A stretch of 64,000 nucleotides of DNA from Leptolyngbya sp. SIOISBB. Lineage in GTDB: Bacteria; Cyanobacteriota; Cyanobacteriia; Phormidesmidales; Phormidesmidaceae. This document shows, piece by piece, positions 1-64,000 of this stretch. Location of the stretch: contig JAAHII010000001.1 in the NCBI GenBank assembly GCA_010671905.1, positions 6,844,026-6,908,025 of the forward strand, written 5' to 3'. Under the pieces are notes generated by a model. That model was not told the DNA's origin and did not search any database. It saw only the letters and a list, made by a program, of their open reading frames with translations. Both the position numbers and the translations under genes were made by a program. Position 1 is the first letter of the stretch, and the number at the start of each line of letters is the position of its first letter.

Positions 1-157
1 GCTCAAGCCAAACAGTGACAAAAATGCTGATGGTGGCAGCAATTAATATCAAAGTCATTGGCAGCGGTAGCCACAGTGCCTTAGCGACTCCTGCAGGTAA
101 CCCGAGTTGAGTCAACAGCTCAACAAAACTTCGTTGGAGATCAATTCCCTGGCCCAT
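1..157 (-). CDS. ndhA: NAD(P)H-quinone oxidoreductase subunit 1 (NdhA), N-terminal part only
   Basis: The first 52 codons of a minus-strand gene that runs off the left edge. NdhA is the membrane subunit (NuoH/ND1 family) of the cyanobacterial NDH-1 complex in the thylakoid membrane, at the junction of the peripheral and membrane arms. The translation begins MGQGIDLQRSFVELL and continues through the conserved amphipathic start and the first hydrophobic helix (LWLPLPMTLILIAATISIF), ending at VTVWLE, as in cyanobacterial NdhA. The ATG is at 155-157. The remaining roughly 320 residues lie outside the window. The identification rests on remembered family sequence; the conserved order of residues makes it fairly safe. 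Confidence 0.85.
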   Translation of the reverse strand, partial: MGQGIDLQRSFVELLTQLGLPAGVAKALWLPLPMTLILIAATISIFVTVWLE

Positions 158-312
158 GTACAAGCCTCAGTGCGTCAGCGGTTAGTAAGCATTTCGTTAC
201 AGTGATTAGTATATCGCTCGGATGCGACGCCACCACCCCCGGCTGATAGGAACTTCTACCCGAGTCTATAGAAGAGACTCATCAATCTGGAAAATCCTGG
301 ACAACTGAAACT

Positions 313-345
313 AAAAAATGCGAAGTAGAAACAGCCTACTTCGCA
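313..345 (-). terminator. Rho-independent terminator
   Basis: On the minus strand a perfect 10-bp stem (TGCGAAGTAG / CTACTTCGCA, 319-328 and 336-345) with a 7-nt loop is followed directly by six T residues (313-318 read in reverse). It lies about 90 bases beyond the stop of the DUF1816 gene and probably ends the rlmB/DUF1816 transcript before ndhA. Confidence 0.85.
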
Positions 346-436
346 CCTAATATCCTTCAACTTATGGATAGGAATTTCACTGAAAGAGTTGAGAAACCTC
401 TACCTCAACGGGCCATTTGCCTCTCTGACGGCATCC

Positions 437-733
437 TTAAGACTGGCCGCTAAACACAGGAGCGGGGCCTGGAGCTTGGTCATCCATGCCTTCTTCGTAA
501 ACCGTTAATTGCTGAGGGGGAGTGCTCAGGGCGATCGCCTTGGCAGATAGCACATTGGAGCCCTCTTGTTGCAGATCGTCAATGTATCCCTGCTGTTGTA
601 ATTGCGCTTCTTGCTCTAGATCAAAAGGACCAAAATAGTATGTGCAAGCGGGCTCTGAGGTTTTCACCTCCAGCCACCACTTTTCCTCAGAGCCAGAAAA
701 TAAACCAAACAGCTTCTTAAAAAGATTTGCCAT
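437..733 (-). CDS. DUF1816 domain protein
   Basis: A 98-residue protein of a family confined to cyanobacteria. The conserved core is visible: WWLEVKTSEPACTYYFGPFD near residues 19-38, followed by a helix (EAQLQQQGYIDDL). The domain is small and compact and has been discussed as related to phycobilisome linker-type folds, but no activity is established and I do not assign one. It is the most downstream of the minus-strand group mrnC, rlmB, DUF1816, an order often seen in cyanobacteria; the gap to rlmB is about 80 bases. A strong terminator follows at 313-345. The ATG is at 731-733. Confidence 0.8.
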   Translation of the reverse strand: MANLFKKLFGLFSGSEEKWWLEVKTSEPACTYYFGPFDLEQEAQLQQQGYIDDLQQEGSNVLSAKAIALSTPPQQLTVYEEGMDDQAPGPAPVFSGQS

Positions 734-814
734 AGTGTGTACCCATCAAACTCTGCTTTGTCTGACCATGACCGGAAAACGGCTTCGATCTTGTTCCAAA
801 ATGGTTATACTCTG

Positions 815-1843
815 TCACTTTGCTTTTTGCAAAGAATTTAGATTTAGCCGTCCTGTCCACTGTTGACGATAAATCTCATAAAGCGCCATGCCTGTAGCAA
901 CGGACGCATTTAGACTAGCGGTTTTACCCGCTAGCGGAATTGATACGACTTCGTCGCAATTTTGCTGCACTAGGAGACTCAAGCCGCTGCCTTCAGCTCC
1001 AACTACCAGCACCGTAGCACTACTAAACTCGACAGTATGTATTGAGTGATTCGCCTCAGCAGCCAGTCCGTAAATCCAAAAATTCTCAGCTTTGAGGGTT
1101 TCGAGGGCTTGCCGCAGATTGACGACGCGAGCAATGGGCAAGTGCTCGATCGCGCCGGTAGCCACTTTAGCCACCGTTGAGGTGACACCCGCCGCCCGTC
1201 GCTGAGGAATGATCAGCCCTTGTGCCCCTAACGCTTCAGCGGTACGAATAATCGCCCCCAAATTGTGGGGATCGGTAATCCCATCAGCCGCTAACAGCAC
1301 GGGGCGGGGGGTGGACTCTTTGGCCTGGGTGATGAGGGCGTCCAGCTCCCAGTAGTCGTAGGGGGCAACTTGAGCAATGATCCCCTGATGGTTTTGACCT
1401 TGGGCCAGTTGGGTTAGGCGGCGCTGGTCCACTTCGTCAATGACGACACCATTGGCTTTGGCGTCATTGATTAAGGGTAGGAAGCGCCCATCATAACGAT
1501 AGCGATCGTTGATCCAGAGCCGGTTAAGCGTTCTCTCGCCTTCGAGAGCGGCTTTGATGGCATGGCGACCAAAGATCATGTCGGGTGATTCTTGTGGCGT
1601 ATCGGGATCGCTTTGGGTTGGAACAGCCGCTTGGACTGGGGCAACCTCGGGCCGATCTCGCTTCACCGGTTTGGCGGGGCGCTGGCGATCGCTTTTACGA
1701 TAGTTGCCGGATCGGCGATCACTTCGAGGTTTACGGGAAAACCGGTCTTGGCTGTAGCGCTTGCCACCGCTGCGCTTTTGCGGGCGATTAGACGATGGGC
1801 CGGATCTAGCAGATTTCTTCGCGGGTTTTGGGCGCTCGGTCAT
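815..1843 (-). CDS. rlmB: 23S rRNA (guanosine-2'-O-)-methyltransferase RlmB / TrmH family
   Basis: SPOUT-class RNA 2'-O-methyltransferase. The first 85 or so residues are a basic, Arg/Lys/Ser-rich, probably disordered extension, typical of cyanobacterial RlmB. A substrate-binding domain begins at MIFGRHAIKAALEG. The trefoil-knot catalytic domain shows motif 1 (NLGAIIRTAEALG, with the catalytic Arg), motif 2 (GAEGSGLS) and motif 3 (SIPLAGKTASLNASVATGMAL). It uses S-adenosylmethionine to modify a conserved guanosine of the large-subunit rRNA. An in-frame TTG exists at 1858, but the ATG at 1841-1843 (MTERPKPAKK) is the better start. It is preceded by mrnC on the same strand, and both act on 23S rRNA. 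Confidence 0.88.
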   Translation of the reverse strand: MTERPKPAKKSARSGPSSNRPQKRSGGKRYSQDRFSRKPRSDRRSGNYRKSDRQRPAKPVKRDRPEVAPVQAAVPTQSDPDTPQESPDMIFGRHAIKAALEGERTLNRLWINDRYRYDGRFLPLINDAKANGVVIDEVDQRRLTQLAQGQNHQGIIAQVAPYDYWELDALITQAKESTPRPVLLAADGITDPHNLGAIIRTAEALGAQGLIIPQRRAAGVTSTVAKVATGAIEHLPIARVVNLRQALETLKAENFWIYGLAAEANHSIHTVEFSSATVLVVGAEGSGLSLLVQQNCDEVVSIPLAGKTASLNASVATGMALYEIYRQQWTGRLNLNSLQKAK

Positions 1844-1919
1844 AATATCGAAATCCAAATACAGAAAAGAGTGGAGGCAACCCGCTGGGTAGAGCAGCCA
1901 AAATTGCCGAAAATCAATT

Positions 1920-2402
1920 TTAAGGAGAGGCTGTTGGCAGCGTCTCTGGAGAAATGGGTAAATAGGCCAGGATTTCCATCAACCGCTGGGAATCGGTGAG
2001 GTAAAGATAGCCCAGCAAGGCTTCCAAGGCAGTCGCTTGTTGATAGTCGCGTCGGCTCGCTCTCACCTTTCGCCCAGAAGTCGCATTACGGGCTCGCCGT
2101 AAGATATCTTTTTCCTCATCAGATAGATGGGGCCGCAAGCATTCTAGATAATCGGCTTGTTGCTCAGCTCGCACATGCCCGACCACTTGTTGATGAAAGG
2201 TGCGTACTTGCTGGGGAGGCACAAGCAGACGACTGCGCACGAAGAGCTCAAAAACGGCATCGCCTACGTACGCCAGCGCCAACGGCGAAAGCGATCGTAC
2301 TTGCTGGGCAGAGCAACCAGCCATCTTCTGCGACGATGCTAAAAGATGGCTGAAACCAACCACAGAGCCTTGAGCAGGAGAACTCTGGGAATCCTGAGCC
2401 AT
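1920..2402 (-). CDS. mrnC: Mini-ribonuclease III
   Basis: A 160-residue RNase III catalytic domain without a double-stranded RNA binding domain, the hallmark of Mini-III, which trims 23S rRNA ends. The RNase III signature region is LALAYVGDAVFELFVRSRL (with the metal-binding Asp), and the second acidic patch is ATALEALLGYLYL. An upstream TTG at 2423 is possible, but the ATG at 2400-2402 has an AGGA-type ribosome site about 8 bases before it and is preferred. The downstream neighbour rlmB also works on 23S rRNA, so the two likely form one transcription unit. Confidence 0.87.
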   Translation of the reverse strand: MAQDSQSSPAQGSVVGFSHLLASSQKMAGCSAQQVRSLSPLALAYVGDAVFELFVRSRLLVPPQQVRTFHQQVVGHVRAEQQADYLECLRPHLSDEEKDILRRARNATSGRKVRASRRDYQQATALEALLGYLYLTDSQRLMEILAYLPISPETLPTASP

Positions 2403-2441
2403 AAAGTTTCCTAGCCCTGCCAAAAGTCGTTATTGTTCAAT

Positions 2442-2804
2442 CTAACTTAAGTTCGCGATCGCCTCATCCACCGACGGCTGAATCGATAAAAACTTCTCTA
2501 GACGAACAAGCTTGACTGTTTGCATCACTCGGGGATTGGCAATGAGCTGCAAGCTACCTTGAGAATCTTTAGCTTTTTTAACCAGTTGGACTAAAGCCCC
2601 TAACCCAGAACTGTCAACAAAATCAATTCCAGAAAGGTCCAGAATGATGTGGCTAGGGCCTTGTGTCACGTGATTCCCCAGCACTTTACGAAAAGTTGGT
2701 TCTGAGAAAGCGTCCAAGAGCCCAGTGAGGCGAAAAATTTGAAAATTAGCCCTAACCTCTCTTGTGCCTCTTAAACTTACGGTCAGGGTCAGCTGTTCAG
2801 CGAT
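2442..2804 (-). CDS. STAS-domain anti-sigma factor antagonist, apparently with a non-AUG start
   Basis: SpoIIAA-like STAS protein. The phospho-acceptor loop is intact (DLSGIDFVDSSGLGALV), so it could be switched by a partner-switching kinase and phosphatase. The first conventional start is a TTG at 2715-2717, giving 91 residues, but that cuts off the first beta strands. The frame stays open upstream and encodes LTVSLRGTREVRANFQIFRLTG, which matches the N-terminus I expect for this cyanobacterial subfamily. In that extension the only plausible initiation point is an ATC at 2802-2804, exactly 6 bases after a perfect GGGAGG ribosome site (2811-2816). I therefore extend the gene to 2804. The family call is firm; the start is an inference. 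Confidence 0.75.
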   Translation of the reverse strand: MAEQLTLTVSLRGTREVRANFQIFRLTGLLDAFSEPTFRKVLGNHVTQGPSHIILDLSGIDFVDSSGLGALVQLVKKAKDSQGSLQLIANPRVMQTVKLVRLEKFLSIQPSVDEAIANLS

Positions 2805-2810
2805 GGGAAA

Positions 2811-2816
2811 CCTCCC
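2811..2816 (-). promoter_or_regulatory. Shine-Dalgarno GGGAGG that argues for an ATC start
   Basis: On the minus strand GGGAGG ends six bases before the in-frame ATC at 2802-2804. No ATG, GTG or TTG lies between it and the conserved STAS sequence, so the site decides the start of the STAS gene. Confidence 0.55.
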
Positions 2817-3231
2817 AGTACGTCACTCAGAATTTGAGCCCTAAGTATAGGATAGGACTTTTGTAACTGCAAGCTCTAATATCAATCTACTCAAATGGCG
2901 GTATATCAGGCATTTGAGAAAATCATGGCGAATGGTTTGAAGAAAAGCCTGGAGTCATTTTTGTGGGTTGATTTTTATCAATGCTAAAGGGGTGTCATCA
3001 TTGAACTGCTTAATCCCTTCGCTCCCTTCGCTCCTGCAGGGTGATCCAGGTTGGGTGAATTGATGACAGCGCTAAGCAGCGCCAGAGCTGCAAAAGTCCT
3101 TCAAAACTGCTGTGGTTAGCTGGAAAATCTGTTACTTTATTGCTGGGATACTACACCTGTAACACAAAGGTGACTAGACTATGGGGTAGTTATCCAGAAC
3201 ACATTGTCGATTCTTGGAGGTGTCTTCACCC
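2817..3231. other. Intergenic region between divergent genes
   Basis: About 415 bases between the STAS gene and the 3232 gene, which are transcribed away from each other. I see a short direct repeat (CCCTTCGCT twice, about 3017-3034) and AT-rich stretches that could hold both promoters, but no gene or structured RNA that I can support. Confidence 0.5.
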
Positions 3232-3576
3232 ATGCCCACACTTTCCCGTGCATCCACAACCGATATGGAAGTCACTAGCATCCGCCTAGAGAAAGAGCTC
3301 AAAGACAGCTTGAAGGCGATCGCGGGCAATCGGGGCTATCAAGCCTTGATTCGGGAAATTCTTTGGGCTTATGTGGAACAGCAGTCAGGAACGCCCAGCG
3401 GCACCCTGCAGCAACAAGACATCCGCGCCACCATTCCAGCGACGGCAGAACGGGCAGAGCGGTGCTTGGTAACCGGCCAGGCGATCGCCCCCGGCGAATC
3501 CATGTTGTTGGGGCTAACGCCTCAAGGCGCTTTGGTACCTATCTGTAAAACTGCTGCTGAGTCAACTGCTCCCTAA
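3232..3576 (+). CDS. Small cyanobacterial protein with ribbon-helix-helix-like segment
   Basis: A 114-residue protein. Residues 9-50 (MEVTSIRLEKELKDSLKAIA, then GYQALIREILWAYVE) have the beta-strand plus two-helix pattern of a ribbon-helix-helix DNA-binding domain. The C-terminal half (RCLVTGQAIAPGESMLLGLTP) resembles a small domain seen in other cyanobacterial proteins and has no function I can name. The ATG at 3232 follows GGAGGT by a normal spacing; an upstream in-frame TTG at 3214 overlaps that ribosome site and is rejected. It stands alone, between the STAS gene and the GH57 gene. A transcription-factor role is an inference from the fold pattern. Confidence 0.7.
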   Translation: MPTLSRASTTDMEVTSIRLEKELKDSLKAIAGNRGYQALIREILWAYVEQQSGTPSGTLQQQDIRATIPATAERAERCLVTGQAIAPGESMLLGLTPQGALVPICKTAAESTAP

Positions 3577-4115
3577 TCACTGTCGAACCAGTGAGACCTT
3601 AGATAATTGCAGTGATTGATCGTCGCAGGATAGACAGCTAAGAGTTGGATCCATGTTCTTGTTTCAGTTTCTCAAAAGACTTGATCGGTATCCAAGTAGA
3701 GTTTGAACCAGCATTGCGGCGATCGTTCGCTCTGTAGATAGCTGAGTTAATTGAGATTTAACGCAGACCGTTTTGCCGAGCGAGATCTTCAAAAGACATT
3801 GCCTGGGATCGCTACCTAAGGCCGTTGGGAAGCTCGTATCAATGACCTCTGAGCTCAGAATTAGGCTGAAAATTTTCCTGACAGACTCGCTAAAGGTTAA
3901 GAGCCTCACCCATTTAAGAGCGGGAAACTATGGGTTTGGGCCAGGTCAATACTGGTGTCTGCTAGCAATTTTGCCGCCATGCAGGATACAGACTTCGCAT
4001 GCAGTTCATTGAGATGGTTATTGAAGGTTTAGCTTTGCTTTTACAATTTGTCCAATACTTTTGTGGTGTCAGCTTCGCTTCGCCTCCATTTATCCAGTAG
4101 AGAAAATTAACCGTT
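3577..4115. other. Intergenic region upstream of the GH57 gene
   Basis: About 540 bases. Short open frames exist on both strands, but none has a ribosome site, a recognisable motif or cyanobacterial codon pattern. It presumably carries the promoter of the branching enzyme gene. I see no repeat or RNA gene. Confidence 0.45.
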
Positions 4116-5705
4116 ATGAGTATCGGATATCTCGCTCTTGTCTTGCATGCCCACCTGCCCTTTGTACGCCACCCAGAGAGTGACTTTGTATTAGAGGAAG
4201 AATGGCTGTTTGAGGCAATTACAGAGACATATGTACCCCTCATCACAATGTTTGAGGGACTCAAGCGAGATGGCGTTGACTTTAAGTTGACCATGAGCAT
4301 GACACCGCCGTTAGTGTCGATGCTGCGTGATCCGCTGCTGCAAGAGCGTTATGAAGAACACCTCAGTAAGCTCGAAGAACTGATTGAGTTAGAGGTAGAG
4401 CGCAATGAACATAATGGTCACCTGCGCTACTTAGCGGAGCACTACGCCGAAGAATTTAGCCACGTTCGTGAGATTTGGGAAAAGTACGATCGCGATCTGG
4501 TCAAAGCCTTCAAGCAATTTCAGGACAGCGGGAATCTAGAAATCATTACCTGCGGCGCGACCCACGGCTACTTTCCATTGATGAAAATGTATCCGGAAGC
4601 GGTGTGGTCACAAATCCAGGTGGCAGTTGAGAGCTATGCCGAACATTTTGATCGGGCCCCTAATGGCATTTGGTTGCCAGAATGCGCCTACTACGAAGGC
4701 GTTGAACGCATGCTGGCCGATGCGGGCTTAAGATACTTCTTAACCGATGGTCATGGCATCTTGTACGCCCGGCCTCGACCCCGATTTGGCTCCTACGCCC
4801 CCATTTATACAGAAACAGGGGTCGCCGCCTTTGGTCGCGATCATGAATCGTCTCAGCAGGTGTGGTCGTCGCAAGTGGGCTACCCTGGCGCTTCTGAATA
4901 TCGAGAGTTTTATCGTGACCTGGGCTGGGATGCTGAATATGAATACATCAAGCCTTACGTTATGCCTAATGGGCAGCGGAAAAATGTAGGTATCAAGTAC
5001 CACAAAATTACCGGCAAGGGGTTGGGTCTATCAGATAAAGCTTGGTACGATCCCTACTGGGCGAGAGAAAAAGCCGCCGAACACGCTGATAACTTTATGT
5101 TCAATCGTGAGCGTCAGGTTGAGCATCTGCATGGCATTATGCAACGCCCACCGATTATTGTGTCGCCCTACGATGCTGAATTGTTTGGCCACTGGTGGTA
5201 CGAAGGCCCCTGGTTCATCGACTATTTATTCCGCAAAACTTGGTTTGATCAAGGCACCTATGAAATGACTCACTTGGCGGATTACCTGCGCGACAATCCC
5301 ACCCAACAGGTGGCTAAACCCTCTCAGTCGAGTTGGGGGTATAAGGGCTTCCATGAATACTGGCTGAACGAGACTAACTCTTGGATTTATCCGCATTTGC
5401 ACAAAGCTGCTGAGCGCATGATTGAGCTCGCTAAACGTGAACCGGCTGATGATCTAGAATGGCGCGCCCTCAATCAAGCTGCCCGCGAATTATTGCTGGC
5501 GCAATCGTCTGACTGGGCCTTTATTATGCGGACGGGGACGATGGTGCCCTACGCGGTCCGTCGTACACGATCTCACCTCTCCCGCTTTACCAAGATTTGG
5601 GAAGATATCAACGACGGTAAGATCGATTCGGGTTGGCTGGTGAAACTAGAGGCGATCGACAACATTTTCCCGAATATCAACTATCGGGTTTATCGTTCGC
5701 TGTAG
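4116..5705 (+). CDS. GH57 family 1,4-alpha-glucan branching enzyme
   Basis: A 529-residue glycoside hydrolase family 57 protein, the usual length for the branching-enzyme branch of this family. It transfers alpha-1,4-glucan segments to make alpha-1,6 branches in glycogen. The N-terminal signature is YLALVLHAHLPFVRHPE (the HxH motif). The catalytic nucleophile is Glu189 in WLPECAYYEG, and the acid/base is Asp353 in VSPYDAELFGHWWYEG. The C-terminal helical part (SSWGYKGFHEYWLNETNSW) is also conserved in GH57 branching enzymes. The gene is monocistronic here. Related amylopullulanases and 4-alpha-glucanotransferases differ around the second catalytic motif, so branching is the preferred call, but activity is not proven by sequence alone. 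Confidence 0.88.
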   Translation: MSIGYLALVLHAHLPFVRHPESDFVLEEEWLFEAITETYVPLITMFEGLKRDGVDFKLTMSMTPPLVSMLRDPLLQERYEEHLSKLEELIELEVERNEHNGHLRYLAEHYAEEFSHVREIWEKYDRDLVKAFKQFQDSGNLEIITCGATHGYFPLMKMYPEAVWSQIQVAVESYAEHFDRAPNGIWLPECAYYEGVERMLADAGLRYFLTDGHGILYARPRPRFGSYAPIYTETGVAAFGRDHESSQQVWSSQVGYPGASEYREFYRDLGWDAEYEYIKPYVMPNGQRKNVGIKYHKITGKGLGLSDKAWYDPYWAREKAAEHADNFMFNRERQVEHLHGIMQRPPIIVSPYDAELFGHWWYEGPWFIDYLFRKTWFDQGTYEMTHLADYLRDNPTQQVAKPSQSSWGYKGFHEYWLNETNSWIYPHLHKAAERMIELAKREPADDLEWRALNQAARELLLAQSSDWAFIMRTGTMVPYAVRRTRSHLSRFTKIWEDINDGKIDSGWLVKLEAIDNIFPNINYRVYRSL

Positions 5706-6018
5706 TCCTTCGCTTCATGAACGGCAGCTAAGACTGATAGAGTTCGTCTTTTCTGTGTCTGTTCGCGGCTGGGAAAAACTGTCCGCATCGCTAAAATCCA
5801 AAATCAGCAAGATCTTCATCTTTGAATTCGGTAATGCTTTGCTCTTTTCGCAGGATCCTCTGAACGCGAAAGGCGTACGATATCTGTTCTAAGCAACTTC
5901 TTGCGAAGCGGTCATTAGGAGTGAGCTGCCAGCCCAGTTGACTGGCCCGCTACTCTCAAGGTCTTCAGCACCCGCTGTGGGTATTACTGCTCATCGTCAT
6001 CTATCCCTGGATCTTCAT
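5706..6018. other. Intergenic region after the GH57 gene
   Basis: About 310 bases with no convincing gene. A transposase remnant begins beyond it, so it may be debris around an old insertion. Confidence 0.4.
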
Positions 6019-6135
6019 CGCATTCCCCGGTGCCTCCTCAATGGTAGAAGCACCGTGCGCTGATGGGCCGTGGCGGGAATGGCCTTGGGCAGCCCGAAAC
6101 GGGAACGGAGACGTCGATAGAAGGTGCCGAGGGCA
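6019..6135 (-). pseudogene. Fragment of a transposase C-terminus (IS110-like)
   Basis: On the minus strand the frame reads ALGTFYRRLRSRFGLPKAI followed by PATAHQRTVLLPLRRH and then a stop. This resembles the C-terminal helix of IS110/IS116-type transposases, where a Tyr-Arg-Arg helix and an AhKlA-like segment are conserved. No other part of a transposase and no terminal inverted repeats were found nearby, so this is at best an old remnant. The call depends on a short match and is tentative. Confidence 0.35.
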
Positions 6136-6341
6136 GTATGACAAACTGGACGAGTCCCCCAGCAGAGCTGGGGATTTACGCTGATTAATTAGGTTGCCAA
6201 ACTGGACTGATGCCCGAGCCTGCTTCGGTTTACTGAAATACTGTGGAAAAACTTGGGGCGTTGACCGCCTCACAAGTCGATCAATTTGATGTTGGCTTGA
6301 TGATGCTCATGCCTGGGATCGAGTAGTGAAACCTTGGTGCA

Positions 6342-6735
6342 TCAAAGATGTGCCTTAATTAACAGTAGCGTTCCGGAGGTAATGCCAAACGCCAAGAAGC
6401 CGGATCCAATGACAATCATTTTCATCTTGAGACGACGAATCTGGTGTCTGCCACTGACGAAAATGTCGCGTGAATCCTGCTGACGGTCTGGTAAGGTCGT
6501 CAAAAAATCCAATGGCATAGGCGATCGCAGCCATTAGAAAAATTGCCACAGGAGCACTCATCGCCATGCCCTTAAGCTTACCGGCATCCATATCAAAGGG
6601 CACTGCAATCATAAATAGTCCCAGATAAACCGGAATCGCCAGCAAGCTGATCTGCAACATCAAGCGACAAAAAGCCTGAGGCACCATTAGCGGATCAGCA
6701 AGGGTCTGTTCGGGGGCGAATTTCATCACGTTCAT
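6342..6735 (-). pseudogene. Small membrane protein, interrupted by a one-base frameshift
   Basis: As written, the frame from ATG 6735 ends at 6355 after 126 residues with a tail (DENDCHWIRLLGVWHY) that looks wrong. If one base is removed from the six-A run at 6502-6507, the frame continues as GFLTTLPDRQQDSRDIFVSG, then a basic stretch (RHQIRRLKMKM) and a clean third membrane helix (IVIGSGFLAFGITSGTLLLI), ending at the TGA at 6342-6344. The corrected product has about 130 residues: two central hydrophobic segments and one at the C-terminus. I do not recognise the family. It may be a sequencing artefact in an intact gene or a true pseudogene. Confidence 0.6.
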
Positions 6736-6917
6736 AGGAATTGCCGGTGTAATAAGAGGACATATGGCCTAGTGCAGAGGGTGCCCATTACAAGTGTTCA
6801 AGACATCGCCTGGGCCTCATCTAGATTAATGAGCCGAAGATGATCTGAATTGGGCGAGCGAACTTTTACCCGCAGTCATCAGCAACCTAAATTTCTATCA
6901 TCCTAGCTTCGCTTCTG

Positions 6918-6970
6918 CGGCCTTAGATGAAGCTTCTACAGCCTTAGATGAAGCTTCTATGAGCTTAGAT
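6918..6970. repeat. 21-base tandem repeat, about 2.5 copies
   Basis: Two adjacent 21-base units (6918-6938 and 6939-6959) differ at one position and share CCTTAGATGAAGCTTCTA; a partial third (GCTTAGAT) follows. It lies in the non-coding space downstream of prfB. Confidence 0.7.
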
Positions 6971-7031
6971 AACATCAGCCCGAATCCTGAGCAGTGATAT
7001 CACTCAGTTCAAGCGAACAGGAGCCTGATGA

Positions 7032-8151
7032 CTACGGCGTTGTCGCCATCTGAGTGTCCTGCCTCAGGTACGCCTGAATGAAGGAGTCTAACTTGCCGTC
7101 CATGACATCGCTGACGGCAGTGGTTTCTTCATTGGTGCGAAGATCCTTCACCATTTGATAGGGATGGAAAACATAGTTACGGATTTGGTTACCCCAAGCG
7201 GCTTCGACCATGTCACCCCGAATTTCTGCAATGGCTTGAGCCTGTTGCTCCTGAGCAATGATCAGCAGCTTGGCCTTGAGTAAGGCCATCGCCTTTTCTC
7301 GGTTTTGTAGCTGCGATCGCTCTTGGGTACAGCGCACCGAAATCCCGGTCGGGATGTGGGTAATACGGACAGCCGTTTCTACCTTGTTGACGTTCTGACC
7401 ACCAGCTCCACCAGAACGGGAGGTTTTGATCTCCAAGTCTTTTTCAGGAATGTCCACTTCAATCGATTGGTCTAAAATGGGCATCACCTCGACCCCGGCA
7501 AAGCTTGTCTGCCGCTTACCATTGGCGTTAAAGGGAGAGATGCGGACCAAACGATGGGTACCTTTCTCCGACTTCAGATAGCCAAAGGCATAGCGTCCTT
7601 GAATCTCTAGCGTGGCGGACTTGAGCCCAGCTTCGTCACCTTCTGACTGTTCCACTAGGGCAACTTTGTAGCCTTGCGATTCTGCCCACCGGGTGTACAT
7701 CCGCAACAGCATTTCTGCCCAGTCTTGGGCATCGGTGCCGCCGGCTCCAGCGTTAATAGTCAATACAGCTCCACTTTTGTCATAAAGGCCAGACAACATT
7801 TGCTGCAGTTCCCAGAGGTCTAGAGCCCGCATCATGTCCGTTAGGGTTGCCTGAGCTTCTGAAAATAGGGTTTCATCAGCTTCCTCTTCTAACAACTCCA
7901 AAATAGCTTCGCTATCTTCGAGCTGCGACTGCCAGGTTTTTAGCTGTTCGAGTTGAGCTTTATTGTCATTGAGTTCCTGGAGGATTTGCTGGGCCTTTGC
8001 TTGATCGTCCCAAAGTTCTGGCTGAGCTGCTTGCTGTTCTAAATCTTGAATTTTGGCGGTCGTGGCATCGACGTCAAAGATACTCCTGAGCATTGCCCAG
8101 GCGATCAGTGAGCGTGGCGAGATCCCGTTTAAGGTCGGTCGTTTCCAACAT
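7032..8151 (-). CDS. prfB: Peptide chain release factor 2, with programmed +1 frameshift
   Basis: RF2 recognises UGA and UAA stop codons and releases the finished peptide. The main frame shows the RF2 codon-recognition tripeptide SPF (in [10 protein letters not shown]) and the catalytic GGQ loop ([16 protein letters not shown]). The gene does not start at 8093: an ATG at 8149-8151 opens a 25-codon frame ([18 protein letters not shown]...) ending in CAG GAG TAT CTT TGA C. This is the classic prfB autoregulatory site, with an internal Shine-Dalgarno-like AGGAG before the slippery CTT and an in-frame TGA at 8074-8076. Ribosomes shift +1 to continue as [11 protein letters not shown]2 thus controls its own level. 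Full length is about 371 residues. Confidence 0.95.
8073..8090 (-). promoter_or_regulatory. prfB: prfB programmed +1 frameshift site
   Basis: Minus-strand sequence CAGGAGTATCTTTGAC: an AGGAG ribosome-binding stimulator three bases before CTT, the in-frame stop TGA, and a following C that weakens termination. The same layout is used in Escherichia coli prfB. Confidence 0.93.
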
Positions 8152-8949
8152 GGCTGATGATGATGTTGCGTGAATTTCCATGCTAGGGCGATCGTGTTTA
8201 ATCAGCAACTTGCCGGTCGCGTCAGCCGCAATTCTCAATAAACGGCGTGGGGAGATTGAATACTGCTGGCTAGACGTTCAGTTCTGGCATTGCAGCTGTG
8301 ACGAGTTGTCAACATCAAGTTCTTAAGACGAAGGCCCAACTGAATGTCAAGAAACTAGGCATCCAGTCGCTTACAGCCGGTGAACTCCACGTAGCTTTTT
8401 TGAGGCGCGGGCAATGGGGAGCAATGATATCAAGAAGGATTTGTAGTTCAAAGGTTCTAATCCATAAGGAACATCGGCAAAAAATAGCAGTCAATTTTAT
8501 TAATGTTTCTAAACTCGCACTTGTGTAATCGATTCTGCATGGCACCGCAGACGTTAATGCTAGATGCTAATTTAATGTGAGTTAATCCAGTTTGGATAAT
8601 CTAAACTTTGGTGATTAAAAAGGGCCTCCTAGTTTTATGACAGCTGACTCATTTCAAGCTAAAAGCTACTAAAACGCCCTCAAATCAAACAATTTTTAGT
8701 TTGAAGACCATATTTTCTATAATTCATTTGATTATCAGGCAAGCAAATCATAACTCAATAGCCTGCCTGTAGGGGGTCAAACCCCTCATGGAGATCGCGA
8801 ATTCTTTTCAAAAAATTCATTAGGAAATGCATCATTTTTTATTCTATATTCGTTAATCTTTGGCAGAATAGATAGTAAGAATGAGCCTGAGTGTCACTCT
8901 TCAAATCGAATAATTTGATGCTGGGTTTAGTGAGTATCGCTATTACCAG
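8152..8949. other. Long intergenic region without a supported gene
   Basis: About 800 bases between prfB and the 8950 gene, which diverge. Two opposed open frames of 76 codons (about 8298-8545) overlap each other and have no motif or ribosome site, so I reject both. The stretch is AT-rich toward its right end and holds a small hairpin (AGGGG/CCCCT near 8772-8787). I see no structured RNA. Confidence 0.5.
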
Positions 8950-9780
8950 ATGGAGAATACAGGGCAGGCAACATTAAGGGGTTGGGTATCTACTATGCAG
9001 AGGGTTTTAATCATTGGGGAAAATTCGATACAGCAAAGGAAACTTTGTGCGGCCCTCAATCTAGACAGAACGGTTCAACTGACGACGGTTAATTGGCGTC
9101 AAATTACTTCCAAAAATTTCAAGGCTTTTCAGCAGTCTGATCTAATTGTCTTAGAGGATACTTCTGCACAAGAGGGGCCTGCCGTAACTGAATTCCTCAT
9201 CTCTTCACTGAAAAAAACAGGGCTACCTATTGTCTTGCTGCCTTCAATTGACAGCAGTTTGGGAGTAGATGATGAGCCCTTAGTCATTAATCTGACAGAA
9301 GAAAGTATTGCCAAGCCAGGCTTGGCGGCGTTGATCAACAAAATTCGCGAACAATATGCCGTTGGCATGCGTGGTATGCCGACTTATAAAGAGCACGCGC
9401 GAGCCCAGCCGCATCCAACAGTGAGTTCAGAGGTGACCTTGAGTCAGTTGCAGCTAGAGCAATCGCCATCTGACCTTGATAAATCGATCGCTACCCAGAG
9501 TCTTAATGCGGAAGAATTACTGGCAGAGTCACCTCAAGTTCCCCAACGCCCAGAACTTTCTAGCAAGGTGATATCTGCGTTGACTTCGATGGGGCGCATC
9601 TCGAAGCAACTGCGAGAGCCGTTGTCGAATATGAACTTGGCGATTTATATGCTAGGGCGGGCGCAATCAATTGAAGAGCGCGATCGCTATGTCAAACTTT
9701 TGCGAGAAGAATATCAGCGAGAACTGCAACTCGTCACTGAACTCGAAAACCTCCACAACAGTTTGGAGACAATTTTGTAA
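8950..9780 (+). CDS. Receiver-like plus degenerate HisKA two-component protein
   Basis: A 276-residue protein. The N-terminal 125 residues have a receiver-like alternating pattern (RVLIIGENSIQQRKLCAALN, DLIVLEDTS, GLPIVLLPS). A low-complexity linker follows, and the last 75 residues form a two-helix HisKA-like dimerisation unit (SKQLREPLSNMNLAIYMLG, then a second helix ending in ELENLHNSLETIL). The phospho-accepting His expected before LRxPL is replaced by Lys-Gln, and no ATP-binding domain follows, so it cannot be a histidine kinase by itself. It could be a decoy dimerisation partner or scaffold. An internal ATG at 8995 (MQRVLIIGEN) may be the true start. The function is not known. Confidence 0.65.
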   Translation: MENTGQATLRGWVSTMQRVLIIGENSIQQRKLCAALNLDRTVQLTTVNWRQITSKNFKAFQQSDLIVLEDTSAQEGPAVTEFLISSLKKTGLPIVLLPSIDSSLGVDDEPLVINLTEESIAKPGLAALINKIREQYAVGMRGMPTYKEHARAQPHPTVSSEVTLSQLQLEQSPSDLDKSIATQSLNAEELLAESPQVPQRPELSSKVISALTSMGRISKQLREPLSNMNLAIYMLGRAQSIEERDRYVKLLREEYQRELQLVTELENLHNSLETIL

Positions 9781-9802
9781 TCGCGGTCGACTAAACATCA
9801 GC

Positions 9803-10915
9803 TCAATAGGTTTGCACGAGGTTTAAGTCAAGAGCCAACTGCACGTACTGAACTTCTGATGGTAGGGGTTCAAGATTCGACAATGCGAGCCCTAACAATC
9901 GAATTCGTTCCTGTGAGTCGATATGTTCGTGCAGCAGGGCCTGACCAAGAGTCATGATGTCATCAGTGGCGCGAATGGGCTGGGGTTGGGTATGGCTACG
10001 GGTCACCTGACGATAGTTGCTGTACTTAACTTTGAGCGTCAGGGTGTGTCCACCCCGGTGTTGCTCTTGAACCCGCTGACCGACTCGCTGGGCGATGTTG
10101 TTCAGGGCCGTTGTCATCTGCGATCGCGTTTCTAGATCTGGAGAAAAAGATTTCTCGGCCCCAATTGATTTGCGGATGCGATTGGGGTTGACCGGACGAT
10201 GATCTTCGCCCCTGGCGACTCGATAATAGAAGCGCCCAACTTTGCCAAACTTTTGTACGAGGTCAGTTTCTGGCCACTGCTTTAAATCAACCCCTGTGTG
10301 TATACCGAGTTGGTGCATCTTGGTAGCAGTCACTTGGCCAATCCCATGAAACTTGTCAACAGGCAAGGTTTCCACAAAGGCGGCAGCTTGTTCGGGGCGA
10401 ATAACGTAAAGGCCATCAGGCTTGTTCATGCCAGAGGCAATTTTGGCCAGAAACTTATTGATGGAAACCCCGGCAGAAGCAGTCAGTTGAGTTTCGTGGC
10501 GAATCTCGTGGCGAATGGCTTGGGCGATCGCGATCGCGGAACGTTCCCCAACTAAGTTTTGCGTCACATCGAGATAAGCCTCATCTAGCGAGAGCGGCTC
10601 AATCAGCTCGGTATAACGGGCAAAAATAGCTCGCACCTGTTGAGACACCTCGCGATAAACCTCAAACCGTGGTTTCACAAAAATGACGTGCGGACACCGC
10701 TGGCGAGCAATCCGCGCTGGCAGTGCCGAGTGGATGCCAAACTTACGAGCTTCATAACTCGCGGCGGCGACTGCCCCCCGCTGCTCTGGAGTGCCGCCGA
10801 CCACAATCGGTTTGCCGCGATAGGCTGGCTCGTCTCGCTGCTCTACCGAGGCGAAAAAGGCATCCATATCGACATGGATGATTTTGCGTAAAGATGACCC
10901 ATCAGAATGCGGCAT
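9803..10915 (-). CDS. dinB: DNA polymerase IV (Y-family)
   Basis: Translesion DNA polymerase. Catalytic motifs are present: HVDMDAFFASVEQRD near the N-terminus (first metal-binding Asp and steric-gate Phe region), PLSLDEAYLDVT (DE of the second motif), and SAGVSINKFLAKIASGMNKPDG. Helix-hairpin-helix and little-finger regions follow. At about 370 residues the length fits the family. An in-frame TTG at 10963 would add 16 residues of low-quality sequence; the ATG at 10913-10915 just before HVDMDAFF is preferred. The C-terminus ends at LDLNLVQTY; I see no clear beta-clamp-binding pentapeptide. The neighbour on the left is convergent and unrelated. Confidence 0.93.
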   Translation of the reverse strand: MPHSDGSSLRKIIHVDMDAFFASVEQRDEPAYRGKPIVVGGTPEQRGAVAAASYEARKFGIHSALPARIARQRCPHVIFVKPRFEVYREVSQQVRAIFARYTELIEPLSLDEAYLDVTQNLVGERSAIAIAQAIRHEIRHETQLTASAGVSINKFLAKIASGMNKPDGLYVIRPEQAAAFVETLPVDKFHGIGQVTATKMHQLGIHTGVDLKQWPETDLVQKFGKVGRFYYRVARGEDHRPVNPNRIRKSIGAEKSFSPDLETRSQMTTALNNIAQRVGQRVQEQHRGGHTLTLKVKYSNYRQVTRSHTQPQPIRATDDIMTLGQALLHEHIDSQERIRLLGLALSNLEPLPSEVQYVQLALDLNLVQTY

Positions 10916-11056
10916 CTGCTGCACACCAGAATGACGTGGCTGTCTCTTGGCCCTGTTCGTCAATTATCGCTCAAGCTGTTAGCAAGTAAGGCCAACCCAG
11001 TAGCTGTAATGAGGCAAGTTCGCGGCGAAGCGTCGACTCGCTGGCTGCCGCGATCG

Positions 11057-11938
11057 CTAGCTGCTTCTAAACGCTTTTGGCGTCATGCCGGTGATTTGTC
11101 GGAATTTTTTGGTCAAATGACTGTGACTGCTAAATCCACAGTCGAGAGCAATATCGATAATGGCGCGATCGCTCTGTTTCAGCAAGTGTTGAGCACGTTC
11201 TAATCTTTGTTGAATGACGTATTGATGGGGCGAAATTCCCATGGACTGCTTGAACATACGCCCAAAATGGAACGGACTCATGTTCAGTAACCCAGCCAGA
11301 TCAGCCAGTTTGATGTCCCCAGCCAAACCAGTATCGATGTAGTCCAGTACCTGATTCAGCTGATACGTCGGTAACCCACCGTCATAACTTGGCAACGGGG
11401 CCGAGGTCGTCCCATAGTTTTGTAGCAACTGCACCGCCAGCACATTGGCCAGTGAGTCTAAATACAGCGCTCCGTTTGGTTGACGTTGCTGCACTTCTGC
11501 CAGTACCAGTGTCGCGATCGCTGCCAACTGCTGTTGGCGACTTTGAAAGGTCGGGAGCAAGGTGAGGCGATTGCCGTCCTTTCCCAACGTTTCCTCCGCA
11601 ACTCGCTTCAGGAAAGATGCTGGCAGCTGAATCTGCAGGCAATTTTCATCCCCTTCCCACCGGACAAATAGCGGTGTATTGGCAGGGGTAACCAACATAT
11701 CACCGTGGCGATATAGCGCGGAATGGGTTTTCCCATCCTGTTTCTGGAGGTAAGGCTGGGGACGCGACGTGAGATTCACAAATAGCGTGTGGGCTGCTTC
11801 AGCATGAAAATCCCCCTCACCCGGAGGAAGTCGCAGATGCTCAATCTGAATTGTCTCGGTTCCCAGGACTAGAGCTGACTCGCTGGGATGCGAGTCTTCA
11901 GGCAATGAATCGGCTGGCTGGGATTGTTCAAGCGCCAT
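11057..11938 (-). CDS. AraC-family transcriptional regulator
   Basis: A 293-residue regulator. The N-terminal part (residues 40-120) is a cupin-like sensor. The C-terminal 100 residues contain the two helix-turn-helix units of AraC/XylS: IKLADLAGLLNMSPFHFGRMFKQSMGISPHQYV and then ALDCGFSSHSHLTKKFRQITGMTPKAFR. It is transcribed away from the SDR gene at 12157 across a 218-base gap and precedes a run of small redox and membrane genes (12157-16402), so it is a reasonable candidate for their regulator. The ligand is unknown. Confidence 0.88.
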   Translation of the reverse strand: MALEQSQPADSLPEDSHPSESALVLGTETIQIEHLRLPPGEGDFHAEAAHTLFVNLTSRPQPYLQKQDGKTHSALYRHGDMLVTPANTPLFVRWEGDENCLQIQLPASFLKRVAEETLGKDGNRLTLLPTFQSRQQQLAAIATLVLAEVQQRQPNGALYLDSLANVLAVQLLQNYGTTSAPLPSYDGGLPTYQLNQVLDYIDTGLAGDIKLADLAGLLNMSPFHFGRMFKQSMGISPHQYVIQQRLERAQHLLKQSDRAIIDIALDCGFSSHSHLTKKFRQITGMTPKAFRSS

Positions 11939-12156
11939 GGGTTCAAGGCATCGTCACGTTGCTGATAGCGATGTTCTGGCAGGACCTTACCGGGACATCT
12001 CGGGCTTTTCTCTACAGGTCGAAATTTCCCTCAATCTTAGGCGTTACCCTCTGGTCTCACAAGTCACCGCAAGAAAGTGACAACCCCGCAAGAAATGGCA
12101 AGCGCCGCCAAGGCAGTCTTCGTAGGCTATGGATGTCTTCATTGAGGAATCAATCC

Positions 12157-12786
12157 ATGAAACTCGTAATCTTTGGTGCAACCGGTACCGTTGGTCGTCA
12201 GGTGGTTCAGCAAGCCTTAGAACAAGGACACACCGTCACCGCCTTTGCCCGAAATCTGACCAAGCTCGATATCCAACATCCGCAACTCAGCGTTGCCCAA
12301 GGGGATGTGATGGATGCCTCGGCGGTAGAACAGGCCATCCGAGGACAAGATGCCGTTGTCTGCGTGCTGGGTGCTGGCAAAAAGCTCAAGAGCACCATTC
12401 GTTCAGAGGGCACTCAACAGATTATTCAAGCGATGGAAAAGGTCGGACTGCGCCGACTGATTTGCCTCTCGACCCTGGGCACGGGCGATAGCTGGAGCAA
12501 CCTCGACTTCTATTGGAAGTACATTATGTTTGGCTTCATTTTGCGCCAGGTGTTTGCCGACCACGAACGGCAGGAAGCGCTGGTGCGCAACAGTAACTTA
12601 GATTGGACCATTGTGCGTCCAGGAGCGCTGACGGATGGACCGCTGACGGGGCAGTATCGCTACAGCTTCCCTAGCACCGATCGCACTATCACTCTCCAGA
12701 TTTCTCGGGCTGACGTCGCCGATTTTATCTTAAAGCAACTCTCGGATCAGTCTTCCCTTTATCAGGCACCCTGTCTGTCTTACTAA
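12157..12786 (+). CDS. NAD(P)-binding SDR-family protein (atypical SDR5 / NmrA-like)
   Basis: A 209-residue Rossmann-fold protein. It begins MKLVIFGATGTVGRQVVQQAL, with the GATGxxG nucleotide-binding loop of atypical SDRs, and carries DWTIVRPGALTDGPLTG, typical of NAD(P)H-binding proteins related to flavin reductase and NmrA. The open frame extends back to 11851, but only the ATG at 12157 lies just before the Rossmann motif and has a GAGG ribosome site. It diverges from the AraC regulator. The substrate is not known. Confidence 0.82.
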   Translation: MKLVIFGATGTVGRQVVQQALEQGHTVTAFARNLTKLDIQHPQLSVAQGDVMDASAVEQAIRGQDAVVCVLGAGKKLKSTIRSEGTQQIIQAMEKVGLRRLICLSTLGTGDSWSNLDFYWKYIMFGFILRQVFADHERQEALVRNSNLDWTIVRPGALTDGPLTGQYRYSFPSTDRTITLQISRADVADFILKQLSDQSSLYQAPCLSY

Positions 12787-12935
12787 ATTGCTCGCTTTGG
12801 AAAATCGACATGGCGAGGGAATCGAGTGAGTCGCTCGCGCGATCGCGGTCTCCCTTTTTGAAGCCTTTGTCAATCACTCTGGAATGCAAACCAAATTAGG
12901 ACCCGTAATGGCCCTCACCCCAACTTGCTACGGCC

Positions 12936-13096
12936 TATACATAAGTCATTCTTTAGAACATGTCTGAGGTTAGATCCCCCTCAATCCCCCTTAAAAAGGG
13001 GGACATCCCAGTTTGAATCGGATAGAGCCCCCTTTTTAAGGGGGCAGCGACAGCGGGGGATCGACCATCTGTACTGAGTTCTAGAGATGTGTATAA
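12936..13096. repeat. MITE-like palindromic element
   Basis: About 160 bases with nested inverted repeats: GATCCCCC (12973-12980) with GGGGGATC (13055-13062), and CCCCCTTAAAAAGGGGG (12986-13002) with its exact complement at 13028-13044. Imperfect outer arms read TATACATA..TTTAGAAC on the left and GTTCTAGA..TGTGTATA on the right. It carries no gene. This type of C/G-rich palindrome is common between cyanobacterial genes and is probably a non-autonomous mobile element. The gap 12787-13209 holds nothing else that I can identify. Confidence 0.7.
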
Positions 13097-13209
13097 ACGG
13101 CAGCTCCAGTTTGGGAGAGGGAACCAGCCCTGTGGAGCTATCTAATCCTCATTTCTCCAATATTTCGTCATCCCCAACGATTAACGTCTCAAATTCAGGA
13201 CCTTGAACT

Positions 13210-13713
13210 ATGTCTACTGAATCCATTTTCCAAATTGTGCTAATTTTGGCGACCTTGCTGTGTTCCCTGGTGGCGGGATTTCTATTTGCCTTTGCCACCA
13301 TTGTTATGCCCGGCATCAAAAAATTGAGCGATCGCGACTTTATCCGCGCATTTCAGGTCATTGACGGTGTTATCCAAAATAATCAGCCGCTATTTGTGGC
13401 CGTTTGGCTGGGGTCCGTGGTGGCATCGGTGGCGGCAGCGGGGCTGGGCTTTGGACAATTGGTTGGCACTCAGCGGCTGCTATTGATCGCAGCACCTCTC
13501 GTTTACATCCTGGGGGTTCAGTTATCGACCTTCACCATTAACGTGCCGCTGAACAATCGACTCCAAGCGCTGAACGTGGATGCTATGGATGCGGTGGCGC
13601 TGAAGGCGGCTCGCATGGATTTTGAACCCGGTTGGAATCGCTGGAACCTGGTCAGAACGCCGTTTGCTGGCTTAGCCTCTGTCTTGTTGATGATTCTCCT
13701 GTTCAAACTTTGA
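13210..13713 (+). CDS. DUF1772 family membrane protein
   Basis: A 167-residue protein with four hydrophobic segments, the size and pattern of the DUF1772 (anthrone oxygenase-like) family. It shows the conserved FATIVMPGIKKL after helix 1, NVPLNNRLQALNVD between helices 3 and 4, and FEPGWNRWNLVRTPF before the last helix. Relatives in fungi and bacteria act on aromatic polyketides, but for this member no substrate can be named. A decayed second copy of its 3' end lies at 15599-15776, and a more distant paralogue is at 15839. Confidence 0.8.
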   Translation: MSTESIFQIVLILATLLCSLVAGFLFAFATIVMPGIKKLSDRDFIRAFQVIDGVIQNNQPLFVAVWLGSVVASVAAAGLGFGQLVGTQRLLLIAAPLVYILGVQLSTFTINVPLNNRLQALNVDAMDAVALKAARMDFEPGWNRWNLVRTPFAGLASVLLMILLFKL

Positions 13714-13829
13714 AGAGCCCCTATGCCAAGTCCAGCGGGTTACCTGTGGTTTTCCCTAACGCCAAAACTCCACTTCTGGATTTGGACCAGATTTATTCAG
13801 GCTGCTATATGCAGCCATCAGTCCCATAA

Positions 13830-13859
13830 CTTTAGTTTCAAATTCTTTAGTTTCAAACA
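13830..13859. repeat. 15-base direct repeat, two copies
   Basis: CTTTAGTTTCAAATT (13830-13844) is followed at once by CTTTAGTTTCAAACA (13845-13859), just before the ribosome site of the NmrA-like gene. It could be slippage or an operator. Confidence 0.6.
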
Positions 13860-13872
13860 GAGGTGATGACCC

Positions 13873-14742
13873 ATGATTTGTATTACTGGAGCCGGTGGAA
13901 CGGTTGGTCGCGAAGTGGTTAAACAGCTTGAATTAGCAAAGGTGCCGTTTCGTGTTGCCTACTTCTCCAAAGAGAAGGTTGAAGCTGCCCTAGCGAAGGG
14001 GATCGATGCCGTCATTATTGACTACAACCAGCCTGAAACCTTGCGTACAGCGTTTCAGGGCTGTGACAAGCTCTTCCTCTTGGGACCAAATGCACTGAAC
14101 CAGATGCAGCTCGAACTCAACGCCGTCGAAGCAGCAAAAGCGGTTGACGTGCAGCACATCGTGAAGCAGTCCGTCATGGGGGCCGAAGACGAGGCATTCA
14201 GTCTCGCCCTGCTTCATCGGCCCGTCGAGAGAGTGATTGAATCCAGCGGCATGGCGTGGACGTTTCTCCGGGCGAGCAGCTTCATGCAGAATGTCGTCAC
14301 GTTCATGAGTGAGACGATAAGGGCGGAATCAGCATTTTACAGCGCCAGTGGCGAGGCCAAGATCGCCCATGTGGATGTGCGTGACATCGCGGCGGTGGCC
14401 GTGAAAGCTCTGACGGAGCCGACCCACGCGGGACATGCCTATACGTTGACCGGCCCCGAGGCCATCACCTATGACGACCTCGCGCAGGAACTGTCGGCAG
14501 TGCTGGGGCGTTCCATCAGTCATATCAGCCTCCCCCCGGAGGACTTGAAGCACGGCATGTTAGCAGAAGGCATGCCTGAGGCGATCGCCGATCGGATGCT
14601 CGATCTGGAGCGTTACTATCGCGAGGGTCAAGCCAACCACATCACCAACGACATCAAGCAGGTGACCGGACACGAGCCGCGACGATTTGCGCAGTATCTC
14701 CGCGACTATGCGTCATCGCTACAGCCCCCCTTAGTGGCGTAA
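13873..14742 (+). CDS. NmrA-like NAD(P)-binding oxidoreductase
   Basis: A 289-residue atypical SDR. It opens with MICITGAGGTVGREVVKQLE (GxxGxxG loop), has GCDKLFLLGPNA, and a central WTFLRASSFMQNVV typical of NmrA/quinone oxidoreductase 2-like proteins. The active-site Tyr of classical SDRs is absent, as usual for the family. An AGGTGAT ribosome site precedes the ATG. Codon use from about 14,200 to 14,700 is more GC-rich than in its neighbours and lacks HIP1 sites over much of its length, which may point to transfer. It probably senses or reduces a quinone or similar compound; the substrate is unknown. Confidence 0.83.
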   Translation: MICITGAGGTVGREVVKQLELAKVPFRVAYFSKEKVEAALAKGIDAVIIDYNQPETLRTAFQGCDKLFLLGPNALNQMQLELNAVEAAKAVDVQHIVKQSVMGAEDEAFSLALLHRPVERVIESSGMAWTFLRASSFMQNVVTFMSETIRAESAFYSASGEAKIAHVDVRDIAAVAVKALTEPTHAGHAYTLTGPEAITYDDLAQELSAVLGRSISHISLPPEDLKHGMLAEGMPEAIADRMLDLERYYREGQANHITNDIKQVTGHEPRRFAQYLRDYASSLQPPLVA

Positions 14743-14787
14743 CCGATTAGCTGACTATCCTGAACAATTGCAAAATTGGCCATCAGG

Positions 14788-14825
14788 CCAGGAGGGCTGT
14801 AACAAGTCAATTACAGCCCTCCTGG
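14788..14825. terminator. Perfect 15-bp hairpin (terminator-like)
   Basis: CCAGGAGGGCTGTAA (14788-14802), an 8-base loop and the exact complement (14811-14825). It lies 46 bases after the NmrA-like gene. No T-run follows on either strand, so it may be a transcript-end stabiliser rather than a classical terminator. The rest of 14743-15195 has only a weak open frame (from 14888) without recognisable features. Confidence 0.6.
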
Positions 14826-15195
14826 TCGAAACATCACAGAAAAAGTACGAACTGCCAGACGTCTTTAGTTCAGGTAAAACCTTTCCCATGGGAGAACGAG
14901 CCATGCAAATTATCAAAGACATCAAATTTGAACGATTGTTTTTGGCCTTAGGAATCACGCTTTTAATTGCTGATACCGTTCCTCATCCCCACCTCTCGGC
15001 AGGGTTTGTTGAGCATTCACCGTACTGGGTGCAGGCTGAATTGAGGCAAGAAAGTTCTCCCGAAGGAGTTGTCACAAGGGTAGACCGCTAATCGCAACAA
15101 AGTTTCACGACAATGTATCACCTGAGCATCCGAAAGAAGCAAACCATGTCCCTTTTCCGTTAGTTTGCCAACCCTCTGACCTGGAGGAACCTCCC

Positions 15196-15615
15196 ATGAA
15201 ATCTTTGCAGATTATTTTTCTCTCTGTCTCTGGCCTGCTGCTGGTGACTATTGGTGGCACCATTCTGCTCGTGCCCCATGCCTTCTACGCCAGCGACGGC
15301 ATTATGTTGGGCCATGACCCCAGCCTGCTTTCGGAGATTCGTGCACCTGGCGGACTGCTGGTAGCCAGCGGTCTGTTCATCCTTACTGGGGTGTTTCGTT
15401 CGACTGTGCGATCTCTGGCATTAATGCTGACTGTCCTCGTTTACGGCTCTTTCGGCCTCTCCCGTTTAGTGGGGTTCTTCCTGGATGGCATGCCGTCTAA
15501 TAGTCTGGTGATCGCGACGGCAGTTGAGCTGTTTGTGGCAGGGATGGGGCTTGTGATGTTGAGTCGCCAACCTTCGGTTCAACCGTATCCTCCAAATCTC
15601 GACCTTCACCGCTGA
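15196..15615 (+). CDS. DUF4345 family membrane protein
   Basis: A 139-residue protein with four predicted membrane segments (LQIIFLSVSGLLLVTIGGTIL, GGLLVASGLFILTGVF, SLALMLTVLVYGSFGLSRLVG, LVIATAVELFVAGMGLVML). The SDGIMLGHDPSLLSEIRAPGG loop between helices 1 and 2 is typical of DUF4345. A good GGAGG precedes the ATG. The last few codons and the stop come from a fused remnant of a DUF1772 gene (see 15599), so the natural C-terminus may have been slightly different. No function is known. Confidence 0.75.
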   Translation: MKSLQIIFLSVSGLLLVTIGGTILLVPHAFYASDGIMLGHDPSLLSEIRAPGGLLVASGLFILTGVFRSTVRSLALMLTVLVYGSFGLSRLVGFFLDGMPSNSLVIATAVELFVAGMGLVMLSRQPSVQPYPPNLDLHR

Positions 15616-15776
15616 ACAATCGGCTCCAAACACTCAATGTCGATGCCATGGATGCCGTGGCCCTGAAGACAGCTCGCCTGAACTTTGAACCCGGCTGGAA
15701 TCGCTGGAACTTAGTCAGAACGCTGCTGGCTGACCTGGCATCGGTCTTGTTTATGATTCTGCTCTTCAGACTTTGA
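15599..15776 (+). pseudogene. Remnant of a duplicated DUF1772 gene (3' end)
   Basis: From 15599 the sequence matches the last 57 codons of the DUF1772 gene at 13210-13713. The frame from 15612 reads LNNRLQTLNVDAMDAVALK.. and ..FEPGWNRWNLVRTLLADLA up to the TGA at 15774-15776, with only a few substitutions. Relative to the intact copy about 11 bases are missing just after TCGACCTTCACC. The 5' part is absent, replaced by the DUF4345 gene, whose stop lies inside the remnant. It marks an old duplication plus deletion. Confidence 0.85.
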
Positions 15777-15838
15777 AGCGCCGCTGGAATGCGCTCAACC
15801 GTTCGATTGATTTCCCTAAACCATCAACGAAAGGCTTT

Positions 15839-16402
15839 ATGACGATTACCCGACACCGGCGAAATCGCCCTCATCAACTATTTGTCACTCTGTTTACACT
15901 CACCCTGGTAGGAAGCTATATGGTAGTTGCTCAAGATGTTCGTTTACCCATTGGGCTGTTCGTGGCGATCGCCAGTGCCTTGACAGCCGGTATCTTCTTC
16001 GCCTTTTCAACGTTTGTGATGCAAGCACTGGGACAGCAGACCGCCGCTGCTGGTATCGCCGCGATGCAGTCCATCAATATTACGGTGATTAACCCGTGGT
16101 TTATGTTGGTCTTCTTTGGGCCAGGGGTGGCGGGCCTAGTCCTGACCCTGACCACGTTCCGGCAGTTAGATCAACCGGGGGCATTGTACTGGCTAGCTGG
16201 AACGGTGTTTTACATCATCGGCACGATTGGCGTCACCATCGCCGGTAACATTCCGCTAAATGACGCCTTGGCGGTGGTGAATCCGGACAGTGCGGCAGGG
16301 GCTACTCTCTGGGCCACATATTTGACCGACTGGACCTTCTGGAATCATGTGCGAACCGTGGCGGCAGCGATCGCAGCGGTGTTGTTTACCCTCGCGCTTT
16401 AG
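15839..16402 (+). CDS. DUF1772 family membrane protein (second paralogue)
   Basis: A 187-residue protein with an extra N-terminal hydrophobic segment (QLFVTLFTLTLVGSYMVVA) and then the four-helix DUF1772 pattern: FFAFSTFVMQALGQQ, the NIPLNDALAVVNP loop and DWTFWNHVRTVAAAIAAV. The frame is open from 15773, but that part is the tail of the DUF1772 remnant, and the ATG at 15839-15841 is the natural start. It is clearly diverged from the 13210 paralogue. The substrate is unknown. Confidence 0.75.
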   Translation: MTITRHRRNRPHQLFVTLFTLTLVGSYMVVAQDVRLPIGLFVAIASALTAGIFFAFSTFVMQALGQQTAAAGIAAMQSINITVINPWFMLVFFGPGVAGLVLTLTTFRQLDQPGALYWLAGTVFYIIGTIGVTIAGNIPLNDALAVVNPDSAAGATLWATYLTDWTFWNHVRTVAAAIAAVLFTLAL

Positions 16403-16410
16403 CACACTGA

Positions 16411-16487
16411 GACAGAAACCCGGTTTCCACTCTGGAAAACTCCAATTTGGCTGCTGACCAATGAAGAAACTGGGTTTCTGTTTCTAG
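16411..16487. repeat. Inverted repeat after the DUF1772 gene
   Basis: CAGAAACCCGGTTTC and GAAACTGGGTTTCTG face each other across about 45 bases with one mismatch. This kind of repeat is frequent between cyanobacterial genes and may act as a bidirectional transcript end. The rest of 16403-16755 shows no gene. Confidence 0.55.
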
Positions 16488-16755
16488 ATTTGTTAGCCTG
16501 TGCCAGCTCAAGATTGATCGGAAATTCACGAATTCATAACACCATCGGTCTTGAGATAGAGATTTCTCATGCCTATTCCAAAGAAAACCTTTGGGATAAT
16601 TCGCCTGCCGAAAAAGTTGATTAACCTGTACACATCTCGCTGTGACGCACTGCCCTGGGATGTGCATGGGCACAACACCCAAAGTGTCGTTTGAGGGCAC
16701 GCCTGCTATCAGCACTCAATTGTTCGCTTAGGCAAATTTCAGAGAGACTTTTTTT

Positions 16756-18237
16756 ATGGCACAGAAGTTTGGCGTAATCGGCCTGGCGGTCATGGGTGAA
16801 AACCTGGCCCTCAATGTAGAAAGTAAGGGCTTTCCGGTTTCGGTATACAACCGTTCACCCGAAAAGACTGACAACTTTGTAAGACGGGCGCAAGAGGAGT
16901 TCAACCTCGAAGTCGCCAAAGACAGCGATGCTGATCATAATAAGTCCGTCTTCGCAGCCTACAGCTTGGAATCCTTTGTGCAATCGCTGGAGCGTCCCCG
17001 CCGCATTTTGGTCATGGTAAAAGCGGGGCGGGCTGTTGATGCCGTGATTGAGCAACTCAAGCCGCTGCTGGATCAAGGGGACATGATTATTGACGGAGGC
17101 AACTCCCTCTATACCGATACCCAGCGCCGCACCGAAGAAATTGAACCGACTGGCCTCGGTTTTATTGGCATGGGTGTCAGCGGCGGTGAAGAAGGCGCAC
17201 TGCTGGGTCCCAGTTTGATGCCCGGCGGCACCGAAGCGGCGTATAAAGAAATCGAAGCAATCGTCACGAAGATTGCCGCTCAAGTGGACGATGGCCCCTG
17301 TGTGACCTATATCGGTCCGGGTGGGGCGGGTCACTTCGTCAAGATGGTGCACAACGGCATTGAGTATGGCGACATGCAAATCATTGCCGAAGCTTACGAT
17401 CTGATGAAGACCGTCTTAGGCATGGGCCATGAGGAGCTGTTTGAGGTCTTTAGCGAGTGGTACGAAACTCCTGAACTGGATTCCTACCTGATCGAAATTA
17501 CGAAAGACATCTTCACCAATATGGATGAAAAGACCGGGAAGCCCCTGGTGGAGATGATTGTGGATGCGGCGGGCCAAAAAGGTACCGGCCTGTGGACGGC
17601 GACCAACGCGCTGGAAATGGGCATCGCCATTCCGACCATTGGGGCAGCGGTGGATGCTCGCATCATGTCTTCGCTGAAAGATCAGCGGGTAGCGGCTTCT
17701 AAAGAGCTGAGTGGCCCTGCCTTCACTTTTACGGGTGATAAGAAGGCGATGATCGATAAGATCCGTGATGCCATGTACTGCTCCAAGATTTGCTCCTACG
17801 CTCAAGGTATGGACTTGATTTCTCAAGGTAACCAAGAGCTGTTTGGGGGCAAAATCAACCTTGGTGAGACGGCGCGCATTTGGAAGGGTGGCTGTATCAT
17901 CCGGGCGCGATTCCTCAACAAGATCAAACACGCCTACGATGAAAATGGTCAGCTAGCGAACCTGCTCTTAGCACCTGAGTTTAAGCAGACCATTCTGGAT
18001 CGACAGGCGGCTTGGCGCGAGGTGATTTGTTTGGCGGCTCAGGCGGGCATTCCAGTACCGGCCTTTAGTGCATCGCTCGATTACTTCGACAGCTATCGTC
18101 GCGATCGCTTGCCACAAAATCTCACTCAGGCTCAACGCGACTACTTTGGGGCACATACTTACGAGCGGGTGGATGAGCCTCGCGGCAACTTCGTTCACCA
18201 CGAGTGGGAATCGGCTCCTAGCAAAGCGGCAGTGTAA
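16756..18237 (+). CDS. gnd: 6-phosphogluconate dehydrogenase, decarboxylating
   Basis: A 493-residue enzyme of the oxidative pentose phosphate pathway that converts 6-phosphogluconate and NADP+ to ribulose 5-phosphate, CO2 and NADPH. The N-terminal Rossmann motif is GVIGLAVMGENLALNVESKG, with VYNRSPEKTD after the second strand. The substrate site IDGGNSLYTDTQRR, the catalytic GPGGAGHFVKMVHNGIEYGDMQ (Lys and Asn) and the C-terminal helical domain are complete. Cyanobacteria rely on this route for dark NADPH. The gene stands alone; a 133-base repeat follows it at 18276. Confidence 0.97.
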   Translation: MAQKFGVIGLAVMGENLALNVESKGFPVSVYNRSPEKTDNFVRRAQEEFNLEVAKDSDADHNKSVFAAYSLESFVQSLERPRRILVMVKAGRAVDAVIEQLKPLLDQGDMIIDGGNSLYTDTQRRTEEIEPTGLGFIGMGVSGGEEGALLGPSLMPGGTEAAYKEIEAIVTKIAAQVDDGPCVTYIGPGGAGHFVKMVHNGIEYGDMQIIAEAYDLMKTVLGMGHEELFEVFSEWYETPELDSYLIEITKDIFTNMDEKTGKPLVEMIVDAAGQKGTGLWTATNALEMGIAIPTIGAAVDARIMSSLKDQRVAASKELSGPAFTFTGDKKAMIDKIRDAMYCSKICSYAQGMDLISQGNQELFGGKINLGETARIWKGGCIIRARFLNKIKHAYDENGQLANLLLAPEFKQTILDRQAAWREVICLAAQAGIPVPAFSASLDYFDSYRRDRLPQNLTQAQRDYFGAHTYERVDEPRGNFVHHEWESAPSKAAV

Positions 18238-18275
18238 ATGAGTGGGTGGGTAGATGGGTGATAGGGTGTCAGGTA

Positions 18276-18408
18276 CTAGGGTCTGTCATCATTTAGCGGT
18301 CAAATCCTTTCAGCAAAAGAACGACAGACCCTAGCCTGTTAAGTGAATGCGGGCGCGATAATGCTTATTCCCAAAGGCTTCTGGGATTAATTGATGGCGT
18401 GCCCTAGG
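18276..18408. repeat. 133-base two-hairpin repeat, copy 1
   Basis: Begins CTAGGGTCTGTC and folds onto GACAGACCCTAG (12-bp stem); a second weaker stem pairs GGGCGCG with the GGCGTGCCC end. The element ends at CCCTAGG. A second copy of the same length lies at 28362-28494. It has no coding capacity and follows gnd by 38 bases. Confidence 0.8.
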
Positions 18409-18499
18409 AACTAGATACAATGCTCGTTCCTGAAACCTGGCACCTAAGGCTTGATACGCCAAGCCTTGTGCCCTTTACCCTCTACCTTTTCCACCCCTT

Positions 18500-18784
18500 A
18501 TGACTGACAAAACTGATCAGGATCATCCGCAATATAAGAGCGATCGCGCTGTCGTCAATCAACTTTTGCAGGGTGAGGTGACCGACTATAACCTGTCAGA
18601 GTTGGCCCGGTTAATCATTCGCTACAAAGGCTTTCCTGGAGCTCGTGACATTCAACGCGATCTGGAGAAGGCCCTCAAAAAAGTGGGACTGACGGAAGAA
18701 GAGCTGTACGAACAAACTCGTGCCCTGCATGCCCAAGGCGGCATTTACCAAAATCTAGGTCGTAATCGAGAAGATTGGAGCTAG
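18500..18784 (+). CDS. DUF3288 family protein
   Basis: A 94-residue soluble protein found in most cyanobacteria. The conserved pattern DHPQYKSDRAVVNQLLQ, then LARLIIRYKGFPGARDIQ and the C-terminal GGIYQNLGRNREDWS is complete. It is mostly helical, with no signal peptide and no known function. It follows gnd across 260 bases that contain the 133-base repeat, so co-transcription is doubtful. Confidence 0.8.
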   Translation: MTDKTDQDHPQYKSDRAVVNQLLQGEVTDYNLSELARLIIRYKGFPGARDIQRDLEKALKKVGLTEEELYEQTRALHAQGGIYQNLGRNREDWS

Positions 18785-19703
18785 TCATATCCCCAGGATA
18801 TTGGTAGGGAACGGTGGCGGCTCCTCTAGCAAGCTCATTTGGCGTTGCTGAATGGCAATATGGATTTGTAAAGTAGCGAATGGAATTTATGTATTTCCGC
18901 TGTCGGTTCATGCTTTAAATCAGCAACGCTTTTATCAGCGCTGGCGAGAGGGGGAGCTGATTAATCAGGGATCGTTGGATAACTTACCTCAGTAGAAAAG
19001 TTTGCCCCTGAAAAAATGCAGCAGTTGCGGCATCAGGGGATTGCCATCGGGTTCAAGCAGGTAGATGCGTTTGTGGGGATAAATGTGTTGATCTTGTTGT
19101 TTAAGCTGTAGGCGCAGGCCCAACCTGACAACTATCCTCAGACTCCAAAAGGGAGGACGGCTGGAGACACCAACTTTCACCCCAGCGATACCCCAAACAC
19201 CGAGGATTTTGACGCCGATAGCCGACTCGCTGGGGGTAGGGCATTTGCTTGTACAGTGGACCTCACCTCTCTGGTGAAACCCTCCCTCGCGCCATTTTGC
19301 TGACTGCAAATTTAGCCAATACTCAAGATCTACAGGCTGCCCAGCTTGAAGGCGAGCAGTCGCCCCTGGTGTGTGGCACGACCTGTCCTTAGGTGTGGTC
19401 ATTGACCCCAATCGTGACTGTGGGCGACTGTCTCAGGTGCTGGCCGATCTCTATCTTGGCAATTTCAAGACAGTTGAGGCGGCTGCGGCATATGTACAGG
19501 AGCCGCCTTAAGTTCGGGTTCAGCAACTGGACAGTAATTCTCCCCTCCGATGGAGGGGTGTCCGCAGGACGGGGTGGGTTGGCGCAGTGTTTGACCCACC
19601 CCTAACCCTTCCAAGTGGAGAAATACTGCTCAACCGATAAGATTGTTGCCAGTAGCAGGTTATCCCGAACTCAGGTTAGAGTAGAAACCGGTGTTCTAAG
19701 CGT
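18785..19703. other. Region with decayed coding sequence, unidentified
   Basis: About 900 bases. Short plus-strand stretches look protein-like but sit in different frames separated by stops: QQRFYQRWREGELINQGSLD (about 18920-18980), LRHQGIAIGFKQVDAFVGIN (about 19025-19085) and GVVIDPNRDCGRLSQVLADL with a helix after it (about 19394-19510). This suggests one or more old pseudogenes, but I cannot name the family. A 10-bp GGGGTGGGTT inverted repeat lies at about 19561-19603, near the end of sbcC. Confidence 0.35.
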
Positions 19704-22700
19704 TCACATCGACACGGTGAGCTGGGAGCCGTCAGGGGTTTTGCAGACATCAATGCGGGTTTCAAAGGCTTCGCGGAAGTGGGGAATGTGGGTGACGGCG
19801 AGAATGCAGGCAAAGTCCGCCGCGATCGCGTTAATGGCTCCCACCAGGCGATCGCAGCCTTCTCGATCTTGAGTGCCAAAGCCTTCATCAATGATCAGGG
19901 TACGCAGGGGCGTGCCAGAACGCTGGGCCAGCAGTCGGGCTAAGGCAAGGCGAATGGCAAAATTGACCCGAAAGGCTTCACCGCCGGAATAGGTTTCATA
20001 GGGGCGAGTGCCTTGGGCGTCGGCGATGACAATGTCGAGCGTGTCAATGAGTTTGCCCTGACGGCTGCGTCCGGCCCGTTGGGTGACAAATTGCACATGC
20101 AGTTGATGGGCGCTGAGCCGTCCCAAAATGTGATTCGTTTCCGCTTCCAACTGCGGCAACAGGTGCTCGATCAGTAGTGCTTGCAACCCGTTGCGGCCAA
20201 AGGCAGTCGCGAGTTCTTGGTGGACACGGTGACTGCGGCGAGCCTGGTGTAGCTCCTGCTGTTGTTGAGTGAGTTGCTCTTGCTGTTGGTCAAAGTGGGT
20301 GAGCTGTTGATGTAACGCCCCCAACCGGGAGAGCCACTGCTCGCGCTGCTGCTGGCGATCGCTTTGGCGCTGCTGCACCTGCTGCATCTCGACCTGCACA
20401 TCCGGATACTGCTGCAATTGCGTCGTGAGTTCCTGCTGCTGGCTAGTCAATTCGGTCTGCTGCTGGGTCAACTGTTGGCGCTTCTGGGTGGCGGCGACAA
20501 GCTGTTGCTGCAGTTCGGGCTGTTGCTGCTGGGCCTGCTGCAGTTGTTGGTGCCGCAATTTCCAGGTTTGGGCGGCTTTGAGCTGCGATCGCAGAGCTTG
20601 ATGTTGGTCGAGGCTATATCCCAAGGCGTTGAGCTGCTCGTCTAGCTGGACGATCGCTTGTACCGTCTCCGATTCAGTGAGAGTTGTGATTTCCGCATCC
20701 AAGGCCGCGATCGCCTGTTCTAGCTGCGGTTGCCGTTCCAACAATTGGGTCTGCTGACGTTCGGCCTGACGAATCTCGGCCTGACGAATCTCGGCCCAGC
20801 GCAGGCGATCGACCTGCCCCCGAGCGAGGGCATGATCGCGCTCGTCATAGGCCAGTTGGGTGAGCTGCGTCTCCAGCTGCTGCAGTTCTGTTTGCAAATC
20901 TGGGGCATAGTCTTGTTCTTGCAGACACCGTTCCAAATGCGATCGCTCTTGGGTGAGGGAGGCTAGCTGCTGGGCGACCGATTCACTCGAGGTGAGCTTA
21001 GCCATCAGACTGCCCCGCTGCTCCAGGATTTTGCCATAGCTTGCCAACTCAGCTTCCAGTTCCCGATATTCCTGGCGCAAAACCTGAATTTCCCGTTCCG
21101 ACACTGCGAGCTGCTCGCGAATCACCCAGATTGCTCGCTGCAGATCGTCGCGCTCGGCCTGGTGCTTTTGGAGTACATCATCCCAGTTGTGTTCATCGAG
21201 CGGGCGATCGCACACCGGGCAGGCCGCGTCGGGCTGTTGTAAGAGCTGCAGTTTCTGTTCAATGTGGCCCAACTGCGTTTCGTAGCTGCGCTGCTCGGCC
21301 TGCAGCCGTTCCATAAAGTGTCGTCGCTCAATGCCTTTTTCCCGCACTTTTTCTTGATAGGCGCGTTTGGCCGTCAAGTCTTCGAGGGTGTGCCCCACTG
21401 CCAGAACAGCCTGCTGCAGTTGGGGTTGCTGGGCTTGCTGCTGCTGCAACTGATAGGTCGAATTCGCCAGGGCGGTCAGGCGAGCCGTCAGTTCGGCTTG
21501 GGTTTGATCCAGTTGGCGCTGCAGAGTTTGCTGCTGCTGCCGCAAAGGACTCACTTGCAGCTGGAGTTGATCGAGGTGCTGCAGGCGATCGCGAGCGTGA
21601 GCCAACGATACCAAGGCCTCACTCACCGACGCCTGCTTCTGCAAAATCGGTTTGAGATCTGCCAACTGTTGATTCACGGCGTCGAGACTATGCTGCTCGT
21701 GTTGACGCTGAGTTTGTAACGCTTGGGCCTGAGCTTGATGGGCCTGATAGTGGCGATCGCGCTCTGCTTGTAGGGTCTGCTGCTGCTGAAACTTAGCGGA
21801 AAAGGCCTCGTCCTGAGCCTCTAGGTCTTGCAGTGTGGCTAATCCGGTGGTAATTGCGTTCGCCTGAGTCAAGATCGCTGCCAACTGCTGCAGCTTGGAA
21901 GTGAGTTTTTCTACCTCCCCCTCCCAGCGCTGACTGTCGTCGCTTAAATGGTTCAGTTGCTGCTGGTGCAGCAGTTGTGCTTGAACCAAACGCTGTCGCT
22001 GCTGTTGTTGTTGCGCTAATTGTTGTCGGGTCGCTTCAGCTTGCTCATATTCGGCTTGCAGGGTCGCGAGGCGAGTCTCTAAGTCTTGTGCAGTTTGGGC
22101 GATCGCGCTGCGCTGCTGCACCTGCGCCTCTAGATTGGCCACCGACGTTTCTAATAGAGTCAGTTTGGCTTTTGCTTCCCGGGCACGCTCTTTCGCCTTA
22201 TCGGCCAGATCGTCGTACTGTCCCAGTTTCAACAAATCCGCCAGAATCTGCTTGCGCTCGCTGGGGCGCTTGAGCATGAACTCATCGGCCCGCCCCTGAC
22301 GGAGATAGGCGGAATTTACAAAAGTCTCGTAATCTAGCCGCAGCGTCTGGCAAATCAGCTGTTGCGTGGCCCGCATCCCCCGCTGGGTCAAAGGCCGAAA
22401 GCCTTCCTCCGTCTGGACTTGAAACTCTAACGAGCCGCCTTGATTGCGCCGCCTTGATCGCACCACGCGATAAATTTGCGCCTGGTGCTCAAAGGTAAAG
22501 TCTACCTGGACTTCCAGCGTCCCCAGGTGAATGACATCATCTTCGGCAACGGTGCGGCTGTGGCCCCAAACGACCCAGGCGATCGCTTCTAACAGCGACG
22601 ACTTGCCAGACCCGTTGGGACCCGAAACACACGCCACCTGCAAGCCAGCAAAATCGAGCGTGGCGGCTCGATAACTGAGGAAGTTGCGAAGCGTTAACTG

Positions 22701-22712
22701 CTTGGGGATCAT
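19704..22712 (-). CDS. sbcC: Exonuclease subunit SbcC (Rad50-like)
   Basis: A 1002-residue SMC-like ATPase that with SbcD (Mre11) opens DNA hairpins and processes double-strand breaks. The Walker A loop (GPNGSGKSSLLEAIAW) is near residues 34-50. Two long Gln-rich coiled-coil arms flank the zinc hook CPVCDRPL near residue 497. The ABC signature (YSGGEAFRVNFAIRLAL) and Walker B (LIIDEGFGTQD) are at the C-terminus. Gln makes up a large share of the arms. A 15-base tandem duplication in the second arm gives the repeated AEIRQ. No sbcD lies in this window. The ATG is at 22710-22712. Confidence 0.95.
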   Translation of the reverse strand: MIPKQLTLRNFLSYRAATLDFAGLQVACVSGPNGSGKSSLLEAIAWVVWGHSRTVAEDDVIHLGTLEVQVDFTFEHQAQIYRVVRSRRRNQGGSLEFQVQTEEGFRPLTQRGMRATQQLICQTLRLDYETFVNSAYLRQGRADEFMLKRPSERKQILADLLKLGQYDDLADKAKERAREAKAKLTLLETSVANLEAQVQQRSAIAQTAQDLETRLATLQAEYEQAEATRQQLAQQQQQRQRLVQAQLLHQQQLNHLSDDSQRWEGEVEKLTSKLQQLAAILTQANAITTGLATLQDLEAQDEAFSAKFQQQQTLQAERDRHYQAHQAQAQALQTQRQHEQHSLDAVNQQLADLKPILQKQASVSEALVSLAHARDRLQHLDQLQLQVSPLRQQQQTLQRQLDQTQAELTARLTALANSTYQLQQQQAQQPQLQQAVLAVGHTLEDLTAKRAYQEKVREKGIERRHFMERLQAEQRSYETQLGHIEQKLQLLQQPDAACPVCDRPLDEHNWDDVLQKHQAERDDLQRAIWVIREQLAVSEREIQVLRQEYRELEAELASYGKILEQRGSLMAKLTSSESVAQQLASLTQERSHLERCLQEQDYAPDLQTELQQLETQLTQLAYDERDHALARGQVDRLRWAEIRQAEIRQAERQQTQLLERQPQLEQAIAALDAEITTLTESETVQAIVQLDEQLNALGYSLDQHQALRSQLKAAQTWKLRHQQLQQAQQQQPELQQQLVAATQKRQQLTQQQTELTSQQQELTTQLQQYPDVQVEMQQVQQRQSDRQQQREQWLSRLGALHQQLTHFDQQQEQLTQQQQELHQARRSHRVHQELATAFGRNGLQALLIEHLLPQLEAETNHILGRLSAHQLHVQFVTQRAGRSRQGKLIDTLDIVIADAQGTRPYETYSGGEAFRVNFAIRLALARLLAQRSGTPLRTLIIDEGFGTQDREGCDRLVGAINAIAADFACILAVTHIPHFREAFETRIDVCKTPDGSQLTVSM

Positions 22713-23247
22713 GCAGGCAACTGCGGAAGGATATTTCTAAAATAACAGTACGAGCGATCTAAAGTACAGATGATCTGACAAATATTTGATCTTCCGAAAC
22801 AATTTGCAGTTACTAACAGCAACTCCCCCGATCGTACGGATCAATTTTCCCAAATGTGATCGCTGCCCACGCGATGAAATTATGCTGAGCTGATACCCAA
22901 TGATGATTGGCTAAACGAACTCAGGCCTTTCAATAAAGTGAACTTTCGCGATCGATTCGGCTCTGACGACTCCCGAAACTTTTTGCCCGTGAACCAGATC
23001 AATCCTTTTTGGAGCAGCGGTGAATGAGGGGGACAAGCCTCTTTTTTTCAAAGATTCTGGGTCAGCACTAATGGCATGAGTCTTAATTATCCAAATTAAT
23101 CGCCAGTGAATCCTGCCAGCTGAGTCCTCAGTCGCCTCGCCGACTGGGGGCAAAGTCGAAGATTTTTCACACTCTAGAGAAAAGACTGTACGGGCTCTGG
23201 CTGGATGAGATATTGTTAGGCCAGCAATTTGAAATGGTTGACTATTC
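22713..23247. other. Intergenic region between sbcC and the FAD/SLH gene
   Basis: About 535 bases between divergent genes. It presumably contains both promoters. An 80-codon minus-strand frame at 22911-23153 has no motif or ribosome site and is rejected. No repeat or RNA gene is evident. Confidence 0.45.
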
Positions 23248-24744
23248 GTGGCTAGCGGCCTGTCAGTTCGACAATCAGGGACATTGCGTCCCGCCCATCG
23301 CGAAACCGTGTTTTGTAAAACACTGGTGGTGGGAAATTCGGTTGCGGCCTACACGGCCACCTTGGCGATTTTGCAAGCGGGTGGCCAAGTGTGTTGGGCG
23401 CAAGCCGGTACGTTGGATCTAGTCGCAACGCTCAATCGGCAACAGCGATCGCAACAGGCTGAGTCTCGGTTTAGCTGGCGTCAAGGGCGACGCATTTCCC
23501 CTTGGGAAGAGGCGACGGTGATGTCTCAGAGTCAACAAACTTTTTGGACAAACTGGCAGCCGCAGTCAACCTTAGCGGCGTCAAAGACACCACCGCAACT
23601 GCCACCATCGGGAAAATCGTCAGCGGTTGCCGCCGCCCCTCGCAAGAACAAAGATAGTCAATTCCGTCGGGCGATCGCTCCTTATTTGCAGAACCAGCAG
23701 CTAATTCTGATTCCTCGCGGACTGCCCATTCGAGTGCTGTATTCACAGCAGCGAGGCAAGCGCCGAGTGCACCAAGTGGTGTTTCAAGACGCGACCACAC
23801 GACAGCGCTTTCAAATTCATGCGCGCCTGATTCTCGATGCGACGGCAGATGCCCTCTTGCAAAAAGATTTGGCAGAGGCTTCTGAGGCAACGCTCATTCC
23901 TGAACATCGACTCACTGTCGATGAAGCGATTGCCGATTTGCGACGAGAAGCGCGGGGGCGGGTATTCCCTGACAGTATTGCCATCGTCATGGCGAGCGGT
24001 TTGGATAAACGCTCAAAACCTCGTCCATTGTCAGTGCCGTTGCGATCGCTGATTTTGCAAGAGACCGAGGGCTTTTTGAATGTCAGTATGCCGGGGTGTG
24101 AACCGCGACTGCGGCCAATTTTTGCCCATCCACGGGCGCAATGGGCCTTGGGTGAGGCGGCTGGACAGATAGCAGCCAAGGCCGCCCAAGTCGGGAGCAT
24201 CGATGCGTTGAGAACAGCACCCAATTGGTCTTGGTCACTGCAGCAAACGCTGGTGCGTCAGGGGATTCCCGTCTTTGCCTTTGATGATGTGACCCTCAAG
24301 GATCCTGATTTTGAAGCGATTCAAATGGTGGCGATCGCGGATGTGGTGAGAACTGCACGTCGTCGCGATCTGAGCTTCCGCCCCGAAACTCCCGTCACGA
24401 AAGCGGTATTAGCATCCGCCCTAACCCGGTTGCCAAAGCAAACCCCACCTTCATCCAGCGATGCCGCTCCCCTGGCTGACGTGACAGCTAATCACTGGGC
24501 AGAGCAGGCGATTCAAACCGCGATCGCCAACCATACGCTGACACCAGAGCAAGCAACAACCTTTGAGCCGAGCAAAGTCTTGACCCAGCGCCAACTTTGG
24601 CAAGTGGTACAGCCGCTCTATCCGCTCCACATCACGACCCCACCCTTTGGCCTGAGTGATGCTCCTGCCCGGCGACGGCATCTATCGCGATCGCTCTATC
24701 CGATATTGCAGTCCCAACTAGGCAATTCCCAACTGGGCAATTAG
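23248..24744 (+). CDS. FAD-dependent oxidoreductase-like protein with C-terminal SLH-like domain
   Basis: A 498-residue protein. The N-terminus has a degenerate Rossmann motif (TLVVGNSVAAYTATLAILQAGG), and the middle (RLILDATADALLQKDLAE, then EGFLNVSMPGCEPRLRPI and ALGEAAGQIAAKAAQ) follows the FAD-dependent oxidoreductase (PF12831-type) pattern. The last 110 residues contain an S-layer homology-like segment (PLADVTANHWAEQAIQTAIAN). It starts at a GTG; no signal peptide is seen, which is odd for an SLH protein. The canonical GxGxxG is not intact, so FAD binding is uncertain. Cyanobacterial relatives have no known substrate. Confidence 0.65.
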   Translation: MASGLSVRQSGTLRPAHRETVFCKTLVVGNSVAAYTATLAILQAGGQVCWAQAGTLDLVATLNRQQRSQQAESRFSWRQGRRISPWEEATVMSQSQQTFWTNWQPQSTLAASKTPPQLPPSGKSSAVAAAPRKNKDSQFRRAIAPYLQNQQLILIPRGLPIRVLYSQQRGKRRVHQVVFQDATTRQRFQIHARLILDATADALLQKDLAEASEATLIPEHRLTVDEAIADLRREARGRVFPDSIAIVMASGLDKRSKPRPLSVPLRSLILQETEGFLNVSMPGCEPRLRPIFAHPRAQWALGEAAGQIAAKAAQVGSIDALRTAPNWSWSLQQTLVRQGIPVFAFDDVTLKDPDFEAIQMVAIADVVRTARRRDLSFRPETPVTKAVLASALTRLPKQTPPSSSDAAPLADVTANHWAEQAIQTAIANHTLTPEQATTFEPSKVLTQRQLWQVVQPLYPLHITTPPFGLSDAPARRRHLSRSLYPILQSQLGNSQLGN

Positions 24745-24844
24745 GAATGGATTCATGATCCACCCATTAAAACCGCTCTAAAACACTGCTTTTTGAACGG
24801 CTTGTGGTATCTGTAATGTGATGTTTAAGCTTGGTGACTAGGTC

Positions 24845-25276
24845 ATGGATTTAATGAGTATGGTGGGGCAAGCCATCGATCGCACCGACACTGAGGCTAG
24901 CAATGGCCTCATGGGCAGCGTTTTAGGGGCTCTGAATAATGCTCCCGTAGAGAACAACAAAATTGGCGATGTTGCTCGCGGCTTTCAAAATGAACTGCAA
25001 AAGCAAGGCGACGCCAGCTCTTTGATGGGGAGTTTACAGTCAGTTGCCGCCACGGGCGCGATCGAGCAGCTACTCGGATCCGAACAGGTGGTAGCGTTGG
25101 CCCAGCAAGTCGGCGTTGATCCCGCCATGATCAAAAGTGTCACGCCGCTGATTGCCCAGTTTCTCGTCAAAGGCTCCAATTCACAGGGTGACGGTTTGCT
25201 CGAAAAAGTGTTGTCTGGTGATGTCGATCTCGGCCAGATGGCCGGAGTTATCGGTATGGCCAGTAAGTTTATGTAG
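24845..25276 (+). CDS. DUF937/YidB-like small protein
   Basis: A 143-residue protein rich in Ala, Gly, Leu and Gln without membrane segments. The helical pattern (GLMGSVLGALNN, GAIEQLLGSEQVVALAQQVG, VTPLIAQFLVKG) resembles DUF937/YidB-type proteins, in which short amphipathic helices repeat. No function is established. The gene stands alone with about 100 bases upstream. Confidence 0.6.
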   Translation: MDLMSMVGQAIDRTDTEASNGLMGSVLGALNNAPVENNKIGDVARGFQNELQKQGDASSLMGSLQSVAATGAIEQLLGSEQVVALAQQVGVDPAMIKSVTPLIAQFLVKGSNSQGDGLLEKVLSGDVDLGQMAGVIGMASKFM

Positions 25277-25482
25277 CGCCATTACCGCCGCTGCTATAGC
25301 AAGCCGCAGTTTAGTTCAGGTCGCCCTAGATGGTTGAAACCGCTTGCTGGCAAGCATTCAGGCCTCTGCATTCCGCATTCTGCTGTATAGAGCGAACCGT
25401 GCTGGATACCCTCTACTTAAGTTCTTGATGAAGCTGTCCTGTCTGGTCAGTTTCATCAGGCTAATGGGTCGTGGTAGTGGTT

Positions 25483-26706
25483 TTAGGTGTGTTTGAGGGA
25501 ATGCACAAAGTCGAATATCTGGTGGGCTAACTGGCGTTTTGAACTAGGCGGCACTACTTGTTTTTGGCCGTCGTGACCCAGCAAAATCGCCTGATTAAAA
25601 TCGCTGCCAAAGCCACTATTGGCTTGATCGATCGGATTAGCAACGATCGCATCTAACCCTTTTTTCTCCAGTTTTTGCCAAGCCGGGGGCTCAATGTCGC
25701 CCGTTTGAGCCGCAAAGCCAATAAGCACCTGCTGTGCCGTTTTAATGCTGGCTAAATGAGCGGCAATGTCCGGTACAGTTGCCAATGGTAATTCCTCTGG
25801 CAGGGCAGCTTTGGGTAATTTAGTTGGGGCGCGATCGCGGGGTTTGACATCCGCTACGGCAGCCGCCATCACAATCCAATCCGCTTGGGGTAGATTTGCC
25901 ACTAAAACCTGTTGCATTTCGGCTGCAGTGGTCACAGCAACTTGCTGAACGCCCGTTAGGGCTTGGCGGTGTTCGATGGCCATCGGCCCATGCACCAGAG
26001 TGACTGTCGCGCCCCGATGAACGGCAGCTTGGGCTAACGCCACGCCCATTTTACCGGTTGAGGGATTGCCGATAAATCTGACTGGGTCTAAATACTCCCG
26101 GGTGCTACCTGCACTAATCAGCAGGTGTTTTCCAGCTAGATCACGCTGCCCTTGAGTCAGTAACAACGAGTCGATGACCGCCAAAATCTCTTGCGGCTCA
26201 GCCATGCGACCTGGACCGACGCGATCGCATGCCAACAACCCCGTGCCGGGCGCGATCGCGTGATAACGGGCATCAGATAAGAGTTGCCGCCAGTTACGCT
26301 GCACACTCTGCTGTTGCCACATATCGGTATTCATCGCGGGGGCCAGTAGCACGGGACAGGTCGAGGCCAAGACCGTATTCGTCAATAAGTTGTCAGCTAG
26401 ACCGTGGGCCAGCTTACCTAGCGTATTCGCCGTCAACGGCGCCAGCACCAATAAATTGGCCGACTCCCCCAGTTCGATGTGCAAGGGACGAGGCTGGGTA
26501 GCCGCCCAGAAATCTTGATCCGTATAGGCTGGATGCCGACAGAGCGTTGCTAAAGATAACGGCGTGACAAATTCTTGGGCCGCCGCCGTCATCACTGGAA
26601 TGACCTCAGCCCCATCTTTAGCCAGACTCGAAGCCACCTCACAGAGCTTATAAGCGGCAATACCGCCCCCTAGCCCCAAAATGACTCGACGGTTTGCCGC
26701 CATCAT
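25483..26706 (-). CDS. coaBC: Bifunctional phosphopantothenoylcysteine decarboxylase / phosphopantothenate-cysteine ligase
   Basis: A 407-residue coenzyme A biosynthesis enzyme. The N-terminal CoaC half has the flavoprotein signature (VILGLGGGIAAYKLCEVASSL), the substrate-clamp region LAPAMNTDMW and the active-site Cys in GLLACDRVGPGRMAEP. The C-terminal CoaB half starts at HLLISAGSTREYLDPVRFIGN, binds CTP and includes ANPIDQANSGFGSDFNQA. Together they convert 4'-phosphopantothenate and cysteine to 4'-phosphopantetheine. It starts at the second of two tandem ATGs or the first (26701-26706). The DUF2555 gene lies 24 bases upstream on the same strand, a pairing common in cyanobacteria. Confidence 0.95.
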   Translation of the reverse strand: MMAANRRVILGLGGGIAAYKLCEVASSLAKDGAEVIPVMTAAAQEFVTPLSLATLCRHPAYTDQDFWAATQPRPLHIELGESANLLVLAPLTANTLGKLAHGLADNLLTNTVLASTCPVLLAPAMNTDMWQQQSVQRNWRQLLSDARYHAIAPGTGLLACDRVGPGRMAEPQEILAVIDSLLLTQGQRDLAGKHLLISAGSTREYLDPVRFIGNPSTGKMGVALAQAAVHRGATVTLVHGPMAIEHRQALTGVQQVAVTTAAEMQQVLVANLPQADWIVMAAAVADVKPRDRAPTKLPKAALPEELPLATVPDIAAHLASIKTAQQVLIGFAAQTGDIEPPAWQKLEKKGLDAIVANPIDQANSGFGSDFNQAILLGHDGQKQVVPPSSKRQLAHQIFDFVHSLKHT

Positions 26707-26730
26707 AAATTCGTGTTGTCTATGACAGAG

Positions 26731-26946
26731 TTACTCTTCGTCAAACGGCTCATTATCTAGCAGATAGGCGTAATTCTGCGCCAACTCTGGCCGTTGAAAC
26801 GCCACCGCTCTCAGCAAATGCCAGTCTTTGAGGCCATCAAAAGCACTGTCGTAGGCATCTTGCTCTAGGCGTTTGGCTAACTCGTCAATGGACTCGCGCG
26901 TCATCGCTAAGACCGATTCTTGCGATACATCATTCAGTATGCTCAT
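26731..26946 (-). CDS. DUF2555 family protein
   Basis: A 71-residue acidic protein restricted to cyanobacteria and plastid-bearing relatives. The pattern MTRESIDELAKRLEQDAY then AFDGLKDWHLLRAVAFQRPEL and YLLDNEPFDEE is conserved. The open frame extends to 27021, but the ATG at 26944-26946 follows a GGGGGAG ribosome site and gives the usual family length. It overlaps or closely precedes coaBC. No function is known. Confidence 0.82.
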   Translation of the reverse strand: MSILNDVSQESVLAMTRESIDELAKRLEQDAYDSAFDGLKDWHLLRAVAFQRPELAQNYAYLLDNEPFDEE

Positions 26947-27402
26947 GCTGACTCCCCCAACATTCCTTTTTATCTGCAGGTACAAATCGCAGCCCATCCG
27001 GCAGCACCCTAACCACCGCAATGACTAAACCATTGCAGTGGAACTCAGAAACCTACCGTGACTCAGTCGACCGACCGTTGATATCAACCGTTGTTGACCT
27101 CAACCTTGCCTGCAATCAACCGCTTACGCAGGTTATCTTTTATCTTAAAAGTCAGCTCTGTAGATGCGATCGCTCTTGCGTCAAAACTTATCGAAGCGCT
27201 AGAAGGCAATTGTGCCCATACACAGATCCCTCACTTTGGCGGCGGCTTTGTGCTCATCAGCCGCCGTCTCACTTGATATCGGCGATAGTGGAGGATGAGG
27301 GGTAACACCCCTCACGACATTGTTGGCATTTTGCCGCCATGAGCTAATATTGGCGCAACCCGCTCCCCGCGATCGCGCCCCCGTCGTTCAATCTTTGATC
27401 TA
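26947..27402. other. Intergenic region
   Basis: About 455 bases between divergent genes. Short plus-strand frames (94 codons from 27021, 61 from 27091) show no motif. HIP1 sites occur. I see nothing else. Confidence 0.4.
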
Positions 27403-28113
27403 GTGGATTCTTTGCCAACCTCCCAACGACGCCCCCGTCAGACTGCGCTGCCGACAAAGCGACAAAATCGCGGTGCGGTTTTGTGGACAGCCTTTTTATT
27501 GCTGGGAGTGGCCTGGCTCATCTCGACCGAAAGCCCCCTCATTTTTGGGCGATCGCTACACCTGTTGCCTGCGGTTGACGAAGTTGACTCACAACCCTTG
27601 CAAATGACTGGGGGCAATCCCTACGTTCGGGCTTTGATGCGGACGATTTCGGTCGCCGAGTCACACACCACCGAGCCCTATCACACCCTCTATGGGGGAC
27701 AGCGCATCAACGATCTAACTGAACATCCCGATCTGTGCGTTGAAATTGTGGCAGGTCCCAACACGGGTGACTGCACCACTGCCGCTGGTCGGTACCAATT
27801 TTTGAGCACTACCTGGGCTGAAAAAGCTCACCAATATCACCCAGAACCGCCTCAATGGTATTCCTGGTGGGCCAGCTACAACTTTGAACCGGTCTATCAA
27901 GACGAGGTGGTCTATCGCTGGCTGAGTGACGTCAATGCCTGGAACGCCGACATTCCCTATTTGTTAGAGCAAGGACACGTCGACGACGTCTTTTACCTGC
28001 TGTCGGGCACCTGGACCAGCCTCGGCTATGGCATTGAAGATAACGTCGTGACCCCTTATCTATTCTCGATCTATCAGCAGATGCTGGAAGAAGAACTGCA
28101 GCAAATTCCCTAA
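27403..28113 (+). CDS. Membrane-anchored lysozyme-like (GH24/GH104-type) protein
   Basis: A 236-residue protein with a basic N-terminus and one membrane helix (GAVLWTAFLLLGVAWLISTE). The periplasmic part has a muramidase-like pattern: ALMRTISVAESHTTEPY (candidate catalytic Glu), YHTLYGGQRINDLTEHPD and TTAAGRYQFLSTTWAEKA, as in GH104 phage lysozyme-like enzymes. It presumably cuts peptidoglycan glycan strands. It starts at a GTG with no strong ribosome site. The gene stands alone; a holin-like gene lies on the opposite strand 380 bases on, but nothing else phage-like is near. Confidence 0.72.
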   Translation: MDSLPTSQRRPRQTALPTKRQNRGAVLWTAFLLLGVAWLISTESPLIFGRSLHLLPAVDEVDSQPLQMTGGNPYVRALMRTISVAESHTTEPYHTLYGGQRINDLTEHPDLCVEIVAGPNTGDCTTAAGRYQFLSTTWAEKAHQYHPEPPQWYSWWASYNFEPVYQDEVVYRWLSDVNAWNADIPYLLEQGHVDDVFYLLSGTWTSLGYGIEDNVVTPYLFSIYQQMLEEELQQIP

Positions 28114-28361
28114 ACTGCATGGCCCTCGCCATACTGGAGTCTGTTCGATTACCTCAGGTCGTGTACCATCTATATCTCCAAAAGCCAAGAAGCTGAGCCT
28201 TCAGGAGAACTGCTCATCCAGCCAAGCGCTTTGGCGACTGCTCCTATTCTCATCAGGCGAAAACTGGGAGCAGGCTGACGACACCGAAATTAAGGAAAAT
28301 TTGCCCTTGGCAGCGATTACAATCAGGCATCGTCAGCGATCGCGCAGGTCACTTGCAGCAA

Positions 28362-28494
28362 CTAGGGCCTGTCATCCGGTCGCGGTCAACCCCTTTCAGC
28401 AAAGGAACGACAGCCCCTAGCCTATGGAGTGAATGCGGGCGCGGAAATGCCTTGCCTCAAAGGCTTCTGAGATTAATTGATGACGCGCCCTAGG
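28362..28494. repeat. 133-base two-hairpin repeat, copy 2
   Basis: Second copy of the element at 18276-18408, same length and arrangement: CTAGGGCCTGTC pairs with GACAGCCCCTAG, then GGGCGCG with CGCGCCC, ending CCCTAGG. Compensating changes in the stems (for example GGTCTG/CAGACC in one copy) fit a selected fold or a mobile hairpin. Its right end supplies the stop codon of the holin-like gene. Confidence 0.8.
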
Positions 28495-28861
28495 AAAGTG
28501 CCGGAATCAGGCCCACTGCAGTCAGAATCCAAGTCAAGATGCTGTTGACGATGGTCAAAGCAAAGGCTCCCAAGATGGCACTAATAATGCCCCAACGTAA
28601 CCGGAAACCTTCGACCAACAAGGCTGCCAGACCAAAGATCACAATACTGATGATCAGGGGAATTAGGCCCAAACTAATCACGGCACCAAAGGTTCTCAGA
28701 CCCTCGGGAAGAAAGTGGTACAGACCATAAAATGCACCGATAATAGCGCCACCCAACAGCGCTTTAACTGGACTATCGACTTCTACGCCAAGTGGTAATA
28801 AAGAAATCAACCAAAGGCTGATGGCTAATACAACAACAGTAATCAAGAAACTGATAATCAT
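28490..28861 (-). CDS. Phage holin family 4-type membrane protein
   Basis: A 123-residue, strongly hydrophobic protein with four membrane segments (IISFLITVVVLAISLWLISL, ALLGGAIIGAFYGLYHFL, VISLGLIPLIISIVIFGLAAL, GIISAILGAFALTIVNSIL). This is the pattern of the Phage_holin_4_2 family, which is widespread in cyanobacterial chromosomes without a lysis role. The stop codon (TAG, 28490-28492) lies within the end of the 133-base repeat, so the natural C-terminus may have been altered when the repeat inserted. Confidence 0.75.
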   Translation of the reverse strand: MIISFLITVVVLAISLWLISLLPLGVEVDSPVKALLGGAIIGAFYGLYHFLPEGLRTFGAVISLGLIPLIISIVIFGLAALLVEGFRLRWGIISAILGAFALTIVNSILTWILTAVGLIPALS

Positions 28862-29635
28862 TAAGAAAACTCCTTTTTCTTACAGGTGAATGACGCTAGA
28901 CAACCTCGACGAGGGCGGCAGTGGAGTGTCTAATGCAAAAACTCAAGTTCGCAAATTCAGCGGACTATTTTGTCCTCGCTGCAGAGCAAACCACCACTCA
29001 ATTAGGGGCAAATCCCTCGGAAGTTGGTTGGTTAGCATTCGTTTCAACTTTTCAACAGTACTGCATTAAGGTATAGGGATTATTTCAAAAAACTTTAAGC
29101 TCAGATAAAGGCTGACTAGCCACGGCTTTTTTTAGGTTGTCTAGTGCGATTGAGTGATGCAAGTAATTGCTCCGAGATGAACCTCAAGGAGTCATGCCAG
29201 AAATGCAGTTTTCTGACCCCATAGTGAACAATATTTGGCCATCAAAATTAGGCACCAATTAACGCTTCTAACGAGTTCAAGGTTGGTTCGTCTAGGAGCA
29301 AACCGGAAGACTCAGCGGGGACATGCGATCGCTCATTAATTCACCGTGTCTATTGCCAACTTGACCAAACATCGGTTGTTGAAGATCGTCGCGCGATGTT
29401 CACAAATGCGTTGGTGTCCTTCGTTCGATGTGATTCCCATTTTGGGTTGGGTGGACGATGGAGGGTTGGCTGCACTGCTGACCACGGGACTGACTGCAAT
29501 GGTGTGAGGGCGTCGCCGCAACCTCAAAACTCAAACAGTCGAAGTATCCAAGCCCAGTGAAATCGAAGCATCCATCTCTGCGGTGGACTCCAGTTCTGAC
29601 GGCTGAGTTCATGCCGGGAGGACCGTTGTAGATCT
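28862..29635. other. Long intergenic region without a supported gene
   Basis: About 770 bases between the holin-like gene and selO. Several overlapping minus-strand frames of 60-100 codons (29336-29799) sit partly inside the selO end and lack motifs. I see no repeat, hairpin or RNA gene that I can support. Confidence 0.45.
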
Positions 29636-31093
29636 CTACGACGCTGCAAAGGGATGCTGAACTCGCTGTAGAAGGGCATAAAACGGCTCCCAATCATTTT
29701 CGACCACGATGGGTTCCCAAATGGCCTCAATCTCTGGACGGAGTAAGACCGTCTGCGGATTCGTCTGACGTAACCGTTGGGACATTTGTGCGAGTTCATC
29801 GGCTGATTGGGTTTTCAGGGCCTGCCGGTAGTGCTGCCGCCACTGCTCTAACAACACCTGGGCGCCGGCATCAGAAGCCTGCATCGTCGTGTCAAAAATA
29901 GTGACGTCATCATTGGCCCAATCGGGAGAAAATTGCCCCGCCAGCGATCGAAAGAAGTCGTGGTAGCCCACCATCACTGAGTTCAATAAATCTAGGGTCT
30001 GATTAATCAGATCGCTGGCCAGCGGCTCTGGCAAGGATTCAAAACCCAGCTTGTGCAACATTCGTTGCGAATAGAACTGCCAATATTTGTCCTCAAATTG
30101 ATCCAGGATTGAGGTCATCTCCGTTTCGGGAATGACGCGTTTGAGAGGCTTTTGCAACATGCGTAAATTGAGCTGGCAAATCGCTGGCTGATTGCGATAA
30201 CAATAGCGGCTGGAATAGTCAAAATAGGCCGCTGTGAACTTGGGATCGTATTGGTCAAAAAAGGCATAAGGGCCATAGTCAAAACTTTCTCCGGTGATGG
30301 ACATATTGTCCGTGTTCAACACCGCGTGACAAAAGCCCACTGACATCCACTGTGCGGCCAGTTCTGCTGTCCGTTCCACCAGCTCACGATAAAACTGGAG
30401 ATAGCGCTCATCACGATCGCTCACACTCTGGGCTGCTGGATAGTAGTACTCAATGACGTGCTCTAACAGTCGCTGGATTAGATCAGTGCGATCGAGGTAA
30501 TCGAGTCGCTCAAAGGTGCCAAAGCGGATGTGTGAGCGGCTAAACCGCACCATTACTGCCGATCGCGTAGGAGAGGGCTCATCTCCTCGAAACAATTGCT
30601 CCCCGGTTTCAATCATGCTCAGCGTGCGAGACGTTCTCACCCCTAAAGCATGGAGGGCTTCTGCTGCCAAGACCTCGCGCACGCCGCCTTTTAAAGTCAA
30701 GCGACCGTCTCCTCCCCGAGAATAGGGCGTGGTGCCTGAACCTTTAGTTCCAAAGTCATAGAGATGGTCATCTTGGCCTATCACTTGACCGTAGAGAAAG
30801 CCGCGACCATCGCCCAGAAAGGCGTTATACGCCCCAAACTGATAACCGTGGTAGCGCAAGGCGAGAAAGGGCGATCGCCCCTGAAATTGGCCAAACGCCT
30901 CGACGAAATGGTCGTCACTGACTGCTGTCGGATCGAGCCCCAACCGCTGCAGCACCGCATCATTACGAAACCGCAGCAGCGTTTGCGGAAAATCTGCCGC
31001 TGCAACTTCGTCGTAATAATCGTCCCCAATCGATTCCAGGGCGGGCACATAGTCCAGTGACAGCAGCGGATTAGCTTGCGTGGCAACGGTCAT
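29636..31093 (-). CDS. selO: Protein adenylyltransferase SelO (YdiU/UPF0061)
   Basis: A 485-residue pseudokinase-fold enzyme that transfers AMP from ATP to protein Ser/Thr/Tyr residues (known for the family). The family signature is complete: [40 protein letters not shown] (nucleotide loop), [19 protein letters not shown], the catalytic-site segment [16 protein letters not shown] and DYGPYAF. The ATG is at 31091-31093. It diverges from the protein kinase gene. In other bacteria SelO is tied to redox stress. Confidence 0.92.
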
Positions 31094-31294
31094 AAGCGGG
31101 TGCGATTTTTCTTTCTTGACTTAAGAAAAGTGTAAGTTGTCAAAGTCTATTTGATAAGGGCTGCTGTCGGCGATCGCGGCACCGAGCCCCCAATCTTGGC
31201 CCCCCAAACCTGCAACTCTAAATTCGCCATATCAAATCACCACAATCGGTCAGAGGTGCGATACCCTTCTCACAGCCACTTTGGGAGAGCGCAC

Positions 31295-33289
31295 ATGGTC
31301 ATGGGAGGCACAGGTAACGCCAATAATCTGCTGGGTAGCCGCTATCGGATTTTGCGGGAACTCGGGCGGGGTGGCTTTGGCTATACCTATCTGGCAGAAG
31401 ACGTCAATCGCTTCAACGAACTCTGTGTGCTCAAAGAGTTTCTGCCCCAAGTCAATGATGATGAGGCTCTGCAAAAGGCGAAGCAGTTGTTTGAGCGAGA
31501 AGCCGATGTGCTGTATCAACTCAACCATCCGCAAATTCCCAAATTTCGTGAACTCTTACGGGTGCAAGCTCGCGGGCAGGGCCGCTTGTTTCTCGTGCAA
31601 GACTATGTCGAAGGGCCGACGTATCAAGAACTGTTAGAAACGCGTTTGCACTCAGGCAATCGGTTTGCTGAATCCGAAGTAATTCAACTCTTACAGCAGA
31701 TTTTGCCAGTTTTGAATTACCTGCACAGTGTGGGGGTGATCCACCGGGACATTGCGCCGGACAACCTGATCTCGCGCAACCTGGATGGGTTGCCGGTGCT
31801 GATCGATTTTGGGGGCGTCAAACAGTTAGCGACGGTGGTGCAGCAAAAAGTTGGGGCGGATGTCGTGCCGACTCGTCTGGGCAAAGCGGGTTACGCGCCA
31901 GAAGAACAAATGGCCTCTGGACAAGTGTCTCCCAGTGCTGATTTGTATGCGCTGGCAGTCACGGCACTGGTCTTGTTGACGGGGCAATCGCCGGATGCTC
32001 TATACGATCGCTACACCCAGCGGTGGCGGTGGCAGGATTACGTTGCCCTCAGTCCTAAATTGGCAAAAGTGCTGGAACGCATGCTCGCGCCTCGGGTCGG
32101 CGATCGCTACTCATCGGCCACTGCCGTGGCCCGGGCACTCTCGACCCCGGATACTTACGCCATGCCCGATGCAGCGCTGAGGAGCGACTCCCCCACCCCG
32201 ACGGTGGCCGTTGCCCCCGGTATGGGCTCGAACCCCAGTACGATGGTGGCACCGCCGGGGTCGCTGCCCGCCGCCCCGGCTAAATCAACCAAGCAGCCCA
32301 TTGCTAACCGTACGGGAGGCTGTTTTCAAGCGTTATTTGGCTTATTTTTACTGATTGGCTCCATCGGCTTAGTCTGGTGGATTGCCAGCCGCTGGGACCC
32401 CAACGGCCCAGTTACTTCCCCCGATGCCGATAATCCGGCAGAAACCCAGCCCGGAGACAATACCGACGCCGCTTTGTCCCCCGAAGAGCAAGCGCGTAAA
32501 GCCGCCCTCAGACAAAAGCGCGATCGCTTGGGCGTAGACGAACGGTATCTGATCAGCGTGACCGATCAGCTCTTTTACAGCCAATACCCCGATCTCCAGA
32601 GGCCATTGAATGACGACCCCGCCGACACCGATCTGCGCGCTGAATGGGACAGTATTGCGAACGAAGTGCTGGATGTCCTCGATGCTGAATTGAGTGCTGC
32701 CGCTCGTCAGCGTTTGGGCAGTTACACCGCTAGCGATCGCGAGCAGTGGCGACAGCGCGTCAACCAAAAATTTGTCAGCAGCCGCGCCCTCTATGATCTG
32801 ACCGATGCCAAATTTGAGTATTTATATCCGCAAGCGGCCCAGCAAAATTTCATTGATCAGCCAATTGGGCAGATCTGGCATGGCTTGGCGGATGACCGGG
32901 TGCGCTCGATCGAGTCGGGCGATCGATTAGAAGAAATTCGGTTTGCCAGCGGCGAATTTAGTCAATCACTCCGCGATCGCCTGGGACCAGGAGAAGGTCG
33001 GATTTATGTTCTCAATCTCAGTGAAGGTCAACTCTTGCGGCTCAATCTGCAAGCCCAACCGGGGACAACCCGCCTGTCGCTCTATGTCCCGAGTCCTAAT
33101 GACGCGGTTCCCTTCTTACTCGAAGATGCCAGTGAGCGCACTTGGTCCGGCACCCTACCCCAGTCTGGGTATTACGAAATCGTTGTCGTTAATCTTCAAA
33201 GTTCGGCCCTCAACTACGCGTTGGATGTCGGCGTTGATAATGTCAGCTCAACTCCCACCGAACCCGCCCCAGCAGAGGACAAAAATTGA
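31295..33289 (+). CDS. Membrane-anchored Ser/Thr protein kinase
   Basis: A 664-residue protein. The N-terminal Hanks-type kinase has the Gly loop LGRGGFGYTYLAED, VAIK-type Lys in CVLKEFLP, catalytic loop HRDIAPDNLISR and LIDFGGVKQ. In the catalytic loop Ala replaces the usual Lys after HRDI, a variant seen in a cyanobacterial kinase clade. A Pro/Ala-rich linker, one membrane helix (CFQALFGLFLLIGSIGLVWW) and a periplasmic part follow. The periplasmic part has an IMS/DUF4101-like segment and a final beta-sandwich (pre-peptidase C-like, IYVLNLSEGQLLRLNLQ). The open frame begins at 31151, but the ATG at 31295 follows GGGAG and precedes the kinase domain, so it is preferred. Confidence 0.88.
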   Translation: MVMGGTGNANNLLGSRYRILRELGRGGFGYTYLAEDVNRFNELCVLKEFLPQVNDDEALQKAKQLFEREADVLYQLNHPQIPKFRELLRVQARGQGRLFLVQDYVEGPTYQELLETRLHSGNRFAESEVIQLLQQILPVLNYLHSVGVIHRDIAPDNLISRNLDGLPVLIDFGGVKQLATVVQQKVGADVVPTRLGKAGYAPEEQMASGQVSPSADLYALAVTALVLLTGQSPDALYDRYTQRWRWQDYVALSPKLAKVLERMLAPRVGDRYSSATAVARALSTPDTYAMPDAALRSDSPTPTVAVAPGMGSNPSTMVAPPGSLPAAPAKSTKQPIANRTGGCFQALFGLFLLIGSIGLVWWIASRWDPNGPVTSPDADNPAETQPGDNTDAALSPEEQARKAALRQKRDRLGVDERYLISVTDQLFYSQYPDLQRPLNDDPADTDLRAEWDSIANEVLDVLDAELSAAARQRLGSYTASDREQWRQRVNQKFVSSRALYDLTDAKFEYLYPQAAQQNFIDQPIGQIWHGLADDRVRSIESGDRLEEIRFASGEFSQSLRDRLGPGEGRIYVLNLSEGQLLRLNLQAQPGTTRLSLYVPSPNDAVPFLLEDASERTWSGTLPQSGYYEIVVVNLQSSALNYALDVGVDNVSSTPTEPAPAEDKN

Positions 33290-33564
33290 TCTATACAGTC
33301 TCGCAAAAGGACAACAGGAACGTTTAACAGATAGAGGTTGCATCTATTCATTTCACTGCAGCCCTAAATCTGACCTTGAAACCCCTGCGAGAAAAGCTGA
33401 GACTAGATTGCATGGCTGATCCGGAGTCGCCTACATAACGAAATACGACATCCTATCAAGAAGCTAAAGCAATTGAAGCAATAAGCAAAGCTTTGACTCA
33501 TATATACAAGCGATATGAGTTAATGATAGATGCAGCGAATTTTTGACCGTGAGGAAGGGCGACC

Positions 33565-34392
33565 ATGCAAAAACTAATCGAAGGTCTCCGGCAGTTTCAA
33601 AGCAGCTACGTCCCTTCCCACAAAGCCTTGATGAAGGAGTTGAGCAAGGGGCAACATCCCCGAGTCCTGTTCATTGGCTGCTCTGACTCCCGAGTGAGCC
33701 CAGAAATCATCACCCAGTCAGAAATTGGCGATCTTTTCATCATTCGTAATGCGGGCAATATCGTGCCCCCCTTTGAGGCGACTAACGGCGGGGAAGGCGC
33801 CACCATCGAATACGCGATCGATGCCCTCGATATCAAGCAGGTCATCATTTGTGGCCATAGTCAGTGTGGGGCCATGAAAGGCCTGCTCCAGTTGGGAGAG
33901 TTAGAAGACAAGATGCCACTGGTTTACGAATGGTTGCACCATGCCGAAGCCACCCGCAAACTCGTGTGTGACAACTACGGCCATCTTGAGAAAAAAGAAA
34001 TGATGAATGCTCTGGTGGCAGAAAACGTCTTGACGCAAATTGACAATTTAAGGACCTACCCGGTCATTCGTTCCAAGCTTTACGCTGGCGAACTGTCCAT
34101 TCACGGGTGGATTTATAAGATCGAAACGGGAGAAGTTTTAAACTACGACTCTGAAACCCACGCTTTCACCCCACCACAAACCAAACTGTCGGAAGCCCAA
34201 GGGATTGCCATGGGCGAAGTCCTGGCTTACGATGCGTCTGCTCGCATACCCGCGTCATCTCCCAGCCAATCGGCTCAAGACAATGGCCACGATCAGGCCG
34301 CTCAGGCTGCGCCACCCAGTTATTTACCTGGCGTGACGCGACTCTCTAGAGAGCAAGCAGAGCGCATCTATCGCGGTTCGGCCCGACGGTAG
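33565..34392 (+). CDS. ccaA: Beta-class carbonic anhydrase, carboxysomal type
   Basis: A 275-residue enzyme that interconverts bicarbonate and CO2, close in length to CcaA/IcfA, which works inside beta-carboxysomes. Zinc ligands are Cys and Asp of IGCSDSRVSPE and His and Cys of ICGHSQCGAMKG; the GAGNIVPP-type loop is RNAGNIVPPFEATNGG. A C-terminal tail (YLPGVTRLSREQAERIYRG), separated by a Ser/Gln-rich linker, matches the short tail that tethers CcaA to CcmM in other cyanobacteria. A GAGGAAGG ribosome site precedes the ATG. No carboxysome genes are adjacent. Confidence 0.9.
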   Translation: MQKLIEGLRQFQSSYVPSHKALMKELSKGQHPRVLFIGCSDSRVSPEIITQSEIGDLFIIRNAGNIVPPFEATNGGEGATIEYAIDALDIKQVIICGHSQCGAMKGLLQLGELEDKMPLVYEWLHHAEATRKLVCDNYGHLEKKEMMNALVAENVLTQIDNLRTYPVIRSKLYAGELSIHGWIYKIETGEVLNYDSETHAFTPPQTKLSEAQGIAMGEVLAYDASARIPASSPSQSAQDNGHDQAAQAAPPSYLPGVTRLSREQAERIYRGSARR

Positions 34393-34463
34393 AGTCTGAT
34401 GGCAGCACGTCTAAAACGGCCTTTGATTCTAAACAAATGTCGGGATATAGTGATGACGGTTCT

Positions 34464-34537
34464 GGGGCTGTAGCTCAGCTGGATAGAGCAACCGCCTCCT
34501 AAGCGGTAGGTCGCGCGTTCGAATCGCGCCAGTCCCG
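34464..34537 (+). tRNA. tRNA-Arg (CCU anticodon)
   Basis: A 74-base cloverleaf: acceptor stem GGGGCTG/CAGTCCC (one G-U), D arm with AGCTCAGCTGGATAGAGC, anticodon stem ACCGC/GCGGT with loop CTCCTAA giving anticodon CCT, and T arm GCGCG TTCGAAT CGCGC. The discriminator is G and CCA is not encoded. It reads AGG codons. An integrase gene starts 123 bases downstream, so its 3' end is the likely attachment site of the island. Confidence 0.96.
34513..34537 (+). other. Probable attachment site (attL) of the integrated island
   Basis: The T arm and acceptor 3' strand of tRNA-Arg(CCU), immediately before a tyrosine recombinase gene, are the classic target for tRNA-type integrating elements. No second copy of this 3' end was found in the window, so the other junction should lie beyond base 64,000. 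Confidence 0.45.
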
Positions 34538-34660
34538 TCTTTGTAAGCCAGTGAATTCAAGTCTTTTCGAGTATCGCCTGGTAGAAACGTTGAGTTCCTT
34601 TTTATCCAGATTTCCCTAATTTTGGCCGGAAAAGTAGGGAACATTTAGGGAACAAAACGG

Positions 34661-35749
34661 ATGGCCAAAGATTTTGATGCGGCTTTGAAAGCCGCCAATG
34701 CTCGTCTAAAGGCCGCCAAGGCACGAGTGACACTCAGAACCAAACGAGACTCCCTCTTTTTGCGGGCAACCTTACCGCCAAAACCAGGGAGTAAGCATGG
34801 GCAACCGCAACAGTATGATTTGCGTACGGGCTTACCCGCTAGCTTAGACGGGCTGAAGCGAGCCGAAAATGAAGCCAAGCTCTTAGGCTCCCAACTAGCG
34901 CTGAAAACGTTTCGATGGGAAGAGTGGATCGATATCACCCCAGGCAATCAGCAAACCGGGGCTGCAGCCATTGAAGCGTTCAAGAAGCACTGGTTTTCGA
35001 CTCACCAAATTACCGAAGTAACTTGGGAACGACATTGGCTACAGGTGTTTAAGCACTTACCTCAGGATCAGGTGCTTACTCCAGATATGCTGCTGACCGT
35101 CGCCCTCGACTCCCAACCAGATTCTCGGAAGCGAAAACGCTCTAGCCGCATGTTACAGCGGTTGGCCGAGTTTCTCGGTCTAGACATTAATTTGAAAGCC
35201 TACCAAGGGCACTACAACCAACCCGATAAGGCTCGCGATTTGCCCAGTGATGAACTGATTAGCACCTGGCGAGACAAATTGCCCAATCCAAACTGGCAGT
35301 GGATCTTTGGAATGCTGGCGACATTCGGACTTCGACCCCATGAAGCTTGGTTCTGTGAGTTTGAGGATCCATTAACCCTGAAGGTGCTGGATGGGAAAAC
35401 CGATGAGCGAGTCGCCTCAGCCCTCTATCCGGACTGGGTGAAAAAGTGGCAGCTTGAGGACATCAAGCGCCCAAAGCTGTCCTGCAAAACGTTTCAGCAG
35501 TACGGTGAACGATGTTGCCGACAATTCAATCGGTACCAAGTGCCCTTTGTCCCTTATGACCTTCGTCATGCCTGGGCGTTACGAGCAGCAGTCAAATTTC
35601 GATTACCGGAAACGGTGGCAGCGAAATTAATGGGGCATTCTGTTGCAGTTCACCACAAAACCTACCATCGTTGGCTTTCGGCTATTGAGCAGCGACAGGC
35701 TTATCTGGAGGCGATTGCCAACGGGCCATCCTCCCCAGAGACTAAATGA
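34661..35749 (+). CDS. Tyrosine recombinase (integrase)
   Basis: A 362-residue phage-type integrase. The catalytic set is visible in the C-terminal half: Arg in FGLRPHEAW, the Arg-His pair in PYDLRHAWALRA, His in KLMGHSVAVHH and the nucleophilic Tyr in KTYHRWL. The N-terminal part has an Arm/DNA-binding and SAM-like core region. It is transcribed in the same direction as the tRNA-Arg gene and overlaps the 3' end of the small gene at 35742 by 8 bases on the opposite strand. It presumably moved or holds the island that follows. Confidence 0.9.
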   Translation: MAKDFDAALKAANARLKAAKARVTLRTKRDSLFLRATLPPKPGSKHGQPQQYDLRTGLPASLDGLKRAENEAKLLGSQLALKTFRWEEWIDITPGNQQTGAAAIEAFKKHWFSTHQITEVTWERHWLQVFKHLPQDQVLTPDMLLTVALDSQPDSRKRKRSSRMLQRLAEFLGLDINLKAYQGHYNQPDKARDLPSDELISTWRDKLPNPNWQWIFGMLATFGLRPHEAWFCEFEDPLTLKVLDGKTDERVASALYPDWVKKWQLEDIKRPKLSCKTFQQYGERCCRQFNRYQVPFVPYDLRHAWALRAAVKFRLPETVAAKLMGHSVAVHHKTYHRWLSAIEQRQAYLEAIANGPSSPETK

Positions 35750-36065
35750 GTCGTCGTCGGCTGGGATCTTCGGCTAGGCGTTTTTTCGCTAGTGGAATGT
35801 TGATGTAATAACGAGCCTTCTGCCGACCTGGCCGCCGCCGATCTTCCACCTCTTTGCGCTTGCCAACTCTCAATAGCCCTGAGTCCATATCTTTGTAGAT
35901 TTGGCTGGGGCTGTCGTAGCCCAGAGCCTTCACCGCTTTGGCAATGGGTAAATACTCCGGCGCTTGGCTAGATTCGTTTAGTCCCAGCATCTCGGAGAGA
36001 ACCTGCCTGACTTTGACTTCAACCAAACGTTCTAGCTCATTTTGAGAAATCAGCGGTTCCTGCAT
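35742..36065 (-). CDS. Small DNA-binding protein, candidate excision factor
   Basis: A 107-residue protein convergent with the integrase. The middle (EYLPIAKAVKALGYDSPSQIYKDMDSGLLRVGKRKEV) looks like a winged or helix-turn-helix excisionase-like motif with a Lys/Arg-rich wing (DRRRPGRQKARYY). The N-terminal helix ELERLVEVKVRQVLSEML could dimerise. Xis-type recombination directionality factors next to integrases have this size and character. The role is inferred from position and pattern only. Confidence 0.6.
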   Translation of the reverse strand: MQEPLISQNELERLVEVKVRQVLSEMLGLNESSQAPEYLPIAKAVKALGYDSPSQIYKDMDSGLLRVGKRKEVEDRRRPGRQKARYYINIPLAKKRLAEDPSRRRLI

Positions 36066-36624
36066 GATCAGCCCTCCGTAGGGAGTGAGAAACTGTTCTT
36101 GGCGGAGTGCTGAGCATCGTCAGCGAGTGACATTTCGGCTCTCAAAACTCAACTAAAGTTTTACTTACAGCCCAAAAGTATTACTCTGCCATATCTGCAA
36201 GATAGGCTTGAGATCGAGGCCAAAGTAGAGGGTCGCAAACCTCTTTGATGAAAAGCAATGAAGTTGTTGCACTTCCGCTTCAAGTTCGTTGAAGTAAGGC
36301 TTAAGAGATCGAAGAAAACTCAAAAATGTCCAACGATACACAACTCAATAGTGCGGTAAACTCAAATATATAAAGGGATAGGAGCTTCTGTCAGTGCTTC
36401 ATTGGGCGACAGAGCAAAAAAGTTTTGATGCAAAAGATTTCGGATTTTGAAGTTCCCAGCCAAATTATCAGCTGTCGCTTCTTCTGAAAGTGAGGTCAGT
36501 TTCACGCAGGTACCTGGAGAGATTGGCGGACGCTTGAAGCTACCAAAGAGGAAACAGGTAGGTTCCGACCGCACTGTAGAGCTGTATTTTGAAGCTAGAG
36601 AGTTGGGGTGGCGCTGAAAGGGAT
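36066..36624. other. Intergenic region inside the island
   Basis: About 560 bases, somewhat AT-rich, between divergent genes. A 98-codon minus-strand frame overlaps the next gene's start and is rejected. Promoters for both flanking genes should lie here. No repeat is obvious. Confidence 0.4.
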
Positions 36625-37203
36625 ATGCGATCGCAGAAGCTGGGCAGATACCTAACACTGGAAGAGTTTTGCACTTGCACGCAAACGTACCGCAAGTATT
36701 CTGACCAGATTGATCCCTACCCGAAGAATCTAGAGGAGACGATTCCGGAGTTGGCGGCGTTGTGTCAGCACATCATCGATCCAGTGATTGATGCGTTTGG
36801 TCGGGAACGTTTTCAGCTCACTTATGGATTTTGCTCAGTAGATTTGAAGCGGTGGCTGGCGAAGAAAGACCCGGTGACAGGGGTAAAAAATGGCCGGGTG
36901 AGCCCGAATCTGGATCAGCACATGGCTCATGAAGTGAATCGGAATGGGAACTACTACTGCTCGCGGTTGGGAGCGGCGTGTGATTTTAGGGTTGGGGATT
37001 TGCCGAGTGATGAGTTGGTGAAGTGGATTTTAGCGCAGAGATTGCCGTTTGACTCGCTGTATTTTTATGGGGCAGAGCGATCTATTCACATCAGCTATGG
37101 GCCGCAGCACAAGGGCGATATTTGGACGTTTACTGTGGACGGAATGCCAGTTAGATCAAAGACGAATTCTAGATTATCTTTCAACTGCTCCAAATACCTT
37201 TAG
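36625..37203 (+). CDS. Peptidase M15-like (D-Ala-D-Ala carboxypeptidase fold) protein
   Basis: A 192-residue protein with the layout of the M15A fold: helix LAALCQHIIDPVIDAFG, the loop QLTYGFCSVDLKRW, a His in LDQHMAHEVN, an Asp in GAACDFRVGDLPS and a final His in SIHISYG. These would be the zinc ligands His, Asp, His. Cell-wall peptidases of this fold have a signal peptide; this one has none, so it is cytoplasmic and probably not a wall enzyme. The ATG at 36625 is preferred over an earlier start at 36589. Its 3' end overlaps the convergent NLR-like gene by 30 bases. It belongs to the defence island; the substrate is unknown. Confidence 0.65.
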   Translation: MRSQKLGRYLTLEEFCTCTQTYRKYSDQIDPYPKNLEETIPELAALCQHIIDPVIDAFGRERFQLTYGFCSVDLKRWLAKKDPVTGVKNGRVSPNLDQHMAHEVNRNGNYYCSRLGAACDFRVGDLPSDELVKWILAQRLPFDSLYFYGAERSIHISYGPQHKGDIWTFTVDGMPVRSKTNSRLSFNCSKYL

Positions 37204-38400
37204 TCTGGAAATCTCTTCCTTTGTCAAACCTTTTACACCACGGATATTTGTTTCAGCATAAGGAAGATTGCTTAGAGTTTCTAGACATTTTCCAGTTGTG
37301 ATATCCCAAATCCGAACAGTTTCATCATAGCTACAGCTAACTAAATGATTATTAATTGGATTGAATGTGAGATCTTGAATTCGATTTTGATGCCCTTCTA
37401 AAACTCCAAGATTTTCCCCAGAAAAAGGATCCCAGAGACTGATCTTGAAATCAATATTGGCCGTAGCTAGAATTCTACCATCTGGGCTAAAAGCCATTGA
37501 GCTAGCTCTGCCAACCTGATGGCTAAAGTCCTTCATGCATTCTTCTGAGTCTACATTCCAAATCTTAAAGCTAAGATTATCGCCTCTACTAACAAGAATG
37601 TTATTAGTAGGTGAAAATATCACAGACCAAACACGGTCTTCATGATCTTCTAAAGTCTTTAAACACTTTCCGGAATCTATGTCCCATAATTTGATTTTAG
37701 TGTCATTACTGCCACTTGCAAGAATTTTATCACTTGGACTGAATGCTACCGAATTGACCCAATGAGTATGTCCTGCTAATTTTCGAATGAGTCTTTTTTG
37801 CGCAGGGACTCTAAAGTCCCACAAGCATACAGTGCAATCTGCACTACCGCTAGCTAGAATTGAACCATCAGAATTAAAGGCTAATGAATGGATGTTTCCT
37901 TTATGGTCTTGAAAAATACTAAGACATTTCCTGTCCTTTATATTCCATACCCTAATTGTTTTATCGCCACCGCCACTAGCTATGGTATTTCCATCTGGAT
38001 GTACGACGACAGAACTAATCCACTTTGAATGACCGTTAAAATATTCACTAATTTCTTTAACATTGCTTTGAAGGCAAAAGAGTCTGACTTTTTTGTCTTC
38101 TCCACCACAGACTAGATAGACTCCATCTTTACTAACATCAACAGAATTGATGCGATGACTACACCCTTCATGTAATTCCAAGCATGAAAGTAAATTGAAA
38201 TCCCATATTTTTATGTCCGTGTCACCTGCACTTAATAGAAGTTTATTGTCTGAGCTAATATCTATACCCCTTATTTTATCAATATGCCCCTGGAAAGTTC
38301 TAGCGCAACTGCCAGATCGTATATCCCAAATTTTAATAAATCCACTGTTATCACCACTAACCACCTTTAGACCCGTTGAATCGATCTTTAATGAACTCAC
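37174..38400 (-). CDS. WD40 C-terminal part of the NLR-like protein (separated by frameshifts)
   Basis: A called 408-residue frame of WD40 blades, ending in GVKGLTKEEISRLKVFGAVE, a tail common in cyanobacterial WD40 and pentapeptide proteins. The frame is in fact open back to about 38755, where the only starts are poor, so this is not a separate gene but the end of the gene that starts at 41531. Two extra bases in that gene break it: one in the four-C run at 38792-38795 and one in the five-G run at 38756-38760. Removing both gives an unbroken protein of about 1450 residues with 14 WD repeats, exactly two seven-bladed propellers. The DNA here is clearly more AT-rich than the NACHT half. Confidence 0.8.
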   Translation of the reverse strand: MSSLKIDSTGLKVVSGDNSGFIKIWDIRSGSCARTFQGHIDKIRGIDISSDNKLLLSAGDTDIKIWDFNLLSCLELHEGCSHRINSVDVSKDGVYLVCGGEDKKVRLFCLQSNVKEISEYFNGHSKWISSVVVHPDGNTIASGGGDKTIRVWNIKDRKCLSIFQDHKGNIHSLAFNSDGSILASGSADCTVCLWDFRVPAQKRLIRKLAGHTHWVNSVAFSPSDKILASGSNDTKIKLWDIDSGKCLKTLEDHEDRVWSVIFSPTNNILVSRGDNLSFKIWNVDSEECMKDFSHQVGRASSMAFSPDGRILATANIDFKISLWDPFSGENLGVLEGHQNRIQDLTFNPINNHLVSCSYDETVRIWDITTGKCLETLSNLPYAETNIRGVKGLTKEEISRLKVFGAVER

Positions 38401-38774
38401 ATAGTGACTATGTCCTTTGAAAGTTCCAACACAATTCCCAGAGCTAATGTTCCAGACTTTAACGGTCTTATCGCTGCTGCCACTGACTAAGAATCGATCA
38501 TCAGGTGTTATATCGAGAGCATGAACCCAGTCAGTATGTGAGACAAATGTTCTTATACATTCGCCTGTATTTATGTTCCAGAGCTTAATAGTTTTGTCAG
38601 CACTACAGCTGGCTATAACGAAACCATCGTGTGTTGTTTTAAGCGAAATAACCCAATCAGAGTGACCTTCAAGACATTTAAGACATTTTCCTGTTTCTAT
38701 ATCCCAAACTCTAATTGTTTGGTCATCACCACAGCTAACTATATTTCTCCCATCAGGGGGTAAAGATAGCTGCC

Positions 38775-41531
38775 CTAATCTGTCCCAGATGCCCCTAACA
38801 ATTCAGCTATATATTCACCAGTTTCACTTTTCCAGAGTTTGAGGCTTCTGTCATGGCTGCCAGTTACTAACAATTCACCATTGGGGCTAAAAGCTACCGT
38901 ACTGACCCAATCAGTATGACGGGTTGTCCTCATGACTTGCTTTCCACCAAGCGTATTCCATAAACGAATAACGCCATCAGCCTCACCATTTACAAATTTA
39001 TTTCCATCGGGACTAAATTGAATCGATAACACTGAACCAAGCAAATCAGGAAGTAGAGATTCTGAAAGGTCGCAGTTTGTCAAGTCAACATTGCGGAGAG
39101 TATTGCTTAAAAAGTTTGAGCCTGCGATTACAGTATTGCTTAAATTGTGCCCTTCAAGAAAATGTGGATTAATTCTTAAAAGAACAGTAATAGAATTTCC
39201 TCCAACATAGCCTACTTCGCTCTTAGACTTGTTTTGAGTTGATTGAATAAGTGTCACTAATCTCTTGCTGACGACATTACTGTTTAGCATTGGCAGCAAT
39301 AAATCTAGAGTTGCTTTATCAAGGATTCTCTTGCCGAAAGTTTCAATTGAGTCAGCTTCAAAGTTAATTTGAGATATATCAAAAGTGTCTTTGAAATCAT
39401 TTGCAAGAATCCCTAATTCAGCAGCAAATTTATAAGCTACGAAAAACTCTAAGAGAGAGCGATGAGCTGGAGTATAATCCCCCTCTGCATTACGAATGAG
39501 CATTGTCTGTCCCATCATGTCGTAATGCCAATGGTCGAGATCCTTCTCCTCCTCAACGGCAGGGCCAAACAGCTTGCGAATGCGGTCTGGGAACTTGCGG
39601 TAGTTGATGCTCATGCGGTCGGTGCTCAGCATTTCCCACGACAGTTCACACATGAAGTAAAGCTTGTCCGCCATTGAGGTAAACGTGCGCTCGGCTTTGA
39701 TATCCCGCTCCATCTTGTGGCGCACGGCATAGAGATACACCCGCGACATATCCACTGGCTTACCGGCCTCAATATCCGGCAGCGCTTCTAAAATTAGCTC
39801 TGTCAGCACCGGGCGACGAGCCAAATCCAGCAGTTCAGGATTGCCCATGATTTGCTCTACCGTGGCGGGTTGAGCCTGATACGAGAGCACCCGACGAATC
39901 TGCTCATCGTTGAACTTCTCCAGTTCCAGCACTTCAAACTGGGGTGTTTCTCCGGTCAGATCCTTCGTCGAAGCCTGCAGTTCGGCATTCAAGAGGGCTC
40001 GCCCTTCCTTCGCTTCCGGGAAGTGTTCCGTCCGACAGGTAAGGATGACCTTCGCTCCCGGCACCACCACCTTCGCCAGTTCCCAGAAGTTGTTGATCAT
40101 CTGCTGGCGATCTACACGAGCCGCCATTTCATCAAAGCCATCGAAGATTAGCAGCAACTTGCCCATACGGTTGAGCTGTTCAAAGGCCGAATAGCCCGGA
40201 ATCGGAATCTCGTGCTTGCGGAAGAAGAACTCCGAAAACAGCGACTCCACACTGACGGCTTTGGCATAGTCTCGCAGCGGCACCACCAGCGGCAATCGAG
40301 GGCGCTCCAATCCTCGTCGCTGAGCTTCGCGATAGCGCTGCAGCGCTTTCCAGGCATAGTGGAAGGCAAACCAGGTCTTGCCGGTGCCAAACTCGCCCAG
40401 CACTGAGATGTGCTCTTTGGCTGGATCATCTAGCCAGAGGTCGATGTAGCCATCAATCCAGCCGTCCCGGTCATCGTAGCGACTCGCGCCAACCCGCTGA
40501 CGAGTATCGGGGTCGATTTCTTCCTTCAGGCACGCTAGGGGCACATATTTCTGGTCAATCCCTCGCTGCTCAATCTCGGATTCTAACCAGGTGAGATAGC
40601 CGCTAAAGTCGGCATCTTGATCCAGCAGTTCATCAAAGGTAAAACAGCCCAGAGCGTCATTTTCCGCTTTCTCAACTTCGTCTCGGGCAGCCCGACTAAT
40701 CCGCCGGGCGGTGACCAGCCACCCTTCATCCGTGCGGTGAGTATCTACAGCCTGTTGCAAGTCTTGCACATCAGGCAATCCGGCTTCACCGTCAATGCCC
40801 CGCACCAGGATGCGATCGTACCGCCCTCGCCGCACCGGGATGTTGATAATCCATTCAAAGTAGTCGTTCTGCCAAACCTCATGGGACTCAAAGCGAAAAC
40901 CCAAGGTCTCGAACCAGCCGCGCATCTGTTGGGCCAAAGCAAAAGCTTTGCACTGTTCGGCGCTGAAAGTTTCGGGGGCGATCGCGGTTCCTGGTAAAGC
41001 TGGGTAGTCCTGAGCCGCCAACCGGGCCATTTCGGTACGCATTCCTTCAATGGTTGGCAGACGATTTAATCGCTCTTGCAGGCCACCAATTTGTCGATGC
41101 AGAGATTCCAGCTTTTGCTCAGCTAAGATTTCAGCCGGAGTGCGGGTGCGTTTGGCCACTTCGATAAAGACGGCAGCAAAAGCGTAAAACTCTCGCCGGA
41201 TATCGACATTATTGGCTTGGAGATCCGCTTGAAGGGGATGGTCGGCGAGAAAGTCTTCGCCGTTCTTCAGCAACATGGCGGGGGTATTGCGCTCCAGGGC
41301 TTCTCGGAAGAGTTCCTGAATCTTGGCCTGACGAAAGATTTCCAGCACCGGGCGAGGTTTGCCGACGCCATATTCCACCAAGGCGTATTGATATACGCCG
41401 GTAAAGTCGGCGGGGGGATGGTCGGGGTCGAGTTTAAGCCGTTTGAGCAGTTGAATAACGCGCTCGTTGCGGTTGATGCTCTCCATCGCAGAGTCGAAGA
41501 GCAGATCCATCAGGTTGTCCAGACCAAACAC
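38775..41531 (-). CDS. NLR-like NACHT NTPase with PD-(D/E)xK-like domain and WD40 repeats (N-terminal part)
   Basis: A 918-residue frame. Order: an N-terminal helical part (1-190); a Mrr/PD-(D/E)xK-like domain (about 195-300, YFEWIINIPVRRGRYDRILV) with an imperfect active site; a NACHT domain with Walker A GEFGTGKTWFAFHYAW near 375 and Walker B LLLIFDGFDEMAARVD near 455; a helical arm; a pentapeptide-like stretch; and the first WD40 blades. Such STAND proteins are known antiphage sensors whose repeats recognise a ligand and whose N-terminal domain is the effector. It starts at a GTG 8 bases after GGGAG. The frame ends early because of two one-base insertions (see the 37174 entry). Confidence 0.82.
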   Translation of the reverse strand: MFGLDNLMDLLFDSAMESINRNERVIQLLKRLKLDPDHPPADFTGVYQYALVEYGVGKPRPVLEIFRQAKIQELFREALERNTPAMLLKNGEDFLADHPLQADLQANNVDIRREFYAFAAVFIEVAKRTRTPAEILAEQKLESLHRQIGGLQERLNRLPTIEGMRTEMARLAAQDYPALPGTAIAPETFSAEQCKAFALAQQMRGWFETLGFRFESHEVWQNDYFEWIINIPVRRGRYDRILVRGIDGEAGLPDVQDLQQAVDTHRTDEGWLVTARRISRAARDEVEKAENDALGCFTFDELLDQDADFSGYLTWLESEIEQRGIDQKYVPLACLKEEIDPDTRQRVGASRYDDRDGWIDGYIDLWLDDPAKEHISVLGEFGTGKTWFAFHYAWKALQRYREAQRRGLERPRLPLVVPLRDYAKAVSVESLFSEFFFRKHEIPIPGYSAFEQLNRMGKLLLIFDGFDEMAARVDRQQMINNFWELAKVVVPGAKVILTCRTEHFPEAKEGRALLNAELQASTKDLTGETPQFEVLELEKFNDEQIRRVLSYQAQPATVEQIMGNPELLDLARRPVLTELILEALPDIEAGKPVDMSRVYLYAVRHKMERDIKAERTFTSMADKLYFMCELSWEMLSTDRMSINYRKFPDRIRKLFGPAVEEEKDLDHWHYDMMGQTMLIRNAEGDYTPAHRSLLEFFVAYKFAAELGILANDFKDTFDISQINFEADSIETFGKRILDKATLDLLLPMLNSNVVSKRLVTLIQSTQNKSKSEVGYVGGNSITVLLRINPHFLEGHNLSNTVIAGSNFLSNTLRNVDLTNCDLSESLLPDLLGSVLSIQFSPDGNKFVNGEADGVIRLWNTLGGKQVMRTTRHTDWVSTVAFSPNGELLVTGSHDRSLKLWKSETGEYIAELLGASGTD

Positions 41532-41636
41532 AGGCGTTCTCCCGACACTTTTCTCTAGTGAAAACCAACTAGCTCGAAAACGCTCGAAAGTTTACGAAGC
41601 GCTCAACAAAGCAATGGGGTGGCATCGTTTCGGGCC

Positions 41637-42155
41637 TTAATCCCACCAGAAGGAAATCACGACAGCATCTTGCTTATCGCCAAGGGTTTCGCTCCACAAC
41701 CCTCTTCGCAGCCGGAGGGCAAGATAGTCCCGAAATTCCCGGTCGTCTTCTTCCTCCAGGTCATTGCCGTCACACACATCGACCACATCGGCTCGCCATT
41801 TCTTGCCCAAATCCATCAGCTGAGCCACCAAAACATCCTGGTTTTCGGTCAGCACGTACAGCGTGTCGGCAGGGTAGGGAATAAAGTGCAGAATGCTCGT
41901 CTCTGGCATCGGGCGATAATTGGCCATAGCCAGGAGGGTTTCTAGGACGCCGTTAAAACTAAGTCCATCTTTGTCGGGCGCGTAGATAGGCTTGGTAAAA
42001 AGAAAGCTTTTCCAGAGTTTGGAATGCTGAGCCAGATCAGTGATGACCTCTTGACCATCAAACTCGTTGAACCGCCGCTGCCACACCAAAGCGGCTATCA
42101 GCTCTTGTGGAGAGTGAGATTGGGCAACAGCAGCTACCTTATCAACGTCAAGCAT
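41637..42155 (-). CDS. Small acidic protein coupled to the phosphorothioation-associated methyltransferase gene
   Basis: A 172-residue acidic protein. Its ATG overlaps the stop of the upstream methyltransferase gene by 8 bases, so translation is coupled. Segments such as DVDKVAAVAQSHSPQELIAALVWQRRFNEFDGQEVI and the C-terminal DREFRDYLALRLRRGLWSE are not a family I can name with confidence. The coupling suggests the two proteins act together. No membrane or signal segment is present. Confidence 0.6.
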   Translation of the reverse strand: MLDVDKVAAVAQSHSPQELIAALVWQRRFNEFDGQEVITDLAQHSKLWKSFLFTKPIYAPDKDGLSFNGVLETLLAMANYRPMPETSILHFIPYPADTLYVLTENQDVLVAQLMDLGKKWRADVVDVCDGNDLEEEDDREFRDYLALRLRRGLWSETLGDKQDAVVISFWWD

Positions 42156-44232
42156 CAGGAGTTATCCTCTGCTGATTGGGTTTTGAGTTGCAACTGCGAG
42201 ATCGCACCGCCTGTTTCTGATAGTCAGTCACATCTGGACGCCAGACCAACCGATGCCCCCTCAACTCGGCTCCGCAATCAGCTAGATATTGCTGCCAACC
42301 ACGCAGATCATAGATAGCTTTACTATCTTTCAAAAGGCCCCATTTGCGCTCCTGCTGGCTGAGCTTGGCGAACTTGCTGTAGCCGGGATAGTCCTCGGTG
42401 ATGAGCTGATCCTTTTGGTGTAGCAGGGGCGGATTGTCTTGGTCGTAGTCGCGGTAGCGGACATGCAGATCGCGGAGACCTATGGCCATGCTGGTATGCA
42501 ATGCCGGGTGCGGTTCCTTATCAAAGCCGGGATAGAACAGGTAAGTGATCTGGGGCTTTTGGACGTGGAACTTCACCACTGTGGCTTCTTCGGGGCGTCC
42601 GATGGTGCGAGAGGCACAGCCTTCATAGAGGCGCAGGAGTGGGTCAAGCTGATCGATCGCAGAGATATGCACCCACAGGGAATTAGGTCGCTGTTGTCCA
42701 ATGGCACTCTGACGGCACCGTTCTTCAACCAGCTCGGTTCGCCCTAAGCTCATCAGCATCAGGTCAGCAGCAGTGCAGGCTTGCTGGTAACTGCCGAAGA
42801 AGGCTTTGATGTCAGTGCGGATGGTGGGAGAAAGGTCTTTGAATTTAGGGCGTTTGCCGAAATGGCTCAGGGCGAGATACACCAGCAAGTCGTTGCGGCG
42901 TTTGTCGGAGATGGCATCCCATTCCCCGGCATCGGTGGCTTGCAGGACGACCTTGAACGCTCGCTTGATGCTGCCAAATTTCGACTGAAGGGGGCCGAGG
43001 GCATCGTGGTCGAGTTCTTCCACGGCAGGGAGGCGACCGCGATCGGTGTAGAAGTCCATCAGCGGTTGCAGCAGTTCGCGGTATTCCTCAAACTTGTTGA
43101 CTTTGAGGCGAATGCGGGGGGCAGTGGCACGGGAACGGAAGCGCGAGGCGCGGAAGACTTCGGCTTGAGCTTCATCGCGAAAAATAAAGTAGATGCCGAG
43201 GGCAACCGGAATGGAGTCAACGCCTAAAACCTGGTCGATGTAGGACTTCAGTTCTTCCTGTTCGTAGTACTTTTGGAAGGTGTTGCGGCTGGTGATGATG
43301 CCGTCGCCATAGGCAATGACACCACGGGTGCGGTCATCAATCAGCACTTGAGCCGCGACAATTAGTACCTTCTGAGATAGTTTCCAAGCATTGATCAAGG
43401 CTTCCCGCCGCTCAGCAGTATCTTCGATGACATTGATGACATAGCCGAGATTCACGACATCGGCAGACACATGGGCTTCATCGGGGCGGTAGTAAGGATC
43501 CCAGCCCGCACTGGCGAGGCCCAGCCGCTTGATGTATTCGATATCGGCACCGTGACCGCAACCGTAGTCGAAGTAAGTGGCGTCAGAGGGAAAGAGCCCC
43601 GCTTCGACAGCAAGGCGGACAGGTTTGGAGGCAGTAACACGGGCGATCGCCGCTTTATGTCGCTGAATCTTGGGTTTCGCTTGAGTTGGCTTCGCTTCAG
43701 TCTGAATGGGGCAGGCGAGGGCGTGGTCATGAATGACGAGGGTGCGATCGCGCAGCCGCTGTTCCCAAGCATTGCAGAACCCGATTCCCTGTGAGTCCTC
43801 TAGCAACCCCAGGACTTCCTCTTGCATTGTCAGCCAAGTAAAGGTGTCGTAGTGGGGATAGTCAGGAGTAACAAACGTTTCTTTGCGGTGTAGCACTGGG
43901 GGATTATCGGTTGTACTGTAGTCCCGCTCTCCAGCTTCTAGCGTCTTGAGATTGACTTGAATACTGCTCTGCAGGGCCGGATGGGCGTCAGCATCAAAAT
44001 CTGGGTAAAACAGATAGACGATTTGAGGCTTATTGAAACTGAACTTAACAAGGGTTGCATTTTGGGCTTGAGGCGTTGCCGTTCTTGCCTGTTGTTCTAA
44101 AATTTGTAATTCCGAATGCAGGGTACCGAGGGCAGAGACGTGAACGTACAAGGCATCTGGCAGTAGTTTACCGACTGCACTGCGTTTGCACAGCTCAACA
44201 TAGGACTGCGTTTGAGTGGATACCCTGGCCAT
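42148..44232 (-). CDS. DNA phosphorothioation-associated putative methyltransferase
   Basis: A 694-residue protein of the family described as a putative methyltransferase linked to Dnd phosphorothioation genes. The central domain has a SAM-binding start (ATYFDYGCGHGADIEYIKRLG, near residue 218) and AGWDPYYRPDE. It is flanked by two related modules of about 150 residues. The N-terminal one has LYVHVSALGTL, PQIVYLFYPDFD, HPALQSS and LHRKETFVTPDYPHYDTF; the C-terminal one has LWVHISAIDQL, PQITYLFYPGFD, HPALHTS and LHQKDQLITEDYPGYSKF. The gene heads a minus-strand unit, divergent from the DUF4007/ATPase pair. No target base is known. Confidence 0.8.
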   Translation of the reverse strand: MARVSTQTQSYVELCKRSAVGKLLPDALYVHVSALGTLHSELQILEQQARTATPQAQNATLVKFSFNKPQIVYLFYPDFDADAHPALQSSIQVNLKTLEAGERDYSTTDNPPVLHRKETFVTPDYPHYDTFTWLTMQEEVLGLLEDSQGIGFCNAWEQRLRDRTLVIHDHALACPIQTEAKPTQAKPKIQRHKAAIARVTASKPVRLAVEAGLFPSDATYFDYGCGHGADIEYIKRLGLASAGWDPYYRPDEAHVSADVVNLGYVINVIEDTAERREALINAWKLSQKVLIVAAQVLIDDRTRGVIAYGDGIITSRNTFQKYYEQEELKSYIDQVLGVDSIPVALGIYFIFRDEAQAEVFRASRFRSRATAPRIRLKVNKFEEYRELLQPLMDFYTDRGRLPAVEELDHDALGPLQSKFGSIKRAFKVVLQATDAGEWDAISDKRRNDLLVYLALSHFGKRPKFKDLSPTIRTDIKAFFGSYQQACTAADLMLMSLGRTELVEERCRQSAIGQQRPNSLWVHISAIDQLDPLLRLYEGCASRTIGRPEEATVVKFHVQKPQITYLFYPGFDKEPHPALHTSMAIGLRDLHVRYRDYDQDNPPLLHQKDQLITEDYPGYSKFAKLSQQERKWGLLKDSKAIYDLRGWQQYLADCGAELRGHRLVWRPDVTDYQKQAVRSRSCNSKPNQQRITPDA

Positions 44233-44518
44233 AAACTGCGATTAAGAGTTTTACACCTGTTAGGCTAATGCGCCCCATGCTATCGGATCTCAACCTTTTC
44301 CAAAGCGTAACCGGAAAGCGTAACTGGGTTCGACCACAACCGCAATTCAATATTTAGCGTGACTATACAAGCGAAGACTCTATCAGTAGGGTGAGTAAGT
44401 GTTTGTTACATAAACCGCTCCCAGATGAAGATCTGCGCTGAAATGTTTTTGACTTTCAGTCTGGAGATTTCGACGGGGCATCGACATAATTAAGTAATAC
44501 CTTTGAACTGTTTATTAG
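44233..44518. promoter_or_regulatory. Divergent promoter region of the defence operons
   Basis: The 286 bases between the minus-strand methyltransferase unit and the plus-strand DUF4007 unit must hold promoters for both. I cannot define -10 and -35 boxes with confidence. Confidence 0.5.
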
Positions 44519-45448
44519 ATGGCGAAATCATCGGTCAAAGCACCTCCAAAACCCACTGCTATCTTTGCTCGCCATGAAACCTTCCATCCCCGGTTTGGCT
44601 GGCTGAAGAAAGGCTACGACCTGGCAGTGAGTGATCCCGACATTTTCTTGCAGGAAGATGCACCGGTGTTGCTGGGGGTAGGAAAGAACATGGTGCGCTC
44701 TATTCGCTATTGGTGTGGAGCCTTCAAAGTGCTGGAAGAGCGAGATCGCCACAGCTTCCCCACCGCCTTTGGTCAACAAATGCTCGATGACGAGGGTTGG
44801 GATCCGTTTCTAGAAAATCCCGCCAGTCTTTGGCTACTGCACTGGAACCTGTTGAAGGAACCCTGCACCGCAACGGCCTGGGCCTTTACCTTCAACCAAT
44901 TTGCGGCCACGGAGTTCACCACTGAAAACTTGCGGGATGATCTGCAGGAATATGCCGAAGGATTCAGCGGGAAGACAGCAGACTCGTCCTTGAAAAAGGA
45001 TGTGAGCTGTATTTTGCGGATGTATGCGGAACAAGAGAGCAAAAAGGGACCCACGGAAGATTCCATCGACTGTCCATTTACAGAGTTGCGGTTGCTTTAC
45101 AACGTGGGGGATGGGCGGCGCTATGAGTTTCAAGTGGGTCCTAAGGAAACGCTTCCCGCCGAGATCGTAGTGGCAGCCTGTTTAGAGTTTGCTCACGCCT
45201 CTGAGAATGAAAGTTCAGCGATGGGGATTTCGCGCTTAGCACACTTACCAGGAAGCCCCGGACGGGTATTTAAGCTGTCGGAGGCAGCGATCGCCGAGGC
45301 GATTGAACAGGTCGCCCGCCAGCACAAGTACCTCTACATTTCAGACAGCGCTGGCTTGCAACAGTTGCAATACGATAGCCAGCCCGATGTCATGGCCGAG
45401 GCCATTCTGGATGACTATTTTGCTGCTCAAAGGGTTGCGATATCGTGA
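44519..45448 (+). CDS. DUF4007 protein (SspB-like), first copy
   Basis: A 309-residue protein with the DUF4007 signature FARHETFHPRFGWLKKGYD near residue 16, then LGVGKNMVRSIRYWCGAFKV and DPFLENPASLWLLHWNLL. DUF4007 occurs in SspB, the nickase of SspABCD phosphorothioation systems, and in other phosphorothioation-linked loci (family knowledge). Its TGA overlaps the GTG of the next gene (GTGA), so it is translationally coupled to the large ATPase. Likely a DNA-binding or DNA-nicking partner of that ATPase; this is inferred. Confidence 0.82.
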   Translation: MAKSSVKAPPKPTAIFARHETFHPRFGWLKKGYDLAVSDPDIFLQEDAPVLLGVGKNMVRSIRYWCGAFKVLEERDRHSFPTAFGQQMLDDEGWDPFLENPASLWLLHWNLLKEPCTATAWAFTFNQFAATEFTTENLRDDLQEYAEGFSGKTADSSLKKDVSCILRMYAEQESKKGPTEDSIDCPFTELRLLYNVGDGRRYEFQVGPKETLPAEIVVAACLEFAHASENESSAMGISRLAHLPGSPGRVFKLSEAAIAEAIEQVARQHKYLYISDSAGLQQLQYDSQPDVMAEAILDDYFAAQRVAIS

Positions 45449-48400
45449 CGACTCAATCTTTATCTGAACTCCTGTCAGTTAATCGCCGGTATGCTCGCTC
45501 CGTCAACATCGAGCGAGATTTTGACATGCCGGATGCGGTGGAGGGGTATATCCTCACTGAGCGAGCCGTGGATGCCCTGCAGCGGATTGTAGCGTCCATG
45601 TTTGGCCGTAAGCGCACAACTGCTTGGACGCTGACTGGAGTCTATGGCACCGGGAAGTCGGCGTTTGCCCATTTTTTAACCAGTTTGCTGGGGCCGGCCC
45701 ATAGTCCGGCGCGGCAAATTGCTTTGGACATTGCCCAGCAGAGCCTGCATCCGGAGAGCCCAGAATATGGGGCACTACAAACAAAATTGCCGGAGCAGGG
45801 GCTATTTCGGGCGGTGGCGACCGCCCAACGAGAACCGTTGAGAGCCACTTTGGTGCGGGCTTTAAACAATGCTTCTGATGAGTATTGGCAGCGGGGACGA
45901 GAGCCAGAGGTTTCTAAAAAGCTGACGGATTGGGCAACGGAAATTGAGTTCGGCCCACCGCAGTTTAGCGATCGCGATGTGCTCCAGACGATTCAGCAGT
46001 TGGCTGAGACAGTCGATACCGACATTGTGCTGATTGTGGATGAGCTGGGCAAATCGCTAGAGTATGCCACCCAAAACCAGGCGACCGCTGACCTCTATCT
46101 GCTCCAGCAATTAGCGGAACTCTCGCGGAAAAAGGGCACCCGCTTCTACATTTTCGGACTGCTGCACCAAGCGTTTGAAGATTACGGACAACGGTTAGCC
46201 TCGTTGGAAAAGAACGAGTGGGCCAAGATTCAGGGGCGATTTGAAGACATTCCGTTTACGGAATCCTCTCAGCAAATGCTGCGACTGATGGGGCAAGCCA
46301 TTAACCGCACCCAAGCCGAGACGCTGACTTTTCCGGTTCACAAGCGGACCGAGCAGTGGTGTGAGATTCTGCGGGAGTCAGGAGATCTGGCCGACGTGTC
46401 GTCCAAGCTGTTAGAAGCGACATATCCGCTCCATCCGATCGCCTCCCTGGTTCTCCCGGAACTCTGCATCCGCTACGCTCAGAACGATCGCTCCCTGTTC
46501 ACGTTTCTCACCAGTGCAGAACCCTACGCCTTTCAGCAGTTTCTAGAAATTGCCGAGCTACGGGACGATTCGCTGCCAACGCTGAAACTGCACCACCTCT
46601 ATGACTACTTTGTAGAGTCTTTGGGCGCTGGGATGGGATCGCGTCCGGGCTTGCAGCGGTGGCTGGAGATTCAAACTCTGGTGGCAGATGCCAAGCATCG
46701 GGGCGGAGAAACCGTGGCGCTGCTGAAAACTATTGGTTTGCTGAACTTGCTTACCAGCACCGGGTTGCTGCGAGCGACGCGATCGCTGGTCAAGCTCGCC
46801 CTGGTGGATCGTCCCGATGATGATGCAGCACTAGCGGCTTGGGAGCAGCAGATTGACTTGGTGTGCCATCAGCAGGGCATTGTCACCTATCGCCAGTCCC
46901 TAGACGAATTGCGGCTGTGGGAAGGATCAGACTTTGATGTCGAGGGCACCATCCGCGCCTACATCGACAAAGACACCCTGCCCTTAGCAGAATTACTGAG
47001 GGAAACCTATCCCCTCAAGCCGCTGGTAGCCCAGCGCCATAGCTATCGCACCGGTACCCTGCGCTATTTTGAGCGGCACTATCTGGATACCACCGCTAAT
47101 TTAGAAAATTTAGCCTGCACCCAACCGGACTGCGATGGGGCGATCGCCTACTGGTTGAATGAGCCGCCGCCCGTTACGGTTCCCGCCCAAACAACAGATG
47201 GCAAGCCGCTAGTCGTGATTGCTGCCGCCAACCTGGCTTTATTGCGGGTGCGATCGCAGGAATATAGCGCCCTCTGCCAGATTCAGCAGCAGGAAAGTGC
47301 CTTGCAAACGGATAAGGTGGCCGCGCGGGAAGTTCGTCATCGGCGGGTACAGCTCAAGCAGCTCTTAGACGAAACGCTGGTGCAAGCATTCAACTTTGGT
47401 ACTCACCACAATGCCTGCTGGGTTGAGGGCAAATTGACGGAAATCAGCAGCCTGACCAACTTCAACGCACTGCTGTCAAAGGTATGTGATCGCACCTATC
47501 CCCACACGCCCATTCTCTGGAATGAGCTGATCAATCGCCGCAATCTGACCTCCCAAGGAGCCAAAGCGCGACGAATGTTGATTGAGGTCATGTTGGAGCA
47601 AACCGACCAGGAACGGTTGGGCTTGCAGGGCTATGGACCAGAGGTAGCAATGTACTATTCCCTGCTGGAGCAAACGGGGATTCACCGTCAGGAGCAAAGA
47701 GAATGGGGCTTTTATCCGCCTCAGGGCAAGCAGCGCCGGGGAACCAGGGAGCAAAAGCATAAAGGGGGAACCAATCTCTCCGCGGTTTGGGAGGCGATCG
47801 CCCATTTCTGTCTGCAAGCCAACGGCAAACCTCAGTCTTTGGACGGGCTTTACCAACAATTGGATGCACCGCCCTACGGCATGAAGCAGGGCGCGATTCC
47901 GGTGATGCTCGCGGCGGTTTTGTGGGTCTATGCTGACGAGGTCAGCGTATATAAGGACGGCACTTTCGTTCCGGTCTTGGGGCCAGAACATTTCGAGCTG
48001 TTGGTGAAAGATCCCTCCCGCTTCTCGGTGAAGCATATTGACGTAACCGGGGTGCGAGGGCAGGTTTTCCGAGAATTGGAGGCCATTTTGCGCAGTGGGG
48101 TGACGAAGCCCAGAGATCGAGCCGGAGCCCGTAACCTGACAGTTTTATCGGTGGTGAAGCCGCTGATTCAGTTTGTGCGGAAGTTGCCGAACTACACCCT
48201 TAAGACGCGCCGGATGAGCGATCGCGCCCGCTCCGTTCTGCAAACTCTGCTTTACACCCAGGAGCCAGATGATCTGCTGTTTAAGGCCCTGCCAGAAGCC
48301 TGTGGACTGGCACCCATCGTGATTTCGGAGGCTGATGATGGCGGCACCGCCCGCATCTTCCGAGAGCAGCTAGTCGAGGCCCTGCGGGAAATCAACGCCG

Positions 48401-48990
48401 CCTATGACACCCTGCTCAATGAGTGTCAGGACTTGCTCTACAGTGCCTTTGGGGTCCATAGCGATCGCACGAAGCTCCGCTCTGACCTTCAGTTTCGGGC
48501 TAGTCGGCTGTTAGGGAACTGTGTGGAGGCAAGTCTGAATCGCTTTGCTAGAGCCGCAGCGGATGAAGGGAAAAGCGATCGTCCCTGGTTAGAGGCGGTG
48601 GTAATGGTGATTGCCGATAAGCCTGCCGAATCTTGGACGGATGAAGATATGATCCGCTTTGAGCTCAGCCTGAGCGATCTGTCGCGACGGTTTAAGAATT
48701 TAGAAGCCCTACAGGCTTCGGTGAAAGCGACCAGCAAAGGTGGTTTTGAAGCGCGACGAGTCACGGTGACTCGCCCCGATGGCACGGAAATCAACAAAAT
48801 GGTCTGGGCCGATCACGAGCACTACGCCAAGGTCGATCCCGATATTGATCACATCTTCCAGCAGTACTCTGATCCACAGCTACTGCAAACCTTATATACC
48901 CGCTTCACCGAACGGCTGTTTGATGAGTCAGAATCAAAGCAGGTGAAACCCTCCGATGAGACTGTCGGCGATCGCAGCAGGACTGGATAA
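45445..48990 (+). CDS. Large P-loop ATPase paired with DUF4007
   Basis: A 1181-residue protein. Walker A is GVYGTGKSAFAHFL near residues 66-78 and Walker B is IVLIVDELGKSLEY near 193-205; the latter is followed by a sensor-like region (GTRFYIFGLLHQAFEDYG). The rest is a long helical multi-domain part with no enzymatic motif I recognise. The P-loop part resembles the BrxC/PglY-type ATPases of BREX. It is translationally coupled to the upstream DUF4007 gene by a 4-base overlap, and the Uma2 gene starts one base after its stop. It likely drives conformational steps on DNA in the defence system. Confidence 0.78.
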   Translation: MTTQSLSELLSVNRRYARSVNIERDFDMPDAVEGYILTERAVDALQRIVASMFGRKRTTAWTLTGVYGTGKSAFAHFLTSLLGPAHSPARQIALDIAQQSLHPESPEYGALQTKLPEQGLFRAVATAQREPLRATLVRALNNASDEYWQRGREPEVSKKLTDWATEIEFGPPQFSDRDVLQTIQQLAETVDTDIVLIVDELGKSLEYATQNQATADLYLLQQLAELSRKKGTRFYIFGLLHQAFEDYGQRLASLEKNEWAKIQGRFEDIPFTESSQQMLRLMGQAINRTQAETLTFPVHKRTEQWCEILRESGDLADVSSKLLEATYPLHPIASLVLPELCIRYAQNDRSLFTFLTSAEPYAFQQFLEIAELRDDSLPTLKLHHLYDYFVESLGAGMGSRPGLQRWLEIQTLVADAKHRGGETVALLKTIGLLNLLTSTGLLRATRSLVKLALVDRPDDDAALAAWEQQIDLVCHQQGIVTYRQSLDELRLWEGSDFDVEGTIRAYIDKDTLPLAELLRETYPLKPLVAQRHSYRTGTLRYFERHYLDTTANLENLACTQPDCDGAIAYWLNEPPPVTVPAQTTDGKPLVVIAAANLALLRVRSQEYSALCQIQQQESALQTDKVAAREVRHRRVQLKQLLDETLVQAFNFGTHHNACWVEGKLTEISSLTNFNALLSKVCDRTYPHTPILWNELINRRNLTSQGAKARRMLIEVMLEQTDQERLGLQGYGPEVAMYYSLLEQTGIHRQEQREWGFYPPQGKQRRGTREQKHKGGTNLSAVWEAIAHFCLQANGKPQSLDGLYQQLDAPPYGMKQGAIPVMLAAVLWVYADEVSVYKDGTFVPVLGPEHFELLVKDPSRFSVKHIDVTGVRGQVFRELEAILRSGVTKPRDRAGARNLTVLSVVKPLIQFVRKLPNYTLKTRRMSDRARSVLQTLLYTQEPDDLLFKALPEACGLAPIVISEADDGGTARIFREQLVEALREINAAYDTLLNECQDLLYSAFGVHSDRTKLRSDLQFRASRLLGNCVEASLNRFARAAADEGKSDRPWLEAVVMVIADKPAESWTDEDMIRFELSLSDLSRRFKNLEALQASVKATSKGGFEARRVTVTRPDGTEINKMVWADHEHYAKVDPDIDHIFQQYSDPQLLQTLYTRFTERLFDESESKQVKPSDETVGDRSRTG

Positions 48991-49741
48991 ATGGACCGCA
49001 AAACCATCTCCCCATTAAAGCGTTCCGTAGAACAAACGATTCCGCCTCGGCCTGCGAAGGAAACGTTGCCGACTATGTATGATTTGCCAAGCGAATTTCC
49101 AGAGGAGCCGGGCTTGCCTGACGAATTTCACTATCTGCAACCCCAACTATTGAGTGCCACGCTGCGGTTGGCCAAGTATGCCGATGAAGAGATCTTCAGC
49201 GTTGGGGGATATGAACATCTACTACGATGTCGATCATCCGCTCTGGCATAAGCGTCCCGATTGGTTTGCGGTTGTGGGGGTGCCCCGGTTGTACGAAGGG
49301 CGAGATCTGCGCCTTAGCTATGTGGTATGGCAGGAGCGGGCCAACCCCTTTGTCGTTGTGGAGCTGCTGTCGCCAGGAACGGAAAAAGCTGATTTGGGCC
49401 AGATGAGTCGCGATAAAGATGGCACGCCCACTAAGTGGGAAGTGTATGAGCAAATTTTGCGGGTTCCCTACTACATTGTGTTCGATCGCTACACCAATCG
49501 ACTCAGAGCGTTTCATCTCGTCGGCGGACGTTATCAACCGATGGAAATCGTCGATCAGCGGGTCGAGATTTCTGAATGGGAGGTCAGCATTGGCGTTTGG
49601 CAAGGTGCCCATCGAGGTCTGGAACGGCCCTGGCTCCGTTGGTTTGATGCTGAGAACAAACTCATTCTGACCGCCGAAGAACGGGCTGAGCGATTGTCTC
49701 AACGGCTTAGAGACATGGGCATCGATCCGGACGAAGTTTGA
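48991..49741 (+). pseudogene. Uma2-family putative endonuclease, interrupted by a one-base frameshift
   Basis: The first frame (48991-49251) reads LPSEFPEEPGLPDEFHYLQP and then breaks. The rest of the domain continues in another frame (DMNIYYDVDHPLWHKRPDWF, then VVVELLSPGTEKADLG) to 49741. Removing one G from the five-G run at 49204-49208 joins VG to DMNIYYD and gives one 249-residue Uma2 protein. Uma2 proteins have a PD-(D/E)xK-type nuclease fold with Asp in PDW and Glu in VVEL, and are very numerous in cyanobacteria. The ATG follows the TAA of the ATPase gene directly. It may be intact in the organism if the extra G is a sequencing error. Confidence 0.75.
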
Positions 49742-49752
49742 GGAGTAGCAGC

Positions 49753-50403
49753 ATGGTGTTAACCGTTAGCCGAGAGCGCATTCAGCTGCCCCCAGGCAGT
49801 GAAGTGACCCTCACGTATCAAACCTGGGAAGACTACGAGGCCCTATTAGCTAGTCGCCGCGATGATGCCGCCATCAAAATTCGCTATAACGCTCATACTC
49901 AAACGCTTTCTCTCATGGCTCCTTTAGCTGGTCACGGTAACCGTAGTCGGACTTTGGCCGATTTGGTGACAACACTACTGCGCCATCAAGATCGTAACTG
50001 GCATGGGTTTGATCCAGTCACGCTGAAACGACTGCGTGAAGCTGGATTAGAACCTGACACTTGTTTTTATATCGAAAATTGGCAGGCAGCTTTAGGTAAA
50101 GAGCGTATTGATCTTGCGGTGGACCTACCCCCTGATCTGGCCATTGAAGTTGATATCACCTCACTCACGACTCTGAAAATTTATCAAATGCTGAGAGTTC
50201 CTGAAGTGTGGATTTATCGTCAGGGACAGCTTAGTGTTTACGTCCTGACGGCAGAAGGCTATGAAGACAGCGCTCAGAGCCCAACGTTCCCGACTGTAGA
50301 TGTGAAAGCAGTGTTGCCGGAGTATGTGGAGCGGGCTTGGTCAGCGGGATCAAGTGTAGCCTTGCGGGAATTTGAGGCGTGCTTGAACACGCTTAAAGGT
50401 TAG
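49753..50403 (+). CDS. Uma2-family putative endonuclease
   Basis: A 216-residue Uma2 protein: LTYQTWEDYEALLASR at the start, HGNRSRTLADLVTTLL, then PDTCFYIENW, DLAIEVDITSL (Asp and Glu of the nuclease-like fold) and VPEVWIYRQGQL. It belongs to a different branch of Uma2 from the gene just upstream. The GAGGAG ribosome site lies in the end of that gene and the ATG is at 49753. Its role in defence is not known. Confidence 0.8.
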   Translation: MVLTVSRERIQLPPGSEVTLTYQTWEDYEALLASRRDDAAIKIRYNAHTQTLSLMAPLAGHGNRSRTLADLVTTLLRHQDRNWHGFDPVTLKRLREAGLEPDTCFYIENWQAALGKERIDLAVDLPPDLAIEVDITSLTTLKIYQMLRVPEVWIYRQGQLSVYVLTAEGYEDSAQSPTFPTVDVKAVLPEYVERAWSAGSSVALREFEACLNTLKG

Positions 50404-50452
50404 CGGTGAATGACGAAACAGCCATAAACTACTGCGGGAAGGAAAGACACTT

Positions 50453-50935
50453 ATGACAAATGCAAAGTGGCAGCAGAAAGACAAGAGAGCTTTTGACACT
50501 TCACTGTACGATCGCGACTTCCATCTGTGGACACAGCACCAAATTGCCTGCCTACAAAAGGAACAGTGGGCAGAGGTGGACGTAGAAAATTTGGTTGAGG
50601 AGTTAGCGGACTTGGGCAGAAGTGAACAAAAGGAACTTGGCAGTTACCTGAAGGTGCTGCTGATGCATTTGCTCAAGTGGCAGTATCAATCGGAACGGCG
50701 CACCAAAAGCTGGGCAATCACGATCGCGAATGGTCGAGATAGTATCCAGGATTGCTTGGAGGATAGCCCGAGCTTGCAACGGTTTCTGAACGAGGCCGAT
50801 TGGGTCGCCAAATACTATCGTCGTGCCCGCCGCGATGCGGTCAAAGAAACGGAGTTATCTGCTGATACTTTTCCCGCTGTGTGTCCCTACACCATGGCCC
50901 AAATCCTGGATCCCCAGTTTTGGCCTGAAGCCTGA
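50453..50935 (+). CDS. DUF29 family protein
   Basis: A 160-residue protein with the DUF29 core: LYDRDFHLWTQHQIACLQK, WAEVDVENLVEELADLGRSEQKEL, LLMHLLKWQYQSERRTKSW and the C-terminal CPYTMAQILDPQFWPE. DUF29 is abundant in cyanobacteria with no known function and often sits near Uma2 and toxin-antitoxin-like genes. A GGAAGG ribosome site precedes the ATG. Confidence 0.88.
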   Translation: MTNAKWQQKDKRAFDTSLYDRDFHLWTQHQIACLQKEQWAEVDVENLVEELADLGRSEQKELGSYLKVLLMHLLKWQYQSERRTKSWAITIANGRDSIQDCLEDSPSLQRFLNEADWVAKYYRRARRDAVKETELSADTFPAVCPYTMAQILDPQFWPEA

Positions 50936-51106
50936 CAGGCAACAGTTTTGACTATTGCAGAATGTTACGCTCCGTATTTTTGCTGAGCATCATCTGGTTC
51001 TACCGGGCACTCTACGAACATCTACCCAATATCTAATACAAACGAAGCATTTGCGCCCATACAATCGCAGTTTTGGCCAGGTAGTCATGCCGCAGATACC
51101 TCGTCT

Positions 51107-51979
51107 TTGCATCTCACCATTCCGACTCACTACCTCCCCCACCTACCAACCGCTTCATGCGCCCCCCTCTCTGAACTGTTGGACTTTTTGGCAAACCAGA
51201 TGTCGATGCAGGCGGTATATCAGCCCGTGGTGATTTTGCACTTGCTGACGCACGGCGGCTTTGCGACGCGGACTGACTTGGCTCACACGCTGGGGGGGTA
51301 TGACGAGGTGGGACTGGAGCATTGGGATCGGATTTTGATGAAAAATCCCAAGCTAACTCTAGTCGATACTCACGAAATTCTGAATTACGACAAAGCGCGC
51401 CAAGCCTTTACGCTGCCGTTTGATTTATCTGATGCCGAAGCCGTGACTAAGGCCCAGACTATCTGCGAAGCAGCGATTCTGACCTGGATTCAACGACGGC
51501 TCACATCAGGGTCGCTGGACGAACCGGATGTCCTGCGCCACTATCGAGTGCTGGAGTTGGCCAAACGGGGGGAGCAGTATCAGCAGCCCCAGATCCAAGA
51601 GGAAGCTGACGATATCGCGGTGGAAGAATTTGCCATGCGAGTGGTGGTGATGCATCTACAGCAGCAATACCCAGAGGCCAAAATCACCCAGCAGCCCTAC
51701 AATACGCCAGGGTTTGATGTGCTAGTCGGCACTGCAACCGAACCTATCGCCTTTGTGAAAGTGAAAGGCACCCCAAAATTAGCCCTGTCATTCACGTTAT
51801 CAGAGGGCGAACGTCAGTTTTCTATCGATAAGAATGAACAGTATTCATTGGCATTAGTCTATGCCATTAATCTTCATCAAGAGACCTATGAATTCAAAAT
51901 TCATCATGGAGCGATCAAAGCTGATTCTTTTCTGCTAGTGCCCTTACAGTGGCAAGTTAAATGTTTACCTGAGTCTTAA
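51107..51979 (+). CDS. DUF3883-like protein with altered nuclease motif
   Basis: Up to 290 residues. The N-terminal third (YQPVVILHLLTHGGFATRTDLAHTLGG) looks like a winged-helix unit. The C-terminal part (MHLQQQYPEAKITQQPYNTPGFDVLVG, AFVKVKGTP, FTLSEGERQFSIDKNEQYSLALVY) has the pattern of DUF3883, a restriction-endonuclease-like domain. Where the family has Glu-x-Lys it has Lys-Val-Lys, so the catalytic acid may be lost. The frame is open before the TTG at 51107, but no good start is visible, and the true start may be an internal ATG near 51200. It could be a DNA reader rather than a nuclease. Confidence 0.5.
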   Translation: MHLTIPTHYLPHLPTASCAPLSELLDFLANQMSMQAVYQPVVILHLLTHGGFATRTDLAHTLGGYDEVGLEHWDRILMKNPKLTLVDTHEILNYDKARQAFTLPFDLSDAEAVTKAQTICEAAILTWIQRRLTSGSLDEPDVLRHYRVLELAKRGEQYQQPQIQEEADDIAVEEFAMRVVVMHLQQQYPEAKITQQPYNTPGFDVLVGTATEPIAFVKVKGTPKLALSFTLSEGERQFSIDKNEQYSLALVYAINLHQETYEFKIHHGAIKADSFLLVPLQWQVKCLPES

Positions 51980-52042
51980 GTTCGATAAACTTTACGGACA
52001 CTTTTTCCCTAAATCATTTAGAAGTTAAGCCATAATTGGAGC

Positions 52043-52840
52043 ATGATTAAAAAAGTACGTCATATCATGGGCCTTTCTGGTGGCAAAGACAGTACGGCAC
52101 TCGCTGTACTGCTTCATAAAGAGATCCAAGGCATGGAATATTTCTTCTGTGATACTCATAGAGAACTTCCAGAAACTTATGAATATCTAGATCGCATCAA
52201 AGCAAGATTGGGAGTCAATATCCATTATCTCTCCGCTGAAAGAGACTTCGATCATTGGCTGGCTCTTCATAGTGGATATTTACCATCACCTAAAAGGCGC
52301 TGGTGTACAGAGCAGATGAAGATCAGACCCTTAGAAAAATTTGTTGGAGAAGACGAAGCAATTAGCTATGTAGCTATCCGAGCAGATGAAGACCGTTCCG
52401 GATATATATCAACAAAAAACAATATAAAAGCTGTCTTTCCTTTCAAAGATCACGATATTACTCTTGAAGGCGTTTACAGGCTTCTTGAGGACAGTGGTAT
52501 TGGCTTACCAAAATATTATAGTTGGAGGACAAGATCAGGCTGTTACTTCTGCTTCTTTCAACGCAAATATGAGTGGGTAAGACTTTCCGAAGAACATCCT
52601 GACTTATTCAAAAAGGCTATTGAGTATGAGCAAAATCACAAGGATGGTCGTCAGTATACATGGACTGATGGTGAAACTCTTTTAGAACTTATAGCTAGAA
52701 AAGAGCAGATCATTTTCGATCACGAAAAAGCGATGCTCAGAAAAGCGAAAGAATCTCCTAACAAGCCCCTGGCAGAAGCTTTAGAAACTGTTCTCGATGA
52801 GGATGATGATTTAATGCCGTGTTTGATGTGTAGTTATTAG
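52043..52840 (+). CDS. DndC/SspD/BrxP-like ATP-pyrophosphatase (PAPS reductase family)
   Basis: A 265-residue protein. The PP-loop MGLSGGKDSTALAVLL at residues 9-24 binds ATP. Family members DndC/SspD activate DNA for sulfur insertion in phosphorothioation, and BrxP of type 4 BREX has the same domain. Cysteines in KRRWCTEQMK, SGCYFCFFQR and MPCLMCSY could hold an iron-sulfur cluster. No cysteine desulfurase gene is in the window, so sulfur would come from a housekeeping enzyme. The DNA is more AT-rich than on either side. The gene opens the second block of the defence operon. Confidence 0.83.
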   Translation: MIKKVRHIMGLSGGKDSTALAVLLHKEIQGMEYFFCDTHRELPETYEYLDRIKARLGVNIHYLSAERDFDHWLALHSGYLPSPKRRWCTEQMKIRPLEKFVGEDEAISYVAIRADEDRSGYISTKNNIKAVFPFKDHDITLEGVYRLLEDSGIGLPKYYSWRTRSGCYFCFFQRKYEWVRLSEEHPDLFKKAIEYEQNHKDGRQYTWTDGETLLELIARKEQIIFDHEKAMLRKAKESPNKPLAEALETVLDEDDDLMPCLMCSY

Positions 52841-52910
52841 CTCTAGTGGGAAAATAATCTCTAGAACTAACAGCTTTCAGTTTTTGCCCCATCAACCTGA
52901 GAGAAAGTTC

Positions 52911-53744
52911 ATGTCTGGTTTACGGCTCAGTTTCCACGGAACGTTTGCGCTCAAAAAAGAGGATGTTCTCAAGATCCTTCAAGCTGCACAAGAGAAACAA
53001 GGGCTTAAAGATAGCCGCCAGGGGCTGATGGATAGAACTGGTCTGGGAAATGAAAAGGTTCTACGGATTAAGAGCTGGGCAATTCGCGCTGGACTCGTGC
53101 AAGATGACAAGCTGAGCCCAGAGGGCGCATTCATACTGGCCAAAGATCCTTACCTTGAGTCGCCTCTCACCGACTGGTTCATGCACTTTTACCTCAGCTT
53201 TGGCGACAACGGCCTGGCTGCCCCGCCCGATAATCCTGCCGCTTGGGGCGGCTGGACCTGGTTTGTCTATAGCTTCTTGCCAGAACATCGCCGCTTTACC
53301 CAAGACGAACTCGTTGGTTATGCCAGCACCGTCTTCCCTGAAGAGACCACCAAAAAGCTGACCAAAAACCTCAAAATCCTCCTTCGCGCCTATACCGAAA
53401 CCTATGCTCTTTCAGGTTGTCGGTATCTCTACACCGAAGGTGACGAATATATTTCCGGTCAGGGGTGGCAGTCCAACGAATACTTAATGGGTTACTTTCT
53501 CGCCAAAATCTGGGAACGCGACTATCCCGGCCAAACCTCGGTGCTCACCGAAGCGATTTTGAGTCACAAATTGAGCTTAGCCGCCGCTTTGGGCATCTCC
53601 ACCGATACCCTGCAAGAGCGCTTCAATGCCCTCGAAGTTTTGGGAATTATCGAGCAACGGCGCGAGGTACCGCCTTTCCAAATTTTGCCCCGCTGGGATA
53701 GCCCCCTAGAGTTGCTGGAGCAAGCATATGACCGCAACAACTAG
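52911..53744 (+). CDS. DUF4007 protein, second copy
   Basis: A 277-residue protein with the DUF4007 layout: LSFHGTFALKKEDVLKIL near the start, TGLGNEKVLRIKSWAIRAGL, KDPYLESPLTDWFMHFYLSF and AWGGWTWFVYSFLPEHRRFT. It aligns by eye with the 44519 protein over the first 100 residues but belongs to a different branch. An upstream TTG (52884) is possible; the ATG at 52911 is preferred. Its end overlaps the next gene by 17 bases. Role inferred: DNA-binding or nicking partner in the phosphorothioation-linked system. Confidence 0.75.
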   Translation: MSGLRLSFHGTFALKKEDVLKILQAAQEKQGLKDSRQGLMDRTGLGNEKVLRIKSWAIRAGLVQDDKLSPEGAFILAKDPYLESPLTDWFMHFYLSFGDNGLAAPPDNPAAWGGWTWFVYSFLPEHRRFTQDELVGYASTVFPEETTKKLTKNLKILLRAYTETYALSGCRYLYTEGDEYISGQGWQSNEYLMGYFLAKIWERDYPGQTSVLTEAILSHKLSLAAALGISTDTLQERFNALEVLGIIEQRREVPPFQILPRWDSPLELLEQAYDRNN

Positions 53745-54165
53745 CCTGCCCCTCAAAGATGCCCGTCCGGATAATCAGGCTCATCTGCTGATTTGGGATG
53801 CACCCACCAAACAAGAGCTGTGGCAACTGGCTTACTACAACAACGCCAAGCAGGTGAACTATCGGGAAAATCTCGTTCAGCGGATCGATCCGGACGACAA
53901 GTTTCTCAACCTGCACTACGCCATTGATGAGGAACTCGCCGCCATCAAAGTCATTTGCCGAGACTCCTCGCGTCCGGTCGTACTGCTCGAAGGATTAGAT
54001 ACCCTCGTCATCTACTTGCGAGTCAAAGCCGGAGGGCAAGTTACCCTCTTCTGGCAAAACTTGGAAAAGACCCGCAAGCTCGAAAGCCTCCTGTGGATTT
54101 TGTTGCCTCAGCCCCTCGCTCCTTCCAATTGGCCCGAACATCGGATTTTACGGATTCCGACCTAA
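53728..54165 (+). CDS. Unrecognised 145-residue protein of the defence operon
   Basis: It starts inside the end of the DUF4007 gene (17-base overlap) and lies 75 bases before the large ATPase gene. The sequence (LLIWDAPTKQELWQLAYYNN, IKVICRDSSRPVVLLEGLDTLVIYL and LESLLWILLPQPLAPSNWPEHRI) has an alternating strand-helix pattern but no Walker motif. In size and place it resembles the small adaptor proteins of BREX operons, but I cannot match it to BrxA, BrxB or BrxF. Confidence 0.6.
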   Translation: MTATTSLPLKDARPDNQAHLLIWDAPTKQELWQLAYYNNAKQVNYRENLVQRIDPDDKFLNLHYAIDEELAAIKVICRDSSRPVVLLEGLDTLVIYLRVKAGGQVTLFWQNLEKTRKLESLLWILLPQPLAPSNWPEHRILRIPT

Positions 54166-54240
54166 CCCTGGTTTCTGCGAGCAAGCTCACTCATCCCTCA
54201 TCCCGTTTGCTGACATCCCTCTCACGTTCTACAGGCCGTT

Positions 54241-57200
54241 ATGCTCCTCAAAGAACTCGTCGAAGTCAACCAAAAAGGAAACGTCGCCAACGCCGTCAAT
54301 TTCGACATGATGGACGATCCAGAGACGAACCAAGACCTCTGCGACAGTTTCATCTTCAACTACGACCCGAAAAAGCCAGAGCTATCTACCGTCGGCATTC
54401 TCGATCGCCTCAAAGAGAGCTACCACAGCCGTAACGAGCCGAACGTCCACATGATGATTCAGCAGTATGGCAAGGGCAAGTCTCACTTCGCCGTCGTACT
54501 CGCCAACTTCTTTGGCAAACCTGCCGATAGCCCAGAAGTTCATGGCATTGTCGATCAGGTCGATAAAGCGACTTCAGGTTCTTCCAAAGTTATTGCCGAA
54601 AAAATCAAGAGCTACAAACAACGCCAGGAAAAACCTCACTTAGTGCTGTGTCTCAGCGGAGACAAGGGCGGCGATATCCGCAAGCAATTCTTGCAAGTGG
54701 TGATCGATGAACTGGCAGCGGCTGGGGTCGATAACGCGATCGCCACCCACATGTGTCGTGAACCGCTGAACTATCTGGAAGGACTCAGCCCAGAAAATAA
54801 AGCCAAGGCCGATGCCTATTTAGAAAGCCTGAGCAACCCGGATGGCGATGTTAATAGCTTGATCAAGCAGCTTCAGAAACATAATCCCGGTGTGATTCGC
54901 GCTGTCAAAGATGTCTGCCGCCACGTTTCCAACGTTGCCCCTGACTTTCAGGACGATATCAACGTTGAAGCCATCCTCCGTGACCTACTCGACCATCTCT
55001 GCTCTGGCGAAAGTGCCCAGTTCAGCGGCATCCTCATCCTGTTCGATGAGATGAACTACTACTTGCAATCTTGGGCGGCTGACCAGATTGGTGCAGGGGG
55101 CACCGCCCTGCAAAATATCACCAATATCTGTGAACTCTACAAGGGCAAAATTGCTCTCCTCAGCTTCACGCAGATTAAGCTGGACACCGCTGTCGGAATT
55201 TCCCCTAGCGTCAAGGAAAGCTACCTCAAACTTTCCTCGCGCCTTTCTCCGGGACAGAGCACCTACGATGGCCCAGCCTCCAGCCTAGAGCTGGTCATCG
55301 ACAACATGCTGACCCAAAAAGAAGACACCTCCCAGTGGCAAGACTTTTTGCACCGGTGGAACGATACGCTTCTGGACACTGCACGGGATGCCTTTGAGAA
55401 ACGCATCAAAACCTATCAACAGCGGGGGTGGAATCTAGAGTATTTTTACAATCACCTTTCTAAAGGCTGCTTCCCGCTGCATCCCATTACTGCATATCTA
55501 CTCTGCAATCTCGATTTCACCCAAGACCGCACCGCAATTCAGTTCATCAAGGGATACGTTAACCAATTCATTGCAGATAAGCCAGTCGAAGAAAATGAAT
55601 ACCTGAGCTACATTTATCCCATCGACCTAGTCGATACCTTTGCCGAAAACTTCTCTAACGAGAGTATCTACAAGCGTTATCAAGAGGCTTGCAAGGTTGT
55701 CCTGAGTTCCGAAAATCCGGATGAACCGAAAGCTCTTAAAGCTCTTTTTCTCTATTTTACCAGCGGTGAAAAGCTTTCTAAAAACAATGACCGAGAAGAC
55801 CACGAAGCCATTTTAGGAGCCTTAGCAGGGCTATCTGAAAATCGCATGAAAGCGGCCTTGCATAGCTTGATGAATACCCGCGATCTCATCTCCTACAAAC
55901 CGGAAATCAAGCTTTATCGATTCTGGGAAGGCATCTCGCCGAGGGGGATCGAAGACGAAATCGAAGATTTGATTCGTGACAAGGTCACCTCAGTGCAAAG
56001 TATCGTTGGTGTCTGTCAAGGCAGTCGCAAAGCCTTGCTGGGAGATACTGTTTGTGTCGCTAACCAATTTGTGCGAGATCGGAAACTAGTGGCCGATGAC
56101 TGGCGATATGAGATCAAGTTCTATACACCGGATGCCTTAATTTATGACTTGGGTAGCGAACGTACCATGCGAAGTACTGAAGAACGGGGCATTCTTGCCT
56201 ACGTTCTGGCAGAAACCCAAGAAGAACTGACAGATCTACGCCTAACAATTAATGACCACCTAGCGAAATCTCCGAATGAAGACTCGATAGCGGTAGCGAT
56301 TCCCTCCGAAGCGACAGGAGATCTCGCTCGAGTACTGCTCAAGCAGAGAACGCTTGCCGATGTGGACTCCCAAAAAAAGAGAATGTGGGGCATGGCTGCT
56401 TGCGATCAATTAGAGCAACGCTGGTCTGAACAACTAATCACTCGCCTTCGGCAAATCTTGGAATCCTGCTCTTATTACTGCATCACCGCAAACAAAGTCC
56501 CTATAGACAAGCGCAATCAGTCGTCTTGGATAATTAGCTCGTTATTGAAAGAACTCTATCCTTTCGTACCCCCCGTCGATGGCATCGAGAAATTAAGGTC
56601 TGATCACGGAACTGGCAAAAAAATTGTGAAATCGGTAGCTAGTCAGCTTCTCGCCGACACATTATCACCTCAAACCTTGCAAGAGACATCCCATAGAACA
56701 GTTACTGATTCGATATTCGTGAGTTCTTGGGGCTTACTGAAAAAGACTTCAAACAAATATATTCCGCGAGAGCCCAAAGACGAAAACTTAAAGGCAGCTT
56801 GGAATGAAATTGAGCATTTGACTGATTTGGAGGGAAACCCAGAAAAGACTTTCATCCTCAATGATATTTGGAAAGTCCTTTCAGAACCGCCCTATGGCTA
56901 CAGCGAATATAACTTCACTGTCCTTTTTGCAGCTTGGCTCGCATGTCATCGTAAGGAAGTAATGCTTAAGGGTCCTAATGCCGTCAAGCGAAATAGCAGA
57001 CAACAGGTTTCAGTCAAACAGCAAACGTTGAAGGAATGGACGGACACAGATCTATTCCATGACCCAAAGGCATTTGTTAGAAGTTGGATTGTAAAAGATA
57101 GAGCCAAGCTTATTCGTAAGGAGGGTTTGAGCCTGCCCGAACTGCCCAATTCTCCAATGGATTTGAGTCAAGCGCAGGACTATTTGGAGAAAGCGAATCA

Positions 57201-59721
57201 GTTCCTCGAATCGGCTGAGGCAGACCCGGAGGAGCTAACCGGCGTCCAACGCACTAAGGCAAAAGTTGAAGCCGCTTTAGAGCCTATCACCGCGTGGTTT
57301 CAGCCTGTCGAAGCAATAGCAGTATTAACGGATGATGCTGAGATTGCAACGCTGCTAGAGTTGTATCAGCAATTCCAAATACCGCTCCCGAGTTATGCGA
57401 TCGGCGCTGACGTTATTTCTGTTCGGCCAACGGCTGACCAAAGAGAAAAACATGATGAGGCGAGTCAGGCGATCGCCACCCGCATCGAGCAATTCACCGA
57501 ACAAGTGAGCTTGCGTTCAGAAAACTTAGAAGCCATTGAGGCTTGCGACACTTACAAGTTAGAAGTCCAAAGCTTGATTAACGCCTTCCAGCAAACGCCT
57601 GAACTTCCCGAACATTTGCAAGAGATTCTGCAAAATGCATCAAAAGTCTCAGAACGGGTACGCAGCACCCTTGAAGAAAACGCCCGCATTAAGCAATTGT
57701 TAGAGGACGCTCAAGCAGAGGCTCAGAAGCTCACTGACTACTCTAGTCAGGCAGATTTCACTCAGGTCATCGGCGAGATTAAATCTATCCAACGGCAAAT
57801 TCCGACAGATGGAACCGAGGCTGACGAAATTCAGCAGCTACTGCAAAACATTAATCGGCAATATCAGGAGCTGAATCAAAAACTCAGTGCTTGGGAAGAG
57901 CGTCTCACTAGTGCCACAACTCAGCGGCAAATTTTAGCTTTGCTGGAAGAAACGGCTAAAGAACAAGAGCGTTTTACAGAAACTGAGAGTCAGGAGCAGA
58001 TTAGTCGGTTGCGTGAAAGGCTCAAAAGTGACCTTTCAGGCATTGAATCTAAGAGTCAAACTGAAACCTTACTCAAAGCTGAATTGGAAATTGCTCGACA
58101 GCCTCTCCAAAGATTGAGAGATCTATCTGATGCCAGAATTGTTGAGGCTTTTCAGGCTTACCAAGAGCTAAAGGGATTCCAATTCGCCCCAGTTGAGGAC
58201 GACGGACTTTTGTACCAATATCAAGAGCGCTTAGAGGGATTCAAGACCCAGGGTAATGAGCAAATTACCAAGCGGTTCCAGCAAATCCGCGATCGTAAGC
58301 TTCCACACCTAGAGCTGTATGAGAACAGAAAAGAGTTACTAGAGCGGGCGCTATCTGCTCTCGAAGGGACTGAAGAATTTAATGCTATGAAGGCGCAGCT
58401 TACTCAAAGTCAAGCAGAGCTAGAGGCTCAAGCAGTAACTCTAAGACAGCAAGCTGAGAACCAACAAAAGGAAGCTGAAGATAAGGATACCCTTAAAGAG
58501 ATTCAACAGTTAAGACCCAATCAAAACAGCACTATCCATTTCTGTGAAGAGGCTATTGCTCAGATACAAATGCTACAGGCTAGGCTTCATTTCTCTGAAA
58601 AGTTTCAGACGAAAATCTCCCACGCTCTTCAAGCCTGTCATAACAAAATTCAAAGCCACAAACAAAATCTGAATGCACTACGAGAACAACTAGCGACTGT
58701 TAACACGAGTGAGGTCCTAAATCGATTACAGCTATCCCACGCGCGGTTAGAAGCTGCTTTTAGAGATTCCTCTGAAGCTGCTGCCTACCATGCGGTTGGG
58801 GAAGGAATTAATGACATCAAGGAGGATCTAATCAAACTAGATAGACTCGATAATCGGTATCGTCAGGCCAATAGCATCACTATCTGCAACCAAATTCTGG
58901 AACACCTACAATCTCAGGATTTACTCAAGTACCCAGAGCGTTTCTATGAGAGTCGCCTCAATCCTCTTTCAGAAAGGACCCAACAAAAAATAAAGACTTA
59001 CCAACGTGATCTAGCCCAGATTGAGCAGCAGTTGCTCTATGCTTCAACACCAAAAGAGATTCGCGAATTACAACAAATCCTTTTGAAGCAGTCATCTCGC
59101 TATATCGATTCGGACGAATCGGAAAAAGTAGAGGTATTGAACAGTGAAATTGAGACTCTCCTGAGCTTGATGCCTTTGTTGGATATGACAGACGTAATCC
59201 ATCTTGAGGCCTGTAGGATTCGCATTCAAAAATTAATTTCTCGGAAAGAGTCATTATCAAGTACTGCACAACATATTTATGATCGCATTGAGACTTCACT
59301 AGAAGATTTAGAAAAACGCAAAAACAAATTATTTATCGAAAGGCAGGATGGTGCCCGAAAGTGGTTAGGCAAACTAAATACTAGGTCGACACAAATACAG
59401 GACGCTTTTCGCGATAGCAAAAAGTATGAAATTGCCTGCGAAATCTTGAAGGATATTCATCAAAATAAGAATTCTCACCTTGAGTTCTTAGATGTATCTG
59501 AATGCAAGCTGCTATTCACTATTGAGCAACAAGCGCTCGAAGAGCAAAATAAGCTAACAGAAAATCAGGTGCTCACTCTCTTTCGACAACTCTCAACATC
59601 ACGAAGGAAAAGACTTTATCAGCAGCTCGAGAACTACCTCACAGATCAAACAGAAGAGGATATACCAGGCAAAACAGAGGAGAATTGGCTCCAAAAGCTC
59701 ATATCTCGTAGATCAAACTGA
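54241..59721 (+). CDS. Very large BrxC/PglY-like P-loop ATPase with coiled-coil tail
   Basis: An 1826-residue protein. The N-terminal P-loop domain has Walker A QQYGKGKSHFAVVLANFF near residues 74-90 and Walker B ILILFDEMNYYLQSW near 262-276, in the style of BrxC/PglY ATPases of BREX systems. From about residue 1000 on, the protein is mostly long heptad-type helices rich in Glu, Gln and Leu, a coiled-coil tail of roughly 750 residues that is much longer than in typical BrxC. The GC content falls from about 55,450 on. It follows the small 53728 gene and is followed 33 bases later by the PglW-PglZ gene. Confidence 0.78.
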   Translation: MLLKELVEVNQKGNVANAVNFDMMDDPETNQDLCDSFIFNYDPKKPELSTVGILDRLKESYHSRNEPNVHMMIQQYGKGKSHFAVVLANFFGKPADSPEVHGIVDQVDKATSGSSKVIAEKIKSYKQRQEKPHLVLCLSGDKGGDIRKQFLQVVIDELAAAGVDNAIATHMCREPLNYLEGLSPENKAKADAYLESLSNPDGDVNSLIKQLQKHNPGVIRAVKDVCRHVSNVAPDFQDDINVEAILRDLLDHLCSGESAQFSGILILFDEMNYYLQSWAADQIGAGGTALQNITNICELYKGKIALLSFTQIKLDTAVGISPSVKESYLKLSSRLSPGQSTYDGPASSLELVIDNMLTQKEDTSQWQDFLHRWNDTLLDTARDAFEKRIKTYQQRGWNLEYFYNHLSKGCFPLHPITAYLLCNLDFTQDRTAIQFIKGYVNQFIADKPVEENEYLSYIYPIDLVDTFAENFSNESIYKRYQEACKVVLSSENPDEPKALKALFLYFTSGEKLSKNNDREDHEAILGALAGLSENRMKAALHSLMNTRDLISYKPEIKLYRFWEGISPRGIEDEIEDLIRDKVTSVQSIVGVCQGSRKALLGDTVCVANQFVRDRKLVADDWRYEIKFYTPDALIYDLGSERTMRSTEERGILAYVLAETQEELTDLRLTINDHLAKSPNEDSIAVAIPSEATGDLARVLLKQRTLADVDSQKKRMWGMAACDQLEQRWSEQLITRLRQILESCSYYCITANKVPIDKRNQSSWIISSLLKELYPFVPPVDGIEKLRSDHGTGKKIVKSVASQLLADTLSPQTLQETSHRTVTDSIFVSSWGLLKKTSNKYIPREPKDENLKAAWNEIEHLTDLEGNPEKTFILNDIWKVLSEPPYGYSEYNFTVLFAAWLACHRKEVMLKGPNAVKRNSRQQVSVKQQTLKEWTDTDLFHDPKAFVRSWIVKDRAKLIRKEGLSLPELPNSPMDLSQAQDYLEKANQFLESAEADPEELTGVQRTKAKVEAALEPITAWFQPVEAIAVLTDDAEIATLLELYQQFQIPLPSYAIGADVISVRPTADQREKHDEASQAIATRIEQFTEQVSLRSENLEAIEACDTYKLEVQSLINAFQQTPELPEHLQEILQNASKVSERVRSTLEENARIKQLLEDAQAEAQKLTDYSSQADFTQVIGEIKSIQRQIPTDGTEADEIQQLLQNINRQYQELNQKLSAWEERLTSATTQRQILALLEETAKEQERFTETESQEQISRLRERLKSDLSGIESKSQTETLLKAELEIARQPLQRLRDLSDARIVEAFQAYQELKGFQFAPVEDDGLLYQYQERLEGFKTQGNEQITKRFQQIRDRKLPHLELYENRKELLERALSALEGTEEFNAMKAQLTQSQAELEAQAVTLRQQAENQQKEAEDKDTLKEIQQLRPNQNSTIHFCEEAIAQIQMLQARLHFSEKFQTKISHALQACHNKIQSHKQNLNALREQLATVNTSEVLNRLQLSHARLEAAFRDSSEAAAYHAVGEGINDIKEDLIKLDRLDNRYRQANSITICNQILEHLQSQDLLKYPERFYESRLNPLSERTQQKIKTYQRDLAQIEQQLLYASTPKEIRELQQILLKQSSRYIDSDESEKVEVLNSEIETLLSLMPLLDMTDVIHLEACRIRIQKLISRKESLSSTAQHIYDRIETSLEDLEKRKNKLFIERQDGARKWLGKLNTRSTQIQDAFRDSKKYEIACEILKDIHQNKNSHLEFLDVSECKLLFTIEQQALEEQNKLTENQVLTLFRQLSTSRRKRLYQQLENYLTDQTEEDIPGKTEENWLQKLISRRSN

Positions 59722-59754
59722 AGTGAATTTGTCAGGTAAATCGGAGGAAGGCTG

Positions 59755-62700
59755 GTGGCAAAGGTTATTCCGTTCGGACAACCAGAAAACGAGTCAGAAA
59801 GACTCGCGATCGTCTACCTGCGTGAACATCTACCTAATGAAAATTACACGCTCTATACCAATCTAGAGATCATGCAGGGGGATGAGCCCTATGAGGTTGA
59901 TATCATCCTACTGACTCCTCACTGTGTCTATGCGATCGACGTTAAAGGGGTGCATGGCAGAGTCAATATTGATCGGGATAAGTGGTACCCAGGACGGAGT
60001 CAGTGTTACCCATCGCCCCTAAAGAAACTGCGAAAGCACTCCAAGGTTTTAAAGAGTGCCATTCTTGATGTCAATAGAGCGCTCAAAGACCAACTTAATC
60101 GAGTTTGGGTTGGCGAGGCAGTTCTGTTGACGGCTGATAACACCGATATCATTCCCCGGTCTGGGCACGAGCGAGAGCTTGAGAAAGTTGTTTACCTCGA
60201 CAAAAAGGGGATCAATTTCTTCAGAGACCATACTCGAATTCCCTCGCGGTTCACGAGTGATATTCGTCGTTATACCTCAGTTGTTGATAAGGCAATCCAA
60301 GGCCATAGTCAGGCCAACCGAGTCCCAAAATTTTATCGAGATTGGGAGATTGAAGAGTCATTGGGCAGCACGGATCGCTATGCAGAGTACCGTGCCAAGA
60401 AAACGACCTTTGGAGTCAGTGGTTTAAAGTCACGGCTTAGAGTCTACAAAGTTGACCTATTTCTTGAACCTGAGGAGAGACAGAGAACTTTTCAAGTTAT
60501 TAGTACAGCTTTTATCGCAGTTCATCAAATTCCTCCCCATCCAAATATTCTAGGGTTCCAAGAGTCACCCTTTGAAAGCTCTGATAGTGAGGGATTGGTC
60601 ATTGTTTATGAAGACATTCCTGGTCAAGCACTCAGTCAGTGCATCAACGAGGCTGATCTCAATCCAGAGGAAAAGCTCAATATTATGCGGGATGTTCTAC
60701 ACGGCTTAGAACATGCTCACAAACATGGCGTTATTCATCGCAATATTACTCCCGATAACATCCTTGTAACGACAGAAAAGCAAGCTAAACTCACAAGTTT
60801 CGATTACGCTCGCATCACTAATCGAACCAGCACAATTGCTCCAGATATTGCAGAAGAACTAGAAGAGTATTCTGCTTATCAAGCGCTTGAGTGCCATCAA
60901 GATCCTTCCCAAGCTAGTATTCAGTCTGATCTGTGTTCAGCAGGGTTGGTTTTTTACGAATTGCTGACAGGCCAAGTTGCCTTTCAAGACGTTCATGATC
61001 TCTACGAGCGCGAGTCACAGCTACCTCAATCCGTCGCTGAACTGAATCCTGACTTAAATCCAGGGTTCGATCAGTGGCTACAAAAGTTATGTGCTTTTGA
61101 TGCCAAGAGCCGCTTTCAAAGTGCTGATGAGGCTCTTAGAGCTTTGACACCGCTCATTAGCTTGCCAAAGCCAGACTTAAGAGACCTTCAAGCCGAAACA
61201 GTTTTAGATACACGATTCCGCATCGTGCAGCGATTGGGCAAACCGGGCAGTTTCGCCGTTGCCTACAAAGTCTTCGATGTGTTTGGTGAGATTGATCGTG
61301 TCCTTAAACTCGTCACTCGCGATCGCCGTTCTCTTTTTGAACGAGTCCAGCAAGAGTATAAATTACTTCTCAAAATTCCCAAACATCCTCACATTGTGGA
61401 TGTCATCTGGGCTGATAGACTGAGTGACTTCGACAATACTCCATACATCGTTTTTGAATACCTTGAAGGTCAAGACCTTGAACATGCCTTTAAGGAGCAA
61501 CGACTGACCACAGATGAAGTTTTGAAATTTGCTCGGCAAATTTTATTAGGTCTCCTTCACCTGCATCAGCAAGGGTTTTACCATCAAGACATTAAGCCCT
61601 CTAATCTTCTCCTGACAGTGGAAGGGATCAAGATCATTGACTTCAATGTCGCAGTTGCTGAGGCAGACGAAGCTGCCATCACTGCAGGAACTCGTCGCTA
61701 TCTTCCCCCTGACCTTAGACCAACCTCGACCCCTTCCACTGAGCAAAGAGTCGATCGTGACTTATACGCCCTGGGAATTACCCTGTACGAATGCATTACA
61801 GGAGAATATCCCTTTGCTGGGGCTCAACCTCAGCTTGGCGAAAGGTGTCACGACCCACGAGTATTTGAAGGATGTGAAAGCCTCAGCGAAGAACTTGTAG
61901 ATCTCCTGAAAAAAGCCATTGCCCCTAAACGGAGAGATCGCTTCTCTTCAACTGCCGAGTTTCTTGACACTCTCAACAACGCTATCTTCCCCCAAGAATT
62001 AATATCTGAAGACGTTGAGGTTGACACCATTGAGGTCACCTCAGAAGAACAAACTGTTCCTCCCGAAGAACTGATAGAACCAGAACCAGAGGACATTCCT
62101 GTTCAGCCCGTTGGTGAGCAACCCATTGTCAATACGGTTCCGGCTGAGACTGTACCTGTACAGCCCGTTGAGTTACCTCCAGTTGCTCCTATCGCTAGAC
62201 CTAAGCCTGCTGTTGCGGCAGAGCCAGAAAAATCATTTCCCGCCATCACCTTCAATTTATTTGAAGTGCCCGCTTCGGAACGGCAAACTTCCCCTAATTC
62301 TGAAAAACCCATTGTCTTAGATCCTTCCAAAGCCTATTCCCCCGATATCAGCAGATATACCGTCATCGACACCGAAGTGGACTGGATGCGTCATTTCGGC
62401 ATTAGCAATACGCCCTATTGGGTGCGTGGTAAAGCACTTTGTGATTGGGCAGAAGAGTGGTTGCGGGGCTGGAACCGGACTCATCAAATTGCTGAAATCA
62501 AACGCTCGCCGTGTAAAAAGCTCGCCGACCTGCTACATCCTGTTGCGGTTCCTGCTGATTGGACTGAGCAACAGTGTTTAGCTGTCGTAATGCACTCGGA
62601 GCGATACCGGTCATACCCTCTTGCCAACCTTCTTGCTGAATTAACCAAGAGTGATCCGAGCGTTTGGCTCGATGCTCCCTCTCCCGAAAATCTGGCAAAG

Positions 62701-63450
62701 TGGTTGGAGATCGAAGTTCCTCAAGAAGCCTACGTTCTAGAGAAAGCTTGGCAGGCTCAGCGTCCTAAGTCTGCTTTGACTCCTTACTATCAAACTACTG
62801 ATAAGCAACAACTCCTCAAACAGTGGCTTGGCATTGCCGACCCTAAACTGAGTGAACTCGGCTCCTATACGCTCCCCGATGTCCCGTCGTCGCTGAAAGC
62901 TGAATTCGAGGCTTTTTGGGAACGTGAACTCTATCGCACCCATGGAAGCATCCTTGACAATTTAGATTTCCATACGCAACCAGCTCCGAAAAGAGTTGCT
63001 GAAACTGCGTACAAAGTCCTTCAACAACATCCCGATTTCATCACCTCGGAACGCCAAAAACACCTCAAAGGGTACATCGCTTATCCGCAGTACGAAGAAC
63101 TGACGCAGTATCAGCGGCCCCCTGAATCGCAATCATTATGCTTAGATGCCTCTGCTCCAGATGCTTTGCAATGGGTGACAGATCAATATTTACCGCTGCG
63201 GCGATGGGAAACCAACGGCACGAATTTAACATCAGAGAGAAAAGTTTGCGATCGCCTCGCAGCCAGCTTCGAGGAGTGGATACTCAAGCACTATCCTGAT
63301 CTCACTGCTGAGAAAGCAGCCAATTCATGGTTGAACTATAACGTCGGTTATCACGCTGAAGAATTATGTTTGCAAGGATCCGTATTTTGGGTTGTTGTCG
63401 ATGGCTTTGGGATGGCTAGACCACCAAACGTTGTTGGCCCTACTGACTGA
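59755..63450 (+). CDS. PglW-PglZ fusion: NERD domain, two kinase domains and PglZ (first part)
   Basis: A 1231-residue frame that is cut short. The first 125 residues are a NERD nuclease-related domain (DIILLTPHCVYAIDVKGVHG). Kinase domain 1 has HRNITPDNILV near residue 328 but FDYAR in place of DFG, so it is probably inactive. Kinase domain 2 has HQDIKPSNLLL near 610 and FNVAV in place of DFG. NERD plus two kinases is the layout of PglW of type 2 BREX. A Pro/Glu-rich linker leads to a PglZ part, whose metal-site strand WVVVDGFG begins near 1210. The frame then ends because of one extra G (63409-63411); the reading continues in the next entry. It starts at a GTG. Confidence 0.82.
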   Translation: MAKVIPFGQPENESERLAIVYLREHLPNENYTLYTNLEIMQGDEPYEVDIILLTPHCVYAIDVKGVHGRVNIDRDKWYPGRSQCYPSPLKKLRKHSKVLKSAILDVNRALKDQLNRVWVGEAVLLTADNTDIIPRSGHERELEKVVYLDKKGINFFRDHTRIPSRFTSDIRRYTSVVDKAIQGHSQANRVPKFYRDWEIEESLGSTDRYAEYRAKKTTFGVSGLKSRLRVYKVDLFLEPEERQRTFQVISTAFIAVHQIPPHPNILGFQESPFESSDSEGLVIVYEDIPGQALSQCINEADLNPEEKLNIMRDVLHGLEHAHKHGVIHRNITPDNILVTTEKQAKLTSFDYARITNRTSTIAPDIAEELEEYSAYQALECHQDPSQASIQSDLCSAGLVFYELLTGQVAFQDVHDLYERESQLPQSVAELNPDLNPGFDQWLQKLCAFDAKSRFQSADEALRALTPLISLPKPDLRDLQAETVLDTRFRIVQRLGKPGSFAVAYKVFDVFGEIDRVLKLVTRDRRSLFERVQQEYKLLLKIPKHPHIVDVIWADRLSDFDNTPYIVFEYLEGQDLEHAFKEQRLTTDEVLKFARQILLGLLHLHQQGFYHQDIKPSNLLLTVEGIKIIDFNVAVAEADEAAITAGTRRYLPPDLRPTSTPSTEQRVDRDLYALGITLYECITGEYPFAGAQPQLGERCHDPRVFEGCESLSEELVDLLKKAIAPKRRDRFSSTAEFLDTLNNAIFPQELISEDVEVDTIEVTSEEQTVPPEELIEPEPEDIPVQPVGEQPIVNTVPAETVPVQPVELPPVAPIARPKPAVAAEPEKSFPAITFNLFEVPASERQTSPNSEKPIVLDPSKAYSPDISRYTVIDTEVDWMRHFGISNTPYWVRGKALCDWAEEWLRGWNRTHQIAEIKRSPCKKLADLLHPVAVPADWTEQQCLAVVMHSERYRSYPLANLLAELTKSDPSVWLDAPSPENLAKWLEIEVPQEAYVLEKAWQAQRPKSALTPYYQTTDKQQLLKQWLGIADPKLSELGSYTLPDVPSSLKAEFEAFWERELYRTHGSILDNLDFHTQPAPKRVAETAYKVLQQHPDFITSERQKHLKGYIAYPQYEELTQYQRPPESQSLCLDASAPDALQWVTDQYLPLRRWETNGTNLTSERKVCDRLAASFEEWILKHYPDLTAEKAANSWLNYNVGYHAEELCLQGSVFWVVVDGFGMARPPNVVGPTD

Positions 63451-64000
63451 GCAAAAACAGCTACAACTTGAGCGAGGTTTAGAACCTCGATTTAGCATCT
63501 TGCCAACCAAGACTGAATATGCCAAGTGGAGCTTATACAGTCAACGCCGTCCTAACCATGAGTCTTGGAAGCCGGATGCTGGTGAAGGATTCAAAGCTAA
63601 TGACTTCCTAATGCAAAATGGCAAGCGCTACACTGATAACGACGTCGTTAAGAAGCGACTACAGAAAGACCTCCAATCGGGTAGCCAGCAACTCTACTGT
63701 TGGGATACCGATCGCTTTGACAAACTCTTCCATGATGAAGTGGATTGGGAGGAGCTTTACACAGTCAAGCGCCCCAGGGAGTTGAGAGCGATCGCCGAAG
63801 ATGTCCTACGCTTCGTAGATATGCATCCCCAGAAAGAGACTTTACGAGTCGTCATCGCTAGCGACCACGGCCAGCTCATGGGTAAGTCCAACAAACTGCC
63901 ATCATTGTCCGAAGATTTGGAAATGAAGGGGCGAATGGCGATTGGCAAAGCAGATCATCCGCAACTTGTAGTTCTCGACAGAGAGCGTTTTGATCTGCCC
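63412..64000 (+). CDS. PglZ phosphatase-fold domain, continuation in another frame, partial
   Basis: Removing one G from the run at 63409-63411 restores VVVDGFGWLDHQTLLALL and an open frame to the window end. It includes VIASDHGQLMG, the DHG metal-binding motif of the alkaline phosphatase-like PglZ fold. As written, the main frame stops at 63450, so this part would be read only after a correction or frameshift. The C-terminal end of PglZ and any following gene (for example a brxL-type Lon-like protease) lie outside the window. Confidence 0.8.

Follow-up and report, generated by a model that had tools for sequence, protein, structure and literature searches.

The window analysed here, i.e. the whole 64 000-nucleotide stretch of the Leptolyngbya sp. 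SIOISBB genome, contains one gene (positions 42148–44232, reverse strand) for a putative DNA phosphorothioation (PT)-associated methyltransferase (MTase). The gene is a single open frame of 694 amino acids with a module–MTase–linker–module architecture. It raises the question of why a methyltransferase should carry two related modules around one catalytic domain, where they came from and what they do. The explanation that we find reasonably probable is that this is an accessory methyltransferase of PT systems (i.e. Ssp and Dnd) that is directed at DNA and was turned into a single-chain pseudo-dimer through the fusion of tandem genes.

Domain layout and internal duplication

The protein scores 848.4 bits against TIGR04096 (dnd_rel_methyl, DNA phosphorothioation-associated putative methyltransferase; cut-off 150) and matches the whole profile (positions 1–478). 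The best matching stretch (residues 188–665) takes in three parts, all on the reverse strand: a class I SAM-dependent methyltransferase domain (residues 186–372; 43117–43677), a helical, HNH_repeat-like linker (residues 376–498; 42739–43107) and the C-module (residues 501–665; 42238–42732), which was delimited by self-alignment and column counts. Within the methyltransferase domain, the octapeptide FDYGCGHG (residues 221–228; 43549–43572), which we take to be SAM-binding motif I, is invariant at seven of its eight positions among 59 aligned proteins. The AlphaFold model of the full-length protein (pLDDT 87.6, pTM 0.66) shows the linker as ∼120 residues forming two three-helix units (about residues 385–432 and 435–497) before the second module.

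The TIGR04096 model describes a methyltransferase, a linker and one module, whereas this protein has a second, N-terminal module ahead of the methyltransferase. The N-module (residues 8–176; 43705–44211, reverse strand), delimited in the same way as the C-module, matches the profile solely as a separate partial stretch, which in relatives corresponds to about positions 300–477. Folded alone, it reaches a pLDDT of 96.7 and a pTM of 0.91.

An initial annotation, made from the DNA letters and their translated open reading frames, had proposed that two related modules flank the SAM-binding domain, and this is borne out. BLASTP comparison of residues 1–180 with residues 491–694 aligns residues 7–172 with 498–662 at 70 of 166 identical positions (42%; 60% positives, one gap, E 4e-46). 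Chance similarity or low complexity is ruled out, the Smith–Waterman score being 347 against a maximum of 63 in 1000 shuffles. All four motifs that had been named before occur in both halves (N-half first: VHVSA/VHISA, PQIVYLFYPDFD/PQITYLFYPGFD, HPALQSS/HPALHTS and LHRKETFVTPDYPHY/LHQKDQLITEDYPGY), and the similarity reaches beyond them to span ∼166 residues. The AlphaFold model agrees: strands and helices of the two modules correspond one to one, from E22–24 to E171–173 in the N-module and from E513–515 to E661–664 in the C-module, apart from one extra short helix (residues 54–58) in the N-module.

Gene neighbourhood and linkage to phosphorothioation

Homologues of SspB, SspC and SspD, components of a defence system that modifies DNA with sulfur, are all present in the cluster that surrounds the MTase gene. 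A divergent spacer of 286 nt (44233–44518) separates the MTase gene from an sspB homologue (DUF4007; 44519–45448, forward strand), which is followed by an sspC homologue for an AAA ATPase (45445–48990, forward strand). Further along the forward strand lie genes for an SspD homologue of the PAPS reductase family (52043–52840), a second, divergent SspB-like protein (DUF4007; 52884–53744), a protein of 1826 aa that matches SspC more weakly (best E 1.2e-15; 54241–59721) and a MAD6/PglW-like kinase (59755–63450), the last residues of which presumably resemble the start of a PglZ domain. At its other end, the MTase gene is overlapped by 8 nt by an ORF of 172 aa with unassigned function (41637–42155, reverse strand); six other loci carry a homologue of it immediately after the MTase gene, and a seventh carries one elsewhere. 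Among the 17 window proteins scanned against PADLOC, none matched the SspA cysteine desulfurase or the SspE effector. Both the family score and these Ssp homologues, adjacent or near, uphold the earlier assignment of the protein as a PT-linked methyltransferase.

We then compared 141 loci, which include related records, using phmmer scores over 40 bits to label PT genes. The MTase gene lies head to head, within 1 kb, with an sspB homologue in 24 of them and with a dndC-like gene in 23; in six, dndD stands just upstream on the same strand. In Pseudoalteromonas, dndBCDE directly follow the MTase gene, although the MTase is none of the DndABCDE or DndFGH components. According to the abstract openings that were covered, Ssp systems are composed of SspABCD with SspE or SspFGH, and these openings name no methyltransferase component. 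In several alphaproteobacteria, a PAPS-reductase gene, two further genes and a large FtsK/SpoIIIE-domain gene precede the MTase gene on the same strand.

A PT gene of any kind occurs within 10 kb (some contigs end sooner) in 9 of 14 loci with a single-module protein (MTase–linker–module; hereafter singles), and in just 57 of 117 with the double form (hereafter doubles), so that PT linkage is common but not universal. We also considered whether singles go with Dnd and doubles with Ssp. DndD/E loci compared with SspB/C loci number six versus one for singles and 19 versus 28 for doubles (Fisher p 0.04, or 0.065 with three viral loci added); this is a weak trend, and we make no claim on such a preference because the loci are related to each other.

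Methyltransferase domain and possible substrates

The methyltransferase domain aligns with 7bgg at a VIA-align Z of 14.0 (rmsd 3.0, 147 aligned residues). It shares the Rossmann methyltransferase fold with class I small-molecule and thiol methyltransferases (i.e. 7bgg, UbiG, TehB and NmbA) but differs from them in sequence (12–18% identity), and the aligned ranges end at about residue 355, excluding the modules and the linker. That its structural neighbours are mostly small-molecule methyltransferases counts against a DNA-methyltransferase reading. Canonical DNA amino-methyltransferases (N6-adenine or N4-cytosine) have a motif IV of the form [DNS]PP[FYW], and C5-cytosine methyltransferases have the catalytic motif PCQ. 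Both are absent from the protein and from the 59 aligned methyltransferase regions; after strand 4, the protein has NLGY (residues 261–264).

These features leave some room, though not much in our judgement, for a target other than a DNA base, e.g. the sulfur in a PT linkage, an intermediate with a thiol group or a small-molecule regulator of the system. The missing motif IV would fit such a target, as would the presence of 4nec, the bacillithiol methyltransferase 9ri2 and TehB among the structural neighbours. However, Trm9, which is a tRNA enzyme, and bacterial Hen1 are among the neighbours as well, and because the fold class is catalytically broad the neighbours do not fix the substrate. The linker, moreover, resembles a repeat associated with homing endonucleases (PF18780, HNH_repeat). 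This match is the sole DNA-binding-type signal in the protein and is sub-threshold, at 24.8 bits against a Pfam gathering score of 26; it recurs at E 0.01 or better in 18 of the 59 aligned proteins, the gathering cut-off being applied to this protein alone. On the DNA-directed reading that we prefer, methylation would be of DNA, the linker would bind DNA and the product may be a methyl mark that is set alongside PT modification or restricts it.

Distribution of double and single forms

Members of the TIGR04096 family score above the cut-off in 104 of the 386 genomes of the phylum (cyanobacteria). The 104 MTase-spanning matches divide into 76 in double-length frames (611–927 aa) and 28 in single-length frames (483–585 aa). 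It had been proposed to look for the same duplication in all family members, and given these 28 single-length frames the duplication is not family-wide. The split rests on frame length: one frame of 585 aa with a match at 63–477 (G016) is taken as single, six double-length rows match just to position 425–431, the frames of G109 and G056 hold one stop, and G385 and G159, in which the gene is broken, are left out. Domain scans of the fetched loci agree with it, long frames being module–MTase–linker–module and short frames MTase–linker–module. One genome (G197) has one double and one single. The module profile, relics included, finds matches in 108 of the 386 genomes, with a single match in 29.

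In a scan of species genomes, 549 stretches were confirmed, from which the best 80 were taken. Of these 80, 79 are from records with cyanobacterial titles, the other (L148) being a MAG titled Tatlockia, and 79 genes are double, the remaining one (L118) being cut by a contig end. The 80 say little about the frequency of singles because they were picked as nearest to this double protein. Among 12 plasmid loci in the Pseudomonadota, eight are double, two (L162 and L164) have an N-module and no recognisable C-module, and one (L170) ends after the methyltransferase. In Sphingomonas (L168) the protein is split, the gene for an N-type module overlapping a MTase–linker–module gene by 4 nt. For the Actinomycetota, we find a single in Nonomuraea (the N. 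gerenzanensis locus, L171) and an Arthrobacter gene broken by a frame change. Synechocystis sp. PCC 6803 has its copy of the MTase gene on pSYSM (28096–30168).

Origin of the double form

Traces of how the double form arose are preserved in a few relatives. We scanned the 34 N-terminal pieces longer than ∼30 aa that stand before the N-module of double proteins. Clear remnants were found in L054 (L005 is the same gene again), L064 and L068, i.e. in three distinct genes, and all further matches stand at E 0.1 or worse. Next to the N-module, all three retain the end of the linker as it is usually found before a module (E 3.6e-11 in L064, 1.8e-9 in L054 and 9.6e-7 in L068). A methyltransferase remnant occurs in L068 alone, a protein of 915 aa from genome G229; it matches at E 1.6e-23, lacks the motif I region and is followed by a shortened linker and the first module.

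Could domain shuffling, in which the N-terminus received just a copy of the C-terminal module without any whole-gene fusion, explain the same layout? We think this improbable. Most doubles, this protein included, are without a recognisable remnant before the N-module, which suits such a scenario, but the first half of L068 lines up in order, for over 400 columns, with the second half of the same protein, and the linker ends of L054 and L064 are likewise more than a copied module would bring. Because the first module of L068 is still preceded by the decayed remains of a methyltransferase and a portion of the linker, the most likely course, at least in cyanobacteria, is that two tandem whole genes fused and that the first catalytic core and its linker decayed. 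The ancestral form would have been methyltransferase–linker–module; after two tandem copies fused, the catalytic domain of the first and the greater part of its linker would have been lost, leaving module–MTase–linker–module.

The initial annotation had also suggested a dimer-like arrangement. A dimer-like origin agrees well with L068, which holds a decayed MTase, part of a linker and a module followed by MTase–linker–module in one chain. As in a fused dimer, two homologous modules stand in one chain and relatives carry traces of whole-gene duplication.

The fusion remnants are cyanobacterial and do not resolve the Proteobacteria. A module tree was built from 95 of 143 dereplicated modules (out of 300; matches shorter than 100 aa dropped), with bootstrap not settled. 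In this tree, the cyanobacterial C-modules and four singles (one of them L118) form a clade (starred; support 99/96), and the N-modules and remaining singles fall outside it. Support for all C-modules lying on one side is 64/86, and an independent duplication in the Proteobacteria is not rejected (p-AU 0.379). The methyltransferase–linker tree (71 of 166 rows, dereplicated at 80%) has seven architecture changes; L118, a contig-edge gene with its first module cut, was left out of this tree and set apart in the column counts.

Complementary decay of the two modules

We compared the modules at two sets of columns, both picked once their conservation in singles was known. Duplicate module sequences contribute a single count, and L070 and L071, which belong to other classes of the phylum, are included in the cyanobacterial groups; since the sequences are related, the counts do not represent independent events. 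The first set is R534, G538, C539 and G545 (numbered by the C-module) and the second is N110, P111, H115, R116, K117, F131, G142 and W156 (numbered by the N-module). In the protein studied here, the C-module has all four residues of the first set and Q606 at the place of R116, and the N-module has all eight of the second set and Q43, Q47, Q48 and P54 in place of the R, G, C and G of the other face.

Single modules of the phylum keep both sets (23, 19, 23 and 23 of 23 at the four columns of the first; 22, 22, 22, 21, 23, 22, 23 and 22 of 23 at the eight of the second). Cyanobacterial C-modules keep the first set (111, 109, 110 and 110 of 111), which cyanobacterial N-modules have largely lost (13, 6, 12 and 4 of 111). 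At the second set, cyanobacterial N-modules are almost invariant (111 of 111 at every column except G142, with 109), and the counts for C-modules (81, 107, 104, 9, 100, 96, 107 and 108 of 111) indicate that this set is just partly lost there, mainly at R116.

The division is sharper in the Proteobacteria than in cyanobacteria. There, C-modules keep the first set (8, 4, 5 and 8 of 8) and have mostly lost the second (0, 1, 0, 1, 7, 0, 2 and 0 of 8), and N-modules show the reverse (3, 0, 0 and 3 of 11 for the first; 10, 11, 11, 11, 11, 7, 11 and 11 of 11 for the second). The split Sphingomonas locus shows the same division of faces on its two overlapping genes. Two actinobacterial modules keep most of both sets. 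At least one of the four first-face positions is kept by 32 of 133 N-modules, and L049 keeps three. Other positions (i.e. G21/G512, L38/L529 and P85/P576) are kept in nearly all modules.

In brief, N-modules keep an NPPxLHRK face, C-modules keep an R/G/C/G face and single-module enzymes keep both. Of the pseudo-symmetry proposed at the outset, the common origin of the two halves stands but their equivalence does not, conserved residues having been lost in a complementary way. At the level of sequence, this complementary decay favours a pseudo-dimer with specialised halves. The surviving modules would have divided the ancestral conserved surfaces between them, as the residue counts suggest, with the NPPxLHRK face in the N-module and the R-YEGCASRTIG face in the C-module. 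In single-module relatives the two faces may cooperate, for which a homodimer would be the simplest arrangement, and the double form would recreate this two-face site within a single chain that has one catalytic centre.

Module fold and stand-alone modules in phages

The idea that the modules themselves bind DNA fared less well. Apart from TIGR04096, no family of Pfam, PHROGs or PADLOC covers the module in the proteins scanned, and the only DNA-binding signal lies in the linker. Comparison of the module with the PDB gave no clear match (Foldseek best E 0.28, VIA-align best Z 3.9, sequence profile best E 1.1), which is no proof of a new fold. In BFVD, one nameless viral protein of 1232 aa matches the module (E 2.5e-7, 106 columns, 26% identity).

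Type I specificity subunits have two target-recognition domains, one for each half of a bipartite DNA site, and it is improbable that the modules are such domains: two diverged copies in one chain, forming separate N- and C-groups in cyanobacteria beside a system that modifies DNA, would suit this reading, but the modules are strongly conserved with many invariant columns, unlike fast-changing target-recognition domains, have no known DNA-binding family or clear fold match, and are present in one copy in many relatives.

N-type modules also stand alone in viral DNA. They occur on contig L177 and in an uncultured phage of 485 kb (L173, also listed as L182), where a methyltransferase-like ORF lies ∼0.6 kb downstream of the module; its similarity is modest (score 65 against a maximum of 50 in 300 shuffles; profile E 0.013 among all ORFs scanned). 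A distant module match is found in Vibrio phage D481 (CAL9981009.1, residues 24–165), with E 3e-9 among 22 ORFs and E about 1 in a collection-wide tblastn. These stand-alone phage modules suggest a counter-defence angle.

Implications

PT systems carry a TIGR04096-type methyltransferase in many lineages. The one paper found by the family name is a genome description; among the matches listed, the open-licence titles and abstract beginnings give no account of the family's function. The fusion remnants and the complementary decay lead to a concrete hypothesis, namely that both module faces contribute to a single working site. The module, modelled with confidence and having no clear relative among solved structures, is a good target for structure determination.

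A bolder proposal, which we put forward only tentatively and consider rather unlikely, is that the module (∼165 aa) has a new fold and reads DNA altered by PT or in another way through a composite two-face site, and that phage modules mimic or block the host mark. If this were true, the composite site would lie across a homodimer in singles and within one chain in the fused enzymes, and the host protein would add a single methyl group, asymmetric like the PT mark next to it. With two copies of one domain that specialised after the likely tandem fusion, the methyltransferase offers a natural test of how enzymes of this kind are assembled.

Stand-alone modules and variant architectures

The ∼165-aa module, present in two copies in the 694-aa phosphorothioation (PT)-associated putative methyltransferase, is also found as a stand-alone ORF in viral sequences. 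A 485-kb uncultured phage (L182, the same as L173) contains a stand-alone module resembling the N-terminal copy (N-type) at 6001–6573. A methyltransferase-like ORF, separate from this module and showing modest similarity, lies ∼0.6 kb downstream of it (7168–7692). Another stand-alone N-type module, of 171 aa, lies at 4611–5126 in a 60-kb viral contig (L177), with no methyltransferase match within the 11 kb examined. Residues 24–165 of the Vibrio phage D481 protein CAL9981009.1 (L184, 3929–4909) form a distant module; 19 Vibrio phage records gave weak tblastn matches.

Architecture varies further among the relatives. Some proteobacterial and viral members (L153, L165, L158 and L166) carry an additional ∼170–190 aa C-terminal to the C-module, a stretch with no Pfam match, and the cyanobacterial plasmid records H28–H35 and viral contigs L154 and L155 have methyltransferase-only matches, without the module. 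The genome encoding the 694-aa protein also retains a decayed module relic (L002, 1501–1680), which shares 72% identity with residues 583–642 of that protein and contains three stops.

Other genes near the PT cluster

The MAD6/PglW-like kinase ORF (59755–63450) ends in what we take to be a PglZ-like region. By eye, this region (63300–63550) seems to continue in another frame from ∼63420, which would reflect either a change of frame or an error in the sequence. The interval between sspC and sspD contains two ORFs of the Uma2 family and one DUF29 ORF (49154–50403 and 50453–50935). A possible further defence gene at 38775–41531 encodes a NACHT protein that also has NNH5, WD40 repeats and a domain resembling an inactive nuclease.
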